From: Clostridioides sp. ES-S-0010-02
GTDB taxonomy: Bacteria; Bacillota; Clostridia; Peptostreptococcales; Peptostreptococcaceae
Reading direction: 5' to 3'
Length of the DNA stretch: 64,000 nt
NCBI GenBank assembly: GCA_020641055.1
Contig: CP067345.1
Span: 2,039,317-2,103,316 of the forward strand
In this document: positions 1-64,000 of the stretch, piece by piece
Position numbering within the stretch: position 1 is the stretch's first letter
Layout of the letters: every line of letters begins with the position of its first letter
The notes under the pieces: generated by a model
What the model was told of the DNA's origin: nothing
Database searches by the model: none
What the model saw: the letters and a program-made list of their open reading frames with translations, nothing else
Position numbers and translations under genes: made by a program

Positions 1-1476
1 GTTGTAGTAGGGCTATTAATATTTTATGTAACAAGTTTAAGCCTTTCTCTAGTTGATATTTTAAAACAAATAAATCAAATGGAAATGTTGCTTGTGTTTG
101 GCTTTGGATTATCAACAGTAATGGCAATTGTTACATCATTATATAAAACTTCATCATATCTATTTCAAGCGAAGGATTTAGAGTTATTAACTAGTTTGCC
201 AATAAAAGAATCTACTATATTGGCTAGTAAAATATTAATGTTAGTTGGAACTAATTATTTGTTTTCTTCAGTGTGTATGATTATACCAGCAGTAGTTTAT
301 TTTTTTAATGCCAATGTAAGTATAACCTATTTTCCTTACTTAATATTATTATTTTTGGCTCTGCCATTACTACCAATAGTTGTTTCATCAATAATTTTCT
401 TATTTATAGGACAGCTATCATCAAGGCTAAAATATAAAAATTTAGTGTTAATCATAGGTAATGTAATATTAATTTTGGCTTATACTGTACTTATGTCAAA
501 ACTAAACTCTATATCAGTTGAGTTATTAAAAAATAGTGTATCTATTTCAGAAACAATTAATAAAATATATCCACCTATATACTATTTTGTTGATGCTCTT
601 AAAACTGGAAGTATAGTTTCATTTTTAATGTTTATGGCAACATCATTAATACCATTCTTTATCTTTGTGACTCTATTTGCAAAAGGATTTACAAAGATAA
701 ATGCTAGAATGGGTGAAAGTTATAAGATTAAAAACTATAAATTTAAAAGTCAAAAAATTTCAACACCCTCAAAGGCTCTATTGAAAAAAGAATTTAGAAG
801 ATATACTTCTTCATTTATTTACTTTTTGAATTCATCTATTGGTCTGTTATTTTTAATAGTGGCTACAATCGGTGTGTTGGCATTTGGAGCTGATAAAATA
901 GGTGAGTTACTAAAAATGAATATAGATTTTAGTATTATAAAAATACAGTTATTAGGTGCGTTTCTATTTATAATAGTAATGAACTGCACAACATATTGTT
1001 CAATTTCTTTTGAAGGAAAGAATCTATGGATACTAAAGTCTTCTCCAATAGATGAAAGGGAGATATTTTGGTCAAAAATATTGATGAATTTTTTATTAAA
1101 TGCACCATTATCTGTTTTATGTCTAATATTAGTGTCTATAAAACTAAACTTTGAAATTCAGTTCGTGATGGTAGCAAGTTGCTTGATTGTAACTATGTCA
1201 ATGTTTGTAGCTTTAATGGGATTGTTATCAAATTTACTTTATCCAAACCTTGATTGGAAAAATGAAGTGGCGGTAGTAAAAAGAAGTGCAAGTATGATAG
1301 TTACAATATTAGTATCATTAATTTATATAGTTATACTTGGAGGCACATATATGTTATTGAAAGTTTCATTTCTAAATATATATTTGATTTTAGCAAGTGT
1401 GCTTACACTTATATTAGACTTTATGCTATGGAGAATTATTTCCACTAAAGGAGTAAAAATATTTAAAAATTTATAG
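1..1476 (+). CDS. ABC-2 type exporter permease, 5' end outside window
   Basis: The reading frame is open from base 1, so the gene starts upstream and only its last 491 codons are visible; the first internal ATG at 79 is not a convincing start because no ribosome site precedes it. The product is a multi-pass membrane protein with several hydrophobic helices on each side of a charged middle loop. The segment LELLTSLPIKEST early in the visible part is typical of the putative ABC exporter permease family in clostridia, where it follows a cytoplasmic ATPase gene. A partner ATPase would be expected just upstream of the window. The substrate cannot be told from sequence. Confidence 0.7.
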   Translation, partial: VVVGLLIFYVTSLSLSLVDILKQINQMEMLLVFGFGLSTVMAIVTSLYKTSSYLFQAKDLELLTSLPIKESTILASKILMLVGTNYLFSSVCMIIPAVVYFFNANVSITYFPYLILLFLALPLLPIVVSSIIFLFIGQLSSRLKYKNLVLIIGNVILILAYTVLMSKLNSISVELLKNSVSISETINKIYPPIYYFVDALKTGSIVSFLMFMATSLIPFFIFVTLFAKGFTKINARMGESYKIKNYKFKSQKISTPSKALLKKEFRRYTSSFIYFLNSSIGLLFLIVATIGVLAFGADKIGELLKMNIDFSIIKIQLLGAFLFIIVMNCTTYCSISFEGKNLWILKSSPIDEREIFWSKILMNFLLNAPLSVLCLILVSIKLNFEIQFVMVASCLIVTMSMFVALMGLLSNLLYPNLDWKNEVAVVKRSASMIVTILVSLIYIVILGGTYMLLKVSFLNIYLILASVLTLILDFMLWRIISTKGVKIFKNL

Positions 1477-1514
1477 ATATATTTGTGTTAAAAATAGACT
1501 TATTTTTTAAAGTA

Positions 1515-1542
1515 TTGCAAAGAATATGCTAAGTAGTATACT
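1515..1542 (+). promoter_or_regulatory. Probable sigma-A promoter of the flippase-like gene
   Basis: TTGCAA (1515-1520) and TATACT (1537-1542) are separated by 16 bases, about 38 bases before the start of the next gene. A ribosome site (AGGAGAA) follows at 1569-1575. Spacing and sequence fit the housekeeping consensus. Confidence 0.45.
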
Positions 1543-1579
1543 ATTGTATAGTGATATGAAAAAATTTAGGAGAAAATAA

Positions 1580-2659
1580 ATGAGAAAATTATCCAAAAAA
1601 GAGAAAGATTTTATTCAATATGGATTTCTGATATTTTTGATATGTATTACTACTTATTTAGTATCAACCACTTTAGATGTAAAACTAATACCTAAAATTA
1701 TAAGTCTAGTAAATAAAACCTATATATTTCTTGGCATACTAATAATGTTAATATATATGATAATTGAATCTATTGTGACACATTTGATAATAAATGCAGT
1801 TCAAAAAACAAAAGTAAAATTTATAGGTATCAAAATGGCTACAATGGGATTTTATTATAATTTAGTTACTCCCTTTGCATCTGGGAGTCAGCCAATGCAA
1901 ATATATGCACTTACAAAGTATGATGTTAGTCTCAGTAAATCTGTAGCCATAGTTACTAATAAGACCGTTGTATTTCAAAGTACAGTTACTATATTTTGTG
2001 GAATTTTAATTTTATTGAATAAGTCATTATTAATGGAACAAGTGCATTCAGTTAGAGTTTTAATCGCCGCTGGGATGACCATGAATGTAAGCATGCTATT
2101 AGGAGGACTCTTAATAGTATTTAGTCCTAAGCAAGTAAAAATGATAGCAGAGGTTTTGATTAATTTTTTATCTAAATTTAAAGCATTTAAGTTTTTAGAT
2201 TTAAAAAGAGATAGAATAAATCATTATATTGATGACTACAATTATTCTATAAAAATATTTATCAAAAATGTAAGGATTTTATTTTTAAGCATATTGCTTA
2301 CTGCACTACAACTTATAGCATACTTTAGTATAGTTTATTGTGTGTATAAAGCTTCAAATTTAAAAGGAGTATCATATATACATATAATGACATTGCAAGT
2401 ATTTTTATACATGGCAATATCACCAGTTCCAACACCAGGAAATGTTGGAGCAAATGAAGTTACATTTTTTACCATGTTCTCAAACATAATTCCAAAAGAA
2501 TTATTGGGATATTCAGTGCTTTTGTATAGTGGATTTGTATATTATATGTTATTAATAATTTCAGGATTGTTTACATTCAGAACACATTATACATTGAATA
2601 ACTGGAAACATGATAACAAAAGTAATTCTAGTTTAGGAGAAGTTATTGAAAAAGTTTAA
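1580..2659 (+). CDS. Flippase-like membrane protein (LPG synthase TM domain family)
   Basis: This 359-residue protein has about eight hydrophobic helices and no soluble catalytic domain. It contains the patterns TPFASGSQPMQ (around residue 95) and PVPTPGNVGANE (around residue 280), which are characteristic of the UPF0104 / lysylphosphatidylglycerol synthase transmembrane family (COG0392), the flippase half of MprF-like proteins. The start ATG has AGGAGAA seven bases upstream. It stands alone, 104 bases after the ABC permease with its own apparent promoter. A lipid or polyprenyl-linked substrate is likely, but which one is unknown. Confidence 0.75.
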   Translation: MRKLSKKEKDFIQYGFLIFLICITTYLVSTTLDVKLIPKIISLVNKTYIFLGILIMLIYMIIESIVTHLIINAVQKTKVKFIGIKMATMGFYYNLVTPFASGSQPMQIYALTKYDVSLSKSVAIVTNKTVVFQSTVTIFCGILILLNKSLLMEQVHSVRVLIAAGMTMNVSMLLGGLLIVFSPKQVKMIAEVLINFLSKFKAFKFLDLKRDRINHYIDDYNYSIKIFIKNVRILFLSILLTALQLIAYFSIVYCVYKASNLKGVSYIHIMTLQVFLYMAISPVPTPGNVGANEVTFFTMFSNIIPKELLGYSVLLYSGFVYYMLLIISGLFTFRTHYTLNNWKHDNKSNSSLGEVIEKV

Positions 2660-2725
2660 TTATTAGAAAATAAAAAGAAATATAAATTACTTAGTTTGTA
2701 AAATTTAATCGATAAAATTATTATT

Positions 2726-2792
2726 AGGGAAATTCTAAATATAAATATACTGCTAAAATAAGCTGTATTGTATTGAGATATTTCCCTTTTTT
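2726..2792 (+). terminator. Possible terminator after flippase-like gene
   Basis: AGGGAAAT (2726-2733) pairs with ATTTCCCT (2780-2787) and is followed by a run of T. The loop is long (about 46 bases), so this is a weak candidate. Confidence 0.4.
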
Positions 2793-2864
2793 GATTAAAA
2801 TTATAGAAATTTGAAATAATAAGTAATAAATACAAACTCTATATTATTTAGAAAAGGAGAAAAT

Positions 2865-3026
2865 ATGAAACAAAATAAAGAAAATGAAAAACAAATGAGT
2901 AATTCTAATATTAAAAAAAATAGTGATAATAAAATCGAAATTGCTGAAGAACTATATCCAAGTAAAAATATAGGTAGTATGCTTGGAGATAGAATAGATA
3001 AGAAAAAAATCAATCGTCCAAGTTAA
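2865..3026 (+). CDS. Small hydrophilic protein, 53 residues, unknown
   Basis: A short open frame starts with ATG at 2865, preceded by AAAGGAGAAAAT, a strong ribosome site at good spacing, and ends with TAA at 3026. The product is rich in Lys, Asn and Glu. It has a disordered N-terminal half and an ordered-looking C-terminal half containing EIAEELYPSKNIGSMLGDRI. There is no signal peptide or membrane segment. The ribosome site and the non-random C-terminal half argue that it is real. I do not recognise the family. It lies alone between the flippase-like gene and the antiporter. Confidence 0.5.
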   Translation: MKQNKENEKQMSNSNIKKNSDNKIEIAEELYPSKNIGSMLGDRIDKKKINRPS

Positions 3027-3370
3027 TGAAGTGGTTGAAAATGGTGTGTTTTAAAAAAATAATATAATGAGATGTTTTATTGTTAAATTTAAACTTATTT
3101 TAATGAGAAAAAAAGTCGAAAATCGTCTAAAATACACCTGTATGGGGGACAACGTTATTTTATAGATGCATAAAACTTGACAAAATCAACCTTTTCTTGG
3201 CAAGAAAAAAAAGATAAAATTATATGAGCGTTATTTAATTGTCAAAAATGAAGGTAAAGTTGCAAGTGATAAAAAATATGATTGATAACATTTATTTCTG
3301 TGCTATAATTGTATAGTAAAATGAATAAATGAATATGTTGTATACATGCATATTAGGAGGAGAGACTGAC
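3027..3370. other. Intergenic stretch before antiporter
   Basis: No coding frame or clear RNA fold is visible apart from the promoter at 3282-3309. The part around 3110-3200 is slightly less AT-rich than its surroundings, but I could not match it to a riboswitch core. Confidence 0.4.
3282..3309 (+). promoter_or_regulatory. Sigma-A promoter of the antiporter gene
   Basis: TTGATA (3282-3287), a 16-base spacer and TATAAT (3304-3309) form a good housekeeping promoter about 60 bases before the antiporter start. Confidence 0.55.
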
Positions 3371-4639
3371 ATGGAATCATCTATACATACAATTGCCAGC
3401 AATAATTTATTGATAATTTTTGCTATTGTGAGTATAACTGGAATAATTTGCAGCAAACTTAGCGAAATCGTAAAAGTTCCAGATGTTGTATTATTTTTAC
3501 TTGTAGGTATTTTAATAGGACCATCATTTTTGAAATTTATAGATATTCGTGGATTCCAAATAGAGAATCAACTGATACTTACATTTGGTTCTGCATTTAT
3601 ATTATATTTAGGTGGAAAAGAAATAAGTTTAAAAGTTTTGAGAAATGTAAAGATATCTGTATTTTTACTAGCTACTGTAGGAGTAGTGATATCTGCTTTT
3701 ATAATGCAACAAGTAATAGGATTTACTTTTGGAGTAAGTGCAATGACTGCTTTATTAGCAGGAACTATAATAGCATCAACAGACCCTGCTACTCTTGTAC
3801 CTATATTTAATCAAGTAAAGATAAAGGATAGAGTAAAACAAACTGTAATAAGTGAATCAGCTTTTAATGATGCAACAGGAGCTATATTAACATCAGCAGT
3901 GTTAGCTGTAATTTTATCAAATAAGTTTTCCTTAAGTGCCAATATTTATGAATTAGGTACAATGGTTGTTGTAGGAATTGTAGTTGGTCTAATTACAGGA
4001 ATACTGCTTTTGAAATTGGTTAATGATAAGCCATATGGTATATTTAAAGATTTTGCACCAATAATATCTGTTATTTCAGTTGTGGTTGCATATGAATTAT
4101 CTACAAAATTAGGCGGAAGTGGATATATGTCTTGCTTTATTGTAGGTATAATAACTGGTAACAAGAAAAACTTTAAAATATGGTTAAGCCAAAAATCTTA
4201 TGATGCAGATTTTTATGTTGCTGAGACTTTAGGAACTATTTGTCGTATGGCGATATTCATAATATTAGGTAGTCAAGTTAATTTGGCTCAGTTAGGTAAA
4301 TATTTTGTACCATCTGTAATTGCAGTGCTAGTATTAATGTTTATAGCAAGACCAATTTGTGTCTTAGTATGTGCACTTGCAGACAGAGAAGCAAAATGGA
4401 GTAAAAATGAAATATTGTTCATGATGTGGGTAAGAGAAACTGGTGTAATCCCAGCTGCACTTTGTGGTATTATTTCAGCAATGAAAGTTCCTGGATATGA
4501 AGTAATTTCATCAGTAGTATTTATGTCTATATTAATTACATTAGTAATACAAGGAAGCACTACAAAATTGGTAGCTAAAAAACTTGGATTATTAGAAGAA
4601 GAAGTGATAAATATAAGCGAAAAGGTATCAACTTTTTAG
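3371..4639 (+). CDS. Cation/proton antiporter (CPA / Kef type)
   Basis: This membrane protein of 422 residues exchanges a monovalent cation (Na+ or K+) for protons. It has about twelve hydrophobic helices. The STDPATLVPIF segment and the downstream SESAFNDATGAIL carry the acidic residues typical of the Na+/H+ exchanger family (PF00999), and GGSGYMSCFIVGIITGN follows. The start at 3371 is chosen because AGGAGGAGAG lies directly before it; an ATG at 3329 is in frame but has no ribosome site. The length is that of the transport domain alone, with no TrkA-type regulatory tail. It is monocistronic. Confidence 0.8.
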   Translation: MESSIHTIASNNLLIIFAIVSITGIICSKLSEIVKVPDVVLFLLVGILIGPSFLKFIDIRGFQIENQLILTFGSAFILYLGGKEISLKVLRNVKISVFLLATVGVVISAFIMQQVIGFTFGVSAMTALLAGTIIASTDPATLVPIFNQVKIKDRVKQTVISESAFNDATGAILTSAVLAVILSNKFSLSANIYELGTMVVVGIVVGLITGILLLKLVNDKPYGIFKDFAPIISVISVVVAYELSTKLGGSGYMSCFIVGIITGNKKNFKIWLSQKSYDADFYVAETLGTICRMAIFIILGSQVNLAQLGKYFVPSVIAVLVLMFIARPICVLVCALADREAKWSKNEILFMMWVRETGVIPAALCGIISAMKVPGYEVISSVVFMSILITLVIQGSTTKLVAKKLGLLEEEVINISEKVSTF

Positions 4640-4832
4640 TTTTTCACTTTAAAGGATACATAATAATGGCTATTTTAAGGTTATCTAGTGATAATTATTG
4701 AAGTAGCTATTTTTTATGTAAAAATGAATTTACATAATTTACATATTGCATATATTTATTATCAAAATTTGTTGAAGCTGTGATATAATTAGTTGTATTT
4801 AAAATAAGAATAGCGAATAAGGGAGGAAATTT

Positions 4833-5621
4833 ATGTTTACGGTTATAGATATTGTACAACCAGATACAGTGGAAGAAGCGTACTCAATTTTAAATAAAAG
4901 AAAAACTAATCAAGTAATTGGTGGAAGTGCTTTTTTAAGAATGGGGAAAAAAAGAATAGGAACAGGAATAGAGTTATCTAACCTAAACCTAGATTATATA
5001 AAAGAAGATAAAGAGTATGTTGAAATTGGTTCTATGACTACTTTTAGAACATTGGAAACAAGTTCAATAATAAAAGATAATTTTGGTAAAATAATAGAAG
5101 ATTCAGTTAAAGATATAATAGGAATTCAGTTTAGAAATGTAGTAACAGTTGGTGCAACAGTATTTTCTAAATATGGATTTTCTGATTTGATAGTGGCATT
5201 GCTTTCATTAGATACAGAAGTAGAGTTATATAAGGGTGGGAGAATTAGCCTTGAAGAGTTTTTAGATAGAGATTATGGGAAGGACTTATTGACTAAGGTG
5301 TATATAAAGAAGGAAAATAAAAAAGCCTCTTATAAGTCATTGAGAAATGCAAAAAGTGATTACCCTATTTTGAATGTGTCTGTTTCAAAAGATGGTAAGA
5401 AGTTTAAGTTGTGTGTAGGAGCAAGACCTCAAAAAGCTATGATTGCAAAAAAAGCTAGTGAATTTTTATCTAATAATGAAATTAATGAAGCTAATATAGA
5501 TAGGGCAATAGAAATAGCTTCAGAGGAATTAACATTTGGTTCTAATATGAGAGCATCTAAAGACTATAGAAAAGCTATGAGTAAAGTACTTTTAAAAAGA
5601 GCTATAATGGAGGTTATTTAA
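4833..5621 (+). CDS. Molybdenum hydroxylase, FAD-binding subunit (set 1)
   Basis: This 262-residue protein is the medium (FAD) subunit of a xanthine dehydrogenase-type enzyme. It passes electrons from the 2Fe-2S subunit to a soluble acceptor. IGGSAFLRMG (around residue 30) and the glycine-rich QFRNVVTVGATVFSKYGFSD (around 110) are the FAD-contacting segments of the family, and the C-terminal part has the CO dehydrogenase flavoprotein domain pattern. It is slightly shorter than the E. coli XdhB class and resembles YgfM. It is the first gene of a three-gene operon, and its stop codon overlaps the start of the next gene by one base (TAATG). The ribosome site is GGGAGGAAA. Confidence 0.88.
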   Translation: MFTVIDIVQPDTVEEAYSILNKRKTNQVIGGSAFLRMGKKRIGTGIELSNLNLDYIKEDKEYVEIGSMTTFRTLETSSIIKDNFGKIIEDSVKDIIGIQFRNVVTVGATVFSKYGFSDLIVALLSLDTEVELYKGGRISLEEFLDRDYGKDLLTKVYIKKENKKASYKSLRNAKSDYPILNVSVSKDGKKFKLCVGARPQKAMIAKKASEFLSNNEINEANIDRAIEIASEELTFGSNMRASKDYRKAMSKVLLKRAIMEVI

Positions 5622-6070
5622 TGTTAGTAAAGCTTAATATAAATGGAAAAATGAAAAATATTGATATAGAGCCAGAAGAATATTTGGTTGATACCTTAAG
5701 AAAAGTTGGCAATTTAAGTGTAAAAAGGGGTTGTGATACAGGTTGTTGTGGTCTCTGTACAGTTTTAATAGATAAGAAACCTACATTATCTTGTGCGACA
5801 TTAACCTTGAGAGTTTTAAATAAAGAGATAACTACAATTGAAGGTTTAGAAAATGAAGTTAAAGAATTTAGTGAAGTTTTGGTAAAAGAAGGAGCTGAAC
5901 AATGTGGTTTCTGCTCTCCTGGTTTTATACTTACTGTACTTGCAATGAAAGATGAGCTTAAGAACCCTACAGACGAAGAAATAAAACATTATTTAACAGG
6001 AAATTTATGTAGATGTACAGGATATATGGGACAGTTAAGAGCTATCAAAACTTATCTGGAGGTAAAGTAG
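5621..6070 (+). CDS. Molybdenum hydroxylase, 2Fe-2S subunit (set 1)
   Basis: This 149-residue small subunit carries two [2Fe-2S] centres. The plant-ferredoxin-type centre uses C38, C43, C46 and C58. The second, on the helical domain, uses C96, C99, C131 and C133 (QCGFC and LCRCTGY). It relays electrons from the molybdopterin centre to the FAD subunit. It is translationally coupled to the FAD gene upstream, and the Mo subunit gene begins three bases downstream. All eight ligands are present, so the subunit should be functional. Confidence 0.9.
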   Translation: MLVKLNINGKMKNIDIEPEEYLVDTLRKVGNLSVKRGCDTGCCGLCTVLIDKKPTLSCATLTLRVLNKEITTIEGLENEVKEFSEVLVKEGAEQCGFCSPGFILTVLAMKDELKNPTDEEIKHYLTGNLCRCTGYMGQLRAIKTYLEVK

Positions 6071-6073
6071 AAT

Positions 6074-8338
6074 ATGAATATAGTTGGAAAAGGAATTGAA
6101 AAAATAGATGGAATGAGTATAACAACAGGAAAACCTGTATATACTGATGATTTAGCAGCAAAAGATGCTTTAATAGTAAAGATACTTAGAAGCCCTTATG
6201 CTTATGCAAAGATAAAAGATATAGATACATCAAAGGCAGAAATGGTTGATGGTGTTGAATGTATTTTAACATATAAAGATGTACCAAAATCTAGATTTAC
6301 ACTTGCTGGTCAAACCTATCCAGAGCCATCACCTTATGATAGGCTAATTCTTGAAGATGTTGTGAGATATGTTGGTGATGAGGTAGCTATAGTTGCAGCT
6401 ATAGATGAAAAAAGTGCAGTTAAAGCAATGAATCTTATAAAGGTAAATTATGAAGTACTAACACCTGTTTTGAATTTTGAAGAGGCAATCGGAAATAAAA
6501 CTATAGTACATGATGAAGATAGACATTGTAATTTTGAAATAGGTATGCAGAGAGAAAAGAATATAGTGTCACATCATGACTATACAAAAGGTGATATAGA
6601 AGAAGTATTAAGTAATTGTGACATAGTGATTGAAGAAACATATTATACTCAAGCTCAAGCCCATGCAATGATGGAGACGTATAGATCATATAACTATTTA
6701 GATCATGCTGGAAGACTAGTTGTAGTAAGTTCAACTCAAATACCATTTCATGTTAAAAGACATCTATCCCGTGCATTAGAACTACCAGCTAGTAAAATTA
6801 GAGTTATAAAACCTAGAATTGGTGGTGGCTTTGGTGGTAAACAAACTGCTTGTGTTGAGATTTTTTCAGCTATTGTAACTTTAAAAACAGGTAAGCCAGC
6901 TAAAATAATATATGATAGAAAAGAAACTTTTAATTGTTCGACTAGTAGACATGCAATGAAACTAAAAGTTCGACTAGGTGCTACTAATGATGGAATAATA
7001 AAGGCTATCGATATAAATGCACTTTCAGATACAGGAGCATATGGAGAACATGCTTCTACAACTATTGGCTTAGTTGGGGAAAAGACTTTACCAATGTATA
7101 ATAAGGTTGAGGCAACAAGATTTATCGCAGATGTAGTTTATACTAATAAAATGCCAGCAGGTGCACTTAGAGGGTATGGAGCTTCTCAAGGCTGTTTCGC
7201 TGTTGAATCAACTATAAACATGTTAGCTGACAAATTAAAAATGGACCCAACGGACTTGAGATTAAAAAATGTAGTAACACAAGGTGAAACTACCTTTGCA
7301 TATGGAAAAACTTTAAATAGTGTAGACTTAGTAAAATGTATAAATAAAGGGAAAGAACTTATCGGATGGGATGAAAAATATCCTTGTAAGCATCTTGAAA
7401 ATGGAAAAGTTAGAAGTGTGGGTATGGCAATTACTATGCAGGGTTCTGGTATACAAGGGCTTGATAAATCTTCAGCTGAAATAAAACTAAATGACTGTGG
7501 AGACTATACACTTATGATAGGTTCTACTGATATGGGTACAGGAAGTGACACAATTCTAGCTCAAATGGCTGCTGAAATTCTTGAGACAAGTATTGAAAAT
7601 ATAACAGTTATATCAGCAGATACAGATTTGGTCCCATATGACCCAGGTTCATATGCTTCAAGTACCACTTATGTAACTGGGATGGCAGTAGTTAAGGCAG
7701 CTCAGGATTTAAGGGATAAAATAATATCTGCTGGAGCAACTAAACTAGGTGTAGATAAAGACGAATTAGAATTTGATGGTATAAAATTAACTAGTAAAGA
7801 ATGCAGTACTTCGTTATTTGACATAGCAGTTGACTCTACAATTGGACCAAATACTAATCAATTAATAGGTCTCGCATCTCATGGTAGTCCAGTATCACCA
7901 CCACCTTTTATAGCTGGTTTTGCAGAAACTGAAATTGATAAAGAAACTGGAAAAGTTGACTTATTAAATTATGTAGCCATAGTGGACTGTGGAACAGTTA
8001 TAAATAAAAACTTAGCAAAGATACAGGTTGAAGGTGGAATTGTTCAAGGTATTGGAATGGCAATGTTTGAAGAAGTTAGATATACAGAAAAAGGTAACAT
8101 GGATACAAACACATTTATGCAATATAAGATTCCAGCTAGATGTGATATTGGAAATGTGGAAGTTGATTTTGTTGAAAACTATGAGCCAACAGGACCTTTT
8201 GGAGCTAAATCTGTTGGAGAGGTTGTTATAAATACACCTTTACCAGCAATACAAGAAGCTGTTTTTAATGGTGTTGGGGTTAGAGTAAATACACTTCCTA
8301 TTACACCTGAAAAAGTTTTTATGGAAATGAATAAGTAA
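6074..8338 (+). CDS. Molybdenum hydroxylase, molybdopterin-binding subunit (set 1)
   Basis: This 754-residue catalytic subunit of a xanthine dehydrogenase-type enzyme hydroxylates a purine or other N-heterocycle. The N-terminal a/b hammerhead domain (about 10-120) precedes the molybdopterin domains. Diagnostic segments are RIGGGFGGK (about residue 250), GALRGYGASQG (about 360) and GPFGAKSVGEV near the C-terminus, whose Glu is the catalytic base of the family. The substrate cannot be assigned from sequence alone. Purine context, YqeC/MocA nearby and similarity to E. coli XdhD favour a purine substrate and possibly a selenium-containing cofactor. It ends the operon. Confidence 0.88.
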   Translation: MNIVGKGIEKIDGMSITTGKPVYTDDLAAKDALIVKILRSPYAYAKIKDIDTSKAEMVDGVECILTYKDVPKSRFTLAGQTYPEPSPYDRLILEDVVRYVGDEVAIVAAIDEKSAVKAMNLIKVNYEVLTPVLNFEEAIGNKTIVHDEDRHCNFEIGMQREKNIVSHHDYTKGDIEEVLSNCDIVIEETYYTQAQAHAMMETYRSYNYLDHAGRLVVVSSTQIPFHVKRHLSRALELPASKIRVIKPRIGGGFGGKQTACVEIFSAIVTLKTGKPAKIIYDRKETFNCSTSRHAMKLKVRLGATNDGIIKAIDINALSDTGAYGEHASTTIGLVGEKTLPMYNKVEATRFIADVVYTNKMPAGALRGYGASQGCFAVESTINMLADKLKMDPTDLRLKNVVTQGETTFAYGKTLNSVDLVKCINKGKELIGWDEKYPCKHLENGKVRSVGMAITMQGSGIQGLDKSSAEIKLNDCGDYTLMIGSTDMGTGSDTILAQMAAEILETSIENITVISADTDLVPYDPGSYASSTTYVTGMAVVKAAQDLRDKIISAGATKLGVDKDELEFDGIKLTSKECSTSLFDIAVDSTIGPNTNQLIGLASHGSPVSPPPFIAGFAETEIDKETGKVDLLNYVAIVDCGTVINKNLAKIQVEGGIVQGIGMAMFEEVRYTEKGNMDTNTFMQYKIPARCDIGNVEVDFVENYEPTGPFGAKSVGEVVINTPLPAIQEAVFNGVGVRVNTLPITPEKVFMEMNK

Positions 8339-8480
8339 GTATTTTATACAGATTTTAGACTAGTTTTACATGTTAAACAACCAGTTATGTCATACCTGTT
8401 GAAAGATATTTAATAAGTAGTTATTATAATATTATGAAACTTTACTTGTAAAATATAAAATTAACTAAGGGGATGATGTT

Positions 8481-8789
8481 TTGGCTGGAAATCTAAATAA
8501 TATGAGAGCAGTAAATAATTTTAGAGGAGATAATAACATTTTAGAATGTTTAGTCAGCTTTGAGGGTCGTTCAATAAGTCAGAGAAAAGCAAGGGTATTT
8601 TTTAAGGAAATGAAGAATCAAATAGAAATCGACTTCGTAGAAGAAGAAATTTCTAAACTTGTTGAAAATGTTGTTTTAAATACATCATATCAAGAAATGT
8701 TATATGATGAAATAGAGAAACAGCTGGAAATTGATTGTGTAGGAACTTGGATGATATTATCTAAATTAAAAGATGCTAGAGTTCATTGA
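8481..8789 (+). CDS. Conserved-looking hypothetical protein, 102 residues
   Basis: I do not recognise this protein. TTG at 8481 is the only workable start, since AAGGGGATGATG sits just upstream and the nearby ATG codons are in another frame that stops at once. The product is soluble and acidic, with a predicted helical C-terminal half (EEEISKLVENVVLN, then YDEIEKQLEIDCVGTW) and two cysteines. It has no signal peptide or membrane segment. A clean terminator follows, so it is a single-gene unit between the first hydroxylase operon and queT. Confidence 0.6.
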   Translation: MAGNLNNMRAVNNFRGDNNILECLVSFEGRSISQRKARVFFKEMKNQIEIDFVEEEISKLVENVVLNTSYQEMLYDEIEKQLEIDCVGTWMILSKLKDARVH

Positions 8790-8804
8790 TTTTAAAATAA
8801 ATTA

Positions 8805-8833
8805 TTAGAGCCTAATTTTAAGGCTCTTTTTTA
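8805..8833 (+). terminator. Rho-independent terminator
   Basis: AGAGCC (8807-8812) pairs with GGCTCT (8822-8827), followed by TTTTTT. It is placed 16 bases after the stop codon of the preceding gene. Confidence 0.85.
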
Positions 8834-9071
8834 ATGTTTTTAATTAAGATATAAACTTATTTTAATTTATATATATGATAATTATAACATATATTTAAAA
8901 TCTAACTATTTAATTTTATATGTATTCTATTGTATAATATAAATTAGATTAATAAAATAGTTCGTTAAAATAATTTATTTATTTTAAATTATTGTTTAAG
9001 TTTATAAATTTTGTATAAAATAAAATTATATTATTAATTTTTAGCAATAAAATTTTCACTAGGAGAGATAT

Positions 9072-9572
9072 ATGAGAAGAAATAGTACCAATATAGCAGT
9101 AACAGCAGTTGTTACATCAATTTATGCAGTTTTAACTTTATCATTAGGATTTATAAGTTATGGACCAATACAATTTAGGATAGCCGAGATTATGATGCTT
9201 CTAGCATTTTTAGATAAGGGATATATAGTAGGTCTTACATTAGGTTGTTTTTTAGCCAATGTAATAGGTCCATATGGTGTACCTGATATAATTTTTGGAA
9301 CATTTGCCACATTTGTAAGTGCAAGTTTAGTGTATATTACTAGAAAGTTAGGCGGTCAAAATAAAAGCACATTAATTATAGCTTCTATATGGCCTACTAT
9401 CATAAATGCAATTGTAGTTGGATTAATGTTAAATATATTTTTTGGACTTCCTCTAATATTATCGATGATACAAGTAGGTTTTGGAGAATTTGTAGTAGTA
9501 ACCTTGGTAGGAGTACCATTCTTTTGTTTTTTAATGAAAAAATATAGAAATATCATTGATATTAAGTTTTAG
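9072..9572 (+). CDS. queT: QueT-type queuosine precursor transporter (ECF S component)
   Basis: This 166-residue integral membrane protein has about five hydrophobic helices and no soluble domain. The N-terminal half contains YGPIQFRIAEIMMLLAF and the downstream GPYGVPDIIFGTFAT, both typical of the QueT family (PF06177). That family is the substrate-binding component of energy-coupling factor transporters thought to import queuosine precursors. It would need the shared ECF ATPase and EcfT modules, which are not in the window. The start has AGGAGAG close upstream. No preQ1 riboswitch core is visible in the 280-base leader, which is otherwise AT-rich and featureless. Confidence 0.75.
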   Translation: MRRNSTNIAVTAVVTSIYAVLTLSLGFISYGPIQFRIAEIMMLLAFLDKGYIVGLTLGCFLANVIGPYGVPDIIFGTFATFVSASLVYITRKLGGQNKSTLIIASIWPTIINAIVVGLMLNIFFGLPLILSMIQVGFGEFVVVTLVGVPFFCFLMKKYRNIIDIKF

Positions 9573-9645
9573 AGTGCAGAAAGTTATTTTGTAGATTAAA
9601 AATTAGTGTGAATTAAGAATAGTATTATTATAAGGGGGATTTTAT

Positions 9646-10623
9646 TTGTCAAAGATAAAGAGATTAACTGATGTTTGGACATATATTAATGATAGACAAA
9701 AGTTTACAATCAAAGAGTTGTCAGAGAAGTTTAATCTTTCAACTAAAACTATTCAACGATATTTAATAGAATTAAATGAAATGGGGCTTCCAATTAAAGC
9801 AGAAAAAGGTAGAAATGGAGGTTATAGGGTATTAAATAATAGCTATATACCTCCTGTTATATTTACAGAAAAAGAAGTTATGTCTATAGTTTTTGCATTT
9901 AAGTCACTACAAGTTTACAATTTTTCACACATAAAAAAAGAAATTGATTCTATAATTAAAAAAATAAATTATAATCGTGAAAGTAGTGCAAAAATAGGTA
10001 TAAACAACATTGAAAAATATATTGAGTTTATAGCTAATTATAAAAATATTGATGCCAATATTGTGACTGAATTTTTCAGGTCTTCATCAAACTCTTGTGT
10101 TTTAAATATCAAATATAAATCTGGAAATCAGTTGCTGGAGAAAAAAATATGCCCAATAGGTATATATTTAAATGAAGGATTTTGGTTTTCACCAGTGTAT
10201 GACTATGAAAGTGATAATATTATACTAATACGTATAGACAAAGTACTGGAAATTGAAAAAGTAGGAGAGTCTAAAAAAGCATGTATAAGTTTGAAAAGTT
10301 GGCTAGATTCAGTATATAGCAAGTTAAATGAAGAGATGGCAATTACTAAGAAAACTAGTGAAATTGTTCATTTGCATGTATTACTCACAAAAGAAGGTAT
10401 TTCTAAAATAACTAGAAGTTTTTTAGATTTGGATATAGAATTAAATGAAAATGGAAGTGGAACAATTAGTAAATTTATAAAGTATGAAGAAATAGATTGG
10501 TGGATATCTACATTATTTTCAATAGGAAAAGATGCTAAAGTTATAGAACCAAAATTTATGAATAAATTACTTTATGATAGGGCTAAAGAGTTAAAATATT
10601 TTTATGAAGAAAATATGATATAA
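9646..10623 (+). CDS. HTH / WYL-domain transcriptional regulator
   Basis: This 325-residue regulator starts with a winged helix of the HTH_11/DeoR-like type (KFTIKELSEKFNLSTKTIQR, about residues 18-37; RNGGYRVL about 60). A WYL-type ligand-sensing domain follows (about 145-230, with IYLNEGFWFSPVYDY) and then a C-terminal extension. The TTG start at 9646 is supported by AAGGGGGA seven bases upstream. WYL regulators often control phage-defence operons by sensing nucleic acid or nucleotides. This one lies 49 bases upstream of an FtsZ-like gene and mcrBC on the same strand, so it probably regulates or belongs to that unit. That link is inferred from position. Confidence 0.78.
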   Translation: MSKIKRLTDVWTYINDRQKFTIKELSEKFNLSTKTIQRYLIELNEMGLPIKAEKGRNGGYRVLNNSYIPPVIFTEKEVMSIVFAFKSLQVYNFSHIKKEIDSIIKKINYNRESSAKIGINNIEKYIEFIANYKNIDANIVTEFFRSSSNSCVLNIKYKSGNQLLEKKICPIGIYLNEGFWFSPVYDYESDNIILIRIDKVLEIEKVGESKKACISLKSWLDSVYSKLNEEMAITKKTSEIVHLHVLLTKEGISKITRSFLDLDIELNENGSGTISKFIKYEEIDWWISTLFSIGKDAKVIEPKFMNKLLYDRAKELKYFYEENMI

Positions 10624-10672
10624 TATTTAAAAATGTTAAAATTAAATAATTATTAAGGAGATATATATTATA

Positions 10673-11395
10673 ATGGAAAGTTTTAATAAGAATGCTAAGA
10701 TAATTGGTATTGGAGCTAAAGGTATTAATATAATAAATGAAATAGAAGAAAAAGTAAAAATAAATATGGATATAGAAAAAATTACTATGAATCAAGAGGT
10801 TGAAAAAGAATATGTTAGAAGTCTTTTAGATGGAGTTGACATATTATTTTTAGCATATTCAACTGAAGATAAACAAAGTCGAGAAGTTATAAAAGCTATT
10901 TCATACATGTCTAATGAAAGACGAATTTTATCTATAGGTATAAATTCTTCAGAAGAAGAAAATAAAGATGACTTAGGAATTAATAGAGAATTTAAAGTCA
11001 ATGAAAATAGTATTTTAAAATTTGTTGATTTGATGAATGTTATGATAGAATCTATTTCAGACTCTTGTATGATAAATATAGATATAACTGATTTAAAAGA
11101 AGCTATTATAAGTGATAAAGGGATTAAGTATTCTTTTGAAGAATTTGAAGATTCAAAACAGCACAGTGAAATAGTAGATATTTTATTTGAAAATATGGAA
11201 CATTTTGGTGAAGAATTTATTGGGAAAAAAGGTATAGTTTTTGTTGAAGGAAATGATAAATTTTCACTAGTTGAATTAAATGATTTGATGAATAATATTC
11301 AAAGTAAGGTAGAAGAAGGCTATGAAATAATATTTTCTTTATACTTAAAAGAAAATTTAGATGGAAAGATTAAAGTGGGAATGTTATATAATTAA
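10673..11395 (+). CDS. Degenerate FtsZ-like protein upstream of McrBC
   Basis: This 240-residue protein resembles a shortened FtsZ. The N-terminus AKIIGIGAKGINIINEI matches the first strand and loop of FtsZ (IGVGGGG). DILFLAYSTEDKQ aligns where FtsZ has its tubulin signature GGGTGTG, but the glycines are missing. The last 115 residues match the FtsZ C-terminal domain well: MINIDITDLKEAI, then KKGIVFVEG, SLVELNDLMNNI, IIFSLYLKENL and KIKVGML. The protein is about 120 residues shorter than FtsZ and probably cannot hydrolyse GTP. AAGGAG lies 13 bases upstream, a slightly long spacing. It is 27 bases before mcrB. Its function is unknown; the homology is my reading by eye. Confidence 0.6.
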   Translation: MESFNKNAKIIGIGAKGINIINEIEEKVKINMDIEKITMNQEVEKEYVRSLLDGVDILFLAYSTEDKQSREVIKAISYMSNERRILSIGINSSEEENKDDLGINREFKVNENSILKFVDLMNVMIESISDSCMINIDITDLKEAIISDKGIKYSFEEFEDSKQHSEIVDILFENMEHFGEEFIGKKGIVFVEGNDKFSLVELNDLMNNIQSKVEEGYEIIFSLYLKENLDGKIKVGMLYN

Positions 11396-11422
11396 TGTAT
11401 TTTAGATATTAAGGAGAAGTAT

Positions 11423-13357
11423 ATGTCTGAAAATATAAATGTTACAGAGTATTGGCTAATGGAAGAATTTTTTTATCAAGAGACAGATACACCACAAATT
11501 TTTAAAGAAGAAAGCATAATTGCATTGGGATTTGATATAAAAATAAATTTAAAAAAAGTGCTTAATATGGGAAAAAAATCTGAAAAATACATTAATGAGA
11601 ACTGTAATGACAAAGATTTTATAAAAAAATTTATTTCAGTTAAAAAAGGAGATTATTTTCTATATAAGGCATATCAAAATGTAGAAGGAAAAATTAAGTA
11701 TAGTGTTCTTATTGGTATTGTTGAAGAAAGTTTTGAAAATGGTTATGAATTAAGTCATATCTTGGGTCATACATTACCTATAAAATGGATGTACACATTT
11801 GATACAGTTTTAAATTGTAAAATATATACGAGTGAGTTTTATAAATTAAATAATGAAGATATAAATACATATTTAGACATTATTAAATTGCAACATAATA
11901 AATCATTAAAAAAAAGAATAGAAGAAAATGACAATAATAAATGGTACCTAAAAAACTATTATTATATAGATGTAGATAAGTGTGTAGAGAATGAAGAACT
12001 GTTTATTCAACCTACTAATTTAGAACAATTAGAAAACTTGAAAAATATAAATACAGATGATTATATTCTAGTATATAATAGCGAAAAAGTAAGTTACGAA
12101 AATGACCATACAATGAAAAGCTTATTTGGTGTTTGTCAAGTTAAAGAGGGTTTTGATAAAGACAAAATAACTACTTCAGAAGGTGGATGTTTTTTACCTG
12201 TAGAATGGATAGAAAATGAAAAAGAGAATATTGATGGAAATGCATGGGTTATCTTTGAAAATAATAATTTAGTTGAAAAATATATAAAAAGATGTATTAA
12301 TAAAATTCCATTAAATACCATACTTTATGGTCCACCAGGGACGGGTAAAACATATAATGCAAAACAAATAGTTTATAATTTAATAAATGAAACTAGTTTA
12401 AAAAATAATGATTGTACAAGTTATGTAGATTATAAAAATAATGTAGAATTTTGTACTTTTCATCAATCATATGGATATGAAGAGTTTATAGAAGGTCTCA
12501 AATCCGATGGTGAAGGTAATTTTAAGCCAGAAGATGGTATATTGAAGGAAATATCTATAGAAGCATGTTACGATGGGTTGAAACTTGAAAAGAAGCTAAA
12601 TCTTGAGTTAGAAAAAGATACTTTAACTATAGAAGATGTAAAGGCAAGAAAAAAGATGTTGGTGCTTGATAATATAGAAGATGTCGAGAACTTTAATTTT
12701 GAAGAATCAGAAAACTATGTTTTAATAATAGATGAAATCAATAGAGGAAATATATCTAAAATATTTGGGGAATTAATAACATTATTAGAAGATGATAAAA
12801 GACTTACTAAATCAAATCAAACTATCGTAAAACTACCATATTCAAAAGAAAGATTTTCTCTACCTCCAAATTTATATATAATTGGTACTATGAATACATC
12901 AGATAAATCCATAGCTCTTTTAGATATAGCTTTGAGAAGAAGATTTGCTTTTGAAGAAATTATGCCAGACTATGATTTATTGTCTGTTGTAGATGGAATA
13001 GATGTTAAAAATATGCTATATACAATTAATAAGAGAATAGAGTTTTTATATGATAGAGACCATGTTATTGGACAGGCCTACTTACTAAATGTAGAAAATA
13101 TTGATGATATAGTGGCCGTATTTAGAAAAAAAATAATACCACTTCTTCAAGAATATTTCTATTATGACTCAGAAAAAGTAGGACTTATTTTAGGTGGTAT
13201 AGGTAAAAATGAAAAGGACAAATATATTGTTTATAAGGAAGAAATCACAGCATCTAAATTATTTAAAAATAATAATTCATCAATAATGGAAAGTAAAGTT
13301 AATTATTGTATAAAACGAAATATATCTATTGAGGAGTTAAAAAATATATATGAGTAA
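11423..13357 (+). CDS. mcrB: McrB-type AAA+ GTPase of a McrBC restriction system
   Basis: This 644-residue protein is the motor subunit of a modification-dependent restriction system. Walker A is GPPGTGKT (303-310) and Walker B is LIIDEINRG (D437, E438). The McrB signature MNTSDKS (490-496) is followed by the arginine finger region LRRRF. The N-terminal 290 residues appear to contain two EVE-like modified-base-reading modules: one around 70-135 ending LPIKWM, and one around 210-275 ending LPVEWI. That is more than the single reader in E. coli McrB. AAGGAG precedes the start. It overlaps mcrC by eight bases, so the two are coupled. Confidence 0.88.
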
Positions 13358-14618
13358 AAATATATATGTAAAGGAAACTTATGAATGGATAAAAGTAGGT
13401 AATGGTGAAAATGAACTTACAGAAACTGAATATGAAAAATTACTTAAATATCTGGATAATAATAATGATGTGTTAAAGAGTAATATAATAGATATCAGAT
13501 ATAAAAAACTGAGATTCATAAATTATGTAGGTGTTATATATTTTGAAAATGTAATATTGGAGATACTTCCAAAGCTGTCATTAAGTAATGATATTGTAAA
13601 AGATAGAGAAATGCTATTACAAATGCTTTCTACATGTAATAAGATTCCAATTATAATAAACGAAAATATAAAATCAAGTTTAAAAAATTATAATCTCATG
13701 AATTTTTTTGTTATGTATTTTATTGAAAGTATGCAAATGCAAATTAAGAGAGGGATTTATTTTGAATATATAAATAAGATAGATAATTCGAATGTTGTAA
13801 AAGGCAAGATATTAATAAGTAAATATGCAAGAGAAAAAAATATATCTCCAATGAAAATAAAATGTGAATATGATGAGTATAGCGAAAATAATTTTTTGAA
13901 TCAAGTTTTAAAAAAGGCATGTATATCTATATTATGTAAAGTAAATGACAATTTAATTCAAAATAAGATAAAAAAAATTTTGAGTTATTTTTATAATGTG
14001 GACTTAGTTTATATAAATAGAGAAGAACTATTGGATTACAAATTTTATAAAAATAATGATAGATTTAAAGATTGTTACTCATTGGCGAAACTTATACTTT
14101 TAAATTTATCGATGGATAACAGCGAAAATAATCAAGATGCATTTTCTATATTATTTGAAATAAACATTTTATATGAAGAATATATCGGAAACTTAATAAA
14201 AAATATATGGAATAATGAATTTAGAGAAACGTATATACAAGATAAAAGTAAATTTCTTTTAAAAAATGAGCAAACAGGAAAGAAAACTTTTAATTTAAGA
14301 CCAGATATAGTTTTATATGATTCAAAATATGAATCTGAAATCATAATTGATACAAAATGGAAAGCTATTGAAGTGGATTCAAATATATTCTATAGATCAA
14401 GTGATATATATCAGATGTATGCATATATAACATCTTATGAAAATGCAAAAAGATGTATATTATTATATCCTTGTATTAAAAAAGATAAAAATTACAGTTC
14501 ATGGAGGTTATTGGAGTCGTTTAAAGGTAAATTTATAGAAGCAAAAACTGTAAGATTGGATAATATAAAAAACACCATATCTGATTTGAAAAAAATAATT
14601 TTTAATTATAAATTTTAA
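13350..14618 (+). CDS. mcrC: McrC-type nuclease subunit
   Basis: This 422-residue partner of McrB supplies the endonuclease. The PD-(D/E)xK core is visible as RPDIVLYD (D319) followed by IIIDTKWK (D334, K336). The N-terminal 200 residues form the McrB-contacting, beta-rich and helical part usual for the family. The ATG start lies inside the last codons of mcrB, which suggests translational coupling. All catalytic residues are present. It is the last gene of the run. The next likely terminator-like hairpin is at 14791, beyond a sigma-54 promoter. Confidence 0.87.
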
Positions 14619-14739
14619 AAATAAGAATTATAAAAATAATAAAAATACATTGTATAAAGCAATAAACAATTTTATAGCATATAAGAACTATAAAAAAATA
14701 ATAAATGAAAATTTTTGTAAACTATTTTAGATGTTAAAC

Positions 14740-14756
14740 ATGGCACTATAATTGCT
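14740..14756 (+). promoter_or_regulatory. Sigma-54 (-24/-12) promoter upstream of the activator gene
   Basis: TGGCAC and TTGCT are spaced exactly as in the SigL consensus (TGGCAC-N5-TTGCW). The predicted start is near 14767. Confidence 0.75.
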
Positions 14757-14780
14757 TATTTAGCATAGAATGCTTGCAAA
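14757..14780. promoter_or_regulatory. Candidate activator-binding site (shared motif)
   Basis: TATTTAGCATAGAAT (14757-14771) is the reverse complement of ATTCTATGCTAAATA at 24781-24795 upstream of dpaL. TAGCAT-AGA-ATGCTT within it is nearly palindromic. It overlaps the predicted sigma-54 transcription start. Confidence 0.45.
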
Positions 14781-14790
14781 ATAAAGAAAG

Positions 14791-14829
14791 TATACCTGCT
14801 AAATTGAAATTTAAGTAGGTATATTTTTT
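14791..14829 (+). terminator. Terminator-like hairpin just downstream of the sigma-54 promoter
   Basis: TATACCTGCTAAATT (14791-14805) pairs with the strand at 14808-14823, with one bulge and one G-T pair. A run of six T follows. It could end mcrBC transcription, or terminate a roughly 60-nt RNA made from the sigma-54 promoter. Confidence 0.65.
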
Positions 14830-14954
14830 CTTAAGCTTCATTTGAAAATTAAAATATTATTGTAAAATTATAACTAAGCTTTTCTGTTATGATATAATTA
14901 AATAGATAATTTAAATGATGATTATATATAATACTTATTTGGAGTTGATATTTT

Positions 14955-15995
14955 ATGGATAAACACAGTGATTCAGTAATGTATGGTGGAATGGAAGTAT
15001 ACAATATTTGGGGAACAACAACAGTAGACTCTATAATTGGGGAGTCTGATGTAATGCTTGCTCTTAAAAATAGAATTTGTAAAATTGGAAATAGTGATTC
15101 TACTGTAGCGATAACTGGAGAAAGTGGCACTGGAAAAGAGTTAATAGCAAGAGCCATTCATCTCGCAGGAAACAGAGGGAATAAAACATTCGTTGCTATA
15201 AACTGTGCTGCTATACCAGAGCCCTTGCTAGAAAGTGAACTTTTTGGGTATACAAAAGGAGCTTTTAGTGGGGCAGATTCAAAAGGCAAAATTGGTAAAT
15301 TTGAATTAGCTAATGGAGGAGTTGTATTTCTAGATGAGATAGGGGATATGCCAATTCAATTACAATCAAAGCTTTTGAGAGTGTTACAGGAAAAGAAGTT
15401 TACAAGAATAGGTTCAAATGAACTAATTGATATAGATGTTAGAATTATATCAGCTACTAATAGAGATTTATTTGAGTTGGTTAAAGAAAATAAATTTAGA
15501 GAAGACTTATATTATAGATTGAATGTAATACCTCTAGAAGTACCTCCTCTTAGAGATAGAGGAGATGATATACAAATATTAATAAATAATTTTATAGATA
15601 AATATTCAAGGAAGATGAAAAAAAATGTATACCATATAGAGCCAGATGTAGAACATATGCTGCTTAAATATCCGTGGCCAGGAAATATAAGAGAATTAGA
15701 AAACACTATAGAATTGGCTTTAAATCTTCTTGAAGAAGATGGGATAATACATAAAGGTATAATAAATAGAAAGATAATTGAATATTTTAAGTTAAACAAA
15801 ATAAATATAAAATTACTTGAGGAAAGTGACTATGAAATAAATATGGAACAAGATATACTTACCCTTGAAGAATTTGAGAGAGCATATATAAAAAAGGTAT
15901 TAAAGTTTTATGGAAATGATACTAAATCTAAAAAGTTAGCTGCTAAAAAGCTTGGAATATCGCTAGCAACATTGTATAGAAAGATAGATGTATAG
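14955..15995 (+). CDS. Sigma-54-dependent transcriptional activator without sensor domain
   Basis: This 346-residue enhancer-binding protein has a complete AAA+ domain: Walker A GESGTGKE (55-62), the sigma-54 contact loop GAFSGA (102-107), Walker [11 protein letters not shown] (123-132) and PWPGNIREL (about 240). A Fis-type helix-turn-helix lies at the extreme C-terminus ([19 protein letters not shown]). Only about 30 residues precede the AAA+ domain, so the usual N-terminal PAS or response domain is absent, as in PspF. E. coli YgeV, in a similar purine cluster, is a full-length member. It probably activates the four sigma-54 promoters of this island. The start has TTGGAGTTG upstream. Confidence 0.88.
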
Positions 15996-16045
15996 TAATT
16001 ATTCTTTTAATTCTCAATTCTAAAATTTGAAATTATAAAATTGAT

Positions 16046-16085
16046 AAAAATCACTTGAAAAACTATTTTCTAAGTGATTTTTTTT
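16046..16085 (+). terminator. Rho-independent terminator of the activator gene
   Basis: AAATCACTT (16048-16056) pairs with AAGTGATTT (16072-16080), extended by GAAAA/TTTTC inside the stem and followed by eight T. Confidence 0.85.
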
Positions 16086-16214
16086 GTAATAAGATTTTAT
16101 TATCCAAAAATAAAAAAAATTTGAAAGAATTTAAAAAAAGAAATGGTTTATCAAATTATTAAATACTAACAAATATAATAAAAATTATATATGTAAAACA
16201 ATTTTGTTAAAATA

Positions 16215-16231
16215 TTGGCATTATAATTGCT
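16215..16231 (+). promoter_or_regulatory. Sigma-54 promoter of nucleobase permease 1
   Basis: TTGGCATTATAATTGCT has the -24 (TGGCAT) and -12 (TTGCT) elements with the invariant GG-N10-GC spacing. It lies 84 bases before the permease start. I see no copy of the ATTCTATGC motif upstream. Confidence 0.75.
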
Positions 16232-16314
16232 TCATATTAAATCAAGATGACAAAATAAAAAAGAAAGGATGTTGAATAATAACTGTCATTAAAAAATAGT
16301 TGGGAGTGATAACC

Positions 16315-17664
16315 TTGAGTAAATATCAAAAAAGTGTATCTATGTTTGATATTGATGGAAGGCCACCAATTTTAAAGTGTTTACCACTATCAATGCAGCA
16401 TATACTAGCAATGATAGTTGGAACTGTCACAGTACCTATAGTTGTGGGAGGAGCTGTTGGTGCTAGTGCCACACAAATAACACTTTTAGTGCAATATGCA
16501 TTAATAATAGCTGGAATATCGACACTTATACAACTATATCCAATAGTAAATATTGGTTCAAGATTGCCTATAATTTTTGGAGTCGGTTTTACTTATGTGC
16601 CAACACTCGTAGCAGTTGGAGGAAGTTATGGACTAGCGAGCATATTGGGAGCACAATTAATAGGGGGAGTGGCTACAGTATTAATAGGAATATTTATAAA
16701 AAAGATAAGAAAATTTTTCCCTAATATAGTTGCAGGAACAGTAGTTTTTACAATTGGATTATCTTTATATCCTATAGCAATAAATTATATGGCAGGTGGT
16801 GTAAATAGCCCTACTTATGGCTCTATGCAAAATTGGGCAGTAGCAGCTATAACACTAGTGGTAGTTATAGGTCTTAGTCAATTTGCAAAAGGTTATGCAA
16901 AATTGGCAGCAATATTTTTGGGAATTATAGTTGGATATTGTGTATCTTTAGTTTTGGGCATAATAAATTTTGACCCTATTAGAGAGGCAGCTTGGTTTGC
17001 TATACCTAAGCCACTTGAATTTGGACTTGAATTTGATATACCAGTAGTAATCTCTGTAGTAATTGTAAGTATAATCAATGCTGTTCAAGCAATTGGAGAT
17101 TTGTCAGCTACTACAATGGGAGGTATGGATAGAAATATAACAGATAAAGAACTGTCAAGTGGAGTAATAGGAAGTGGAATTTGTACTATGATAGGTGCTT
17201 TGTTTGGAGGTTTACCACCATCATCATATAGTCAAAATGTAGGTATGGTAGCTATGAACAAAGTAATAAGCAGATTTGTACTTGGAATAGCTGGTATATT
17301 TATGTTATTATCGGGGTTTGTACCTAAGTTTGGTGCATTGATGACAACTATACCATATTCTGTTTTAGGAGGGGCTACAATATCTATATTCAGTATGATA
17401 ACAATGACAGGTATAAAGTTAATTATTACAGAAGAATTGTCATCAAGGAATATTACTATTGTAGGTTTGGCAATAGCTTTAGGTATGGGAATAACATCAG
17501 TTCCGGCAGCACAGGAAGCATTTCCTCCATTTGTAAAGTTAGTATTTGGAGAATCTCCAATAGTAATTGCGACATTGGTTGCATTTGTTTTAAATCTAAT
17601 AATACCAAATAAAAGTCTAGAAGATGAAGCTAAAGAAAGAGCTGTTATGGAAAAGGCTAATTAA
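16315..17664 (+). CDS. NCS2 family nucleobase permease 1 (xanthine/urate type)
   Basis: This 449-residue proton- or sodium-coupled purine transporter has about fourteen hydrophobic segments. The N-terminal QHILAMIVGTVTVPIV and the signature SQNVGMVAMNK (about residue 310) match the NCS2 family, including the conserved Asn-x-Gly. The TTG start at 16315 is preferred because GGGAGTG precedes it by six bases; upstream in-frame TTG and GTG codons lack a site. It is the first structural gene of the sigma-54-controlled purine block. Xanthine or urate is the likely cargo from context. Confidence 0.85.
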   Translation: MSKYQKSVSMFDIDGRPPILKCLPLSMQHILAMIVGTVTVPIVVGGAVGASATQITLLVQYALIIAGISTLIQLYPIVNIGSRLPIIFGVGFTYVPTLVAVGGSYGLASILGAQLIGGVATVLIGIFIKKIRKFFPNIVAGTVVFTIGLSLYPIAINYMAGGVNSPTYGSMQNWAVAAITLVVVIGLSQFAKGYAKLAAIFLGIIVGYCVSLVLGIINFDPIREAAWFAIPKPLEFGLEFDIPVVISVVIVSIINAVQAIGDLSATTMGGMDRNITDKELSSGVIGSGICTMIGALFGGLPPSSYSQNVGMVAMNKVISRFVLGIAGIFMLLSGFVPKFGALMTTIPYSVLGGATISIFSMITMTGIKLIITEELSSRNITIVGLAIALGMGITSVPAAQEAFPPFVKLVFGESPIVIATLVAFVLNLIIPNKSLEDEAKERAVMEKAN

Positions 17665-17960
17665 AAAATGATAATTTAAAAGGGTTGTTTAAATTATTTT
17701 ATTATGAGATTGTTAGATTACTTCAGATAGCTATTCATTTTAATAAGAAATTTAATAAAGAGTATACATCAGACATTTAATGTTTAGTCAAAAAGAAAAT
17801 CGGGGGAGGGTATATTTGCACGTTTGTTAAATTTTTATAAAAATAGCTCAGTTTAGCTGTGGTTATCGGTTGAGCAATAAATTCATGGTCATAAAAATAT
17901 TTATAGAAAATAATTATAAAATATTTAGTCAAGATATTTATGTATGGGAGGATTTATTTT
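17665..17960 (+). other. Leader between permeases 1 and 2
   Basis: These 296 bases are non-coding. GCTCAG (17847-17852) can pair with TTGAGC around 17872. A GGGGGAGGG run at about 17803 resembles a ribosome site but has no useful frame. No purine riboswitch core was recognised. It may contain a promoter for the second permease, but none is clear. Confidence 0.35.
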
Positions 17961-19322
17961 ATGAAAACACGTAATACTTCAAAATATGATGTGGATGGGA
18001 TACCACCACTAAAGGAATCGGTACCTTTAGCTTTACAACATTTGTTAGCAATGATAGTAGGAAATATGGTGCCTGCAATATTAATAGCAAACGTGGTAGG
18101 ACTTAACCAGGGGCAAGCGACGATGTTGATTCAAGGCTCTATGTTAGCAGCAGGTTTGGCAACGTTTTTACAATTATATCCAATACCTTTATTTAAAGGA
18201 TTTAAATTAGGTTCAAGATTACCTGTAATGATGGGAATGAGTTATGTATTTTTAGGGGCCTGTCTTTCTGTAGCAGCTAAAGACGGTTTAGCAGCTCTAT
18301 TTGGAGCACAAATTGCTGCTGGGGTAATCGTATTCTTTGTAGGATTTGCAGTTAAGAAAATTAGACATATATTCACTTCTATAGTTTCTGGAACTATAAT
18401 AGCATGTATGGGACTTGGATTATTTGCAACAGCTATAAAGAATTTAGCAGGAGGAGAAGGTGCACAAACATTTGGAAGTCCAATAAATTTTATAGTAGGA
18501 GTTATAGTTGCTTTTGTAATAATAATGATAAATAAGTATGGTAAAGGCTTAGTTAAAAACTCTTCAATATTAATTGGAATATTAGTAGGATATGCTATAT
18601 CTTTAGTTTTAGGATTAGTTGATTTTTCTGCAGTTAAAGGTGCAGCTATAGTATCTTTGCCAACACCAGCAGCTTTTGGATTGGAATTTAGACCAGAGTT
18701 AATAGTAATGTTTACTATTATTTACATAATAGGTATAGCTGATATGATGGGTGCGTGTACAATAGCAACAATAGGTGCAATGGACAGAGAGGTAACTGAT
18801 GAAGAGTTATCATCAGTTGTTTTAGGAAACTCTGTAACTTCTATAATTTCATCACTATTTGCAGCTCTTCCAACTGGAGTATTCAGCCAAAACACAGTAA
18901 TTGTATCTATGAATAAAGTTACAAGTAGATTTGTAATAGCATTAGGAGCACTTGTATTATTGCTAGCAGGAATATCTCCAGCATTAGGAGCAATAATGAC
19001 AACTATACCATCTTGTGTTGTTGGTGGAGCAACTTTAGTAGTATTTTCATCAATAGCAATGTCTGGTTTTTCTATTATGAGTATGGATGGTTTTACTGAA
19101 GAAAATAATCTTATAGCAGGAGTATCTATAGCAACAAGCATGGGTCTTACAACTGCTCCACAAGTTTTAGACCAATTTCCAGCAACAATTGGAACTGTCC
19201 TAGGAGGCTCAAGTATAGTTTCTGGAGCAATAATAGCTATATTACTTCAAACACTATTTAAACTAAAAGGAAGTAAGAAAGCTGAAAACGTTACTTCAAA
19301 TCTTGAGGAAAATATTGGATAA
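17961..19322 (+). CDS. NCS2 family nucleobase permease 2
   Basis: This 453-residue paralogue of the preceding gene has the same membrane layout (LALQHLLAMIVGNMVPAIL near the N-terminus; NLAGGEGAQTFGSP mid-protein). The family signature here reads SQNTVIVSMNK, with Val where NCS2 proteins normally have Gly, which may mean a different base specificity. The start at 17961 is chosen because GGGAGGA lies 11 bases before it; the in-frame ATG at 17940 would place that site inside the gene. The aminohydrolase gene follows after 72 bases and is probably co-transcribed. Confidence 0.83.
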   Translation: MKTRNTSKYDVDGIPPLKESVPLALQHLLAMIVGNMVPAILIANVVGLNQGQATMLIQGSMLAAGLATFLQLYPIPLFKGFKLGSRLPVMMGMSYVFLGACLSVAAKDGLAALFGAQIAAGVIVFFVGFAVKKIRHIFTSIVSGTIIACMGLGLFATAIKNLAGGEGAQTFGSPINFIVGVIVAFVIIMINKYGKGLVKNSSILIGILVGYAISLVLGLVDFSAVKGAAIVSLPTPAAFGLEFRPELIVMFTIIYIIGIADMMGACTIATIGAMDREVTDEELSSVVLGNSVTSIISSLFAALPTGVFSQNTVIVSMNKVTSRFVIALGALVLLLAGISPALGAIMTTIPSCVVGGATLVVFSSIAMSGFSIMSMDGFTEENNLIAGVSIATSMGLTTAPQVLDQFPATIGTVLGGSSIVSGAIIAILLQTLFKLKGSKKAENVTSNLEENIG

Positions 19323-19394
19323 ATGTATTAGATATGATATGAGAAAGCTATGTGATAAAATGTTGTAATGAAAGTATTAAAAGGGGGATTTAAG

Positions 19395-20789
19395 ATGATT
19401 GATATACTAATAAAAAATGCAATAGTTGTTACAGTTAATAAAAATAGAGAAGTTATATTTGATGGAGCAATAGCTATTCAAGGTGACAGAATCTTAGATA
19501 TAGGAAATACAGATGATGTTGAGGTGAAGTATACTGATGTTAAAAAGGTTATAGATGCTAAAGGAAAAGTGATATTCCCTGGATTTATAAACACTCATAA
19601 TCATCTATTCCAAGTATTATTAAAAGGTCTAGGAGACGACATGGCACTTCATGAATGGTTAAACACAATGATGTTTCCATCAGCAAAGTTCTTGACAGAA
19701 CAAGATACCTATGATGCTGCAATGCTTGGATGTATGGAAGGTTTAAAAAGTGGTATAACTACAATGGTTGATTATATGCATACACATAATAGACCAGGAC
19801 TTACAGATGGAATAGTAAAAGCATATAAAGATTTAGGTATAAGAGGAGTAGTTGGTAGGGGCTGTATAGATTTAGGTATTCATAAAGAGCTTATAGAAGA
19901 CGTGGAAACGGTTGAAAAGGATTTGAGAAGAGTATTTGAAAAATATCATAATTCAGAAAATGGAAGAATAAAAATTTGTGTAGCACCTTCTTCAATGTGG
20001 GCTATATCTGAAGAAATGGGTAAAATGCTTTGGAATATAGTCAAAGAGTATGATTCATACTTCACAGTTCATATTTCTGAAACTGAATTTGCAAGAACAG
20101 CAACAAAAGATATACATGGGGAAATAGATATAAAATTACTTGAAAAATGGGGAATAGTAGGTCCAGAGGTTGTAGCAGTGCATTGTGTATGTATAACTGA
20201 TGAGGACATGGAAATGCTTAAAAAGTATGATATAAAAGTTTCTCATAATGTTGCAAGTAATATGTATCTTGCTTCTGGTGTTGCACCTGTTCCAGAAATG
20301 TTAAAGAAGGGTATAAATGTAAGCTTAGGTCTTGATGGTGCAGCAAGTAACAATGCACAAGATATGGTAGAACTTATGAAATTAACAGCTTTACAACATA
20401 AGGTAAACAATTGTGACCCTCTTGCAATTTCTGCAGAAAAAGTCCTTGAAATGGCTACAATTGAGGGAGCAAGAACTCTTAGAATGGAAGATGAAATAGG
20501 TTCTTTAGAGGTTGGAAAAAAAGCTGATTTAGTAATATTTAACTCAATGCTTTCTCCAAAATCAATACCTCTTCACAATCCTGTATCAACTTTGGTATAC
20601 TCAGCTAGTATGCACAATGTAGAAAGTGTCTTAGTTGATGGAAATATAATACTTGAAAATGGTAGAGTTACTACAATTGAAAGTGAAGAACAAGTCTTAT
20701 TGAATGCTCAACATGCAGCAGAAGAATTATGTAAGAGAGCTAATGTAACTAATAGAATGGAAGGGCATAAGTGGAATAGCTTATACTAG
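19395..20789 (+). CDS. TRZ/ATZ-family aminohydrolase 1 (guanine / 8-oxoguanine deaminase-like)
   Basis: This 464-residue metal-dependent amidohydrolase probably deaminates an amino-purine. The metal ligands follow the family pattern: THNH (H68, H70), FTVHISET (third His, about residue 220), VAVHCVCI (about 255) and LGLDGAASNN (Asp, about 318). The start at 19395 follows AAAGGGGGA; the upstream in-frame ATG at 19368 has no site. It precedes genes for a two-subunit molybdenum hydroxylase and is closely related to the gene at 28958. Guanine to xanthine conversion would feed the neighbouring hydroxylase, but 8-oxoguanine and other substrates are equally possible. Confidence 0.8.
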   Translation: MIDILIKNAIVVTVNKNREVIFDGAIAIQGDRILDIGNTDDVEVKYTDVKKVIDAKGKVIFPGFINTHNHLFQVLLKGLGDDMALHEWLNTMMFPSAKFLTEQDTYDAAMLGCMEGLKSGITTMVDYMHTHNRPGLTDGIVKAYKDLGIRGVVGRGCIDLGIHKELIEDVETVEKDLRRVFEKYHNSENGRIKICVAPSSMWAISEEMGKMLWNIVKEYDSYFTVHISETEFARTATKDIHGEIDIKLLEKWGIVGPEVVAVHCVCITDEDMEMLKKYDIKVSHNVASNMYLASGVAPVPEMLKKGINVSLGLDGAASNNAQDMVELMKLTALQHKVNNCDPLAISAEKVLEMATIEGARTLRMEDEIGSLEVGKKADLVIFNSMLSPKSIPLHNPVSTLVYSASMHNVESVLVDGNIILENGRVTTIESEEQVLLNAQHAAEELCKRANVTNRMEGHKWNSLY

Positions 20790-20850
20790 TATAAAAACAA
20801 ACTTGTAATAATATTCTATTACAACATTAGTTTATCTGTAGGAGGAGAAA

Positions 20851-21321
20851 ATGGAAAAAGTAAAATTAAATATTAATGATTACATGTATGAAGTAGAAGT
20901 TGAAAAGAATGAAACTCTTTTGCATGTACTTCGTGAAAAATTAAATCTAACTGGAGCGAAACAAGGTTGTAATAGTGGCAGTTGTGGAGCATGTAAAGTT
21001 TTGATAGATGGAGTAGATATAAAATCTTGTAAACTTCTTGCAAGGAACTGTGAAGATAAAGTTATATACACTATAGAAAGTTTTGCTAATGGAGAAAATC
21101 TTCATCCAATACAAGAAGCTTTTATAGAAGTTGGAGCTGTACAATGTGGATATTGCACTCCTGGCATGATTATAACTACACAAGCTCTTTTAAATAGAAA
21201 TTCATCTCCTAGTGAAGATGAGATTAGAGAGGCTTTTAAAGAAAATCTCTGCAGATGCACAGGATATATAAAAATTATAGAAGCTGTAAAATTATCTGCA
21301 GCTAGATTAGGAGGTAGATAG
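20851..21321 (+). CDS. Molybdenum hydroxylase, 2Fe-2S subunit (set 2)
   Basis: This 156-residue subunit carries two [2Fe-2S] centres, with ligands C40, C45, C48 and C60, then C99, C102, C134 and C136 (QCGYC and LCRCTGY). It diverges from sets 1 and 3 in the CNSGSCGAC motif and is more like the classical XdhC/CoxS form. AGGAGGAG precedes the start. The Mo subunit gene begins two bases after its stop codon. There is no FAD subunit gene in this operon. Confidence 0.88.
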   Translation: MEKVKLNINDYMYEVEVEKNETLLHVLREKLNLTGAKQGCNSGSCGACKVLIDGVDIKSCKLLARNCEDKVIYTIESFANGENLHPIQEAFIEVGAVQCGYCTPGMIITTQALLNRNSSPSEDEIREAFKENLCRCTGYIKIIEAVKLSAARLGGR

Positions 21322-21323
21322 TT

Positions 21324-23540
21324 ATGGAAAAAGTCATAGGAAAATCATACCCTCTAAAAGATGCAGCTTTAAAAGTTACTGGTCAAATGAAGTATGTAGC
21401 AGACATGAAACCGCAAAATGCACTTCATGCTAAAATGCTTTTAAGCCCAGTAGCACATGCAAAAATAAAAAGTATAGATACAAGTGAAGCCGAGAAAATC
21501 GTTGGAGTTAGAGCCATAGCTACACATCTCAATACATCACAGAGAAAATATAATGGTTCTTTACGATTTTATGAACATAATATACCTGAAAATGAAGTTA
21601 TTTTTTCAGATACAGTTAGATTTGTAGGTGACCGTGTAGCAGCAGTTGCAGCAGAAACACCAGAAATAGCAGAAAAAGCTGTAAAACTTATAAAAGTAGA
21701 ATATGAAGAATTACCAGCTATATTTACTATACAAGATGCAATAAAAGAAGATGCTATATGTATACACGGAGATTCAAACATGGTTTCTCAAAATAATATA
21801 AATGGTGGAGATGTAGAAAAAGGTTTTAAAGAATGTGACTACATCTTTGAAGACGAATACTCTACTCCTGCTATACATCATAGTGCAATAGAAACTCACA
21901 GCGTAATTGCACATTATGATTATAATGATAAATTGATTGTACATACACCTTGCCAAAATACATTTGGTTTTAGAATAATATTATCTCAAATTTTTGGGAT
22001 GTCATTAAATAAGATAAGAGTTATAAGACCTGCTATTGGAGGTTCATTTGGTGGGAAATTAGAAATGACAATTGAGCCAGTAGCAGCAGCATTGTCAAAA
22101 ATGACGAGAAGACCAGTCAAAATGGTTCTTACAAGAAAAGAGTCTATGATATCAACAAGAACTCGTCATGGGTCTTTTGTAAAACTAAAAACTGGTGTAA
22201 ATAAAGATGGAGAAGTAATAGCACAGGAGATAAAAATATACACAAATACAGGTGCATATGCATCAAGTGCTTTAAATGTTATAGGAGCACTTAGCCATAA
22301 AGTGTTTAAAGTCTATAAAATACCAAATATAAAATTTACTGGAATACCAGTATATACAAATACACCAATAGCAGGTGCCATGAGAGGTTATGGTTCACCT
22401 CAAATATTTATGGCTCAACAAGCTCAATTTGCAAAAATAGCTAAGAAAATAGGTATGGATTTAGTAGATTTTCAAAATAAGAATGCTGTAGAGCCAGATG
22501 ATGTTGATATAATCTTCCACGGTTCTCTTGGCAATCCTAGAGTTCTTGATTGTATTGAACAAGGTAAAAAAATGTTTAAATGGGATGAGAAGAAAGCTCT
22601 TCCAAAAGAAGAAGGAAATTATTTAAGAGGTATAGGTATGGCAATAGGTGCACATGGTAATGGAGTTTTTGGTGCACATAGAGATGTTGTCACATTGACT
22701 CTTAAATTAAACGAAGATGGTACACTAACACTACTTACGGGAGCACATGATATGGGTAATGGTGTTGTAACTATGCAAACAATGATGGTAGCTGAAGTTT
22801 TGGGAATAACTCCTGATAAAGTTGATACTTTTGAAACTGATACTGATGCATGTACATTTAATCTTGGAGATTATGCAAGTAGAGGTGTATTTGTAGAAGG
22901 TGGAGGAGCTAAAAAGACAGCAGAAAAATTAAAGACTTTAATACTGGAAGAAGCAGAAAAATTACTCGAAATTTCAAAAGAAGAGCTATATCTAGAGAAT
23001 GGATATGTAATCAGTAAACTTGATGAAAATATTAAAGCATCATTATCTGATGTTGCAGTATATAGTCAAAGTAAGTCTTTGAGAGAATTGACAGTTGTTG
23101 AAGATTACTCTTCTCCAGCAGGTATTACTTCTTATGGTGTACATTTTGCTGAAGTTTTAGTAGATAAAGAAACTAAAGATGTAAAAGTAGTTGATTTTGT
23201 AGCTGTACATGATGTTGGTAGAGTTATAAATCCTCTAAATTTAGAAGGTCAATTAGAAGGCGGAATTCATATGGGGTTAGGTTATGCGTTAAGTGAAGAG
23301 CTAGCCTTTGATGAGCAAGGAAGACCTAAAGCTACTGATTTTAAAAATTATAAATTATTTAGAACTGTCGATATGCCAAAGTGTCAAGTTGCATTTGTAA
23401 ATAGTTATGAAAAAGCTGGACCTTTTGGTGGCAAGAGTATTGGTGAATGTGCAGTTGTACCAGTTGCACCTGCTGTAGCAAATGCAGTATATGATGCAAC
23501 TAATGTAGAGATACATTCATTGCCAATAAAATTAAAATAA
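21324..23540 (+). CDS. Molybdenum hydroxylase, molybdopterin-binding subunit (set 2)
   Basis: This 738-residue catalytic subunit has AIGGSFGGK (about residue 240, with Ser in place of the middle Gly of the GGGFGG motif), GAMRGYGSPQ (about 350) and GPFGGKSIGECA near the C-terminus with the catalytic Glu. It is clearly a separate lineage from sets 1, 3 and 4, closer to classical xanthine dehydrogenase XdhA. It pairs with the 2Fe-2S gene directly upstream. An iron-sulfur or FMN flavoprotein gene follows after 81 bases where an FAD subunit would be expected. Confidence 0.87.
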   Translation: MEKVIGKSYPLKDAALKVTGQMKYVADMKPQNALHAKMLLSPVAHAKIKSIDTSEAEKIVGVRAIATHLNTSQRKYNGSLRFYEHNIPENEVIFSDTVRFVGDRVAAVAAETPEIAEKAVKLIKVEYEELPAIFTIQDAIKEDAICIHGDSNMVSQNNINGGDVEKGFKECDYIFEDEYSTPAIHHSAIETHSVIAHYDYNDKLIVHTPCQNTFGFRIILSQIFGMSLNKIRVIRPAIGGSFGGKLEMTIEPVAAALSKMTRRPVKMVLTRKESMISTRTRHGSFVKLKTGVNKDGEVIAQEIKIYTNTGAYASSALNVIGALSHKVFKVYKIPNIKFTGIPVYTNTPIAGAMRGYGSPQIFMAQQAQFAKIAKKIGMDLVDFQNKNAVEPDDVDIIFHGSLGNPRVLDCIEQGKKMFKWDEKKALPKEEGNYLRGIGMAIGAHGNGVFGAHRDVVTLTLKLNEDGTLTLLTGAHDMGNGVVTMQTMMVAEVLGITPDKVDTFETDTDACTFNLGDYASRGVFVEGGGAKKTAEKLKTLILEEAEKLLEISKEELYLENGYVISKLDENIKASLSDVAVYSQSKSLRELTVVEDYSSPAGITSYGVHFAEVLVDKETKDVKVVDFVAVHDVGRVINPLNLEGQLEGGIHMGLGYALSEELAFDEQGRPKATDFKNYKLFRTVDMPKCQVAFVNSYEKAGPFGGKSIGECAVVPVAPAVANAVYDATNVEIHSLPIKLK

Positions 23541-23621
23541 TAATACTTAAACTTAAAATGAAACTTTATTAAAGTTATAGAAAGTAATAAAAATAGATTT
23601 ATTTGATGAGGAGATATTGTT

Positions 23622-24293
23622 ATGGCAAAGATATTAGGTATTTGTGGAAGTCCACGTAAAGGAGCAACAGAATATGCAGTATTAGAAGCTTTGAAAGAAG
23701 CTGAAACTATACCTGGTATAGAGACTGAGTATTGGTCAGTTAGAGGGAAAAAAATAAGTCCTTGTGTGCATTGTGATGCATGTATAAGAAAAGAGACTAT
23801 GTGTATCATAAAAGATGACATACAAGAATTAGAGCAAAAAATATTAGAAGCAGATGGAATTATAGTGGGTTCTCCAGTGTATGATATGAATATAACTGCT
23901 CAACTTACAGCAGTATTTAATAGACTTCGTCCTATGTATTTAGTTCATCCAGGAAAACTTCAAAATAAAGTTGGAGCAGCTATAACTACTGGTGGAACTA
24001 GATATGGTGGTCAAGAATTAACAAAACTTCCTATAATAAATTTCTTCTTAATGCATGAAATGTTAGTATCTGGAGGATTAGGAGGATGCTATATAGGCGG
24101 TACAATATGGAGTAAAGATGGAAAAGCAAAAGGGGCTCAAGAAGACGAAACAGGTATGGACACAGTAAAAAGACTTGGAAAAGGTGCTGCAGAAGCAGTT
24201 ATGGTTTCTAAGTTTGGTCTTGAAAAATGGAATCTTGTAAAAGAAGAATTAGATGTTAAAAAAGATGAAAAATCACCTCTTAGAGACCATTAA
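23622..24293 (+). CDS. NAD(P)H-dependent FMN reductase / iron-sulfur flavoprotein
   Basis: This 223-residue flavodoxin-fold protein starts with the FMN phosphate loop GICGSPRKGATEY (residues 5-17). CVHCDACIRKETMC (about 47-60) is a cysteine motif like that of archaeal-type iron-sulfur flavoproteins, which bind a [4Fe-4S] cluster in a compact CxxCxxC arrangement. GSPVYDMNITAQ (about 87) is typical of NADPH-dependent FMN reductases. The ribosome site is GAGGAG. Its position just after a hydroxylase pair lacking an FAD subunit suggests that it accepts or donates electrons for that enzyme. That role is inference from context. Confidence 0.78.
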   Translation: MAKILGICGSPRKGATEYAVLEALKEAETIPGIETEYWSVRGKKISPCVHCDACIRKETMCIIKDDIQELEQKILEADGIIVGSPVYDMNITAQLTAVFNRLRPMYLVHPGKLQNKVGAAITTGGTRYGGQELTKLPIINFFLMHEMLVSGGLGGCYIGGTIWSKDGKAKGAQEDETGMDTVKRLGKGAAEAVMVSKFGLEKWNLVKEELDVKKDEKSPLRDH

Positions 24294-24551
24294 AAAGCAA
24301 TTACTTCTTCAAAAAAAATAAAGACATATGGATATGTGAGATATAAAGTTGACACTCTAAGGGAAAAGGAAATATAGCATTTTACTTTAATCTGACAGAT
24401 GATAATTACAAATCTGCGATTATTTATGTGAATGCCAAAAGTAGTTTTGTTTGTTTCACACTTTATCACAAAATTCCATAACTGAAAACTAAGTTGATAC
24501 AGTTACAAACTTATATACATACGAGTTGAATTTTTACTATTCTCTCAATAA

Positions 24552-24588
24552 AAAATAGTGATGTAATAAAATATTACATCACTATTTT
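24552..24588. terminator. Perfect hairpin, probable bidirectional terminator
   Basis: AAAATAGTGATGTAAT (24552-24567) and its exact reverse complement (24573-24588) flank a five-base loop, so the stem is 16 bp with A and T ends. It lies 258 bases after the flavoprotein gene. Confidence 0.7.
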
Positions 24589-24774
24589 ATGTCTTTTATT
24601 AAATATTTTATAGATTTATATGTCAAAAAATACATAAGGAATACGTTTTAAGTATTAATTTTTAAATTTTAAAAATGAGAATTAAAAAGTGAGAAGATGA
24701 AAAAGGTTTTTTTATTATCAAATTCTATATACATTAGATAACATAATAGATAAAAGTAAAAAAAGTTGAAAGTA

Positions 24775-24795
24775 TTGCAAATTCTATGCTAAATA
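24775..24795. promoter_or_regulatory. Candidate upstream activator site of dpaL
   Basis: TTGCAA (24775-24780) is followed directly by ATTCTATGCTAAATA, which is identical on the opposite strand to 14757-14771. It sits 33 bases upstream of the -24 element. Confidence 0.5.
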
Positions 24796-24827
24796 GCCAC
24801 AGAAAAATATTTGATATATATTAAGTG

Positions 24828-24844
24828 TTGGCATGTTAATTGCT
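24828..24844 (+). promoter_or_regulatory. Sigma-54 promoter of dpaL
   Basis: TTGGCATGTTAATTGCT has TGGCAT and TTGCT at consensus spacing, 46 bases before the dpaL start codon. Confidence 0.78.
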
Positions 24845-24890
24845 AATATATAGAGTATAAAAATTTAACAATAATTTGGAGGTATTTTAG

Positions 24891-26105
24891 ATGCTAAAAG
24901 AAATTAAATGGAAAGTAAACAATCTGCCAAAGGGCGATAAAGAAAATTGTATCAAATTTTTAAATGAAGAAGAAATAACTAAGGTTAGAAACTTCCATAA
25001 AAGCTTTCCTCAATATAAAGAAACTCCATTAGCAAACCTAGAAGGTTTAGCAAAAAAATTAGGTGTTGCAGGAGTATATGTTAAGGATGAATCTTACAGA
25101 TTTGGATTAAATGCATTTAAAGTTTTGGGTGGTTCTTACTCTATGGGTAAATACTTAGCTCAAAGATTAGATACAGATATATCAGAGTTAGGATATGAAA
25201 AATTAACTTCAGATGAAATAAAAGAAAAATTAGGAGAAATAACTTTCTTTACAGCTACAGATGGAAATCATGGTAGAGGAGTTGCTTGGACAGCTAATAA
25301 ATTAGGTCAAAAATCTGTTGTATTAATGCCAAAAGGTTCTTCTGAATTTAGATTAAATAAAATCAAGGGAGAAGGTGCAGATGCTAGTATAACAGACTTA
25401 AATTATGATGATGCAGTAAGATTAGCTAATGATTATGCAGAAGCTGATGACCATGGAGTAATGGTTCAAGATACAGCATGGGATGGATATGAAGAAATAC
25501 CAGCATGGATAATGCAAGGATATGGAACTATGGCTCAAGAAGCTATAGAACAATTAAAAGAATATGGAGTAGATAGACCAACACATGTATTTGTGCAAGC
25601 AGGAGTTGGTTCGCTTGCTGGTGCAGTTCAAGGATATGTTGCTTCAATATATGATGAATGCCCAATAACAGTAGTAGTAGAAGCTGATGAGGCAGATTGT
25701 TACTATAAATCAGCAGAAGCAGGAGATGGAAAACCAAGATTTGTAGGTGGAGATATGCCAACTATAATGGCAGGTCTTGCTTGTGGAGAACCAAATACTA
25801 TAGGATTTGAAGTATTAAAAAATCATGCAGCAGCATTCGTTTCAGCACCAGACTGGGTTTCTGCTAAAGGTATGAGAACATTGGGGAATCCTTTAAATGG
25901 TGATGAAAAAGTAATCTCTGGAGAGTCTGGAGCGGTTACAACTGGTCTTTTAATAGCAGCTATGGAAAGAGAAGATTTAGCTGACTTAAGAAGAGATTTA
26001 AAGTTAGATGAAAATTCAAGAGTACTTTTAATAAGTACAGAAGGAGATACTGACCCTGATAAATACAGAAGTATAGTTTGGGATGGAGAGTATCCAAGCA
26101 TATAG
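24891..26105 (+). CDS. dpaL: Diaminopropionate ammonia-lyase
   Basis: This 404-residue PLP enzyme (YgeX family) converts 2,3-diaminopropionate to pyruvate and two ammonia. The PLP lysine is K77 in NAFKVLGGSYSM, the same position as in the E. coli enzyme. ATDGNHGRG (about 122-130) carries the acidic residue and phosphate-binding loop, and QAGVGSLAGAV (about 236) is the second glycine loop. GGAGG precedes the start. It is the first gene after a sigma-54 promoter, followed by ygeY and the hydropyrimidinase gene. In gut bacteria this set is tied to anaerobic urate or purine breakdown. Confidence 0.92.
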   Translation: MLKEIKWKVNNLPKGDKENCIKFLNEEEITKVRNFHKSFPQYKETPLANLEGLAKKLGVAGVYVKDESYRFGLNAFKVLGGSYSMGKYLAQRLDTDISELGYEKLTSDEIKEKLGEITFFTATDGNHGRGVAWTANKLGQKSVVLMPKGSSEFRLNKIKGEGADASITDLNYDDAVRLANDYAEADDHGVMVQDTAWDGYEEIPAWIMQGYGTMAQEAIEQLKEYGVDRPTHVFVQAGVGSLAGAVQGYVASIYDECPITVVVEADEADCYYKSAEAGDGKPRFVGGDMPTIMAGLACGEPNTIGFEVLKNHAAAFVSAPDWVSAKGMRTLGNPLNGDEKVISGESGAVTTGLLIAAMEREDLADLRRDLKLDENSRVLLISTEGDTDPDKYRSIVWDGEYPSI

Positions 26106-26242
26106 ATAATTATTAAAATATTATCTTTATCAAATAATCATTTACATATTAAAAAGATTATAAGTTCTAAAATTTAGAAATTATATAAATTATAAAGGCT
26201 TAAATTAAAATATACATTTATAAAATCTAGGGGGATAACGAA

Positions 26243-27430
26243 ATGCTAAACGAACAAAGAAAACAAGAAGTAACTGAGATATGTCAAAAACTAATCCAAA
26301 ATCCTAGTTCTTCTGGAAATGAAGAAGGGGTTGTAAAAGCAATAGAAGAATCTTTTGAAAAATTAGGCTTTGATAGCTGGTCAAGAGATAGATATGGAAA
26401 TATAGTAGGATGCATAAAGGGAAATAGACCAGGTAAAAAAATATTATTTGATGGTCATATAGATACAGTTCCAGTTCCAGATGCAAGTAAATGGAGTGTT
26501 CCTCCTTTTGAAGGAAAAATAGTAGATGGAAAGATATATGGTAGAGGAACTTCTGATATGAAAGGTCAGTATACTGCAATGATGTCTGCTGTAGCGTATT
26601 TTGCTAAAGATACTAATAAAGACTTTGCTGGTGAATTATATGTAGCAGGAGTTGTTCATGAAGAAATATTTGAAGGAGTTTCAGCTAGAGAAATAAGTAA
26701 AGCTGTTAAACCTGATTATGTTGTAATCGGAGAATCTTCAGAACTAAACTTAAAGATTGGTCAAAGAGGTAGAGGAGAAATAGTTGTAGAAACTTTTGGT
26801 AAACCAGCTCACTCTGCTAACCCAGAAAAAGGTGTAAATGCAGTTTATAAAATGGCTAATGTAATTCAAAGAATACAACAATTAGTACCTCCAACTCATC
26901 CAGTTTTAGGTGATGGAATATTAGTTTTAACAGATATAAAATCTTCTCCATATCCAGGTGCATCAGTGGTGCCAGATTATTGTAAAGCTACTTTTGATAG
27001 AAGATTATTAGTTGGAGAAACAAGAGAAGGAGTATTAGCTCCAATACAAGCATTATTAGATGAAATGATGAAAGAAGACTCAGAATTAAATGCAAAAGTT
27101 TCTTATGCATCTGAAAAAGCTGACTGTTATACAGGAAATACTATAGAAAGTGAAAGATTCTTCCCAGGTTGGTTATATGATGAAGATGATGAATTTGTTC
27201 AAGCAGCATATAAGGGATTAAAAGAAGCTGGAATAGATTCAGAAATAACTCAATATTCATTCTGTACAAATGGAAGTCACTATGCAGGTGAAGCTGGAAT
27301 AAAAACAATAGGATTTGGTCCTTCTAAAGAAAATCTTGCTCATACAATAGATGAGTACATAGAACAAGAACAATTATTTATAGGAACAGAAGGTTACTAT
27401 GGAATATTAAAATCTGTATATGGAAAATAA
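26243..27430 (+). CDS. ygeY: YgeY family M20 metallohydrolase
   Basis: This 395-residue M20 peptidase/deacylase-fold enzyme has metal ligands visible in FDGHIDTVPVPD (H72, D74), GTSDMKGQYTAM (Asp, about 105) and VVHEEIFEG (Glu pair, about 138). A dimerisation domain lies in the middle and a C-terminal His at GSHYAGEAG or NLAHTIDEY. The family is annotated as linked to selenium metabolism because it travels with YqeB/YqeC-type genes. Its likely job is removal of an acyl, carbamoyl or ureido group from a purine ring-opening product before DpaL. The exact substrate is not certain. GGGGGA precedes the start. Confidence 0.88.
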   Translation: MLNEQRKQEVTEICQKLIQNPSSSGNEEGVVKAIEESFEKLGFDSWSRDRYGNIVGCIKGNRPGKKILFDGHIDTVPVPDASKWSVPPFEGKIVDGKIYGRGTSDMKGQYTAMMSAVAYFAKDTNKDFAGELYVAGVVHEEIFEGVSAREISKAVKPDYVVIGESSELNLKIGQRGRGEIVVETFGKPAHSANPEKGVNAVYKMANVIQRIQQLVPPTHPVLGDGILVLTDIKSSPYPGASVVPDYCKATFDRRLLVGETREGVLAPIQALLDEMMKEDSELNAKVSYASEKADCYTGNTIESERFFPGWLYDEDDEFVQAAYKGLKEAGIDSEITQYSFCTNGSHYAGEAGIKTIGFGPSKENLAHTIDEYIEQEQLFIGTEGYYGILKSVYGK

Positions 27431-27467
27431 TATTTAGTTCACAATAAATTATTTAAATATAGTCTAG

Positions 27468-27487
27468 AGGTGCTAAATTTAGCACCT
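27468..27487. repeat. Perfect 20-base palindrome between ygeY and the hydropyrimidinase gene
   Basis: AGGTGCTAAATTTAGCACCT is its own reverse complement. TTTA follows, without a long T-run, so it may be a weak or partial terminator or a protein-binding site. Confidence 0.5.
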
Positions 27488-27569
27488 TTAGCAAACATAA
27501 ATTTATGTAAACAATATAAAATTAAAATTCTAAAAGAATCTACTAGAGCTTAAAAGTTAGGAGGTATAT

Positions 27570-28940
27570 ATGGGAACAATACTAAGAGGTGGAACTATAA
27601 TTACCTCTGATAAAACTTATATAAGTGATTTAAGAATAGAAGATGAAAAGATAACTGAAATAGGAAATGATTTAGAAATAAATAATGATAAAGTAATTGA
27701 TGCTACAGGGAGACTTATAATTCCTGGAGGTATAGATACACATACTCACTTTGATATGAATGCAGGCTCTATAACTACTGCTGATAATTTTAAAACAGGA
27801 ACAAGAGCGGCTATAGCTGGAGGAACTACCACTATACTAGACTTTGCAGAATCAAGTGAAGGAGAAAATCTAATACAAGGTGTAGAAACATATCATAAAA
27901 AAGCAAGTGGAAATTGTTATTGTGATTATGGATTTCACATGACAATCACATGCTTAGATAAAGATACATTTACGCACATGGAAAAGCTTATTTCAGATGG
28001 AATAGTATCCTTTAAAATGTATATGGCATATGAAGGTATGAAAGTAGATGATGGAACAATATACAAAGTACTAAAGGAAGCTAAAAGCCTAGGTTGTATA
28101 GTTGAATTTCATTGTGAGAATGGAGATTTATTGGATGCATTAATAGAAGAACGTTTACAAAATGGAGATTTAGAACCTAAATATCATCCACTTACAAGAC
28201 CAAACATAGTTGAGAAAGAGGCTGTTTCAAGACTTGCTGATATAACTGAATTGTCAAACTCAAAATCATATGTAGTTCACCTAAGTTGTAAAGAGTCACT
28301 AGAAAGTATAAAGATAGCTAGACAAAAAAATGTAGATATGATAGTAGAAACATGTCCGCAATATCTATTATTAGAAGATAGTTTATATAATAAGGATGAA
28401 TTTGAGGCAGCTAAATATGTAATGTCTCCTCCACTTAGAAAAAAAGAAGATATAGATTTTCTTTGGAAAGGTTTGTCTGAGGGCGATATTCAGACCGTAG
28501 GTACAGACCATTGTTCATTTAATTTTAAAGGTCAAAAAGATTTAGGAATTGATAATTTTAGTAAAATACCAAATGGAGCACCAGGTGTTGAACATAGATT
28601 ATCTCTTTTATATACATATGGGGTTTTGGAAAATAGAATAAGTGTAAATAAATTTGTAGAAGTTACTTCCACAAATGCTGCTAAAATATTTGGGATGTAT
28701 CCTAAAAAAGGTGAAATAGCTGTAGGAAGTGATGCAGATATAGTGATTTTAAATATAGATAAAGAAGAAATAATCAGTTATAAGAATCAAAAACAAAATG
28801 TAGATTATACTCCATATGAAGGAGTTAAAGTCAGATGTAAAGTTGAAGATGTTTTTTTAAGAGGAAAGCATGTAGTACAAAGTTGTAATATCATGGAGCA
28901 ACCAGCAGGTCAATATATTAAAAGAAAAATTACTAAATAA
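27570..28940 (+). CDS. hydA: Dihydropyrimidinase / hydantoinase-like cyclic amidohydrolase
   Basis: This 456-residue enzyme opens a cyclic amide ring. The binuclear metal site is visible as DTHTHFD (H58, H60). K149 in VSFKMYMAYEG is the carboxylated lysine, with further ligands in EFHCENG (about 185), VVHLSC (about 235) and GTDHCSF (Asp, about 312). The length and motif order match the D-hydantoinase / YgeZ (HyuA) group. AGGAGG precedes the start. The stop codon overlaps an ATG of the next frame (TAATG), so the following aminohydrolase is probably coupled. In this island it likely acts on a purine-derived ring. Confidence 0.88.
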   Translation: MGTILRGGTIITSDKTYISDLRIEDEKITEIGNDLEINNDKVIDATGRLIIPGGIDTHTHFDMNAGSITTADNFKTGTRAAIAGGTTTILDFAESSEGENLIQGVETYHKKASGNCYCDYGFHMTITCLDKDTFTHMEKLISDGIVSFKMYMAYEGMKVDDGTIYKVLKEAKSLGCIVEFHCENGDLLDALIEERLQNGDLEPKYHPLTRPNIVEKEAVSRLADITELSNSKSYVVHLSCKESLESIKIARQKNVDMIVETCPQYLLLEDSLYNKDEFEAAKYVMSPPLRKKEDIDFLWKGLSEGDIQTVGTDHCSFNFKGQKDLGIDNFSKIPNGAPGVEHRLSLLYTYGVLENRISVNKFVEVTSTNAAKIFGMYPKKGEIAVGSDADIVILNIDKEEIISYKNQKQNVDYTPYEGVKVRCKVEDVFLRGKHVVQSCNIMEQPAGQYIKRKITK

Positions 28941-28957
28941 TGCAGGGGGAAATAAGA

Positions 28958-30364
28958 ATGATGGATATACTTATTAAGAATGCCATAATAGTAACTGTAA
29001 ACAAAGAGAGAGAAGTTATTTTTGATGGGGCATTAGTAGTAAAAGATAACAAGATTGCAGATATTGGGAATTCTAAAGAAATAGAAAGTAAGTACACTGA
29101 TGTTAAAAAGGTAATAAATGCTAAGGGCAAAGTCCTATTCCCAGGTTTTATAAATACACATAATCATTTATTCCAAACTTTATTAAAAGGATTAGGAGAT
29201 GATATGGTACTTAAAGATTGGCTAGAAACTATGACATTTCCAGCAGCCAATTATTTAGAGCCAAAGGACACTTATGATGCTGCAATGCTTGGCTGTGTGG
29301 AAGGTCTTAGAAGTGGTATAACAACAATGGTTGACTATATGTACCCTCACAGTAAACAAGGTCTTTGTGATGGAATAATAGATGCTTATAAAGAATTAGG
29401 AATAAGAGGAATACTTGGAAGAGGATGTATGAACACAGGTGCTCAATTTGGAGTTCATCCTGGAATAATGCAAGACGTAGAAACGGTTGAAAAAGATGTA
29501 AGAAGATTGTTTGAAAAACACCACAATACAGAGAATGGAAGAATCAAAATAGGAGTAGCTCCAGCAGCAATATGGTCAAATTCTCAAGAAATGCTTGAGA
29601 TGCTTTGGAGAGTAGTAAAAGAATATGATGATGCTTTATTTACAGTACATATATCAGAAACTCCTTTTGATAGAGAAGCAGCAAAAGAATTGCATGGGCA
29701 ATATGACATAGATGTTTTAAAGAAATTGGGAATACTTGGACCAAATGTACTTATGGTACATTGTGTATATTTAACTGAAGAGGATATGGAACTTACTAAA
29801 AAATATGACATGAAGGTGTCTCATAACACAGCAAGTAATATGTATTTATCTTCAGGAGTTGCACCAGTACCAGAAATGCTTAAAAAAGGAATAACAGTTA
29901 GTTTAGGCGTAGATGGAGCTGCTAGCAATAACTCTCAAGATATGCTTGAACTTATGAAATTAACAGCACTTCAACATAAAGTTAATAAATGTGACCCATT
30001 AGCAATGTCAGCAGAAAAAGTTCTTGAACTAGCGACTATAGATGGAGCAAGAGCTATTGGAATGGAAGATGAGATAGGTTCACTAGAAATTGGTAAAAAA
30101 GCAGATTTACTAATATTTAATCCAATGCTTTCACCAAAAGCAATACCTATGCATAATCCAGTGTCTACATTAGTATATTCTTCTAGCATGAAAAATATAG
30201 AGAGTGTTATAGTGGATGGAAATATAATAATGGAAGATTCAAAAATATTAACAACTGATGAAGAAAAAGTATTAAAAGATGCTCAAGATACAGCTGAGAG
30301 ACTTTGTGTAAGAGGGACTATAAAGAATAGAATGGAAGGCCATAAGTGGAATAGTCTTTATTAA
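28958..30364 (+). CDS. TRZ/ATZ-family aminohydrolase 2
   Basis: This 468-residue protein is a close paralogue of the gene at 19395 across its full length. It has THNH near residue 70, FTVHISET, VHCVYLTEED, and LGVDGAASNN in place of LGLDGAASNN. It should also be a metal-dependent deaminase of an amino-purine or related base. AGGGGGA lies seven bases before the ATG at 28958; a second ATG at 28961 is equally possible, while the ATG at 28941 lies before the site. It follows hydA closely and precedes a full molybdenum hydroxylase operon. Confidence 0.8.
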   Translation: MMDILIKNAIIVTVNKEREVIFDGALVVKDNKIADIGNSKEIESKYTDVKKVINAKGKVLFPGFINTHNHLFQTLLKGLGDDMVLKDWLETMTFPAANYLEPKDTYDAAMLGCVEGLRSGITTMVDYMYPHSKQGLCDGIIDAYKELGIRGILGRGCMNTGAQFGVHPGIMQDVETVEKDVRRLFEKHHNTENGRIKIGVAPAAIWSNSQEMLEMLWRVVKEYDDALFTVHISETPFDREAAKELHGQYDIDVLKKLGILGPNVLMVHCVYLTEEDMELTKKYDMKVSHNTASNMYLSSGVAPVPEMLKKGITVSLGVDGAASNNSQDMLELMKLTALQHKVNKCDPLAMSAEKVLELATIDGARAIGMEDEIGSLEIGKKADLLIFNPMLSPKAIPMHNPVSTLVYSSSMKNIESVIVDGNIIMEDSKILTTDEEKVLKDAQDTAERLCVRGTIKNRMEGHKWNSLY

Positions 30365-30442
30365 TAAATACAATATTATTCTTAAATAAATTAAATATAG
30401 TATAGACTTTGGCTTAAAAATATGAGTTTTGAGGTGATTTAT

Positions 30443-30889
30443 TTGATTATCAAATGTACCATAAATAATAAAGAAAAAGAATTGAATGTAAGACCAGATG
30501 ATTTTTTAGCAGATACATTAAGGGAAAATGGATATGTAAGTGTTAAAAAAGGATGTGATACTGGCTCATGTGGTCTATGTACAGTAATGGTAAATAACAA
30601 AGCTGTGCTGTCTTGTAATTATCTTACTGCTAGAGTAGAGGGACAACACATTACAACACTTGAAGGCGTAGTAGATGAAGCTAAGAAATTTGGGGATTTT
30701 CTTGCGGATGAAGGCGCTGACCAATGTGGATTTTGTGCTCCTGGATTTATAATGATGGTTTTAGCAATGAAAAGAGAACTTCAAAATCCAACAGAAGAAG
30801 AAGTTATAGATTATGTAAATGGAAATCTTTGTAGATGTACAGGATATAAAGGTCAACTAAGAGCAATACATAAATATTTGAACACTTAA
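30443..30889 (+). CDS. Molybdenum hydroxylase, 2Fe-2S subunit (set 3)
   Basis: This 148-residue subunit has all eight cluster ligands: C38, C43, C46 and C58, then QCGFC (C95, C98) and LCRCTGY. A TTG start at 30443 is chosen because GAGGTGA sits five bases before it and the resulting length matches the set 1 protein; the in-frame ATG at 30422 would place that site inside the gene. It is closely similar to the set 1 subunit. It leads an operon ordered Fe-S, FAD, Mo, the reverse of the first two genes of set 1. Confidence 0.88.
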   Translation: MIIKCTINNKEKELNVRPDDFLADTLRENGYVSVKKGCDTGSCGLCTVMVNNKAVLSCNYLTARVEGQHITTLEGVVDEAKKFGDFLADEGADQCGFCAPGFIMMVLAMKRELQNPTEEEVIDYVNGNLCRCTGYKGQLRAIHKYLNT

Positions 30890-30928
30890 ATTTTTTAAGT
30901 GAAAATTAAATTGATATGGGGAGAGAAT

Positions 30929-31723
30929 ATGATAACTATAAAGGAATATGTAGTTCCAAAAAGTTTAGATGAAGCTTATGAACTGCTAATATCAAGAAAA
31001 AACAACATAATACTTGGAGGCTGCGGATTTTTAAAACTAGGTAGCAAAAATATTGGTTCAGCAATAGATTTAAAAGACCTAGGTTTAGATTATATAAATG
31101 AAACTGAGAATAGTATATTAATTGGAGCAGATACAAGTTTAAGAACTTTAGAATTAAATAAGGTTATTAAAAATTACTGTAGTGGAGTAATTTCAAACGC
31201 TGTTTCTAATATAGTAGGAGTTCAATTTAGAAGTGGAGCTAGAGTGGGAGCTAGCGTATTTGCTAAGTATGGATTTTCAGATTTAATACCTTCATTACTA
31301 GTAGTAGATGCAAAGGTTAAGTTATATAAAAAAGGGGTTATGAATTTAGCTGATTTTTTAGAAAGTGAGCTTGAAAAAGATATATTAATGGAAATTATAT
31401 TACCTAAAAAAGATGCTATAGGTGTATTTGATTCAATAAGAAAATGTACAGGTGATTTTGCGGTATTAAATGGGGCAATGTTAAAAGAAGGAAATTCTTA
31501 TAAAATTGCAATAGGAGCTAGACCAAGAAGAGCAAAGATTGCATACAAAGCAAGTGAAGTGCTAAGCTTAGAAAATGATGCAAACAAAGCTGGAGAGGTA
31601 TCAAGTGAAGAACTTTCATTTGGAAGTAACATAAGAGGAAGTAAAGAGTATAGAAAAGATATGGCAAAAGCATTAGTTGTTAGAATGTATAATAGTATTG
31701 GGGGTGAGTTTAATGGTAAATAA
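30929..31723 (+). CDS. Molybdenum hydroxylase, FAD-binding subunit (set 3)
   Basis: This 264-residue FAD subunit has LGGCGFLKLG (about residue 30) and VGVQFRSGARVGASVFAKYG (about 105-125). It is very similar to the subunit at 40398 and less so to that at 4833. The start at 30929 follows GGGGAGAG at proper spacing; an upstream GTG is in frame but has no site. Its end overlaps the next gene by 11 bases. Confidence 0.87.
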   Translation: MITIKEYVVPKSLDEAYELLISRKNNIILGGCGFLKLGSKNIGSAIDLKDLGLDYINETENSILIGADTSLRTLELNKVIKNYCSGVISNAVSNIVGVQFRSGARVGASVFAKYGFSDLIPSLLVVDAKVKLYKKGVMNLADFLESELEKDILMEIILPKKDAIGVFDSIRKCTGDFAVLNGAMLKEGNSYKIAIGARPRRAKIAYKASEVLSLENDANKAGEVSSEELSFGSNIRGSKEYRKDMAKALVVRMYNSIGGEFNGK

Positions 31724-34004
31724 AGAAGTAAGAAAAATAGATAGTGAAGCCATTGTTACTGGTAAACCAATATATACTGAAGATTTAATTTTTCATAGGG
31801 ATGTTTTGACTGTTAAACTTCTTAGAAGCCCACATGCTTTTGCAAAAATAAAAAATATTGATATAAAAAATGCATTAAAAGTAAAAGGTGTAGTAGATAT
31901 ATTTACTTACAAGGATGTACCAAATTATAGATATTCAATGGTTGGAGAATCATATCCAGAAGCATCACCTCATGACCAATTAATACTTGAAGATATAGTG
32001 AGATATGTAGGAGATGAAGTTGCTATAATAGCGGCTGAAGATGAAAGAGCAGCTATTAAAGCAATGAAACTTATAAAAGTTGAATATGAAGTAATGACAC
32101 CAATATTAGATGCAAGAGAATCAGAAGGTAATAAAATTTTAATACATGAAGAAGATGATTTGTTTTGTCCGTTTGATTTTGGATTAGATGCTACAAAAAA
32201 TATAGTATCAAGAGAAAAAATGGGTAAAGGTGATGTAGAAAAAGAGTTTAAAGAGTGTGATGTGATAGTAGAAGAATCTTATATGACTCAATCACAAGCA
32301 CATTGTATGATGGAAACTCATAGAGCTTACACATATATAGATACTAATGGTAGACTAGTAGTAACTTCTGCAAATCAATCAGCTTATCATATGAGAAGAC
32401 AGGTTTCAAGAGCATTGGGAATACCTCTTTCAAAGGTGAGAGTAATAAAGCCAAGGATAGGTGGAGGTTTTGGTGGAAAAAATATAGCTGTAACAGAGAT
32501 ATATGCGTCATTTGTAACTTGGATGACGAAAAGACCAGCAAAACTTATATATACTAGAGAAGAAACTTTTGCAATGACTAATACTAGACATCAGATGTTT
32601 TTTGACATAAAAGTTGGAGCAGATAAAGAAGGAAATATAAAAGCTATAGATATGAAAGCATTAAACAATACAGGTGCTTATGGTGACAATGGACCTTCAG
32701 TTTGTTCCGAGTCAGGGCATAATGTGCTTCCAACCTATAATAATGTACCTGCAATAAAGTTTGATGGAAGGACTGTATATACTAACTTAGTTCCAGGGGG
32801 AGCATTGAGAGGGTACGGAGCAACTCAAGGTACATTTGCACTTGATTGTGCAATAGACGAATTAGCACATAAACTTAATATGGACCCAACAGAAATAAAA
32901 TTAAAAAACATTATAAAAAAGCAAACTGAAGGCGGAATAATGAATTTTCCAATAAGAAGTTGTGCACTTGATGAATGTATAATTAGAGGCAAAAAGCTAA
33001 TTGGATGGGATGAAAAATATCCTGTTATAGATATTGGGAATAATAAAGTAAGAGCTGTTGGAATGTCAGTTGGAACTCATGGTTCTGGTATAGCTAACAT
33101 AGATATGGCAATAGTAAATATGAGAATGGATGAGGATGGAACTTATAAGTTATTTTCTGGGTCTTCAGATTTAGGAACTGGTTCTGATACAATACTTGCA
33201 CAAATTGCTGCCAAGACACTAAATACATCTATTGATAGAATTTCTGTTTATACAGGAGATACAGATATGTGTCCATATGATACTGGAGCATATGCATCTT
33301 GTACTACTTATGTAACTGGAAATGCTACAATAAAGTCAGCTGAAAGTTTAAAACAAAAGATACTAAAAGTAGCACAGAAGAAATTAGACCTACCAATCGA
33401 TGATTTAATGCTATATGAAGACAGAGTTTGTTATAGTGAGGATGTAGAAAAGTTTGTTTTATTAAGTGAATTAGGAAGAGAATCTGTTGGTGGTGGAAAT
33501 CAAGATGTTTTATACTCATCTGAATCTTATGGGATAAAAGAGAGTGCAAAACCATTTTTAGCAGGTTTTGCAGAGATTGAACTAGATAAAACAACAGGTG
33601 AATTTAAGGTGATAAACTATGCTTGTTCAACTGATTGTGGTACAGTTATGAATCCTGCACTTGCAAGAATACAAGTTGAAGGAGGAGTAACTCAAGGTAT
33701 AGGGCTTGCAATGTATGAAGATCCTAGACATGGTTCTGATGGTAAACTTCAGACTTCTAATTTGTTACAGTATAAAGTTCCAACAAAAAAGGATATAGGA
33801 AATATATTAGTAGATTTTGTAGATAATTATGACCCAACAGGACCATATGGAGCAAAATCTTTAGGAGAGATAGTTATTCATACGCCAGCACCAGCAATAG
33901 CAAATGCAATTTTTAATGCAGTAGGTGTGAATATAAGAGAACTTCCTATAACTTCTGAAAAGGTTTATATGGCTATGAAAAAACTAAATCAGGGAGGTAA
34001 ATAA
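31713..34004 (+). CDS. Molybdenum hydroxylase, molybdopterin-binding subunit (set 3)
   Basis: This 763-residue catalytic subunit has RIGGGFGGKN (about residue 250), GGALRGYGATQG (about 365) and GPYGAKSLGEIV near the C-terminus with the catalytic Glu. It is close to the set 4 protein at 41186, and the two share long identical blocks, which suggests a recent duplication. The start at 31713 follows GGGGGTGAG. The ssnA-like gene begins on the base after its stop codon, so the whole 30443-35318 stretch is one operon. Confidence 0.87.
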   Translation: MVNKEVRKIDSEAIVTGKPIYTEDLIFHRDVLTVKLLRSPHAFAKIKNIDIKNALKVKGVVDIFTYKDVPNYRYSMVGESYPEASPHDQLILEDIVRYVGDEVAIIAAEDERAAIKAMKLIKVEYEVMTPILDARESEGNKILIHEEDDLFCPFDFGLDATKNIVSREKMGKGDVEKEFKECDVIVEESYMTQSQAHCMMETHRAYTYIDTNGRLVVTSANQSAYHMRRQVSRALGIPLSKVRVIKPRIGGGFGGKNIAVTEIYASFVTWMTKRPAKLIYTREETFAMTNTRHQMFFDIKVGADKEGNIKAIDMKALNNTGAYGDNGPSVCSESGHNVLPTYNNVPAIKFDGRTVYTNLVPGGALRGYGATQGTFALDCAIDELAHKLNMDPTEIKLKNIIKKQTEGGIMNFPIRSCALDECIIRGKKLIGWDEKYPVIDIGNNKVRAVGMSVGTHGSGIANIDMAIVNMRMDEDGTYKLFSGSSDLGTGSDTILAQIAAKTLNTSIDRISVYTGDTDMCPYDTGAYASCTTYVTGNATIKSAESLKQKILKVAQKKLDLPIDDLMLYEDRVCYSEDVEKFVLLSELGRESVGGGNQDVLYSSESYGIKESAKPFLAGFAEIELDKTTGEFKVINYACSTDCGTVMNPALARIQVEGGVTQGIGLAMYEDPRHGSDGKLQTSNLLQYKVPTKKDIGNILVDFVDNYDPTGPYGAKSLGEIVIHTPAPAIANAIFNAVGVNIRELPITSEKVYMAMKKLNQGGK

Positions 34005-35318
34005 ATGGTTGCTATAAAAAGTAAATACTTAATATCTTCTGCTGATGAAATATATACAAATTATGCTGTTGTAATAGAAAATGACATTATAAAAGATATA
34101 TTGCCAAATGAAGAAGTTGAATTAAAATATAAAGATATTTCAGAGATAATAAATAAATCAGATGCCATAGTAATGCCAGGCTTTATCAATGGGCATATGC
34201 ATCAATATGGAGTGCTTTCTAGAGGAATACCAGCAAATGTACATTTTACTGATTTCGAAGGATTTTTAAATGACTATTGGTGGCCGTTTATAGAAAATAG
34301 AATAGGACTAAAGGAAGTAAAAGCCACAACTAAAGCATCTGCAATAGAACTTATAGAATCTGGTGTAGTAGCATTTTGTGACACATTAGAAGCTCCAAAT
34401 ACAGAAAAAGGAACTTTAATTGAGCAAGGGAAGATACTAGAAGAAATAGGAATGAAAGCAGTTTTATCTCTAGAAAGTTGTGAAAGAATAAGTTATGAAA
34501 ATGGGTTAAGATGTTTAGATGAAAATTCTAATTTAATAAAATGGAGTAGAGAAAACAGTAAATTAATAAATGGAATAATGTGTACACATACTAGTTTCAC
34601 ATGTTCAGATAAATTTATCAAAAAAGCTAAAGAAGATGCAAGAAAATTAGAGGCACCAATGCAATTTCATTTATGTGAGAGTATATATGAACCAAACTAC
34701 TCTAAAAAACACTTTAATAAAAAAGCAGTTGATTACTACAATGATTTAGATATATTAGATGAGACTGTATTAGCATCTCAATGTGTAAAAGTAGATGATG
34801 AAGAGATAGATATATTAAAGGAGAAAGGTGTAAAGGTAGTTCACATGCCTCTTAGTAATTGTGAAGTAGGTGGCGGTTTTTCTCCAGTTCCACGAATGAT
34901 TAAAAAAGGCATAAAAGTAGCATTAGGCACAGATGGATATATAAATGATTTTTTTGAAGTTATGAGAGGTGCATTTTTAATGCATAAATCAGTTGAAGAA
35001 GATGCATCTGTAATGCCCGCAAGTTTAGTATTTAAGATGGCAACAGAACATGGTGCTTATGCATTGGGACTTCAAAAATCAGGAAAAATAACAGTTGGTA
35101 ATAAAGCAGATATAATAGTTATGGAAGATGAATTTAAAACTCCTGTAACACTTGATAATATATTTGACCAGATAGTAGTGCAAGGTAAAAAAGAATTTAT
35201 ATCAAATGTATACATAGATGGTAAACATATTTTAAAAGAAAAACAATTGGTTAACTTAGATAAAAAAGCTATTGTTAAAGAAATGAAAGATGTTGCCTGT
35301 GAATTCTGGAAGTTTTAA
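34005..35318 (+). CDS. ssnA: SsnA-type aminohydrolase
   Basis: This 437-residue metal-dependent hydrolase of the amidohydrolase superfamily has NGHMHQYG (the HxH pair, about residue 62), QFHLCES (about 220), PLSNCEVGGGF (about 285) and LGTDGYINDF (Asp, about 310). It differs from the two TRZ/ATZ paralogues and matches the SsnA form in RGIPANV and the WWPF segment, where E. coli SsnA has RGIMANI and LWWR. AGGGAGG lies at the end of the preceding gene. SsnA genes accompany YgeX/YgeY/XdhD clusters that break down urate anaerobically. The exact reaction is not settled by sequence. Confidence 0.83.
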   Translation: MVAIKSKYLISSADEIYTNYAVVIENDIIKDILPNEEVELKYKDISEIINKSDAIVMPGFINGHMHQYGVLSRGIPANVHFTDFEGFLNDYWWPFIENRIGLKEVKATTKASAIELIESGVVAFCDTLEAPNTEKGTLIEQGKILEEIGMKAVLSLESCERISYENGLRCLDENSNLIKWSRENSKLINGIMCTHTSFTCSDKFIKKAKEDARKLEAPMQFHLCESIYEPNYSKKHFNKKAVDYYNDLDILDETVLASQCVKVDDEEIDILKEKGVKVVHMPLSNCEVGGGFSPVPRMIKKGIKVALGTDGYINDFFEVMRGAFLMHKSVEEDASVMPASLVFKMATEHGAYALGLQKSGKITVGNKADIIVMEDEFKTPVTLDNIFDQIVVQGKKEFISNVYIDGKHILKEKQLVNLDKKAIVKEMKDVACEFWKF

Positions 35319-35353
35319 TAAATGTAAATAAATATGAAAAGGGGAAGTAAATA

Positions 35354-36439
35354 ATGTATAATTTTTTAGGGAAAGAATTAAAATCACCTTTTATAATAGG
35401 TTCAGGTCCGTTGACATATAGTGCAGCTGGATGTAAGATACTAAGTGATGCAGGAGTAGGAGCAGTTGTTACTAAGACAATAAGAAAAGAAAGAGCTATA
35501 AATCCAGCACCTCATATGGTGAGAAATACAGCTAATGCTCTTTTAAATAATGAGAAATGGACAGATTTTGAACCAGAGCAATGGATAGATTTTGAAATAC
35601 CACAAATGAAAAAAGATGGAACTGTATGTATAGCTTCAGTAGGTCATACAATAGAAGAAAGTAGTGAACTAGTAGAAAAGATTGCAAATGCAGGAGCTGA
35701 TTTTATAGAGCTGGTATCTTATGACTATAGAGATTTAATACCAATGCTTAAGGATGCGAAAGAAAGAGTGAATATACCAGTAATAGTTAAACTTCCTCCT
35801 ATGATAGATGAAATAGGGGCTTTTGCTAAAAAATTAGAAGAAGCAGGAGCAGATGCAATAACTGCTTGTGATTCTGTAGGACCAGCACTTAGAATAGATA
35901 TAGAAACTGGCCAACCTTTATTAGGTGGAAATGGAATTGGATATTTAAGTGGAGAAACTATTAAACCAATAACTCTACAAAGAATATATGAAATAAAAAA
36001 AGAGGTAAATATACCTATAATTGGATTAGGTGGATGTGTAAGTGGAGATGATGCTTTAGAGATGATTATGGCAGGTGCTGACTTCGTTGGTATATGTTCA
36101 GTAGTAATATTAAAAGGAGCTCAAGTAATAGCTAAAATACACAATGACCTAAATTCTAATCTTGACAGACTAGGATATAAAACTATAGAAAATGCTTGTG
36201 GGGTAGTACATAAGCATATGGGAGAGGTAAATGAAAGACTTAGTTTTGAATTTACTTATGATGAAGAAAAGTGTACTAAATGTAAGATGTGCGAGAGAGT
36301 GTGTGCATATCAAGCTAGAAAATTAAATGACAAGATGGAATTAAATGAAGGTGAATGTAGATATTGTGGTCTTTGTATATCAGTATGTAAACCAAAGGCA
36401 CTTGGAAGAAAGATTTCATGTCCAGAATTAAATGCATAA
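35354..36439 (+). CDS. PreA-like dihydroorotate/dihydropyrimidine dehydrogenase-fold iron-sulfur protein
   Basis: This 361-residue FMN barrel enzyme has the pattern of dihydroorotate dehydrogenase and PreA: GSGPLTYSAAG near the N-terminus, PVIVKLPP (about 147) and IIGLGGCVSGDDALEMI (about 220). A C-terminal ferredoxin module holds two [4Fe-4S] motifs: C307, C310, C313 and C317, then C335, C338, C341 and C345. It would reduce or oxidise a pyrimidine-like or imidazole-like ring intermediate using ferredoxin or NADH electrons. No PreT partner gene is adjacent. In E. coli the corresponding position in the island is held by the much longer YgfK. The ribosome site is AAGGGGAAG. Confidence 0.82.
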   Translation: MYNFLGKELKSPFIIGSGPLTYSAAGCKILSDAGVGAVVTKTIRKERAINPAPHMVRNTANALLNNEKWTDFEPEQWIDFEIPQMKKDGTVCIASVGHTIEESSELVEKIANAGADFIELVSYDYRDLIPMLKDAKERVNIPVIVKLPPMIDEIGAFAKKLEEAGADAITACDSVGPALRIDIETGQPLLGGNGIGYLSGETIKPITLQRIYEIKKEVNIPIIGLGGCVSGDDALEMIMAGADFVGICSVVILKGAQVIAKIHNDLNSNLDRLGYKTIENACGVVHKHMGEVNERLSFEFTYDEEKCTKCKMCERVCAYQARKLNDKMELNEGECRYCGLCISVCKPKALGRKISCPELNA

Positions 36440-36489
36440 GATGTTTTATAAAAAATATAACTTCAAAAGATAAAAATTTATATACAGAT

Positions 36490-36523
36490 AAAGGATACCA
36501 TATTAAAATGGTATCCTTTTGTT
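36490..36523 (+). terminator. Rho-independent terminator of the set 3 operon
   Basis: AAAGGATACCAT (36490-36501) pairs exactly with ATGGTATCCTTT (36508-36519), followed by a T-rich tail. Confidence 0.88.
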
Positions 36524-36688
36524 TGTAATTATTATTTTTAGATTTATATCTATATTAATTATTTTTTGTAGTAATTATACATAATAATTTTAATAATTAA
36601 ATTTATAACAACTATTTTAGAGATATATGTTAACATTGTATAGCATTTGTATAAGATGTTATAATAATTAATAGGGATGGTGATGTAA

Positions 36689-37579
36689 GTGGAAGATAAA
36701 ATTTTAGAATTATTACATATTATAAATAAAGATGTGGTTAGCATGAAAAATGACATGTCAGAAGTAAAACAAGAAATAAGTGTAATGAAAGAAGAAATAA
36801 GCGAAGTGAAACAAGAAATATGCATAATAAAAAATGACATGTCAGAAGTAAGACAAGAAGTAAGTGTGATGAAAAAAGAAATGAATGAAGTAAAACAAGA
36901 AGTAAGTGTAATGAAGAAGGAAATGAGTGAAGTAAAGCAAGAAGTAAGTGTAATGAAGAAGGAAATGAGTGAAGTAAAGCAAGAAGTAAGTGTAATGAAA
37001 AAAGAAATGAATGAAGTAAAACAAGAAGTAAGTGTAATGAAAGAAGAAATGAATGAAGTAAAACAAGAAGTAAGTATAATGAAGAAAGAAATGAGCGAAG
37101 TAAAACAAAAAATAAGTGTAATGAAAGAAGAAATGAATGAAGTAAAACAAGAAGTAAGTATGATGAAGAAAGAAATAAATGTAGTGAAAGAGAATTTACA
37201 TGAAGTTAAATTAGAAATGAACTCTATGCAAAATCAAATAAGTAGTGCAAGTAAAGATATAAGTGAAATTAAAGCAGAAAGTATTGTAGTTAATGAAAAA
37301 CTATATGAAATAGATGTTAAAGTAGATGCCTTAGAATCTGAAGGAAAATCAATTAAAGAACAACAAATTGAACAAAATAGTATTTTAGGAAGTTTATTAC
37401 ATAACTCTGAAATAAATAAAGCTACTCATGATAATATGGAACATAGTATAGCACATATAAAAGGTGATACAAACTCCATAAAAGAAGATGTTTCAGAAAT
37501 AAGAAGAGATTTAAATTTAGTAGAATTAGCTACAAGCAAAAATTGGAGCGATATTGTAAAATTAAAATCAGCTAGATAA
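36689..37579 (+). CDS. Coiled-coil protein built of 14-residue repeats
   Basis: This 296-residue hydrophilic protein has no signal peptide or membrane segment. Residues 19-172 consist of eleven tandem 14-residue units (two heptads each) close to MKKEMSEVKQEVSV. After the repeats comes an irregular coiled coil and a C-terminal part ending NWSDIVKLKSAR. The GTG start at 36689 follows GGGATGGTGATG. It resembles bacterial coiled-coil structural or scaffold proteins, but I do not recognise a family. It lies between two terminators, so it is a separate unit inside the purine island, and no catalytic residues are evident. Confidence 0.7.
   Translation: MEDKILELLHIINKDVVSMKNDMSEVKQEISVMKEEISEVKQEICIIKNDMSEVRQEVSVMKKEMNEVKQEVSVMKKEMSEVKQEVSVMKKEMSEVKQEVSVMKKEMNEVKQEVSVMKEEMNEVKQEVSIMKKEMSEVKQKISVMKEEMNEVKQEVSMMKKEINVVKENLHEVKLEMNSMQNQISSASKDISEIKAESIVVNEKLYEIDVKVDALESEGKSIKEQQIEQNSILGSLLHNSEINKATHDNMEHSIAHIKGDTNSIKEDVSEIRRDLNLVELATSKNWSDIVKLKSAR
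36743..37204 (+). repeat. Eleven tandem 42-base repeats inside the coiled-coil gene
   Basis: Units of 42 bases start at 36743 and encode variants of MKKEMNEVKQEVSV. Units 4 to 7 are nearly identical at the DNA level; the first three and the last are more diverged. The period is a multiple of three, so gain or loss of units keeps the frame. Confidence 0.9.
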
Positions 37580-37695
37580 TCTTTTAATTACATTAACTTA
37601 TCATCCATAAAAGTATAAACTTTCATATAAAAATAGATGCTTATAATAGTCTTACTATTTATTATAAATTTTAGAAATTAAAATAAAAATTTGAG

Positions 37696-37733
37696 AAAAG
37701 ATCATTTGAAAAATACTTTTGGTCTTTTTTTTT
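37696..37733 (+). terminator. Rho-independent terminator of the coiled-coil gene
   Basis: AAAAGATCA (37696-37704) pairs with TGGTCTTTT (37720-37728), including one G-T pair, and nine T in a row follow. Confidence 0.75.
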
Positions 37734-37840
37734 ATGTAATTATAAAAATATCATAAAAATAAAATTTAAAATTTGCTTAATAAAAAATTACAGAACAGTT
37801 GGAATAAGTAAATTTTTATCAAGGAAAGTATAAAAAAATT

Positions 37841-37864
37841 ATTCTATGCAAATGTATGCAAATA
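37841..37864. promoter_or_regulatory. Candidate activator site before the permease 3 promoter
   Basis: ATTCTATGCAAAT is followed by GTATGCAAATA, giving two direct copies of TATGCAAA. It shares ATTCTATGC with the sites at 14757 and 24781. It abuts the -24 element, which is unusually close for an enhancer site. Confidence 0.4.
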
Positions 37865-37881
37865 TTGGCATTAAAATTGCT
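37865..37881 (+). promoter_or_regulatory. Sigma-54 promoter of the permease 3 transcript
   Basis: TTGGCATTAAAATTGCT has TGGCAT and TTGCT at consensus spacing. The predicted start is near 37892. Confidence 0.75.
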
Positions 37882-37894
37882 GTATAGAAATAAT

Positions 37895-37945
37895 AAATAG
37901 TAATGTACATAAAGATTGTATTATACAATAGTATTACTATTTTTA
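37895..37945 (+). terminator. Terminator-like hairpin at the 5' end of the sigma-54 transcript
   Basis: AAATAGTAAT (37895-37904) pairs with ATTACTATTT (37933-37942), ATTGTAT with ATACAAT pairs inside, and further T residues follow. It starts within a few bases of the predicted transcription start, so it could act as an attenuator. Confidence 0.6.
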
Positions 37946-38030
37946 ATTATAGATATTGGTTTATATCTATATGCTAGATAGAAACTTGTATGTTTTATGT
38001 TGCAGATACAAATATAGTAAAGGAGAGTAC

Positions 38031-38078
38031 ATGGGTACAACTGAGATACATAGCTTATTAAGTTTTTCTGTCTTATGA
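38031..38078 (+). CDS. Possible 15-codon leader peptide
   Basis: ATG at 38031 is preceded by AAAGGAGAG at good spacing. The frame encodes MGTTEIHSLLSFSVL and stops with TGA at 38076. The strong ribosome site is the main evidence. It lies between the sigma-54 promoter and the ribozyme, so translation here could influence folding or termination downstream. Chance cannot be excluded. Confidence 0.3.
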   Translation: MGTTEIHSLLSFSVL

Positions 38079-38204
38079 TAATTATATTATAAAATATTCA
38101 TAAATATTTTGATTTTCAATTTGAAAATTATTTTATGCTTAAATTAATTATTATGTAATTAATTTAATAACAAAAACAGTGAAAGAGTAAATAATATTAT
38201 TTAC

Positions 38205-38640
38205 AGGGGGTAATAAAAAAGTATATTAAATAAGTTGTACTTTTAGCCCCGTACATAAAGAAATTTATGTAGGACACAACTTTAAAACCAGTAAATCCTA
38301 AAGCCTTGCAACTACAATAAAAGATAGAAAGAAACTTTTATGAATGTGGTGAAAACCAGAAATAATAGCAAGGATGGTATATGGTGAGAGCCTAAGTACT
38401 TTACAATGGACATTTGGTCGCCAAGCCTAGAAATAGGAAGGTCAAACGACTATCTCGAAAGAGAGTACACTATAAGCTATTGATAGTGGAAACGGGTTGC
38501 TCTTAACAGGTAATGCTGAAGATGAAGAAATAGTCTACGCTCATATGAAAGTATGAGGTCACTTAAGATTAAAGTGGCATCTATAAAGTAGCGTTTATAG
38601 GTAAATGTTTAAAACTTACAAGATATAAATACTTATGAAA
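38205..38640 (+). ncRNA. Group I intron-like self-splicing ribozyme
   Basis: The sequence has the P7 pairing of group I introns: GACTAT (38448-38453) with ATAGTC (38530-38535). They are embedded in the conserved R-like (GTCAAACGACTATC) and S-like (GAAGAAATAGTCTA) elements. A P2-like stem pairs AAGTTGT (38232-38238) with ACAACTT (38276-38282). P9-type hairpins follow: CTCATA/TATGAG (38540-38557), CACTT/AAGTG (38560-38576) and CTATAAA/TTTATAG (38581-38600). Splice sites cannot be fixed by eye, so the ends are approximate. C. difficile carries group I introns in IStrons and one fused to a c-di-GMP riboswitch; no transposase gene is present here. Confidence 0.75.
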
Positions 38641-38937
38641 ACTTATAACTTATAATGATTAAGATTGAAAGATTTAGATTGGATTAGAATTGTTGTAAAA
38701 AATTTTAAAGTCCATAGCTACAATACTCTTATATTTGTAAAGCACTATAGAACATATACAAAATAATAGAATAAATTTAATTGTTAATAATTAAATTTGT
38801 TGTACGTGATTTTTAAGTATAAAAACTTAAATGTATTACTGAGTATAGTAAGATTTATAAAAGTCATTTAATTTAATATATTAAATTTTTAAGTATTTAT
38901 ATAATTCAATAAGTTTTATGTAACGGGAGTTTTTATT

Positions 38938-40290
38938 ATGAAAGCAAAAAGTACATCAAAATTTGAATTAGACGGAATACCACCACTAAAGGAAGCAATA
39001 CCTTTGGGGTTACAACACTTAATGGCAATGGTAATAGGTAGCTGTTTACCAGCGATACTAGTTGCAAATGCGGCTGGACTTAATCATAAAATGTCTACAC
39101 TATTAATTCAAGCTGCTTTAATTTTTGCAGGATTATCAACTTTGTTACAATTATATCCAATACCACTATTTAAAGGTTTTAAATTGGGAGGAGGAATACC
39201 AGTTATAATGGGAGCTACAGCAATGTTTATAGGAGCTGGAGTTTCTGTTGCAGGCAAGTATGGATTACCTGTCTTATTTGGCTCTCAAATAGTCGCTGGT
39301 ATAGTGATAATCATAATTGGTTTTGGTCTTAAAAAAATAAGGTTTATATTTACCCCAGTCGTATCTGGTACTATAGTTGCATGTATGGGTCTTGGACTTT
39401 TTCCAATAGCTATAAAAAACTTAGCTGGAGGTATGGGTAATGAGACATTTGGACAACCAATTAATTTTATAGTTGGAATAGCTGTATCACTTATGATATT
39501 AGGATTAAATAAATATGGAAAAGGATTGTTTAAAGATGCATCAATATTAGTTAGCATAGTTTTTGGATATATTTTATCACTAATTTTGGGAATAGTAAAT
39601 TTTTCTTCAATTCAAGAGTTTACTTTGGTTGCACTTCCAAAACCACTTGCTTTTGGATTGGATATAAAGCTTGAGGTTGTAGTAATGTTTTCAATAATAT
39701 ATTTGGTTGAAATAGCTGATATTATGGGAGCATGTACACTTTCTACAGTAGGAGGACTTAATAGACAAGTTACAGATGAAGAACTTTCTTCTGCTGTTTT
39801 AGGAAATGGAGTATTATCTACAATAGGAGCATTATTTTCTGCTACTCCAATGGGAATGTTTGGTCAGAATTCTGCAATCGTTTCTAATACAAAAATTATA
39901 AGTAAATTTGTACTAGCTATTGGAGGCATTGGATTATTTCTGGCGGGAGTATCACCTTTATTAGCTAATTTAATCAGAACAATACCTCCTTGTGTGGTTG
40001 GAGGAGCAACACTCGTAATATTTTCAACTCTTACAACATCTGGATTAAGACTTGTTAGTATGGATGGTTTTAATCAAGAAAATAGTATGATATTAGGTCT
40101 TTCTATGGCAACTGGGATAGGATTTATGGTAGTTCCTCAGGTTCTTGAAAAATCTCCAAAATTTATAGAAACACTACTTGCAGATTCAAGTGTAGTTTCA
40201 GGAGCTATGGTTGCTATAATAGTTCAAGGTTTATATATGATAAAATTTTCAAAAGGTAAGGACAATAAAAATAAAAAGGAAAATATATAG
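38938..40290 (+). CDS. NCS2 family nucleobase permease 3
   Basis: This 450-residue membrane transporter is closely related to permease 2 (GLQHLMAMVIGSCLPAIL near the N-terminus; NLAGGMGNETFGQP mid-protein). The family signature reads GQNSAIVSNTK, with Ala where NCS2 proteins usually have Gly, again departing from permease 1. The ribosome site (CGGGAG) is weaker than for most genes here. Together with the long structured leader, this suggests expression is controlled after transcription starts. It is followed by a molybdenum hydroxylase pair after 107 bases. Confidence 0.83.
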   Translation: MKAKSTSKFELDGIPPLKEAIPLGLQHLMAMVIGSCLPAILVANAAGLNHKMSTLLIQAALIFAGLSTLLQLYPIPLFKGFKLGGGIPVIMGATAMFIGAGVSVAGKYGLPVLFGSQIVAGIVIIIIGFGLKKIRFIFTPVVSGTIVACMGLGLFPIAIKNLAGGMGNETFGQPINFIVGIAVSLMILGLNKYGKGLFKDASILVSIVFGYILSLILGIVNFSSIQEFTLVALPKPLAFGLDIKLEVVVMFSIIYLVEIADIMGACTLSTVGGLNRQVTDEELSSAVLGNGVLSTIGALFSATPMGMFGQNSAIVSNTKIISKFVLAIGGIGLFLAGVSPLLANLIRTIPPCVVGGATLVIFSTLTTSGLRLVSMDGFNQENSMILGLSMATGIGFMVVPQVLEKSPKFIETLLADSSVVSGAMVAIIVQGLYMIKFSKGKDNKNKKENI

Positions 40291-40397
40291 AGTAAAAAAC
40301 TAATAGAATTAAATTAAGTTTACTATATATTTATAAAAATAAAGCAAAGTACTTAGTAGGTTTCAAGTTTTAATAAATATAATATAAGGGGGATAAG

Positions 40398-41186
40398 ATG
40401 GTTACTATAAAAGAATATTCTGTTCCACAAAGCCTAGAAGAAGCATATAAAATTTTGATTTCTAAAAAAAATAATGTTATTTTAGGTGGTTGCGGATTTA
40501 TAAAATTAAGCAATAAAAACATAGGAACAGCCATAGATTTAAAGGATGTAAATCTAGACTATATAAAAGAGGATGAAAAAAATATACTAATAGGAGCAGA
40601 TACATCTTTGAGAAGTTTAGAAATAAACAAAACTATTAAAAATTATTGTAGTGGAATAGTCTCAGGTGCTGTTTCTAATATAGTTGGTGTTCAATTTAGA
40701 CAAGGTGCAAGAATTGGAGCGAGTGTATTTTCAAAGTATGGTTTTTCTGACTTGATTACAGCACTTTTAGTTGTTGGTGCGAAGGTAAGGTTATACAATA
40801 GTGGAATATTAGAGTTAAATGAGTTTTTGGATAGTGAATTAAATAAAGATATATTAATTGAGGTAATACTTCCTAAGAAAGATGCAGTAGCTGTATTTGA
40901 TTCAATAAGAAAGTGTACAGGAGATTTTGCTATATTAAATTCAGCTATGTTAAAAGAAAATGATACTTATAAAATAGCAATTGGAGCAAGGCCTCAAAGA
41001 GCTAAATTAGCACTTGAAGCAAGTCAAATATTGAGCAAAGAAAAGGATATAGATAAAGCATCTATTATTGTAGGTAAAGAATTAATTTATGGAAGTAATA
41101 TGAGGGCAAGTAAAGAATATAGAATAGATATGGCAAGTGCACTGCTTAAGAGGATGTATAGTGCTATTGAGGGAGGTAATAAATAA
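40398..41186 (+). CDS. Molybdenum hydroxylase, FAD-binding subunit (set 4)
   Basis: This 262-residue FAD subunit has LGGCGFIKLS (about residue 30) and VGVQFRQGARIGASVFSKYG (about 105-125). It is nearly colinear with the set 3 subunit at 30929. AAGGGGGA precedes the start, and its stop overlaps the next start codon by one base (TAATG). Set 4 has no 2Fe-2S subunit gene, so it presumably borrows one from set 1 or set 3. Confidence 0.87.
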   Translation: MVTIKEYSVPQSLEEAYKILISKKNNVILGGCGFIKLSNKNIGTAIDLKDVNLDYIKEDEKNILIGADTSLRSLEINKTIKNYCSGIVSGAVSNIVGVQFRQGARIGASVFSKYGFSDLITALLVVGAKVRLYNSGILELNEFLDSELNKDILIEVILPKKDAVAVFDSIRKCTGDFAILNSAMLKENDTYKIAIGARPQRAKLALEASQILSKEKDIDKASIIVGKELIYGSNMRASKEYRIDMASALLKRMYSAIEGGNK

Positions 41187-43486
41187 TGATTAATAAGGGG
41201 ATAAGAAAGATAGATAGTACAGCAATTGTGACAGGAAAGCCACTATATACTGAAGACCTTATTATGCATAAAGATGTTTTGACTCTTAAACTTCTTAGAA
41301 GTCCACATGCACATGCCAAAATAAAGAATATAGACACGTCAAAAGCTGAAAAAATTCCAGGAGTTGTAGGAATTTATACCTATAAAGATGTACCACAAGT
41401 TAGATATTGTGTTCCAGGTCAAACAGAACCAGAAGCATCTCCTTATGATAGAGTTTTACTTGAGGATACAGTTAGATTTGTTGGAGATGAGGTAGCATTA
41501 GTAGCAGCAGAAGATGAAAAAACTGCACTTAAAGCTTTAAAAATGATAAAAGTAGAGTATGAGATTTTAAAGCCTGTATTTAATGCAAAAGAAGCAGAAG
41601 GAAATGAAGTTATTATACATCCAGAACAAGATATAGTAGAACCGTATCCTTTTGGATTAGATGCAAAAAATAATATAGTATCAAAAGAGTTTTTCGAGTT
41701 TGGTGATGTTGAGGCTAAGCTTAAAGAAAGTGAATTTGTGGTAGAAGCATCATATAAGACTCAAAGTCAATCACATTGTATGATGGAAACTCATAGGTCA
41801 TATGCATATAAAGATATAAATGATAGGATTGTTGTTGTGTCATCATTACAATCACCACACAATGTAAAGAGAATACTTAGAAAAGTATTGGGGATTCCTT
41901 CTTCTAAAATAAGGGTGATAAAGCCTAGAATAGGTGGTGGATTTGGAGGAAAGAATATAGCAGCAACCGATATATTTACTGCATTTGTGACTATGAAAAC
42001 TGGAAGACCAGCAAAATTTGTCTTTACAAGAAGTGAAACCTTTGTAGGTTCTAATAGTAGGCATGAAATGTTTTTTGATGTTAGAGTAGGTGCAGACAAA
42101 GAAGGAAATTTAAAGGCGATAGAATTAAAGTCACTAAATAATACAGGTGCCTATGGTGGTAATGGAGTTTCTGTTTCTTCAGAATCAGGTCATAATACAT
42201 TACCAATATATAATGATATTGATGCTGTTAGATTTGATGCTAGAACAGTATATACTAATAGATTACCAGCAGGTGCACTTAGAGGTTATGGAGCTACACA
42301 AGGCATATTTGCAATAGATAGTGCTATTGATGAATTAGCCAATAAGATTGGTATAGATCCTCTTGAATTTAGAGTTAAAAACATAATAGATAGGTACACT
42401 AATGGAAAAGCAGCAGAAGAAGAAATTCTAAGCTGTGAATTAAAACAGTGTATAGAAAAAGGGAAAAAATTAATTAATTGGGATGATAAATACCCATGTA
42501 AAGATATAGGTAATAACAAGGTAAGAGCAGTAGGAATGGCAGTGGCAAATCATGGTTCTGGTATACCACGTGTAGATATGGCAACAGTGACTATACGAAT
42601 GGACGAAGATGGGACATATAAGTTATTATCTGGTCTTGCTGATTTAGGTCAAGGTGCTGATACAATTCAAGCACAAATTGCTGCAGAGACTTTAAATACG
42701 ACTGTAGATAGAATATCTGTTTATACAGGTGATTCAGACCTATGTCCATATGATACAGGTGCGTTTGCTTCTTGTACTACAACAGTTACAGGAAATGCAA
42801 CAATAAAAACAGCAAATAAATTAAAAGAAATAATACTTTCAGTAGCAGAATCAAAACTAGAGTCTAAAAAAGAGGATTTAGAGTTAAGTAAAGATAGAGT
42901 TTTTGTTAAGAATGATGAGAGTAAATTTGTGTTATTAGAGGAATTAGGAAGAGAGTCAGTTGGAGGTATAGGGTTTTCAAGTGACGATGTACCAGTTGTT
43001 TTAGAAGCAACAGAATCATTTGGTATGTTAAAAAGAATAAAACCATTTATAGCAGGATTTGCTGAAATAGAACTAGATAAAAATACAGGAGAATATAAGG
43101 TAATAAATTTTGCATGTGTACCTGACTGTGGTACGGTTATAAATCCAACATTAGCGAGAATACAAGTAGAAGGTGGAGTAATGATGGGGATAGGGTTTGC
43201 AATGTATGAAGACCCTAAATTTGATAAAGATGGAAAGTTATTGACAGACAGTTTCTTGCAGTATAAGGTTCCTACAAAAAAAGAAGTAGGAAATATATTA
43301 GTAGATTTTGCTGATAATTTTGACCCAGGAGGGCCTTATGGAGCTAAATCTTTAGGAGAAATAGTTATACATACGCCAGCACCAGCAATTGCAAATGCAA
43401 TTTTTAATGCTACTGGAGTTCGTATAAGAGAGCTTCCTATAACTTTTGAAAAAGTGTACATGGGGATGAAAAACAACAACAAATAA
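41186..43486 (+). CDS. Molybdenum hydroxylase, molybdopterin-binding subunit (set 4)
   Basis: This 766-residue catalytic subunit has RIGGGFGGKN (about residue 250), GALRGYGATQG (about 365) and GPYGAKSLGEIV near the C-terminus. It is most similar to set 3 along its whole length. Differences cluster in the region around residues 130-200 and 400-430, which might change substrate. It is coupled to the FAD gene upstream. The next feature is a perfect hairpin and a TnpB gene. Confidence 0.87.
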   Translation: MINKGIRKIDSTAIVTGKPLYTEDLIMHKDVLTLKLLRSPHAHAKIKNIDTSKAEKIPGVVGIYTYKDVPQVRYCVPGQTEPEASPYDRVLLEDTVRFVGDEVALVAAEDEKTALKALKMIKVEYEILKPVFNAKEAEGNEVIIHPEQDIVEPYPFGLDAKNNIVSKEFFEFGDVEAKLKESEFVVEASYKTQSQSHCMMETHRSYAYKDINDRIVVVSSLQSPHNVKRILRKVLGIPSSKIRVIKPRIGGGFGGKNIAATDIFTAFVTMKTGRPAKFVFTRSETFVGSNSRHEMFFDVRVGADKEGNLKAIELKSLNNTGAYGGNGVSVSSESGHNTLPIYNDIDAVRFDARTVYTNRLPAGALRGYGATQGIFAIDSAIDELANKIGIDPLEFRVKNIIDRYTNGKAAEEEILSCELKQCIEKGKKLINWDDKYPCKDIGNNKVRAVGMAVANHGSGIPRVDMATVTIRMDEDGTYKLLSGLADLGQGADTIQAQIAAETLNTTVDRISVYTGDSDLCPYDTGAFASCTTTVTGNATIKTANKLKEIILSVAESKLESKKEDLELSKDRVFVKNDESKFVLLEELGRESVGGIGFSSDDVPVVLEATESFGMLKRIKPFIAGFAEIELDKNTGEYKVINFACVPDCGTVINPTLARIQVEGGVMMGIGFAMYEDPKFDKDGKLLTDSFLQYKVPTKKEVGNILVDFADNFDPGGPYGAKSLGEIVIHTPAPAIANAIFNATGVRIRELPITFEKVYMGMKNNNK

Positions 43487-43551
43487 ATTTAATAAATGAT
43501 ATACTATAAAAGTATAAATTTAAGTTATTTTGCAAAATAAAGTAATTTAAT

Positions 43552-43596
43552 AGACATTATATATGGTGCTTTATAAAAATACCATATATAATGTCT
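43552..43596. repeat. Perfect 16-bp hairpin at the left of the TnpB element
   Basis: AGACATTATATATGGT (43552-43567) and its exact reverse complement (43581-43596) flank a 13-base loop. No T-run follows. Subterminal hairpins mark the ends of IS200/IS605 elements, and this one sits 30 bases before tnpB. Confidence 0.6.
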
Positions 43597-43626
43597 AATA
43601 GAGTAGGAGTTAAAGGAGGTGAGTTT

Positions 43627-44904
43627 ATGCCAAATAGAACAAAAAACATACATTATGGGACTCAGAGACAACAATTAAAAAATTTAACTAAGAAAGAATA
43701 TCAGGCTTTGCGAGAGATGTGCTTTTTAGCAAAGAACTTGTATAATGTTGGTACATATAATGTCAGACAACACTACTTTAATCAAGGGGAGCATCTTAAT
43801 TATGAAGCCAATTATCACGTATGTAAAGAAAATGAAAACTATAAACTACTCAATAGTAATGTAGCACAACAAATACTAAAAGAAGTTGATAGTTCATTTA
43901 GGTCATTTTTTGGTTTAATTAAATTAGCTAAAGAAGGCAAGTATGATTTTAGAGGAATAAAATCACCTAAGTATTTAGATAAAGAAGGATTTTTTAGTAT
44001 AATAATAGGACAAATAAGAATTAAAGAGGATGGAATTTTAAATGTGCCTATGTCTCCCGTATTTAAAAAAATGTATGGAAAGGTGAGTATAAAAGTTCCA
44101 AATAATATATTAGACAAAAAAGTTAAGGAAATAAGAATAATACCTAAACATAAGGCTAGGTTCTTTGAAATTCAGTATTGTTATGAAATACCGAAATCAG
44201 AGGAAGTTTCAAATAAAAAAAATGCACTGGCAATAGATTTAGGTTTAGAAAACTTATGTACTTGTACTACCAACTTAGGTGATAGTTTTATTATAGATGG
44301 AAGAAGGCTTAAGTCTGTGAACCAATGGGCAAATAAGCAAAATGATAAAATAGAGGCTTTAAAATTAAAAAAGAATATAAGTTTAATTACAAGAAAACAA
44401 TTTAAAGTATGGAATAAAAGAAATAATCAGGTTAAAGACTATGTAAATAAAACTTGCTTTTACATAATTGACTACTGTGTAAAAAATAATATTGGCAATT
44501 TGATTGTAGGATATAATGCTAAGTTAGAAAAAAGTGATAATATGGAAAAGAAAATATATAGAAATTTTATAAGAATTCCTTTTGGAGAGATAAAAGGAAA
44601 ACTAGAGTATCTATGTAAAATAAAAAATATTAATTTCATTAGACAAGAAGAAAGTTATACTAGTAAATCAGATTTTTTTGCCAATGATTACCTTCCTGAT
44701 ATTAATTTGGATGATGTACAGAAACACAAATTTAAGGGAGAAAGAATAACACGTGGTCAATATAAATCTAGTATGGGTATGATTATAAATGCGGATGTAA
44801 ATGCAAGTCTTAATATATTAAAAAAATCACAAATAGTTGATTTATCTTACTTGCAGAATAATCCTCAGATGTTAAAGCAACCACAAAGAATAAGAATATC
44901 TTAA
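43627..44904 (+). CDS. tnpB: TnpB RNA-guided nuclease of an IS200/IS605-type element
   Basis: This 425-residue TnpB (OrfB) protein has RuvC-like acidic residues in AIDLGLENL (about residue 205), probably QEESYTSK (about 340), and NADVNASLNIL near the C-terminus. The zinc-finger cysteine pairs of canonical TnpB are absent, with SDFFANDYLP where a CxxC would be; several TnpB lineages share this. The start at 43627 follows AAAGGAGGTG; an in-frame ATG at 43591 lies inside the upstream hairpin. There is no TnpA transposase, so the element is non-autonomous for movement. It sits between two blocks of the purine island. Confidence 0.88.
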   Translation: MPNRTKNIHYGTQRQQLKNLTKKEYQALREMCFLAKNLYNVGTYNVRQHYFNQGEHLNYEANYHVCKENENYKLLNSNVAQQILKEVDSSFRSFFGLIKLAKEGKYDFRGIKSPKYLDKEGFFSIIIGQIRIKEDGILNVPMSPVFKKMYGKVSIKVPNNILDKKVKEIRIIPKHKARFFEIQYCYEIPKSEEVSNKKNALAIDLGLENLCTCTTNLGDSFIIDGRRLKSVNQWANKQNDKIEALKLKKNISLITRKQFKVWNKRNNQVKDYVNKTCFYIIDYCVKNNIGNLIVGYNAKLEKSDNMEKKIYRNFIRIPFGEIKGKLEYLCKIKNINFIRQEESYTSKSDFFANDYLPDINLDDVQKHKFKGERITRGQYKSSMGMIINADVNASLNILKKSQIVDLSYLQNNPQMLKQPQRIRIS

Positions 44905-45003
44905 TAATAATTAAAAGATAAACTGATAGCGTATAAGCTTACAGCTTAGCGGCGAATTGGATCCGCCTTGTTGTTTACAACAGAATCTATTTACTTTTTA
45001 GTT
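44905..45003 (+). ncRNA. Putative omega RNA / right end of the TnpB element
   Basis: The 99 bases after tnpB are markedly less AT-rich and foldable: GGCG/CGCC-like pairing around GGCGAATTGGATCCGCC (44951-44967), then TTGTTG/CAACA (about 44968-44982). TnpB guide RNAs overlap the 3' end of tnpB and extend past the element end. The boundary near ATCTATTTACTTTTTAG is a guess. Confidence 0.55.
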
Positions 45004-45112
45004 TATAGAATTTCAAAAATCACTTTTACTAAAACAGTTAAATTATAAATTTCAAATTTCAAATAAATCAAATTTAGGATATTTAAAAGAAATATTTATG
45101 AGAGGTGAAAGT

Positions 45113-45841
45113 GTGAAATTATCAGATATGATAGGAGCAAATGAAATAATAACTGTAGTTGGAGCAGGAGGAAAAACTTCATTTATAAAATACTTTGCGA
45201 ATTTTTATAGAGATAAGCTAAAAGTTTTACTTACAACAACTACTAAAATATATTTACCTGATGAAAAAGACTATGACAATATATTTATGACAATAGATGG
45301 AACTTCTATTCCATCTATTTGTCATGGAGTAACAGTATGTGGAAGCTGTATAAATAATGAAAATAAAATAGTAGGAATCAAGTTATCTGATTTAGAAAAA
45401 ATGATAGACAAATTTGATTTGGTATTGATAGAAGGTGATGGTTCAAAGAGAAAAAAACTTAAAGGTTGGAATGATGGAGAACCAGTAGTATATTGTAAAA
45501 CTACAAAAACTATAGGTATATTAGATATAACTTCATTTGGAATGGATATTAATGAAGAAAATATACATAGGTTAGATGAATTTAAAAAAATAACTAATTT
45601 AAATATGCGTAATATAAATGATAATTCTACAGTAAATCTTGATAATTTAAAAAATGTAGTATTAAATCCAAAAGGATTGTTTAAAAATTATCATGGTAAA
45701 AAAATATTATTTATTAATAAAGTCGAAAATGAAATGTATGAAAGTTTAGCTATAAATTTAATTAAAATTATTAAAGAGCATGAAAGTGAAATAGACATAT
45801 TTTATGGAAGTATAAAACAAAATTTTTGTATAAGATATTGA
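45113..45841 (+). CDS. yqeC: YqeC, accessory protein of selenium-dependent molybdenum hydroxylases
   Basis: This 242-residue P-loop-type protein has VVGAGGKTSF (about residue 15) near the N-terminus, LLTTTTKIYLP (about 42) and LIEGDGSKRKKLKGW (about 105-119). This is the YqeC family pattern. Genes of this family track with selenium-dependent molybdenum hydroxylases. A GTG start at 45113 is chosen because AGAGGTGAAA precedes it; an in-frame ATG at 45098 would put that site inside the gene. It starts the accessory operon yqeC-mocA-molybdopterin-binding protein. Confidence 0.85.
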   Translation: MKLSDMIGANEIITVVGAGGKTSFIKYFANFYRDKLKVLLTTTTKIYLPDEKDYDNIFMTIDGTSIPSICHGVTVCGSCINNENKIVGIKLSDLEKMIDKFDLVLIEGDGSKRKKLKGWNDGEPVVYCKTTKTIGILDITSFGMDINEENIHRLDEFKKITNLNMRNINDNSTVNLDNLKNVVLNPKGLFKNYHGKKILFINKVENEMYESLAINLIKIIKEHESEIDIFYGSIKQNFCIRY

Positions 45842-45947
45842 AGTATTAAAATAATTTATGTGATATTATATATATAGATAATATCAATAAAGATACTATA
45901 AAATCATAACAATATCAATACATTATAAATGTTAAGGAATGATATAT

Positions 45948-46517
45948 ATGATAAATGCAGTAATAATGGCGTCAGGATTTGCCAGAAGAATGGGAGAAAA
46001 TAAACTTTTACTGGAATATGATGGATGTTATATAATAGAACATGTACTTAAGGCAGTTAGTAAAATTAATTTTCATCAAGTTGTAGTTGTAAGTCAATAT
46101 AAAGAAGTTTTGGCATTGTGCAATAAATATGGCTTTAAATATGTAGATAATAAAGATGCAAATATAGGTCAGAGTGAATCCATAAAACTGGGAATTTTAA
46201 ATAGCTCAGAATGTGATGGATACATGTTTTTTGTGGGAGACCAACCATTTATTGATGATTTATATATAGATAAAATTATAAATACTTTTAAATTAGATAG
46301 AGATTTTATAGTAATTCCAAGATGCAAAGATGTATGTGGAAATCCAGTTGTATTTCCATTTAGTAAAAAAGAGGAATTATTGGCACTTAAAGAAGATGAA
46401 AAAGGGAAAACTATTTTAAAAAATTCATCAAAAATAAAATATGTAGAAGTTCCCGAAAAAATGTTATTAGATATTGATACAAAAGTGGATTATGAAAGAA
46501 TAGGGGGCAAATTATGA
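45948..46517 (+). CDS. mocA: MocA-like molybdenum cofactor cytidylyltransferase
   Basis: This 189-residue nucleotidyltransferase converts molybdopterin cofactor to its cytosine dinucleotide form for xanthine dehydrogenase-type enzymes. The nucleotide-binding N-terminus AVIMASGFARRMGENKLL (about residues 4-21), FFVGDQPFID (about 95) and RCKDVCGNPVVFP (about 124) follow the MocA/YgfJ pattern. The start at 45948 is preferred, since AAGGA is nine bases upstream; the ATG at 45939 is too close to it. It overlaps the next gene by four bases. Confidence 0.87.
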   Translation: MINAVIMASGFARRMGENKLLLEYDGCYIIEHVLKAVSKINFHQVVVVSQYKEVLALCNKYGFKYVDNKDANIGQSESIKLGILNSSECDGYMFFVGDQPFIDDLYIDKIINTFKLDRDFIVIPRCKDVCGNPVVFPFSKKEELLALKEDEKGKTILKNSSKIKYVEVPEKMLLDIDTKVDYERIGGKL

Positions 46518-47533
46518 AATTAATAAAAACTATAGATGCTGTTGGACAAGTTTTATGTCATGACATTACTCAAATAATACCAGGAGAATTTAAAGGAAGA
46601 AAATTTAAAAAGGGACATGTAGTAAAAGAAGAAGACATTCCAGTTTTATTATCTCTTGGTAAAGACAACTTATATGTATGGGAAAAATCAGAGGGAATGA
46701 TTCATGAAAATGAAGGAGCTTTATTTTTAAAAGAATTAACTGCTGGAGAAAATTTAGATTTCAGTGAAATAAAAGAAGGAAAGATAGATTTTATAGCAGC
46801 ATGTGATGGGCTTTTAAAAATAGATGTCGATGCACTTTTTGATTTAAATTGTGTTGGCGAAATAATGATGGCAACTCTTCATAATAATTTTGTAGTAAAT
46901 AAAGGGTTGAAAGTAGCTGGAACAAGAGTCATACCTTTAGTTATAGATGAGAAAAAACTAGAAGAGGCAAAAAAAGTAGTTGATAACAGAAAGATAGTCA
47001 ATGTGATACCTTTTAAACCTAAAAAAGTAGGAATTGTTACCACTGGTAATGAAGTGTTTTACAGTAGAATTGTTGATAAATTTGGACCAGTAATAGAAGA
47101 AAAAGTAAAGGGGTTTGGATGTGAAGTTATAGGTCAAACTATATGTCCAGATGATAAGGATATCATAAAAAATGCAATAAAAGAATTTATAAGTCAAGGA
47201 GCAGAACTTATCTGTTGTACTGGTGGAATGAGTGTAGACCCAGATGATGTCACACCAACAGCTATAAAAGAGACTGGAGCTGATTTAGTTACATATGGGT
47301 CACCAATATTACCAGGAGCAATGTTTTTACTTGCTTACTATGGAGAAGTTCCAATTATGGGTATACCAGGGTGTGCAATGTATCATAAAACTACAGTGTT
47401 TGATATAGTTCTATCTAGGATTTTAATAGATGAAAAACTTGACAAATATGATATAGCTAAATATGGTCATGGTGGTCTTTGTATGAACTGTGATGTATGT
47501 ACTTACCCTGCATGTAATTTTGCTAAAATATAA
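46514..47533 (+). CDS. Molybdopterin-binding protein (MoeA/MogA-domain type)
   Basis: This 339-residue protein has an N-terminal part unlike MoeA and a C-terminal MoCF-type molybdopterin-binding domain: VGIVTTGNEVFYSRIVD (about residue 175), CCTGGMSVDPDDVTPTAI (about 235) and GIPGCAMYHKTTVFD (about 285). It ends with a cysteine cluster, CMNCDVCTYPACNF, which could bind metal. Overlap with mocA shows it belongs to the hydroxylase-maturation operon. It is probably a cofactor carrier or insertion protein for the molybdenum hydroxylases. A terminator follows. Confidence 0.8.
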   Translation: MKLIKTIDAVGQVLCHDITQIIPGEFKGRKFKKGHVVKEEDIPVLLSLGKDNLYVWEKSEGMIHENEGALFLKELTAGENLDFSEIKEGKIDFIAACDGLLKIDVDALFDLNCVGEIMMATLHNNFVVNKGLKVAGTRVIPLVIDEKKLEEAKKVVDNRKIVNVIPFKPKKVGIVTTGNEVFYSRIVDKFGPVIEEKVKGFGCEVIGQTICPDDKDIIKNAIKEFISQGAELICCTGGMSVDPDDVTPTAIKETGADLVTYGSPILPGAMFLLAYYGEVPIMGIPGCAMYHKTTVFDIVLSRILIDEKLDKYDIAKYGHGGLCMNCDVCTYPACNFAKI

Positions 47534-47863
47534 AACCATAAAAATAGAGTACTTACAAACTTAGGTACTCTTTTTAAGTATTAATTATACAGAAAATATA
47601 TTTTTACTAATAGCTAAAACAGTTTAAAGATTCAAATAAAGTATTTAGAGTGTGTAAAAGAATTAATAAAGTTGCAATTTGATTTTTTTATAAGTATAAT
47701 ATAATAGATTGTTAATTTTTATGAAACTTACAATCTTTAATACAATTTTAATAAATATTTCACGAATTTGGTATAAAAAATATGCTGTTTACGTGAGAAT
47801 AAAAATGTTATCAAAATTTTATGATAAAATAAATTATGAACAAAAAGAAAGGAAAATACATTA
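47534..47863 (+). other. Intergenic region before the ABC-F gene
   Basis: After the terminator at 47546-47575 I see nothing but AT-rich sequence, with a weak ribosome site (AAAGAAAGGAA) just before 47864. Confidence 0.4.
47546..47575 (+). terminator. Rho-independent terminator of the yqeC operon
   Basis: AGAGTAC (47546-47552) pairs with GTACTCT (47565-47571), followed by TTTTT. Confidence 0.82.
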
Positions 47864-49489
47864 ATGTTACAAGTTACAGGTGTTGGACTTAGATTTGGTG
47901 ATAAGGAACTATTTAAAGATGTTAACTTAAAATTCACTAAAGGAAATTGCTATGGAATAATAGGAGCTAATGGTGCGGGAAAATCTACTTTTTTAAAAAT
48001 ATTATCAGGAGAAATAGAACCAAATACAGGGAATGTGTCTATAACTGATAAAGAAAGAATGTCAGTTTTAAAACAGGACCACTTCGAATATGAGGAAGAA
48101 ACTGTTTTAAATGTTGTTATAAGAGGTCATGAAAGACTTTGGAGTATAATGCATGAAAAAGATGCTTTATATATGAAAGAAGATTTCAGCGAAGAAGATG
48201 GAATAAAAGCTGCTGAACTTGAAGGTGAGTTTGCAGAACTTGATGGATGGGATGCAGAAACTAACGCTGAAAAAATACTTATGGGTCTTGGTATAACTAA
48301 GGATATGCATTACAAACAAATGAAAGAATTAGTTGGTGGAGAGAAGGTTAAAGTGTTATTAGCACAATCACTTTTTGGAAAACCTGAAATACTATTAATG
48401 GATGAGCCTACAAACCACTTGGATTTTAAATCAATAAATTGGTTAAATAATTTTATAATGGATTTAGAAGAGTCTATAGTTATAATAGTATCACATGATA
48501 GACATTTCTTAAATCAAATATGTACTAATATAGTTGATGTTGACTTTGGTAAAATACAGATGTATGTTGGAAACTACGACTTCTGGTATGAATCAAGTCA
48601 ATTAGCATTACAACTTGCTAAAGACCAAAACAAAAAGACTGAGGAAAAGATAGCTCAATTAAAGGAATTCATAGCTAGATTTAGTTCTAATGCTTCAAAA
48701 GCTAAACAAGCTACATCTAGAAAGAAACAATTAGACAAATTAGAAATTGAAGATATACAACCATCAAGAAGAAGATATCCATATGTAGGATTTACACCTG
48801 CTAGGGAAATTGGTAATGAAGTTTTAGAAGTACACAATTTAACTAAAACTATAGATGGAGTTAAAGTACTTGATAATGTTTCATTTAGATTGGATAGAGA
48901 TGACAAAGTAGTATTTATGGGTGATGAAATAGCTACTACTGCACTTTTAAATATAGTTATGGGAGAACTTGAACCAGATAGTGGAGAATATAAATGGGGA
49001 GTAACTACTTCTCAAGATTATCTTCCAAAAAACCATAATAAGTTTTTTGATGGAGTAGAGTATTCTCTAGTTGACTGGCTTAGACAGTTTTCTGAAGAAA
49101 AAAGTGAGAGTTTTATAAGAGGATTTTTAGGTAGAATGTTATTCTCTGGAGAAGAAGCTTTAAAAGAAGCTCAAGTTATATCTGGAGGAGAAAAAGTTAG
49201 ATGTATGCTTAGTAAGCTAATGCTTTCAAATGCAAATGTACTTGTGTTAGATGACCCTACTAACCACTTAGACTTAGAAAGTATAACTTCTGTTAACAAA
49301 GGTCTTGAAAAATTCCCTGGGGTGCTTTTATTTACTTCTCATGACCATGAGTTTATATCTACTATAGCAAATAGAATTATAGAGATAACTCCAAATGGAA
49401 TAATGGATAGAAAGATGGATTTTGATGAGTATTTAGAAAGTAAAGATATACAAGACCAATTAGCTAAAATGTATGGGAAAGATAAATAA
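47864..49489 (+). CDS. ABC-F subfamily ATPase (YkpA/YbiT-like)
   Basis: This 541-residue soluble protein has two ABC ATPase domains and no membrane part, so it most likely acts on the ribosome. NBD1 has GANGAGKS (34-41), a modified signature ELVGGEKVKV, and LLMDEPTNHLD. NBD2 has VISGGEKVRC and LVLDDPTNHLD, but its Walker A position reads MGDEIATTALLN, without the conserved GKS/T lysine. Between them lies the charged ABC-F linker (about 240-300). The unusual second Walker A resembles the YkpA group. It is monocistronic. Confidence 0.85.
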   Translation: MLQVTGVGLRFGDKELFKDVNLKFTKGNCYGIIGANGAGKSTFLKILSGEIEPNTGNVSITDKERMSVLKQDHFEYEEETVLNVVIRGHERLWSIMHEKDALYMKEDFSEEDGIKAAELEGEFAELDGWDAETNAEKILMGLGITKDMHYKQMKELVGGEKVKVLLAQSLFGKPEILLMDEPTNHLDFKSINWLNNFIMDLEESIVIIVSHDRHFLNQICTNIVDVDFGKIQMYVGNYDFWYESSQLALQLAKDQNKKTEEKIAQLKEFIARFSSNASKAKQATSRKKQLDKLEIEDIQPSRRRYPYVGFTPAREIGNEVLEVHNLTKTIDGVKVLDNVSFRLDRDDKVVFMGDEIATTALLNIVMGELEPDSGEYKWGVTTSQDYLPKNHNKFFDGVEYSLVDWLRQFSEEKSESFIRGFLGRMLFSGEEALKEAQVISGGEKVRCMLSKLMLSNANVLVLDDPTNHLDLESITSVNKGLEKFPGVLLFTSHDHEFISTIANRIIEITPNGIMDRKMDFDEYLESKDIQDQLAKMYGKDK

Positions 49490-49642
49490 TTGTTAGTTTA
49501 AATATTATTTTTACTAATTATAATTATTAGAATAAAAACCTTTTAATGTTTGAGAATACGCTATAGAAGTATCTAGGTATTTAATCAAATATTAGGAGGT
49601 TTTTTATTTAGTATATATATTGTAGTAAATAGGGTTGTAGAG

Positions 49643-49720
49643 ATGACTCAAACAGAACTACGGATAGAAAGATGTATGGATTTTTATTATAAAAAGTACA
49701 TGTCTCCAAATCAAAATTGA
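49643..49720 (+). pseudogene. Truncated 5' gene fragment
   Basis: ATG at 49643 opens a 25-codon frame (MTQTELRIERCMDFYYKKYM and five more residues) that looks like the ordered start of a larger protein and then stops. No clear ribosome site precedes it. The parent gene is not recognised. Confidence 0.3.
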
Positions 49721-49760
49721 TTGTTTACATTGTGTCAAATTACAATAATGTTTGGAGACA
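49701..49760. repeat. Inverted repeat with 10-bp arms
   Basis: TGTCTCCAAA (49701-49710) and TTTGGAGACA (49751-49760) are exact reverse complements separated by 40 bases. It could be a cruciform, a terminator or an element end. Confidence 0.45.
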
Positions 49761-49796
49761 TAATAAGAAGAAGTTATATAATATAATTTCATAAGT

Positions 49797-49985
49797 CTAT
49801 AGACATTCTCTTTTATGATAATGTATTTTTTGTAAGGTTATAGGCGTTACTTTTTCATCATAAAAATCTTCTGCTTTACTAGTAACAATACTACCTAAGC
49901 TACAAATGATTTTAACTGTTGTGTCACGTGCTTCCATAAAAATTTCATCAACATCTTGAGAAAATAAATTAAGTTTATAACGCTA
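49797..49985 (-). pseudogene. Minus-strand coding remnant
   Basis: About 60 codons on the minus strand read like protein (SQDVDEIFMEARDTTVKI, then LGSIVTSKAEDFYDEK) and end in a proper stop at 49797. There is no start codon, and an upstream stop closes the frame near 49992. It looks like the C-terminal end of a deleted gene, consistent with a mobile element scar next to the integrase. The family is not recognised. Confidence 0.35.
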
Positions 49986-50127
49986 AAACTATTTTGTAAT
50001 AAATATATTTTAACTCTTCTATTATAAAATTAAATTTGAATATTAATTTAACTTTAATTTTATTAGTAGTAAAAATTAATTTTATAGATGATAAAGGCTA
50101 GAGTAGTTATAATTAAAAAATGTAATA

Positions 50128-51240
50128 TTAGTTGGCATTAAATAAGTTCTCAGAAATTTTGTCAGATGCTTCTTTATCCATTTCTTTTAGAACATGGGAA
50201 TAAACATTTAAGGTTGTATTTATATTTGAATGACCAACTCTTTCTGAGATAACTTTTATAGGTACCTTAGAATTTATAAGTAAAGTAACATGTGAATGTC
50301 TTAAATCATGAAATCTAATGTGTGGCAAGTCATTCTTTTCTAAAAATCTTTTGAATTTTTTACTCATAACATCTTCAGCAATAGGTTCACATTTTTTATT
50401 GAAAAATAACAAGTCATGACTATTTCTAATAGAAGACTTTAATAAGTTTTTATTTTGTTTTATCTTATATTCCTTTAGTAAAAAGATTAATTCCTTTGGA
50501 GCAGATATTTTTCTAATAGAGCTTTCAGTCTTTGGTTCTTTAAGAATTACAGAGCCATTAATTCGAGCTGTTATCTTATTTACAGTTATTGTATTCTCTT
50601 CAAAATCAATATTATCCCAAGTCAAACCTAAAACTTCTGAAATTCTAAGACCTAAACCAACTGCTAAATTAATAGGTAATTCCATATATGTATTTTTTGA
50701 CAATTTCAACAATTTTATCATTTGTTCTTTGTCATAAATTTCATTTTTAAATTTTTTATATCTTGGAGCTTCTATATTATCCATAATATTTTCTTTTACT
50801 AATTTGAGTCTATATGCTCTTTTTATTGCAAGTTTCAATATATTTATATGAATCTTAATTGATTGAGGATTCAATTTATGAGATAGTTTATCAATGTAGT
50901 TCTGTATATGAATTGGATGTAAATCCTGTATTTTATATTTACCAATAGAGGGATTAATATAATTCTTACAAATACTAACATAATTGTTGTATGTAGCTAA
51001 TGATATATTTTCACTGTACTTTTTTAAAAAATCTAATAGAAATTCTGAGACAGTGATTTCGTTTGGAATTAAAAAGCCATCTTTATACAGACTTTCCTTT
51101 ACTTCATTTAACCTTTTGCTCGCATCTCTTTTTTTATCAAAAATACCCATGTTCTTTTGTTTTCTTTTTCCAGTATCTTCATCTGTAAATTCAAGATAAA
51201 CTACATAATTCTTGTTTCGTTTTCTAATAAATGCATTCAT
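50128..51240 (-). CDS. Tyrosine recombinase / phage-type integrase
   Basis: This 370-residue site-specific recombinase has an N-terminal arm-binding domain (about 1-55), a SAM-like core-binding domain (about 60-160) and a catalytic domain with R199, H311, R314, H337 and the nucleophile Y347 (NVYSHV). All catalytic residues are present. The start at 51240 is chosen because GGTGGG precedes it by six bases; ten extra in-frame codons upstream lack a site. No excisionase, phage or conjugation genes are adjacent, so it is an orphan left by a degraded integrative element. Confidence 0.9.
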   Translation of the reverse strand: MNAFIRKRNKNYVVYLEFTDEDTGKRKQKNMGIFDKKRDASKRLNEVKESLYKDGFLIPNEITVSEFLLDFLKKYSENISLATYNNYVSICKNYINPSIGKYKIQDLHPIHIQNYIDKLSHKLNPQSIKIHINILKLAIKRAYRLKLVKENIMDNIEAPRYKKFKNEIYDKEQMIKLLKLSKNTYMELPINLAVGLGLRISEVLGLTWDNIDFEENTITVNKITARINGSVILKEPKTESSIRKISAPKELIFLLKEYKIKQNKNLLKSSIRNSHDLLFFNKKCEPIAEDVMSKKFKRFLEKNDLPHIRFHDLRHSHVTLLINSKVPIKVISERVGHSNINTTLNVYSHVLKEMDKEASDKISENLFNAN

Positions 51241-51587
51241 ATATAACCCACCAATCAAAATTTTATACATTTATTATAACATATGGATAAACTCAAAAAT
51301 AGTTTTTGAAATAAATTTATGGCTATTTCAAATATTGATATTTATTGATTATAAAATGAGTATATTATCTTAAATATTAGAATTTTAATTTAATAATCTG
51401 TTATACTTATATATATAAATAAAATTTATTATTTACTTTTGGGTTTTTTATGTTTGATTGGTACTGAAAATATAAGTTTTTTATATTAATAAATTTGAAT
51501 TGTATATTTTGAATAAAACCTTTGACTGGGAAAGTTTATTAATATAGTATTTAATTATGTATAAGTTTGAGAGGAGTGTAAAATCAT
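51241..51587. other. Intergenic region between divergent integrase and BlaI-type genes
   Basis: This AT-rich stretch contains the promoter at 51522-51550 and no recognisable attachment-site repeat. Confidence 0.35.
51522..51550 (+). promoter_or_regulatory. Sigma-A promoter of the BlaI-type gene
   Basis: TTGACT (51522-51527), a 17-base spacer and TAGTAT (51545-51550) lie 38 bases before the start codon. Confidence 0.55.
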
Positions 51588-51965
51588 ATGACTATTACTA
51601 AAATACCACCAGCGGAATTAAAGGTCATGAAATTTATTTGGGGATCAGATTTTACAGTAACATCAAAAGATGTCATTGAAGCTATGGAAAAACTATATGA
51701 TTGGAAGCAAACTACAACACTAACACTTTTATCAAGATTAGTAAATAAGAAGTTCTTGGATGCTAAAAAGATAGATAGACATACACATTATACAGTTATT
51801 ATTGGAGAAGCTGAATATTTACATTTTGAAACAAAAACTTTTCTAGATAATATGCATGGAAGTTCTATTGAAAGCTTTATGAAAGCATTGTTCAAAAAGG
51901 GGGTAAATGAGGAGGAATTAAATTCTGTTGAAAAATGGGTAAAAGACATTAAGAAGGATGAATAG
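51588..51965 (+). CDS. BlaI/MecI-family transcriptional repressor
   Basis: This 125-residue winged-helix protein has the BlaI pattern: PPAELKVMKFIW at the N-terminus, DWKQTTTLTLLSRLVNKKFL (about residues 41-60, recognition helix) and a helical C-terminal dimerisation part. BlaI repressors are normally paired with a BlaR1-type membrane protease that cleaves them. No such gene follows here, so the inducing signal must come from elsewhere or the repressor is orphaned. GAGAGGAGTG precedes the start. Confidence 0.85.
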   Translation: MTITKIPPAELKVMKFIWGSDFTVTSKDVIEAMEKLYDWKQTTTLTLLSRLVNKKFLDAKKIDRHTHYTVIIGEAEYLHFETKTFLDNMHGSSIESFMKALFKKGVNEEELNSVEKWVKDIKKDE

Positions 51966-52196
51966 TTTGTTTGAGATCAATAGCAAGAATAACTTTAAAC
52001 ATATATTTTTTGTAGTAATTGTATGTTTAAATGTATGAACATTTAAGCATTTAATAGTATATAAAAACTAAGGCTTATTAGTTATTTTTAAGATGAATTT
52101 AATTATCATAAAATAAATAGTTTTTACAATAATTAGTAAAATGAATTAAAAGTGAAGTAAACTGTAAAATACATAGATTTATTTATTAAGTATCCC

Positions 52197-52322
52197 TAGT
52201 TTTCTAATGCATTTTAATACTATAAGTCTAATATAAAATCAAATTTATTGATATTTAATTTTATATTAGACTTATAGTTAATCGGAGCTTAGCTAAATAT
52301 CGATTATTAAAATAGAAAACTA
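52197..52322. mobile_element. 126-bp nested inverted repeat, MITE candidate
   Basis: An inner perfect 21-bp stem (52219-52239 with 52258-52278) is enclosed by TAGTTTTCTA (52197-52206) and TAGAAAACTA (52313-52322). TTTTAATA/TATTAAAA also pairs, and TAATCG/CGATTA forms a third arm on the right. No coding capacity exists. It could be a miniature transposable element or a highly structured RNA. No direct target repeats are obvious. Confidence 0.45.
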
Positions 52323-52512
52323 AAATTTTTTTATTATTTATACAAATTGATTATTTTTTAGGTATATTAAAAGTTGTAATTTTATTTTTATATTGATTAT
52401 TTATAGTATATTAAATGACAATGTATTAGATTATCTTGTTGTTTAAATAAGTATTTATAAGTATAAAATAAATATTACTAAAATAGATATTAATAGCCAT
52501 TAAAATAAAAAG

Positions 52513-52543
52513 AAAAGTTCCTAATTTTTAGGAACTTTTTATT
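52513..52543. terminator. Bidirectional terminator
   Basis: AAAAGTTCCTAA (52513-52524) pairs exactly with TTAGGAACTTTT (52528-52539), with A and T runs on the two sides. It sits four bases past the stop of the minus-strand gene. Confidence 0.82.
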
Positions 52544-52546
52544 TGT

Positions 52547-52810
52547 TTAGTATAATGTATGAGTTTTTGCTTCAGCAATAGCTCTTGCTGCACTTTTAGG
52601 ATTTTCTATATTCTCTTTTTTATAGAAATTAATTACTTCTTCTAAATCTTTATTTTCAATGTCATCTTTTCTATTTTCAAGAATATAATTTATGATTGAT
52701 TCGTTTATAAAGTTTGATAAATCTGTATTTTCATTATTAGTCATTTTGTATACTTCTTGTAATAAAATTTCATTAACTTCAACTGTAATTTGTTTTGTAT
52801 TTTTTATCAT
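52547..52810 (-). CDS. Ribbon-helix-helix-like protein, orphan antitoxin candidate
   Basis: This 87-residue protein has an N-terminal strand KQITVEVNEILL followed by helices including DLSNFINESIINYI. That looks like a ribbon-helix-helix DNA-binding domain, with a charged helical tail (residues 50-80). The ATG at 52810 is chosen because AAGAGGTG lies just upstream; the GTG at 52819 is part of that site. It resembles type II antitoxins, but no toxin gene is adjacent on either side. A DNA-binding role is inference. Confidence 0.55.
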   Translation of the reverse strand: MIKNTKQITVEVNEILLQEVYKMTNNENTDLSNFINESIINYILENRKDDIENKDLEEVINFYKKENIENPKSAARAIAEAKTHTLY

Positions 52811-53131
52811 ATTAATCACCTCTTAAAAAAATTATAGCATTTCAAAAAAATAAAATCAATATGTTTTAAAATTATAGAATTTTAATTCTTAAATTCTTAA
52901 AAATAGAAAAATTAAATAGAAGTAGTTTTGAGCTATTAAAAAGATTAATAAAAAAAATATTTAGTCATAAAAGCCTTATACTATATGATTCTAAGATGAA
53001 GGATTTATAAAGGTTTAGGGTGAATTAAGTATAAGACAACTTCTTAAAGCAAATGAGTATGGCATTTAAATCTAAATGTAGACATATAATATTAAATATG
53101 CTAATATATCAAAATAATAAGGGGGGAATTT
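52811..53131. other. Intergenic region before the 3D-domain gene
   Basis: This is about 320 bases of AT-rich sequence with no recognisable RNA or promoter, apart from the GGGGGGAA ribosome site at its end. Confidence 0.4.
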
Positions 53132-53704
53132 ATGAAGCTTAAAGAAGCATTGATTACATGTGTTGTATGTAGTGTATGTTTAACTCCATTATTGGTAAAT
53201 GGAGAAACAAAAATAGATGCAGAGCATTGTAAAGAATCTATAGTAAATATAGATACTATAGTAACTTCAGGTAAAAACTTTAATTCTAAATATAATCAAG
53301 GTATGGAAGACTATAAAAGCAGTGATGAGTATAAATTGAAAGTGCAAAAAGAGAGACTAGAAAACCAGCTAGGAATCAAAATAAAGGATTTAATTCCTAT
53401 AACATTTGAAGTGAGTTATTATACCAGCCTTAACCAAGAAAATGGATATGGAGCTATAACTGCTACAGGAGATGATTTAGAAGATGGTTTTGTGGCAAAC
53501 AATCACTTAAGTTTTGGAACTAAGATTATTGTAGATGGTAAAGTAAAAACCGTTATGGATAGGGGGTCTAGTAAGTATTTTAGTAATTCTAATGCGATAG
53601 ATGTATTTGTACCCAAATGGAGTAACGAAAGTGAATCAGAGTATTATGACAGGGTTAATAATATGGGAAGGCACTATAAAAAAGGATACATCATTATGGA
53701 ATAA
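53132..53704 (+). CDS. Secreted 3D-domain (double-psi barrel) protein
   Basis: This 190-residue protein has an N-terminal signal peptide (hydrophobic stretch LITCVVCSVCLTPLLV, residues 7-22, possible cleavage near NGE). A spacer follows, then a C-terminal 3D domain: YYTSLNQENGYGAITATGDD, FGTKIIVDGK, and DRGSS ... AIDVFVPKW carrying the acidic residues. 3D domains occur in MltA-like and Rpf/YocH-type cell-wall hydrolases. The mature protein probably acts on peptidoglycan. No anchoring or wall-binding repeat is present. Confidence 0.8.
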   Translation: MKLKEALITCVVCSVCLTPLLVNGETKIDAEHCKESIVNIDTIVTSGKNFNSKYNQGMEDYKSSDEYKLKVQKERLENQLGIKIKDLIPITFEVSYYTSLNQENGYGAITATGDDLEDGFVANNHLSFGTKIIVDGKVKTVMDRGSSKYFSNSNAIDVFVPKWSNESESEYYDRVNNMGRHYKKGYIIME

Positions 53705-53805
53705 TAGTTCTTCTTCAAGTAATATGTATTGATTGCAATATTTATTACATATATAATAGATATTAAGTTAATTAATACAACAATGTATATTACTGGGAGG
53801 GCAAT

Positions 53806-54804
53806 ATGGAACAAACTTTTATAAATGGGAAAATAAACTTATTAATGGAAAATTATAAAGCATTAAATGAAGTTAAAGGTTCTTGGCAAATGGGATTAAT
53901 TCAACATAGTTGTGCACTTGCATTTACGCTTAAGAACAAGAGGATAAGCCCTAGATTAGTAGAAGAGCGAATAGAGCTTATTAAAAAAAATACTGGATTA
54001 TTCTCTAACTTTAGAGGATATAACATATTTTATATTGCAACACTACTTTCATTTGAATCAAATCCAGAAAGTAGTTTTAAGATGATTTTAGAGATATATA
54101 AAAATCTTAAAAATGAAAAGTTTTGGGGAGATACATATTTACCACTTACAGCATCAATAGTCTATGAAAATAGAGATAAAATGGATTATATTACATGTAT
54201 ATCAAAAATGAAAACAGTATACGAATATATGAGGAAAAAACATCCACTTTTAACATCTAGTGATGACTATTGTAATATAGCACTTATTGCAATTCATTCA
54301 AAAAATTTAGAAGAAGATTTAGAATACATAGAAAAATGCTATGAATTTCTAAATAAAAATGGTTTTTATAAAGGAAATGACTTACAAGCACTATCTCAAA
54401 TTCTTTTATTTAGCGAAGATAGAACAATGGGTAAATGCAAAAAAACTATTGAACTTAAAAAAGCATTTAAAGAGAATGATTGTAAGTTAAATTATTATGG
54501 GTATCCAATAATAGGAGCAATTTCGTTATTAGATTATAAAGAAAATGAAATAATAGAAAATATAAAAAATGTTTCAAATAGACTTAAAGAAGAAAAAGGT
54601 TTTGGGAATTGGTCTTTAGGAAAAAGCAATAGAGTAATGATTAGTTCTGCTGTTGTGGCTTCTATTTATGCAGATTCAATACAAAAAGAAAATAATATAG
54701 ATTCTATAGCTAATAATATATTTTTAAATATTATTATTGCTATTCAAGTTGCTTGTGTAATGGCAGCTACAAGTGCAGCTATAGCATCTTCTTCATCAAA
54801 TTAG
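53806..54804 (+). CDS. DUF4003-type protein
   Basis: This 332-residue mostly helical protein has HSCALAFTLKNKRI, NTGLFSNFRGYNIFYIATLL (about 65-84), and a C-terminal AIQVACVMAATSAAIASSSSN tail. The pattern matches the DUF4003 family of Firmicutes, whose function is unknown. The GLFSNFRGYN segment and the alanine-rich end are the usual conserved parts. GGGAGGG precedes the start. It is a single-gene unit with a terminator about 160 bases downstream. Confidence 0.7.
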   Translation: MEQTFINGKINLLMENYKALNEVKGSWQMGLIQHSCALAFTLKNKRISPRLVEERIELIKKNTGLFSNFRGYNIFYIATLLSFESNPESSFKMILEIYKNLKNEKFWGDTYLPLTASIVYENRDKMDYITCISKMKTVYEYMRKKHPLLTSSDDYCNIALIAIHSKNLEEDLEYIEKCYEFLNKNGFYKGNDLQALSQILLFSEDRTMGKCKKTIELKKAFKENDCKLNYYGYPIIGAISLLDYKENEIIENIKNVSNRLKEEKGFGNWSLGKSNRVMISSAVVASIYADSIQKENNIDSIANNIFLNIIIAIQVACVMAATSAAIASSSSN

Positions 54805-55155
54805 TGACATTATTTATTAAAATTGGATATAATAAACTTAATAATACAATTTATATGTTTAAAAAAGAATATGATATTACACTTAAATTAATTGTGATAT
54901 TTAATAAAATAAAGCATATAATTAATATATAGATTTCAGAAAATATATAATACTACATACAATATAGGGAAAGTAGAAAAATACATCTACTTTCCTTTTT
55001 AATTATAAATTATGAGTTAGTCTTATAAAAAAATTTATGGAAAATTTATTTAAAGTTTTATATTGTATTTTTTCTTAGATGTACTAAAATAAAACTATAA
55101 AGAAAATAAAATTTATAACAAACTAATACATATTGAAAATAAGGGGGAAGTTGAG
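54805..55155. other. Intergenic region before the LUD-domain gene
   Basis: This holds the terminator at 54967-55000. The rest is AT-rich with no feature I can name. Confidence 0.4.
54967..55000 (+). terminator. Rho-independent terminator
   Basis: GGAAAGTAGA (54968-54977) pairs exactly with TCTACTTTCC (54986-54995), followed by TTTTT. Confidence 0.82.
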
Positions 55156-55794
55156 ATGGATCAAAATCTAAATTGGCTTAAAGAAAAAAGAATAGAAAAA
55201 ACAATAAAATCTCTAGAAAGTAATAACATGAAAGGGTATCTAGTAAATAATAAAGAAGAGCTTCTTAAAAAAATTGAAGAAATAGTAGAAGTAGGTTCTT
55301 TAGTAGGTTGTGGTGGCTCTATGACTTTATTTGAGACAGGAGTTATTGACTTTATAAGAGAAAAATATGATTTTCTTGATAGATATGCAAAAGATATTAA
55401 ACCAGAAGAAATGAAAGAAATATACAGAAAATCATTTTGTGCAGATGCTTATTTTACAAGTACTAATGCAATAACAGAAAATGGAGAGCTCTATAATTTA
55501 GATGGAAATGGAAATAGAGTAGCTGCTATGATATATGGACCAGACAAAGTAATAGTTGTAGCAGGTGTAAATAAAATAGTTAAAGATGTAGATGAAGCTA
55601 TAAAAAGAACTAAAACAATAGCCGCTCCAGCAAATTGCAAGAGACTGAATACAAATACTGGATGTAAGACTACTGGCATATGTATAGATTGTTCAAGTCC
55701 AGGAAGAATTTGCTGTAGCTATACACTTATAAAAAGACAATTAGCACCAGAAAGAATACATGTAATTTTCTTAAACGAGGACTTTGGATATTAA
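55156..55794 (+). CDS. LUD-domain (DUF162 / LutC-like) protein
   Basis: This 212-residue protein has the LUD-domain pattern: GSLVGCGGSMTLFETGVID (about residues 52-70), CADAYFTSTNAITENGEL (about 95-112) and ICIDCSSPGRICC (about 174). LUD proteins are linked to lactate utilisation, but short stand-alone forms like this one occur widely in clostridia without lutAB and their role is unclear. The cysteine-rich C-terminus might bind a cluster. The ribosome site is AAGGGGGAAG. It probably forms an operon with the lipid kinase 26 bases downstream. Confidence 0.8.
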   Translation: MDQNLNWLKEKRIEKTIKSLESNNMKGYLVNNKEELLKKIEEIVEVGSLVGCGGSMTLFETGVIDFIREKYDFLDRYAKDIKPEEMKEIYRKSFCADAYFTSTNAITENGELYNLDGNGNRVAAMIYGPDKVIVVAGVNKIVKDVDEAIKRTKTIAAPANCKRLNTNTGCKTTGICIDCSSPGRICCSYTLIKRQLAPERIHVIFLNEDFGY

Positions 55795-55820
55795 AAGAAT
55801 AAAATAAGTAAGGAGAAATA

Positions 55821-56720
55821 ATGAAAAAAGTAAAACTTATATACAATCCTAATTCAGGTGAAAAAAAAATATTATCAAATTTAGATACTATTATAGAATT
55901 ATATCAAAAACAAAATTATTTATTGATACCCTATAGATTGAATATTAAAGAGCCTGTAAATAATGCATTTAAAGAAGTAGATAGTTCCTATGACCATATA
56001 CTAATAGCAGGTGGCGATGGAACTATAGATTTAGTTGTAAATTCAATGAAAGAGTTAGATATAAAGATTCCAATCGGAATTTTACCTACAGGAACTGCAA
56101 ATGATTTTTCAAATGCTCTTCAAATTCCATTTGATATAAAAGAAGCTATAAAGGAAATCATAAATTCAAAGCCAAAGAAAATAGACATAGGGAAGGTAAA
56201 TAATAAATACTTTATAAATGTCGCAAGTGCAGGTATGTTTACTGATGTATCACAAAGAATAAGCACAGACTTAAAGAATTCGTTTGGAAGAATTTCTTAT
56301 TATATAAAGGGAATAGAAGAAGCATTGTATATGAGGAAGTTTAAGATAAAAGTATATTCCAAAGAGATGAATTATGATGGAGATATGTATCTTATGCTGA
56401 TTTTTAATGGAAAAACAGCAGGAAATATAAATTTAGCATATAAAGCTGAAATAGATGATGGATATTTAGATGTAATTATTTTTAAAGGAATGCCAATTCC
56501 AAAATCAATACCAGTTTTGATAAGTGTGCTTAGAGGTGATTACTTAGATCAATATAATGGAAATGAAATATTGTATTTTAAAACTAAAAAAGTAGATATA
56601 GAATGTAAAGATTCTCTTATAACAGACATTGATGGGGAAAAAGGTCCAGATTTTCCTCTCAATATAGAATGTATAAAAGATGGAATAGAGGTTATGGGAA
56701 TCTGTAGTGGAAAAAGTTAA
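55821..56720 (+). CDS. Diacylglycerol kinase-family lipid kinase (YegS/BmrU type)
   Basis: This 299-residue enzyme phosphorylates a lipid such as diacylglycerol using ATP. The nucleotide-binding motif AGGDGTIDLVVNSM (about residues 62-75) and LPTGTANDFSNAL (about 91-103) are family hallmarks. The C-terminal beta-rich domain contains LDVIIFKGM and ITDIDGEKGPDFP. The length matches the family (about 300). AAGGAG precedes the start. It shares a bidirectional terminator with convergent glnS. Confidence 0.87.
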   Translation: MKKVKLIYNPNSGEKKILSNLDTIIELYQKQNYLLIPYRLNIKEPVNNAFKEVDSSYDHILIAGGDGTIDLVVNSMKELDIKIPIGILPTGTANDFSNALQIPFDIKEAIKEIINSKPKKIDIGKVNNKYFINVASAGMFTDVSQRISTDLKNSFGRISYYIKGIEEALYMRKFKIKVYSKEMNYDGDMYLMLIFNGKTAGNINLAYKAEIDDGYLDVIIFKGMPIPKSIPVLISVLRGDYLDQYNGNEILYFKTKKVDIECKDSLITDIDGEKGPDFPLNIECIKDGIEVMGICSGKS

Positions 56721-56737
56721 TTATTTAAAATAAATGA

Positions 56738-56816
56738 TGAAGACTAAAATAAAAAATTACTTCTAACTAAATTTATTTATAGTAGAAGTAATTTATATCT
56801 TAAGTCTTCATTTTTT
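56738..56816. terminator. Bidirectional terminator between the lipid kinase gene and glnS
   Basis: TGAAGACT (56738-56745) pairs with AGTCTTCA (56803-56810), and AAATTACTTCTA (56754-56765) with TAGAAGTAATTT (56783-56794) forms the inner stem. A T-run follows. Confidence 0.75.
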
Positions 56817-56827
56817 AGTTATAACAA

Positions 56828-58492
56828 TTATTTAGCAAGTTTAAAAGAGCTTTTTAAAGGAACTATTCTATTGAACACAAGTTTTTCCTTAGTTGTATAT
56901 TTATTATCTATACTAAAGAACCCATTTCTAACAAATTGGAATTTATCAAAAGGTTTAGCATCTTTTACTTGTGTAGGCTCAACGAAACCTTGTAATATTT
57001 CTAATGAATTAGGATTTATCTGTTCTAAGAAATGCTTTCCTTCATTTTCAGGTAAATCATCAAGAATCAATGGCTCAAACAATCTAAATTCACATGGTAT
57101 AGCTGATTTAGCATCAACCCAATGTATTGTAGATTTTACTTTACGACCTGTAAATCCAGAACCACTCTTAGTTTCAGGGTCATAAGTACCATGTATTTCA
57201 ACTACATTTCCATTTTCATCCTTAATTACATCCGTACATTTTACGAAATAAGCTCCTTTTAAACGAACTTCATTTCCTGGGAAAAATCTGAAATATTTTT
57301 TAATAGGTTCTTCCATAAAATCATCTTGTTCTATATATAATTCTCTAGAAAAAGGAACTAATCTTTTACCTTGAGATTCATCTTTAGCATTGTTTTCTAT
57401 TTCAAGCATTTCAACCTTATCTTCTGGGTAGTTGGTTATAACTAGCTTTAAAGGTCTTAAAACTCCCATAGCAAGTGGAGCCTTTGGCTGTAAGTTTTCT
57501 CTTAGGAAATAATCAAGCATTTGACTGTCTACTGTAGAGTTAACTTTCGATACTCCTATTTCACTACAAAAATTACGTAAAGCTTCAGCAGTATATCCCT
57601 TACGTCTAATTCCAGATATAGTAGGAACACGAGGGTCATCCCAACCATCAACAATTCCTTCGTCTACAAGTTGTTTTAATTTTCTTTTACTCATAACAGT
57701 ATTGTTTATGTTAAGTCTAGCAAATTCTATTTGTCTAGGTACATTTTCCATTTCACATTCTCTGACAAACCAGTCATAAAGAGGTCTTTGGTCTTCAAAC
57801 TCCAAAGTACATATAGAGTGAGTTATTCCTTCAATTGCATCTTCAATTGGATGGGCAAAAGCATACATAGGATATATACACCATTTATCTCCTGTATTAT
57901 GATGTGTTGAATGAGCTATTCTGTATATAATTGGGTCTCTAAGGTTTATATTTGGAGAAGACATATCTATTTTAGCTCTTAATGTTTTTTCTCCATCTTT
58001 AAATTCACCATTTTTCATTCTTTCAAATAAATCTAGGTTTTCTTCAATAGTTCTATTTCTATAAGGGCTTTCTTTACCAGGTTCAGTAAGAGTGCCACGA
58101 TACTCCCTCATTTCATCTTGTGTTAATTCACACACATAAGCTTTACCTTTTTTTATTAGGATTAAAGCTCTTTTGTACATTTCATCAAAGTAGTTAGATG
58201 CAAAATTTAATTCATTCCAATCAAATCCTAACCACTTAACATCTTCTTTTATGGATTCTACATATTCAACATCTTCTTTTAATGGATTTGTATCATCAAA
58301 TCTTAAATTAGCCTTTCCATTAAATTCTTTAGCTAGTCCAAAGTTAAGACATATACTTTTTGCATGACCAATATGTAAATATCCGTTTGGTTCAGGTGGA
58401 AAACGAGTTATTATACTGTCATGTTTTCCTGTTTCTAGGTCATTTATAATAATATTTTTTATAAAGTTAGATGAGTTCGTTTCATTTGACAT
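56828..58492 (-). CDS. glnS: Glutaminyl-tRNA synthetase
   Basis: This 554-residue class I aminoacyl-tRNA synthetase charges tRNA-Gln. The HIGH motif is [10 protein letters not shown] (residues 38-47) and the KMSKS-like motif is VMSKRKL (about 267). The anticodon-binding beta barrels form the C-terminal 200 residues. The length matches the bacterial enzyme. The start at 58492 is supported by AGGAGG nine bases before it; 19 in-frame codons upstream lack a site. Many Firmicutes lack GlnRS and use GatCAB transamidation instead, so its presence is characteristic of certain clostridia. Confidence 0.93.
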
Positions 58493-58786
58493 ATTTTCAT
58501 ACCTCCTATTTAATTTGCTTATAATACAGAACACTACACTGTATTGCATAATATTAATTTTAATCCAAGATTAGAAAAAAATAAAGGTGTAATTAAGAGT
58601 ATTATGCAAAATATTAACTTTTATACTAAAAACATGTTTTTTTACAGTTTATTTACAAAAAAGCATATTAGTTGAATTAATCTTTAAAAGACTGTATTAT
58701 AATATGTATATTGTTAAGAATATTATGTGAAGTTAGTTATCTAAATTTATTTTAAATCTGTTGACAGATTTGTAAAGGAGACGATT
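58493..58786. other. Divergent promoter region between glnS and the next gene
   Basis: These 294 bases are AT-rich. TTGACA (58761-58766) lies near the start of the rightward gene, but without a well-spaced -10 box. I see no T-box motif before glnS. Confidence 0.4.
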
Positions 58787-59500
58787 ATGGGAAGGATTGC
58801 AAAGATTATATTAAGCTTAATTGTTATTATTTTAGTGTTAACAGGTATTGTTGTATACACATTAACACCAAAAGAGAGATATGATGTTAGTTCACAAAAT
58901 AATAAAATCATAGACGAAGAGTATTTATCAAAAGGTTCATATATAAATTCTATGGAAATAGTAAAAAATCCACTTAGAATGGTTGGAAAAGTATCTGTTT
59001 CCGAAGAAGAGTTTAGAAATCTAATATATACATTAATGAATAAACATGGAATTAAAGAATTTGAAAATAATTTTGTTGAGATGAAGGATGGAAAAATAAA
59101 AGTGGCAGGTCCATATAAGGTCTTTGGTCTAATCAATAGCCAATATGAGCTTGAACTAAAACCCACTTTAAAAAATGAAGATTTGGTTGTAAGTCTTGAA
59201 AATGTAAAGATTGGAAAATTTAAAATAAGTGATAAAATGCTAGAAAAAATACTAAGTAATTACAATAAAAAGGTTCCATTTGAGGTTAATGGAAATAAAA
59301 TTACTTTAGAAAAAAGTTATCTTTATCCAGTAACACTTAAAAATATATCTATAAAAAAAGGAAATGTTGATTTGGATATGGAAGTAGAAATAGATTTAAA
59401 ATCACAAATAAATGGAGCATTAGGTTATCTAAAGGATTCTGGAAAAGCTCAGGATATACTAAATCATTTGATTAATTTAAAGAAAACATCTGTTGGTTAA
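58787..59500 (+). CDS. Membrane-anchored envelope protein, unknown
   Basis: This 237-residue protein has a single N-terminal membrane helix (KIILSLIVIILVLTGIVVYT, residues 5-24) and a beta-rich extracytoplasmic domain with alternating strands (KISDKMLEKIL, then NKITLEKSYLYPVTLKNI). The layout resembles YpmS/DUF2140 and lipid-binding DUF2993-type proteins, but no decisive motif is present. AAAGGAG precedes the start. It stands alone. Confidence 0.65.
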   Translation: MGRIAKIILSLIVIILVLTGIVVYTLTPKERYDVSSQNNKIIDEEYLSKGSYINSMEIVKNPLRMVGKVSVSEEEFRNLIYTLMNKHGIKEFENNFVEMKDGKIKVAGPYKVFGLINSQYELELKPTLKNEDLVVSLENVKIGKFKISDKMLEKILSNYNKKVPFEVNGNKITLEKSYLYPVTLKNISIKKGNVDLDMEVEIDLKSQINGALGYLKDSGKAQDILNHLINLKKTSVG

Positions 59501-59657
59501 AAATATAGAAAATTTATATTTATATTTTTATTATATTTTATATAATATTAAAGCACTTTAAAATCAAAATTTGTAAAATAGCCTTTATTATGTTAGAATA
59601 TTTTATGACATTAAGTTGTAAGTGTATAATATTATTTAATTACTAGATTGGGGGGAA

Positions 59658-60224
59658 ATGATGAATAAAATTTATATTGTAACAACATATACAGGAACTG
59701 TATTATCTTATTTAATAAGAAATATAAGTAAAAAACTGTATACACATGTGTCAATATCATTAAATGAAAATTTAAAGCCAATGTATTCTTTTGGGAGATT
59801 AAATCCAAGAAATCCATTTATTGGAGGCTTTGTTGAAGAAAATATAAATCAAGGCTTATATGCTATAAGAAAAAATACTGTATGTAGAGTATATTCATTA
59901 GAAGTAGATAATTCACAATATGAAAATCTATTTAAAAATATAAAATTAATTAGTGATTATAGAGAAGATTACTATTATGATATAATGGCATTGATATATT
60001 TGTCTATGAATATTCACAGAAAAGTTGAATATAAATACGTATGTTCAAACTTTGTTGCTGATATGTTAGAAAAAAGTGAAATAGATATTTTGAATAAAGA
60101 AGCATTTGAAGTAACACCAAATGATTTCTATAATTTAAATGGTTTAACTTTAGAGTATGAAGGTTTATTGTCAGAATATAATTCTAAACAGCATTCTTAT
60201 GTATCCAAAATGGCAAACATATAA
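59658..60224 (+). CDS. Permuted papain-like (YiiX/C92-type) hydrolase candidate
   Basis: This 188-residue soluble protein has a His in YTHVSISLN (about residue 34) and a Cys in KYVCSNFVADML (about 135). That order (His before Cys) marks permuted NlpC/P60 or YiiX-like papain folds. These enzymes hydrolyse amide or thioester bonds, sometimes in the cell wall. No signal peptide is present, so it may act inside the cell. Two adjacent ATG codons (59658 and 59661) follow GGGGGGAAA; the second has better spacing. Confidence 0.6.
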   Translation: MMNKIYIVTTYTGTVLSYLIRNISKKLYTHVSISLNENLKPMYSFGRLNPRNPFIGGFVEENINQGLYAIRKNTVCRVYSLEVDNSQYENLFKNIKLISDYREDYYYDIMALIYLSMNIHRKVEYKYVCSNFVADMLEKSEIDILNKEAFEVTPNDFYNLNGLTLEYEGLLSEYNSKQHSYVSKMANI

Positions 60225-60525
60225 AAAATTTATTTTAAAATTTATCATATAAAAATATTGCTAAATAATTAGGCTGAAGATGGTAGTTTAACTTCGAGAG
60301 GATTAAGAATTCGTAAATCTTAGTTAGAACACTTTCTTCAGTTTTTGATTTTCTGTAGTTATTTACATGATTATAATATTTTTTTGAGATATAAATCAAA
60401 TATAAATAAATAGTGGTACAAAAGTATAAAGATATCTTAATACATAATAAATATGATAAATATTTATTTTTTGTAAATATATGGATATAATAGTAATAAT
60501 AATATTTTATAGAGAGGAGTATTAA
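60225..60525 (+). other. Intergenic region with a structured segment
   Basis: This 301-base stretch contains the fold at 60274-60346 described separately. Otherwise it is AT-rich, ending in a GAGAGGAG ribosome site. Confidence 0.45.
60274..60346 (+). ncRNA. Structured segment, terminator or small RNA
   Basis: CTGAAGA (60274-60280) pairs with TCTTCAG (60335-60341), followed by TTTTT. The 54-base interior is less AT-rich than its surroundings and can fold further (GATTAAGA with TCTTAGTT). It ends like a terminator but is long for one. Confidence 0.4.
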
Positions 60526-62226
60526 ATGAAACGATATCTTAAAACATATGGAGTTTCACTCATAATTGTAGCAATTTATGCATTTATTAAATTACCTGTA
60601 CTTAGACTGGACTTCACATCTTTATTTTCAGTAGGAATAATATTTTTTGTTGTAGCAGGAATATTAGATATGATGCTAGATAGAAATGAAAGAACATCTA
60701 AACTTGCTAAATATAATTTCTCAATAGCAATAGCTTTACTTGTATATGTTGTAGTTGTACCTTTTATAGCCTCTACACCTGTACTTCATGCAAAAGCCTA
60801 TAAAGACTTATTAGGAAAGGTGACTGAGAGTAAATTTACTGATGATATGAGTCCTGTCAGTGTAAATGACATTCGTCTTGTAGATGAAGACATGGCAATG
60901 AAATTAGGTGATAAAAAACTTGGAGAAGTTCCAGCTATAGGTAGTGTATCAAAATTAGGAAAGTTTCATATACAAAATGTAGATGGAGAGTTGTACTGGG
61001 TAGCACCTCTTGTGCATAGAGATATAATTAAATGGGTTACATCTTTAAGTGGTACAAGTGGATATGTAAAGGTATCAGCAAGTAATCCTCAAGATGTTCA
61101 ACTAGTTCAAGAAATAGATGGAAAACCAATAAAGATAGTATATCAACCAGAAGCTTATTTACATCAAGATTTACAAAGACATTTATACATACATGGTATT
61201 GTAAATGTTGGTATGACAGATTTTACTCTTGAAATAAATGATGAAGGAAGACCTTATTGGGTTGTAAGTTTATATGAACATAAAATTGGTTACGGAGGAG
61301 CAAATGCTACAGGCATAGCTACCGTTGATGCAGAAACTGGAAAAATAAATGTCTATAATGTTAAAAATACACCTAAATGGGTAGATAGAATACAACCACA
61401 AAAATTTGTAACAGACCAAATTCAAGACTGGGGTGTTTATGTCAATGGATTTTTAAATTCTGTTATATCAGAAAAGGGAGTACTAGTGCCAACAGAAGGG
61501 ACATCGCTAGTCTATGGAAATGACAATAGGTCATATTGGTATACAGGTATAACATCGTCTGGTGGAGATGAATCTACAATTGGATTTATGCTTGTTGACT
61601 CTAGAACTAAAGAAGCTAAACTGTATAAGCAGCCAGGAGCAACTGAGACAGCTGCGATGAAATCAGCTGAAGGTAATGTTCAAGAAAAGAATTATGAAGC
61701 TACATTCCCTGTTATGTACAATATATTAGGTCAGCCAACATATGTATCATCTTTAAAAGATAAAGCTGGTCTTGTAAAGAGAGTAGCCTTTGTATCTGTT
61801 GAAGATTATAATGTACTTGGTCTAGGGGAAGATAAAAATGAAGCTTTAAGAAATTATAAAGATTCATTAGAATCTAAAGGCAATGACTTAAAGCTTGATA
61901 ATGATATGAAAGATGAAGTTATAGAAGGTGTAGTAACTAGAATAAGTCCTGATGTGCGAGGAGGAAATACTAATTACTATGTAACTTTAGATTCTAATAA
62001 AGAGATAATATTTAAAGCTACCTCAAAAGTATCTAGCGAATTACCATTGACTCAAGTTGGAGATAAAGTTAAAATATCATATTCAAAAGAAGAGTCTGGT
62101 GTAATTGAAATGTCAGAATTTGATAACTTAAATATTGCAAATTTTGATGATAAAAAAGCAAAACAAGAGACAGGAACTAATGAAGATACAAATTCACAAG
62201 ATTCTGAAAGTCAAAGCAATGTGTAA
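60526..62226 (+). CDS. Large membrane protein with PepSY-like extracytoplasmic region, unknown
   Basis: This 566-residue protein has about three N-terminal membrane helices (residues 8-90, including LLVYVVVVPFIAS), then a long extracytoplasmic part. Repeated YWV patterns (ELYWVAPLVHRD, RPYWVVSLYEHK, RSYWYTGITS) and ATVDAETGKINVY resemble PepSY-type strands. A C-terminal nucleic-acid-binding-like beta domain (EGVVTRISPDV, VGDKVKISYS) ends in an acidic disordered tail. I know no function. The ribosome site is GAGAGGAG. A strong terminator follows. Confidence 0.65.
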   Translation: MKRYLKTYGVSLIIVAIYAFIKLPVLRLDFTSLFSVGIIFFVVAGILDMMLDRNERTSKLAKYNFSIAIALLVYVVVVPFIASTPVLHAKAYKDLLGKVTESKFTDDMSPVSVNDIRLVDEDMAMKLGDKKLGEVPAIGSVSKLGKFHIQNVDGELYWVAPLVHRDIIKWVTSLSGTSGYVKVSASNPQDVQLVQEIDGKPIKIVYQPEAYLHQDLQRHLYIHGIVNVGMTDFTLEINDEGRPYWVVSLYEHKIGYGGANATGIATVDAETGKINVYNVKNTPKWVDRIQPQKFVTDQIQDWGVYVNGFLNSVISEKGVLVPTEGTSLVYGNDNRSYWYTGITSSGGDESTIGFMLVDSRTKEAKLYKQPGATETAAMKSAEGNVQEKNYEATFPVMYNILGQPTYVSSLKDKAGLVKRVAFVSVEDYNVLGLGEDKNEALRNYKDSLESKGNDLKLDNDMKDEVIEGVVTRISPDVRGGNTNYYVTLDSNKEIIFKATSKVSSELPLTQVGDKVKISYSKEESGVIEMSEFDNLNIANFDDKKAKQETGTNEDTNSQDSESQSNV

Positions 62227-62262
62227 CTTAGTAAAAAAACTGTAGATAGTGTTTAGTGCATT

Positions 62263-62307
62263 AATAGCTAGTTTTTATAGAAATAAATTCTATAAAAACT
62301 AGCTATT
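62263..62307. terminator. Strong hairpin terminator
   Basis: A perfect 20-bp stem (62263-62282 with 62288-62307) encloses a five-base loop and is followed by TTTATTTT. Confidence 0.82.
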
Positions 62308-62394
62308 TTATTTTAATTCTTTGTAAATTTAATGTCATAAATTTAATATAATATTAGTACAACTTTGCAAATAATACTTCAAGGAGAATGTACT

Positions 62395-63012
62395 ATGACG
62401 AATATGGAAAAAGAGATATTGCTTTTAATTAGCAGGGTTAGATGTGTTACAGAAGCTCAATTTAGAAAGATTTATGGAGACCAAAAAAGATACAATAAAA
62501 AAAATTTCAAAAAAACATTGAGAAAAATGTGTAGTGAGTATACACTAAAAAAATATCCATGTGATGTGGATTATCGTAACTATAAGGACCTCTCATATGT
62601 TTACTATTTGAATGGTAGTAAGCTTTTTAAGGGAGATGATTTAATAAAGGCTCTAGTAGGGTCAGAACTAGTTGTTAGAATTAATACTGCAGGTTGTGAT
62701 GTAAAAAGATTTTATCGAAATGTTAGTGTAGATGATGTTAAATATGATTTATTTATTGAATATACAGATCAATTTGGCAATATAAAGCAGGTTTTAGTAG
62801 ATGTTGATTTAAATAATGAAATAGATGTTTCTAAATATGAGAATCTCTCTAGAAAAATAGATAAATCTACAATTCCATTTTTTAGAGTACCAAATATTTT
62901 GGTGGTTACACCAGATAATTTATCTGAATTAAATGACTTAGAGAAAGAAGATAATGAATATAGTATAAATTTTATAGATTTAGGATTAAATAAACTATTT
63001 AATTGTATATAA
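62395..63012 (+). CDS. Winged-helix replication-relaxation-like protein
   Basis: This 205-residue protein has an N-terminal winged-helix-like part (EKEILLLISRVRCVTEAQF, residues 5-23; KKTLRKMCSEY). An a/b domain follows with DLFIEYTDQFG (about 120) and VLVDVDLN (about 133), ending PNILVVTPD. The plan resembles replication-relaxation family proteins (PF13814), which derive from plasmid and conjugative elements. The start at 62395 follows AAGGAG; an in-frame TTG upstream has no site. No mobility genes are next to it. Confidence 0.5.
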   Translation: MTNMEKEILLLISRVRCVTEAQFRKIYGDQKRYNKKNFKKTLRKMCSEYTLKKYPCDVDYRNYKDLSYVYYLNGSKLFKGDDLIKALVGSELVVRINTAGCDVKRFYRNVSVDDVKYDLFIEYTDQFGNIKQVLVDVDLNNEIDVSKYENLSRKIDKSTIPFFRVPNILVVTPDNLSELNDLEKEDNEYSINFIDLGLNKLFNCI

Positions 63013-63117
63013 GATATTTTAGAAAATAAAGTTTTTGATTTGCCACATTTTGTAAAAAAATTGTTGCAATATTATATAGAATATGATAAAACTATATTAA
63101 TAAATTAATTAATAATA

Positions 63118-63300
63118 ATGAGCCTAGGGTAGAGGTAGCTATATTCAAGAGTAATCAATAGTAGCTGGTAAGTGTTGATGATTGATGAAAGGGTCTATAG
63201 CCGAAGAAAAGTTGTTGACAAACAGATTTTCTGGACTTATGCAGAATATGCATAAGGCTGTCACTTTTAAAGTGGTGAGCTACAAGGTTACTTGGTCTAT
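63118..63300 (+). promoter_or_regulatory. Lysine riboswitch (L box)
   Basis: The conserved core elements appear in order: AGAGGTAGC (63131-63139), AAGAGTA (63147-63153), GAAAGGGTCTATAGCCGAAG (63187-63206), GGCTGTCAC (63256-63264) and GTGAGCTAC (63275-63283) closing P1. Bound lysine would stabilise P1 and favour the terminator just downstream. It lies directly before an aspartokinase gene, as in other Firmicutes. Confidence 0.93.
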
Positions 63301-63309
63301 GAAGTTCAC

Positions 63310-63338
63310 ACGTCCAAAGTATACCTTTGGGCGTTTTT
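63310..63338 (+). terminator. Riboswitch-controlled terminator
   Basis: CGTCCAAAG (63311-63319) pairs with CTTTGGGCG (63325-63333), one G-T pair, then TTTTTAT. It is 33 bases before the aspartokinase start. Confidence 0.9.
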
Positions 63339-63371
63339 ATTTATCAAAATTTAGCTTGAGGGGGAAAAAGC

Positions 63372-64000
63372 ATGAGTATAATTGTCCAAAAATATGGAGG
63401 AAGTTCAGTTGCAGATACTGACAAAATAAAGTCAATTGCAGAAAATATAATAGAAAGAAGAAAAGAAAATCCACAAATGGTAATAGTTGTATCTGCTATG
63501 GGAAAATCAACAGATGAATATATAAACTTGGCAAAAGAATTGAGTAATGAACCTAGTAAAAGAGAGCTAGATGCTTTAATGTCTACTGGAGAAATGATTT
63601 CAGCATCTTTATTATCAATAGCATTAAATGCACTTGGTTGTAAAGCCATAAGCTATAATGCTTATCAATTAAATATAAAAACAAGCGGACTTCATGGAAA
63701 ATCTCAAATTGACGATATAAATGTAAATAGAATAAAGAATAGTTTAGATGAAGGGAATGTTGTAATAGTAACTGGATTTCAAGGAATCAATGAAGATGGT
63801 GATGTAACTACTCTTGGAAGAGGTGGTTCAGACACATCTGCTGTAGCTCTTGCAGTTAAATTAAATGGTAAATGTGAGATATATACAGATGTTGATGGAA
63901 TTTATTTTACAGACCCAAGAAAATATGCAAAGGCAAGTAAACTTGATGAGATTGAATATGAAGAGATGCTTGAATTAGCAAGTTTAGGAGCACAAGTAAT
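63372..64000 (+). CDS. lysC: Aspartokinase, 3' end outside window
   Basis: The first 209 codons of an aspartokinase are visible. The enzyme phosphorylates aspartate in the first step of lysine, threonine and methionine synthesis. VQKYGGSSVAD (residues 5-15) is the substrate/ATP-binding signature. ALMSTGEMISASLL (about 72), VTGFQGINEDGDVTTLGRGG (about 134-153) and YTDVDGIYFTDPR (about 174) are further family motifs. The ATG at 63372 follows GAGGGGGAAAAAG. The ACT regulatory domains would lie beyond the window. The lysine riboswitch upstream indicates repression by lysine. Confidence 0.93.
   Translation, partial: MSIIVQKYGGSSVADTDKIKSIAENIIERRKENPQMVIVVSAMGKSTDEYINLAKELSNEPSKRELDALMSTGEMISASLLSIALNALGCKAISYNAYQLNIKTSGLHGKSQIDDINVNRIKNSLDEGNVVIVTGFQGINEDGDVTTLGRGGSDTSAVALAVKLNGKCEIYTDVDGIYFTDPRKYAKASKLDEIEYEEMLELASLGAQV

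Follow-up and report, generated by a model that had tools for sequence, protein, structure and literature searches.

A pseudo-FtsZ of the Peptostreptococcaceae found beside mcrBC in Clostridioides, and its possible action on FtsZ

Does a gene encoding an FtsZ-like protein, lodged between a regulator gene and the genes of a restriction enzyme, belong to the restriction system, or does it serve the division of the cell? This question is raised by a window of 64,000 nucleotides (the whole stretch of DNA analyzed here, located at positions 2,039,317–2,103,316) in the genome of Clostridioides sp. ES-S-0010-02, which consists of one contig of 4.26 Mb. All the named relatives found (4/4) are labeled Clostridioides difficile. 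The first-pass annotation of this DNA had proposed that a WYL regulator, a pseudo-FtsZ, and McrBC form an extended defense system, and this view was borne out as regards the identity of the pseudo-FtsZ but not as regards the defense system. The protein, called pFtsZ here, is less likely to belong to a phage defense than to be a cell-division factor not yet studied.

Layout of the locus in Clostridioides

The positions given for the four same-strand genes hold: two gaps, of 49 and 27 bases, are followed by an overlap of 8 bases (Table 1), and the 27-base gap between the pFtsZ gene and mcrB contains AAGGAG. The promoter scan gave the same number of matches as in shuffled sequence. The identification of the first gene product as a WYL regulator holds: the HTH_11 match is over the cut-off, those with WYL and WCX are below the Pfam cut-offs, and the PADLOC WYL profile matches residues 3–303 (E 2.3e-27, 94.1 bits). 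The McrBC assignment was likewise upheld, since a PF10117 McrC adjoins the McrB AAA motor; residues 1–276 of McrB gave no Pfam match at E-values up to 1, and the pLDDT of their predicted model is 36. As in known McrBC systems associated with WYL regulators, mcrB and mcrC overlap and the WYL gene lies upstream, whereas in the window the pFtsZ gene is inserted between the WYL gene and mcrB.

Table 1. Coordinates of the features discussed in the text (positions in the window)
Feature	Position	Strand	Remarks
QueT-type transporter gene	9072..9572	+	In G000, PF06177 matches here
HTH-WYL-type transcriptional regulator	9646..10623	+	At this place in Clostridioides only
pFtsZ	10673..11395	+	240-residue FtsZ-superfamily protein lacking T3, T4, and the C-terminal linker or tail
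pFtsZ residues 65–71 (EDKQSRE)	10865..10885	+	Occupy the place of the T4 tubulin signature GGGTGTG
pFtsZ T7-loop motif NIDITD, residues 135–140	11075..11092	+	Equivalent of FtsZ NLDFAD
McrB, AAA motor, type IV restriction	11423..13357	+	AAA_5 2.6e-16; PRK11331 2.2e-35 (below cut-off)
McrC, nuclease subunit	13350..14618	+	PF10117 3.1e-89, over cut-off

Fold and conserved residues of pFtsZ

The predicted structure of pFtsZ has the two-domain FtsZ fold with its elements in the same order, in keeping with the pseudo-FtsZ proposed in the first-pass annotation. The loss of the tubulin signature reported there is complete: none of the seven T4 positions is kept when the window protein is aligned with FtsZ, and neither GGxTG nor GGG occurs in any of the 39 pFtsZ rows. 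The N-terminal domain is indeed shortened, the T2–T3 region being largely deleted. FtsZ_C was matched with a score (20.9 bits) which falls short of the cut-off of 27, and the 34.7 bits obtained with TIGR00065 are below the curated FtsZ threshold of 295.2. The C-terminal linker and the conserved tail peptide are absent, as the chain stops with the final strand of the fold. Since the GTP-binding motifs and the tail are missing and the curated cut-offs are not reached, pFtsZ does not belong to FtsZ in the sense of a GTPase. What it has in common with bacterial FtsZ (TIGR00065, PF12327) is the two-domain fold, the order of the elements, and a T7 loop with both Asp residues; it differs from bacterial FtsZ in the absence of T3, T4, the linker, and the C-terminal peptide and in its shorter N-terminal domain. 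The alignments and the predicted model support the designation of pFtsZ as a pseudo-FtsZ, in which the GTP-binding motifs have been lost and the fold and the T7 Asp pair retained.

In 40 FtsZ rows, 148 columns are conserved to at least 95%; 111 of them could be aligned with pFtsZ, and just six of these 111 keep their residue in at least 90% of the pFtsZ rows: K24, G32, G139, D219, D222, and F303 (numbering of the G000 FtsZ open frame). These six include both catalytic Asp residues of T7, FtsZ D219 and D222 corresponding to pFtsZ D137 and D140. Both were present in 37/37 distinct full-length pFtsZ rows (38 full-length rows minus one duplicate, the fragment L049 being excluded) and N135 in 23/37, these T7 counts having been examined after the alignment had been seen; the window protein carries all three residues of N-x-D-x-x-D. 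In a 30-row alignment drawn from the 39 pFtsZ rows (L002, L003, L026, L033, L037, L040, L045, L048, and L049 being excluded), 12 columns are invariant. They include D137 and D140, as well as the family-specific residues D53, A75, M79, E82, R83, and K186 outside T7.

Some traces of the nucleotide site can still be recognized, namely a T1-like GxGxxG which is partly retained (G12 in 31/37 rows, G14 in 29/37, and G17 in 34/37) and an N-x-D/E near the place of T2 (N40 in 30/37, D or E at position 42 in 36/37). These traces would suit a protein which binds nucleotide in an altered way and forms filaments of its own, but with T4 gone in all the rows and little left between T2 and T3, we give this reading very little credence. 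The diverged FtsZ relatives FtsZl1 and FtsZl2 resemble pFtsZ in that they typically occur beside a normal FtsZ. Judging from their descriptions, FtsZl2 keeps all the nucleotide-binding motifs, unlike pFtsZ, while in FtsZl1 the nucleotide-binding domain is preserved in its first part and no FtsZ-like C-terminal domain is seen; pFtsZ, in which T7 and the C-terminal domain are kept and the nucleotide site is gone, is nearly the reverse.

Distribution, history, and neighborhood of the gene

A profile search detected pFtsZ in 46 of the 71 genomes of the family, assumed to be Peptostreptococcaceae because of the Clostridioides names in it, and in 16 of its 23 genera. The 46 include one fragment at a contig end (G054) and one frame interrupted by stops (G035), and the remaining profile matches in the family cover the C-terminal part alone, mostly within open frames of FtsZ length. 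No pFtsZ was found outside the family among 297 genomes of the order and 245 of the class: the sole extra-family match at 1e-9 in the former covers the C-terminal part within a frame of 405 residues, and the 21 matching at 1e-3 in the latter consist of G000 and 20 C-terminal matches in frames of 325–416 residues. The gene is clade-wide and mostly single-copy. A mobile origin was considered and rejected, as no relative was found in the phage, plasmid, and viral collections searched.

In the FtsZ tree (40 rows, 38 from the family and two from the order), all 21 rows from pFtsZ-positive genomes fall into one starred clade (97/99) alongside five negatives, and the rows outside this clade, 12 basal ones from the family and the two from the order, are all pFtsZ-negative. 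The tree requires four label changes, which we read as one gain followed by losses, other readings being possible. The genomes G021 and G040 carry an extra tail-less FtsZ, and it is this copy which represents them in the tree, so that their rows are paralogue branches. Most likely, pFtsZ has a single origin in the ancestor of the Peptostreptococcaceae crown and was retained in most of the descendants. The clear loss in genus g6, where the gene is absent from 9/9 genomes, fits a history of this kind, and pFtsZ is therefore dispensable at least in g6. The other crown genomes without the gene are G038, G026, G057, and G102, the last three of which are 75–88% complete, so that their absences may be gaps. 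In comparisons between the window and seven Clostridioides relatives, the dN/dS of pFtsZ amounts to 0.19–0.26: the gene is under purifying selection and is a maintained gene and no relic. The same comparison gave 0.09–0.15 for McrB, 0.10–0.12 for McrC, 0.28–0.39 for WYL, and 0.05–0.16 for QueT.

The neighbors of the gene were grouped into clusters based on longest open frames and BLAST rather than on annotation. The WYL (cluster c21), McrB, and McrC clusters surround pFtsZ at six of the 39 loci, all of them in Clostridioides; the arrangement WYL-pFtsZ-McrBC is present in 8/8 Clostridioides species genomes and was found in no other genus. At the 33 loci outside Clostridioides, some of which end at contig ends, none of these three clusters was found in the sequence available around pFtsZ. 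Recurrent linkage to mcrBC across genera, the absence of which counts against a defense system by the standard of the first-pass annotation itself, was not observed. A QueT-type gene (cluster c1) stands directly upstream of pFtsZ at 24 of these 33 loci, with a gap of 4–45 bases in 22 cases. Directly downstream, one cluster, which we take to be an ABC-F-type gene, occurs at 14 of the 33, and cluster c9, presumably of the selenium-molybdenum hydroxylase accessory type, follows pFtsZ at eight. QueT was rejected as a fixed operon partner, as it is present in 20/25 genomes without pFtsZ and missing in 5/46 with it; in genus g12 it is either away from pFtsZ or absent. No pFtsZ was found in the surroundings of QueT in eight pFtsZ-less genomes, two of which end at a contig end right after QueT. 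A link with sporulation was also discarded, because three g23 genomes carry pFtsZ without SpoIVA and 11 genomes carry SpoIVA without pFtsZ, and so was a link with rod shape, MreB being present in 71/71 family genomes. The fact that pFtsZ is kept without McrC, SpoIVA, or QueT means that its constant partner must be encoded elsewhere.

McrC (PF10117) is present in 25 of the 71 family genomes, namely in 22/46 with pFtsZ and 3/25 without it; when Clostridioides is left aside, the figures are 14/38 and 3/25, which are raw counts from related genomes. G016 is the only non-Clostridioides genome in which McrC lies within about 10 kb of pFtsZ (8 kb); several genes separate the two, and this McrC shows 27% identity to the McrC cluster of the window. 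The idea that pFtsZ might be part of an extended McrBC defense, as a decoy sensing attack on division or an effector blocking it, could draw on this excess of McrC in pFtsZ genomes, on the compact same-strand run with its small gaps, present in all eight Clostridioides species genomes, and on the fact that type IV restriction accounts for 37 of the 210 defense systems near BrxR-family WYL regulators described in the available text of PMC9122601. It is nevertheless decidedly improbable in view of the neighborhoods of the 33 other loci, the 24 of 46 pFtsZ genomes which have no McrC, the distribution across the clade, the absence of relatives from the phage, plasmid, and viral collections, and PADLOC, which gave no match for pFtsZ.

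A narrower version, which we consider improbable, is that pFtsZ was drawn into the mcrBC operon in Clostridioides only and took on an added role there, such as holding division while McrBC cuts DNA. The short gap to mcrB with its AAGGAG and the constancy of the arrangement in the genus would suit such a role. Clostridioides shows no change in the T7 Asp pair or in the other residues shared across the family, however, and the dN/dS range of McrB differs from that of pFtsZ. Control by the SOS response was rejected as well: a LexA-like pattern had no match from 4420 to 16736, and the window as a whole holds 10 matches, the number expected by chance. The constant unit across the loci is pFtsZ itself, and the best reading of the Clostridioides arrangement is that the pFtsZ gene is the older one and that WYL and mcrBC came to lie on its two sides in this lineage. 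WYL and mcrBC would then make up an ordinary type IV restriction system with its own regulator, the WYL protein presumably controlling mcrBC. A gene adjoining a restriction system, it should be borne in mind, need not be a defense gene.

A possible action on FtsZ, and the context of division

The fact that both T7 Asp residues are among just six FtsZ columns kept suggests an action on FtsZ based on T7. In Staphylococcus aureus FtsZ, the catalytic water acting on the GTP bound by the neighboring subunit is held or positioned by the T7 residues D210 and D213, the substitutions D210N and D213N suppress assembly, and N208 is also needed for assembly, according to the available text of PMC8936486. 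The equivalent of N208 is kept in only 23/37 pFtsZ rows, which counts against a T7-based mechanism. FtsZ was present in 23/23 genomes tested. The reading we favor, with a probability of roughly 0.4, is that pFtsZ is a clade-specific pseudo-FtsZ, probably gained once, which acts on FtsZ filaments via T7 without having a GTP site.

In terms of mechanism, pFtsZ would most likely act on the real FtsZ of its own cell. Its T7 face would dock on the exposed GTP face of the terminal FtsZ subunit and supply the two Asp residues required for hydrolysis, thus completing the active site of the last subunit. Having a T7 face and no GTP site, it could sit only on the GTP-bearing end of the filament, which is the non-growing end according to the polarity tentatively assigned in the available text of PMC8936486. 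With neither a GTP site nor a tail, it could presumably not extend the filament or bind tail partners; it might cap one end or trigger GTP hydrolysis there, stopping or speeding turnover, and the outcome may be a tuned filament length or Z-ring placement. Binding to FtsZ, capping, and a role in division are all inferred here. The end-cap MciZ of Bacillus would be comparable to pFtsZ in binding one end of the filament, except that the face of FtsZ bound by MciZ is the bottom one (in the available text of PMC8936486) and pFtsZ would bind the opposite, GTP-bearing face.

The main competing reading, a real possibility which we nevertheless hold to be less probable, is that pFtsZ no longer contacts FtsZ and that its fold has become a scaffold or a binding protein for some other partner. 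The Asp pair of a D-x-x-D motif could be the capping box at the N-terminus of helix H8 rather than a catalytic pair, and in the predicted model of pFtsZ a helix does begin at residue 138, between D137 and D140. The retention of so few of the alignable FtsZ columns and the family-specific invariants outside T7 also point in this direction. On the other hand, the Asp pair persists in every full-length row though nearly everything else has changed, and QueT, the most frequent neighbor, is no fixed partner.

If pFtsZ does act on FtsZ via T7, it would recall the plastid protein ARC3, an FtsZ-related division factor which works with the Min system and is reportedly a chimera of FtsZ with part of a eukaryotic kinase. 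ARC3 has been proposed to act on FtsZ in the place of MinC and would thus be likewise FtsZ-derived and directed at FtsZ instead of forming a ring (available text of PMC3728212); it is a plant protein, compared here by its description. C. difficile has neither FtsA nor FtsN, for which no substitutes are known, and grows without a canonical FtsW/FtsI pair, as stated in the available text of PMC10693644, and a screen published in 2025 lists 22 documented divisome proteins (available text of PMC12548448). In term searches, no such protein was named in the available text of these two division studies, and the term FtsZ-like was absent from that of the screen (PMC12548448). The open-licence literature searched gave no match for an FtsZ-like protein in C. 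difficile, and a degenerate or pseudo-FtsZ is mentioned there solely as a term for a domain-swapped crystal form. The replacement of FtsA by pFtsZ was considered and rejected: none of the 71 family genomes reaches the FtsA cut-off, whether pFtsZ is present or not, so that pFtsZ does not simply stand in for the lost FtsA.

The most far-reaching version of the favored reading, which is tentative and on the whole rather unlikely, is that the crown Peptostreptococcaceae, including C. difficile, divide without FtsA and with a GTP-blind, T7-armed copy of FtsZ which caps filaments or triggers hydrolysis at their end and evolved together with a changed MinC. Bacteria would then have their own equivalent of plastid ARC3, and the divisome of a major pathogen would include a protein so far missing from the lists. 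As the division of C. difficile departs from the textbook rules, pFtsZ is a concrete candidate regulator of this process, and it would be a natural half-subunit for testing the polarity and end control of FtsZ filaments.

A MinC match was obtained in 66 genomes, and 20 of these were aligned to study the changes in MinC. The link between MinC and pFtsZ amounts to a single event and is a lead only, as it consists of one shared node plus one loss. C. difficile MinC alone lengthens Bacillus subtilis cells (available text of PMC4905992), which implies that MinC needs no pFtsZ. In genus g6, five of the nine genomes gave no MinC_C match. The C domain of MinC, an inhibitor of FtsZ, carries an extra repeat of 18 residues in 13/13 pFtsZ genomes examined and in 0/5 basal genomes; the repeat is also present in 2/2 g6 genomes examined, which have no pFtsZ and whose MinC has lost the RSG motif.

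FtsA and FtsZ relatives in the Peptostreptococcaceae

A weak, almost full-length match to FtsA was identified in five genomes of the basal genera (G043, G031, G023, G010 and G025), which lack pFtsZ, the 240-residue FtsZ relative devoid of GTP-binding motifs. These matches scored 95-112 bits, as compared with a cut-off of 175.85, in frames of 644-702 residues. Among the matches listed, no comparable one came from a genome of the crown, the clade in which most members carry pFtsZ.

In all six genomes of genus g15 searched, a second FtsZ match exceeding the cut-off was found beside the normal FtsZ, in frames of about 325-332 residues. The two copies read (L063 in G021 and L069 in G040) carry the tubulin signature GGGTGTG, and these 318-residue proteins end directly after the globular domain, with neither linker nor tail peptide.

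MinC

An extra repeat of 18 residues is present in the C-terminal domain of MinC in 15/15 of the crown genomes examined versus 0/5 of the basal ones (loci L119-L138 were compared). Two genomes of g6, a crown genus without pFtsZ, encode a longer MinC from which the RSG motif has been lost, and the MinC_C match is absent in five of the nine genomes of this genus.

Genomic surroundings of pFtsZ

The run consisting of the WYL regulator, pFtsZ, McrB and McrC genes lies within an apparent purine-use cluster. It is preceded by what we take, from the ORFs, to be xanthine dehydrogenase-type genes, and followed by presumed genes for a regulator of the sigma-54 type, for two permeases of the xanthine/uracil type and for an amidohydrolase.

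Parts of the apparent purine-use cluster in the window
Feature	Position
Part upstream of the run	4833-8338
Part downstream of the run	14955-20789

Genome G016 (L095) carries another, different McrBC pair some 8 kb upstream of its pFtsZ gene; the McrC and McrB of this pair are 27% and 42% identical, respectively, to the members of the McrC and McrB clusters from the Clostridioides loci, and the pair is apparently an independent arrival.

In the pFtsZ at L045 (G037), the loop preceding helix H7 is extended by about 40 residues of low-complexity sequence, inserted after the position that corresponds to residue 96.
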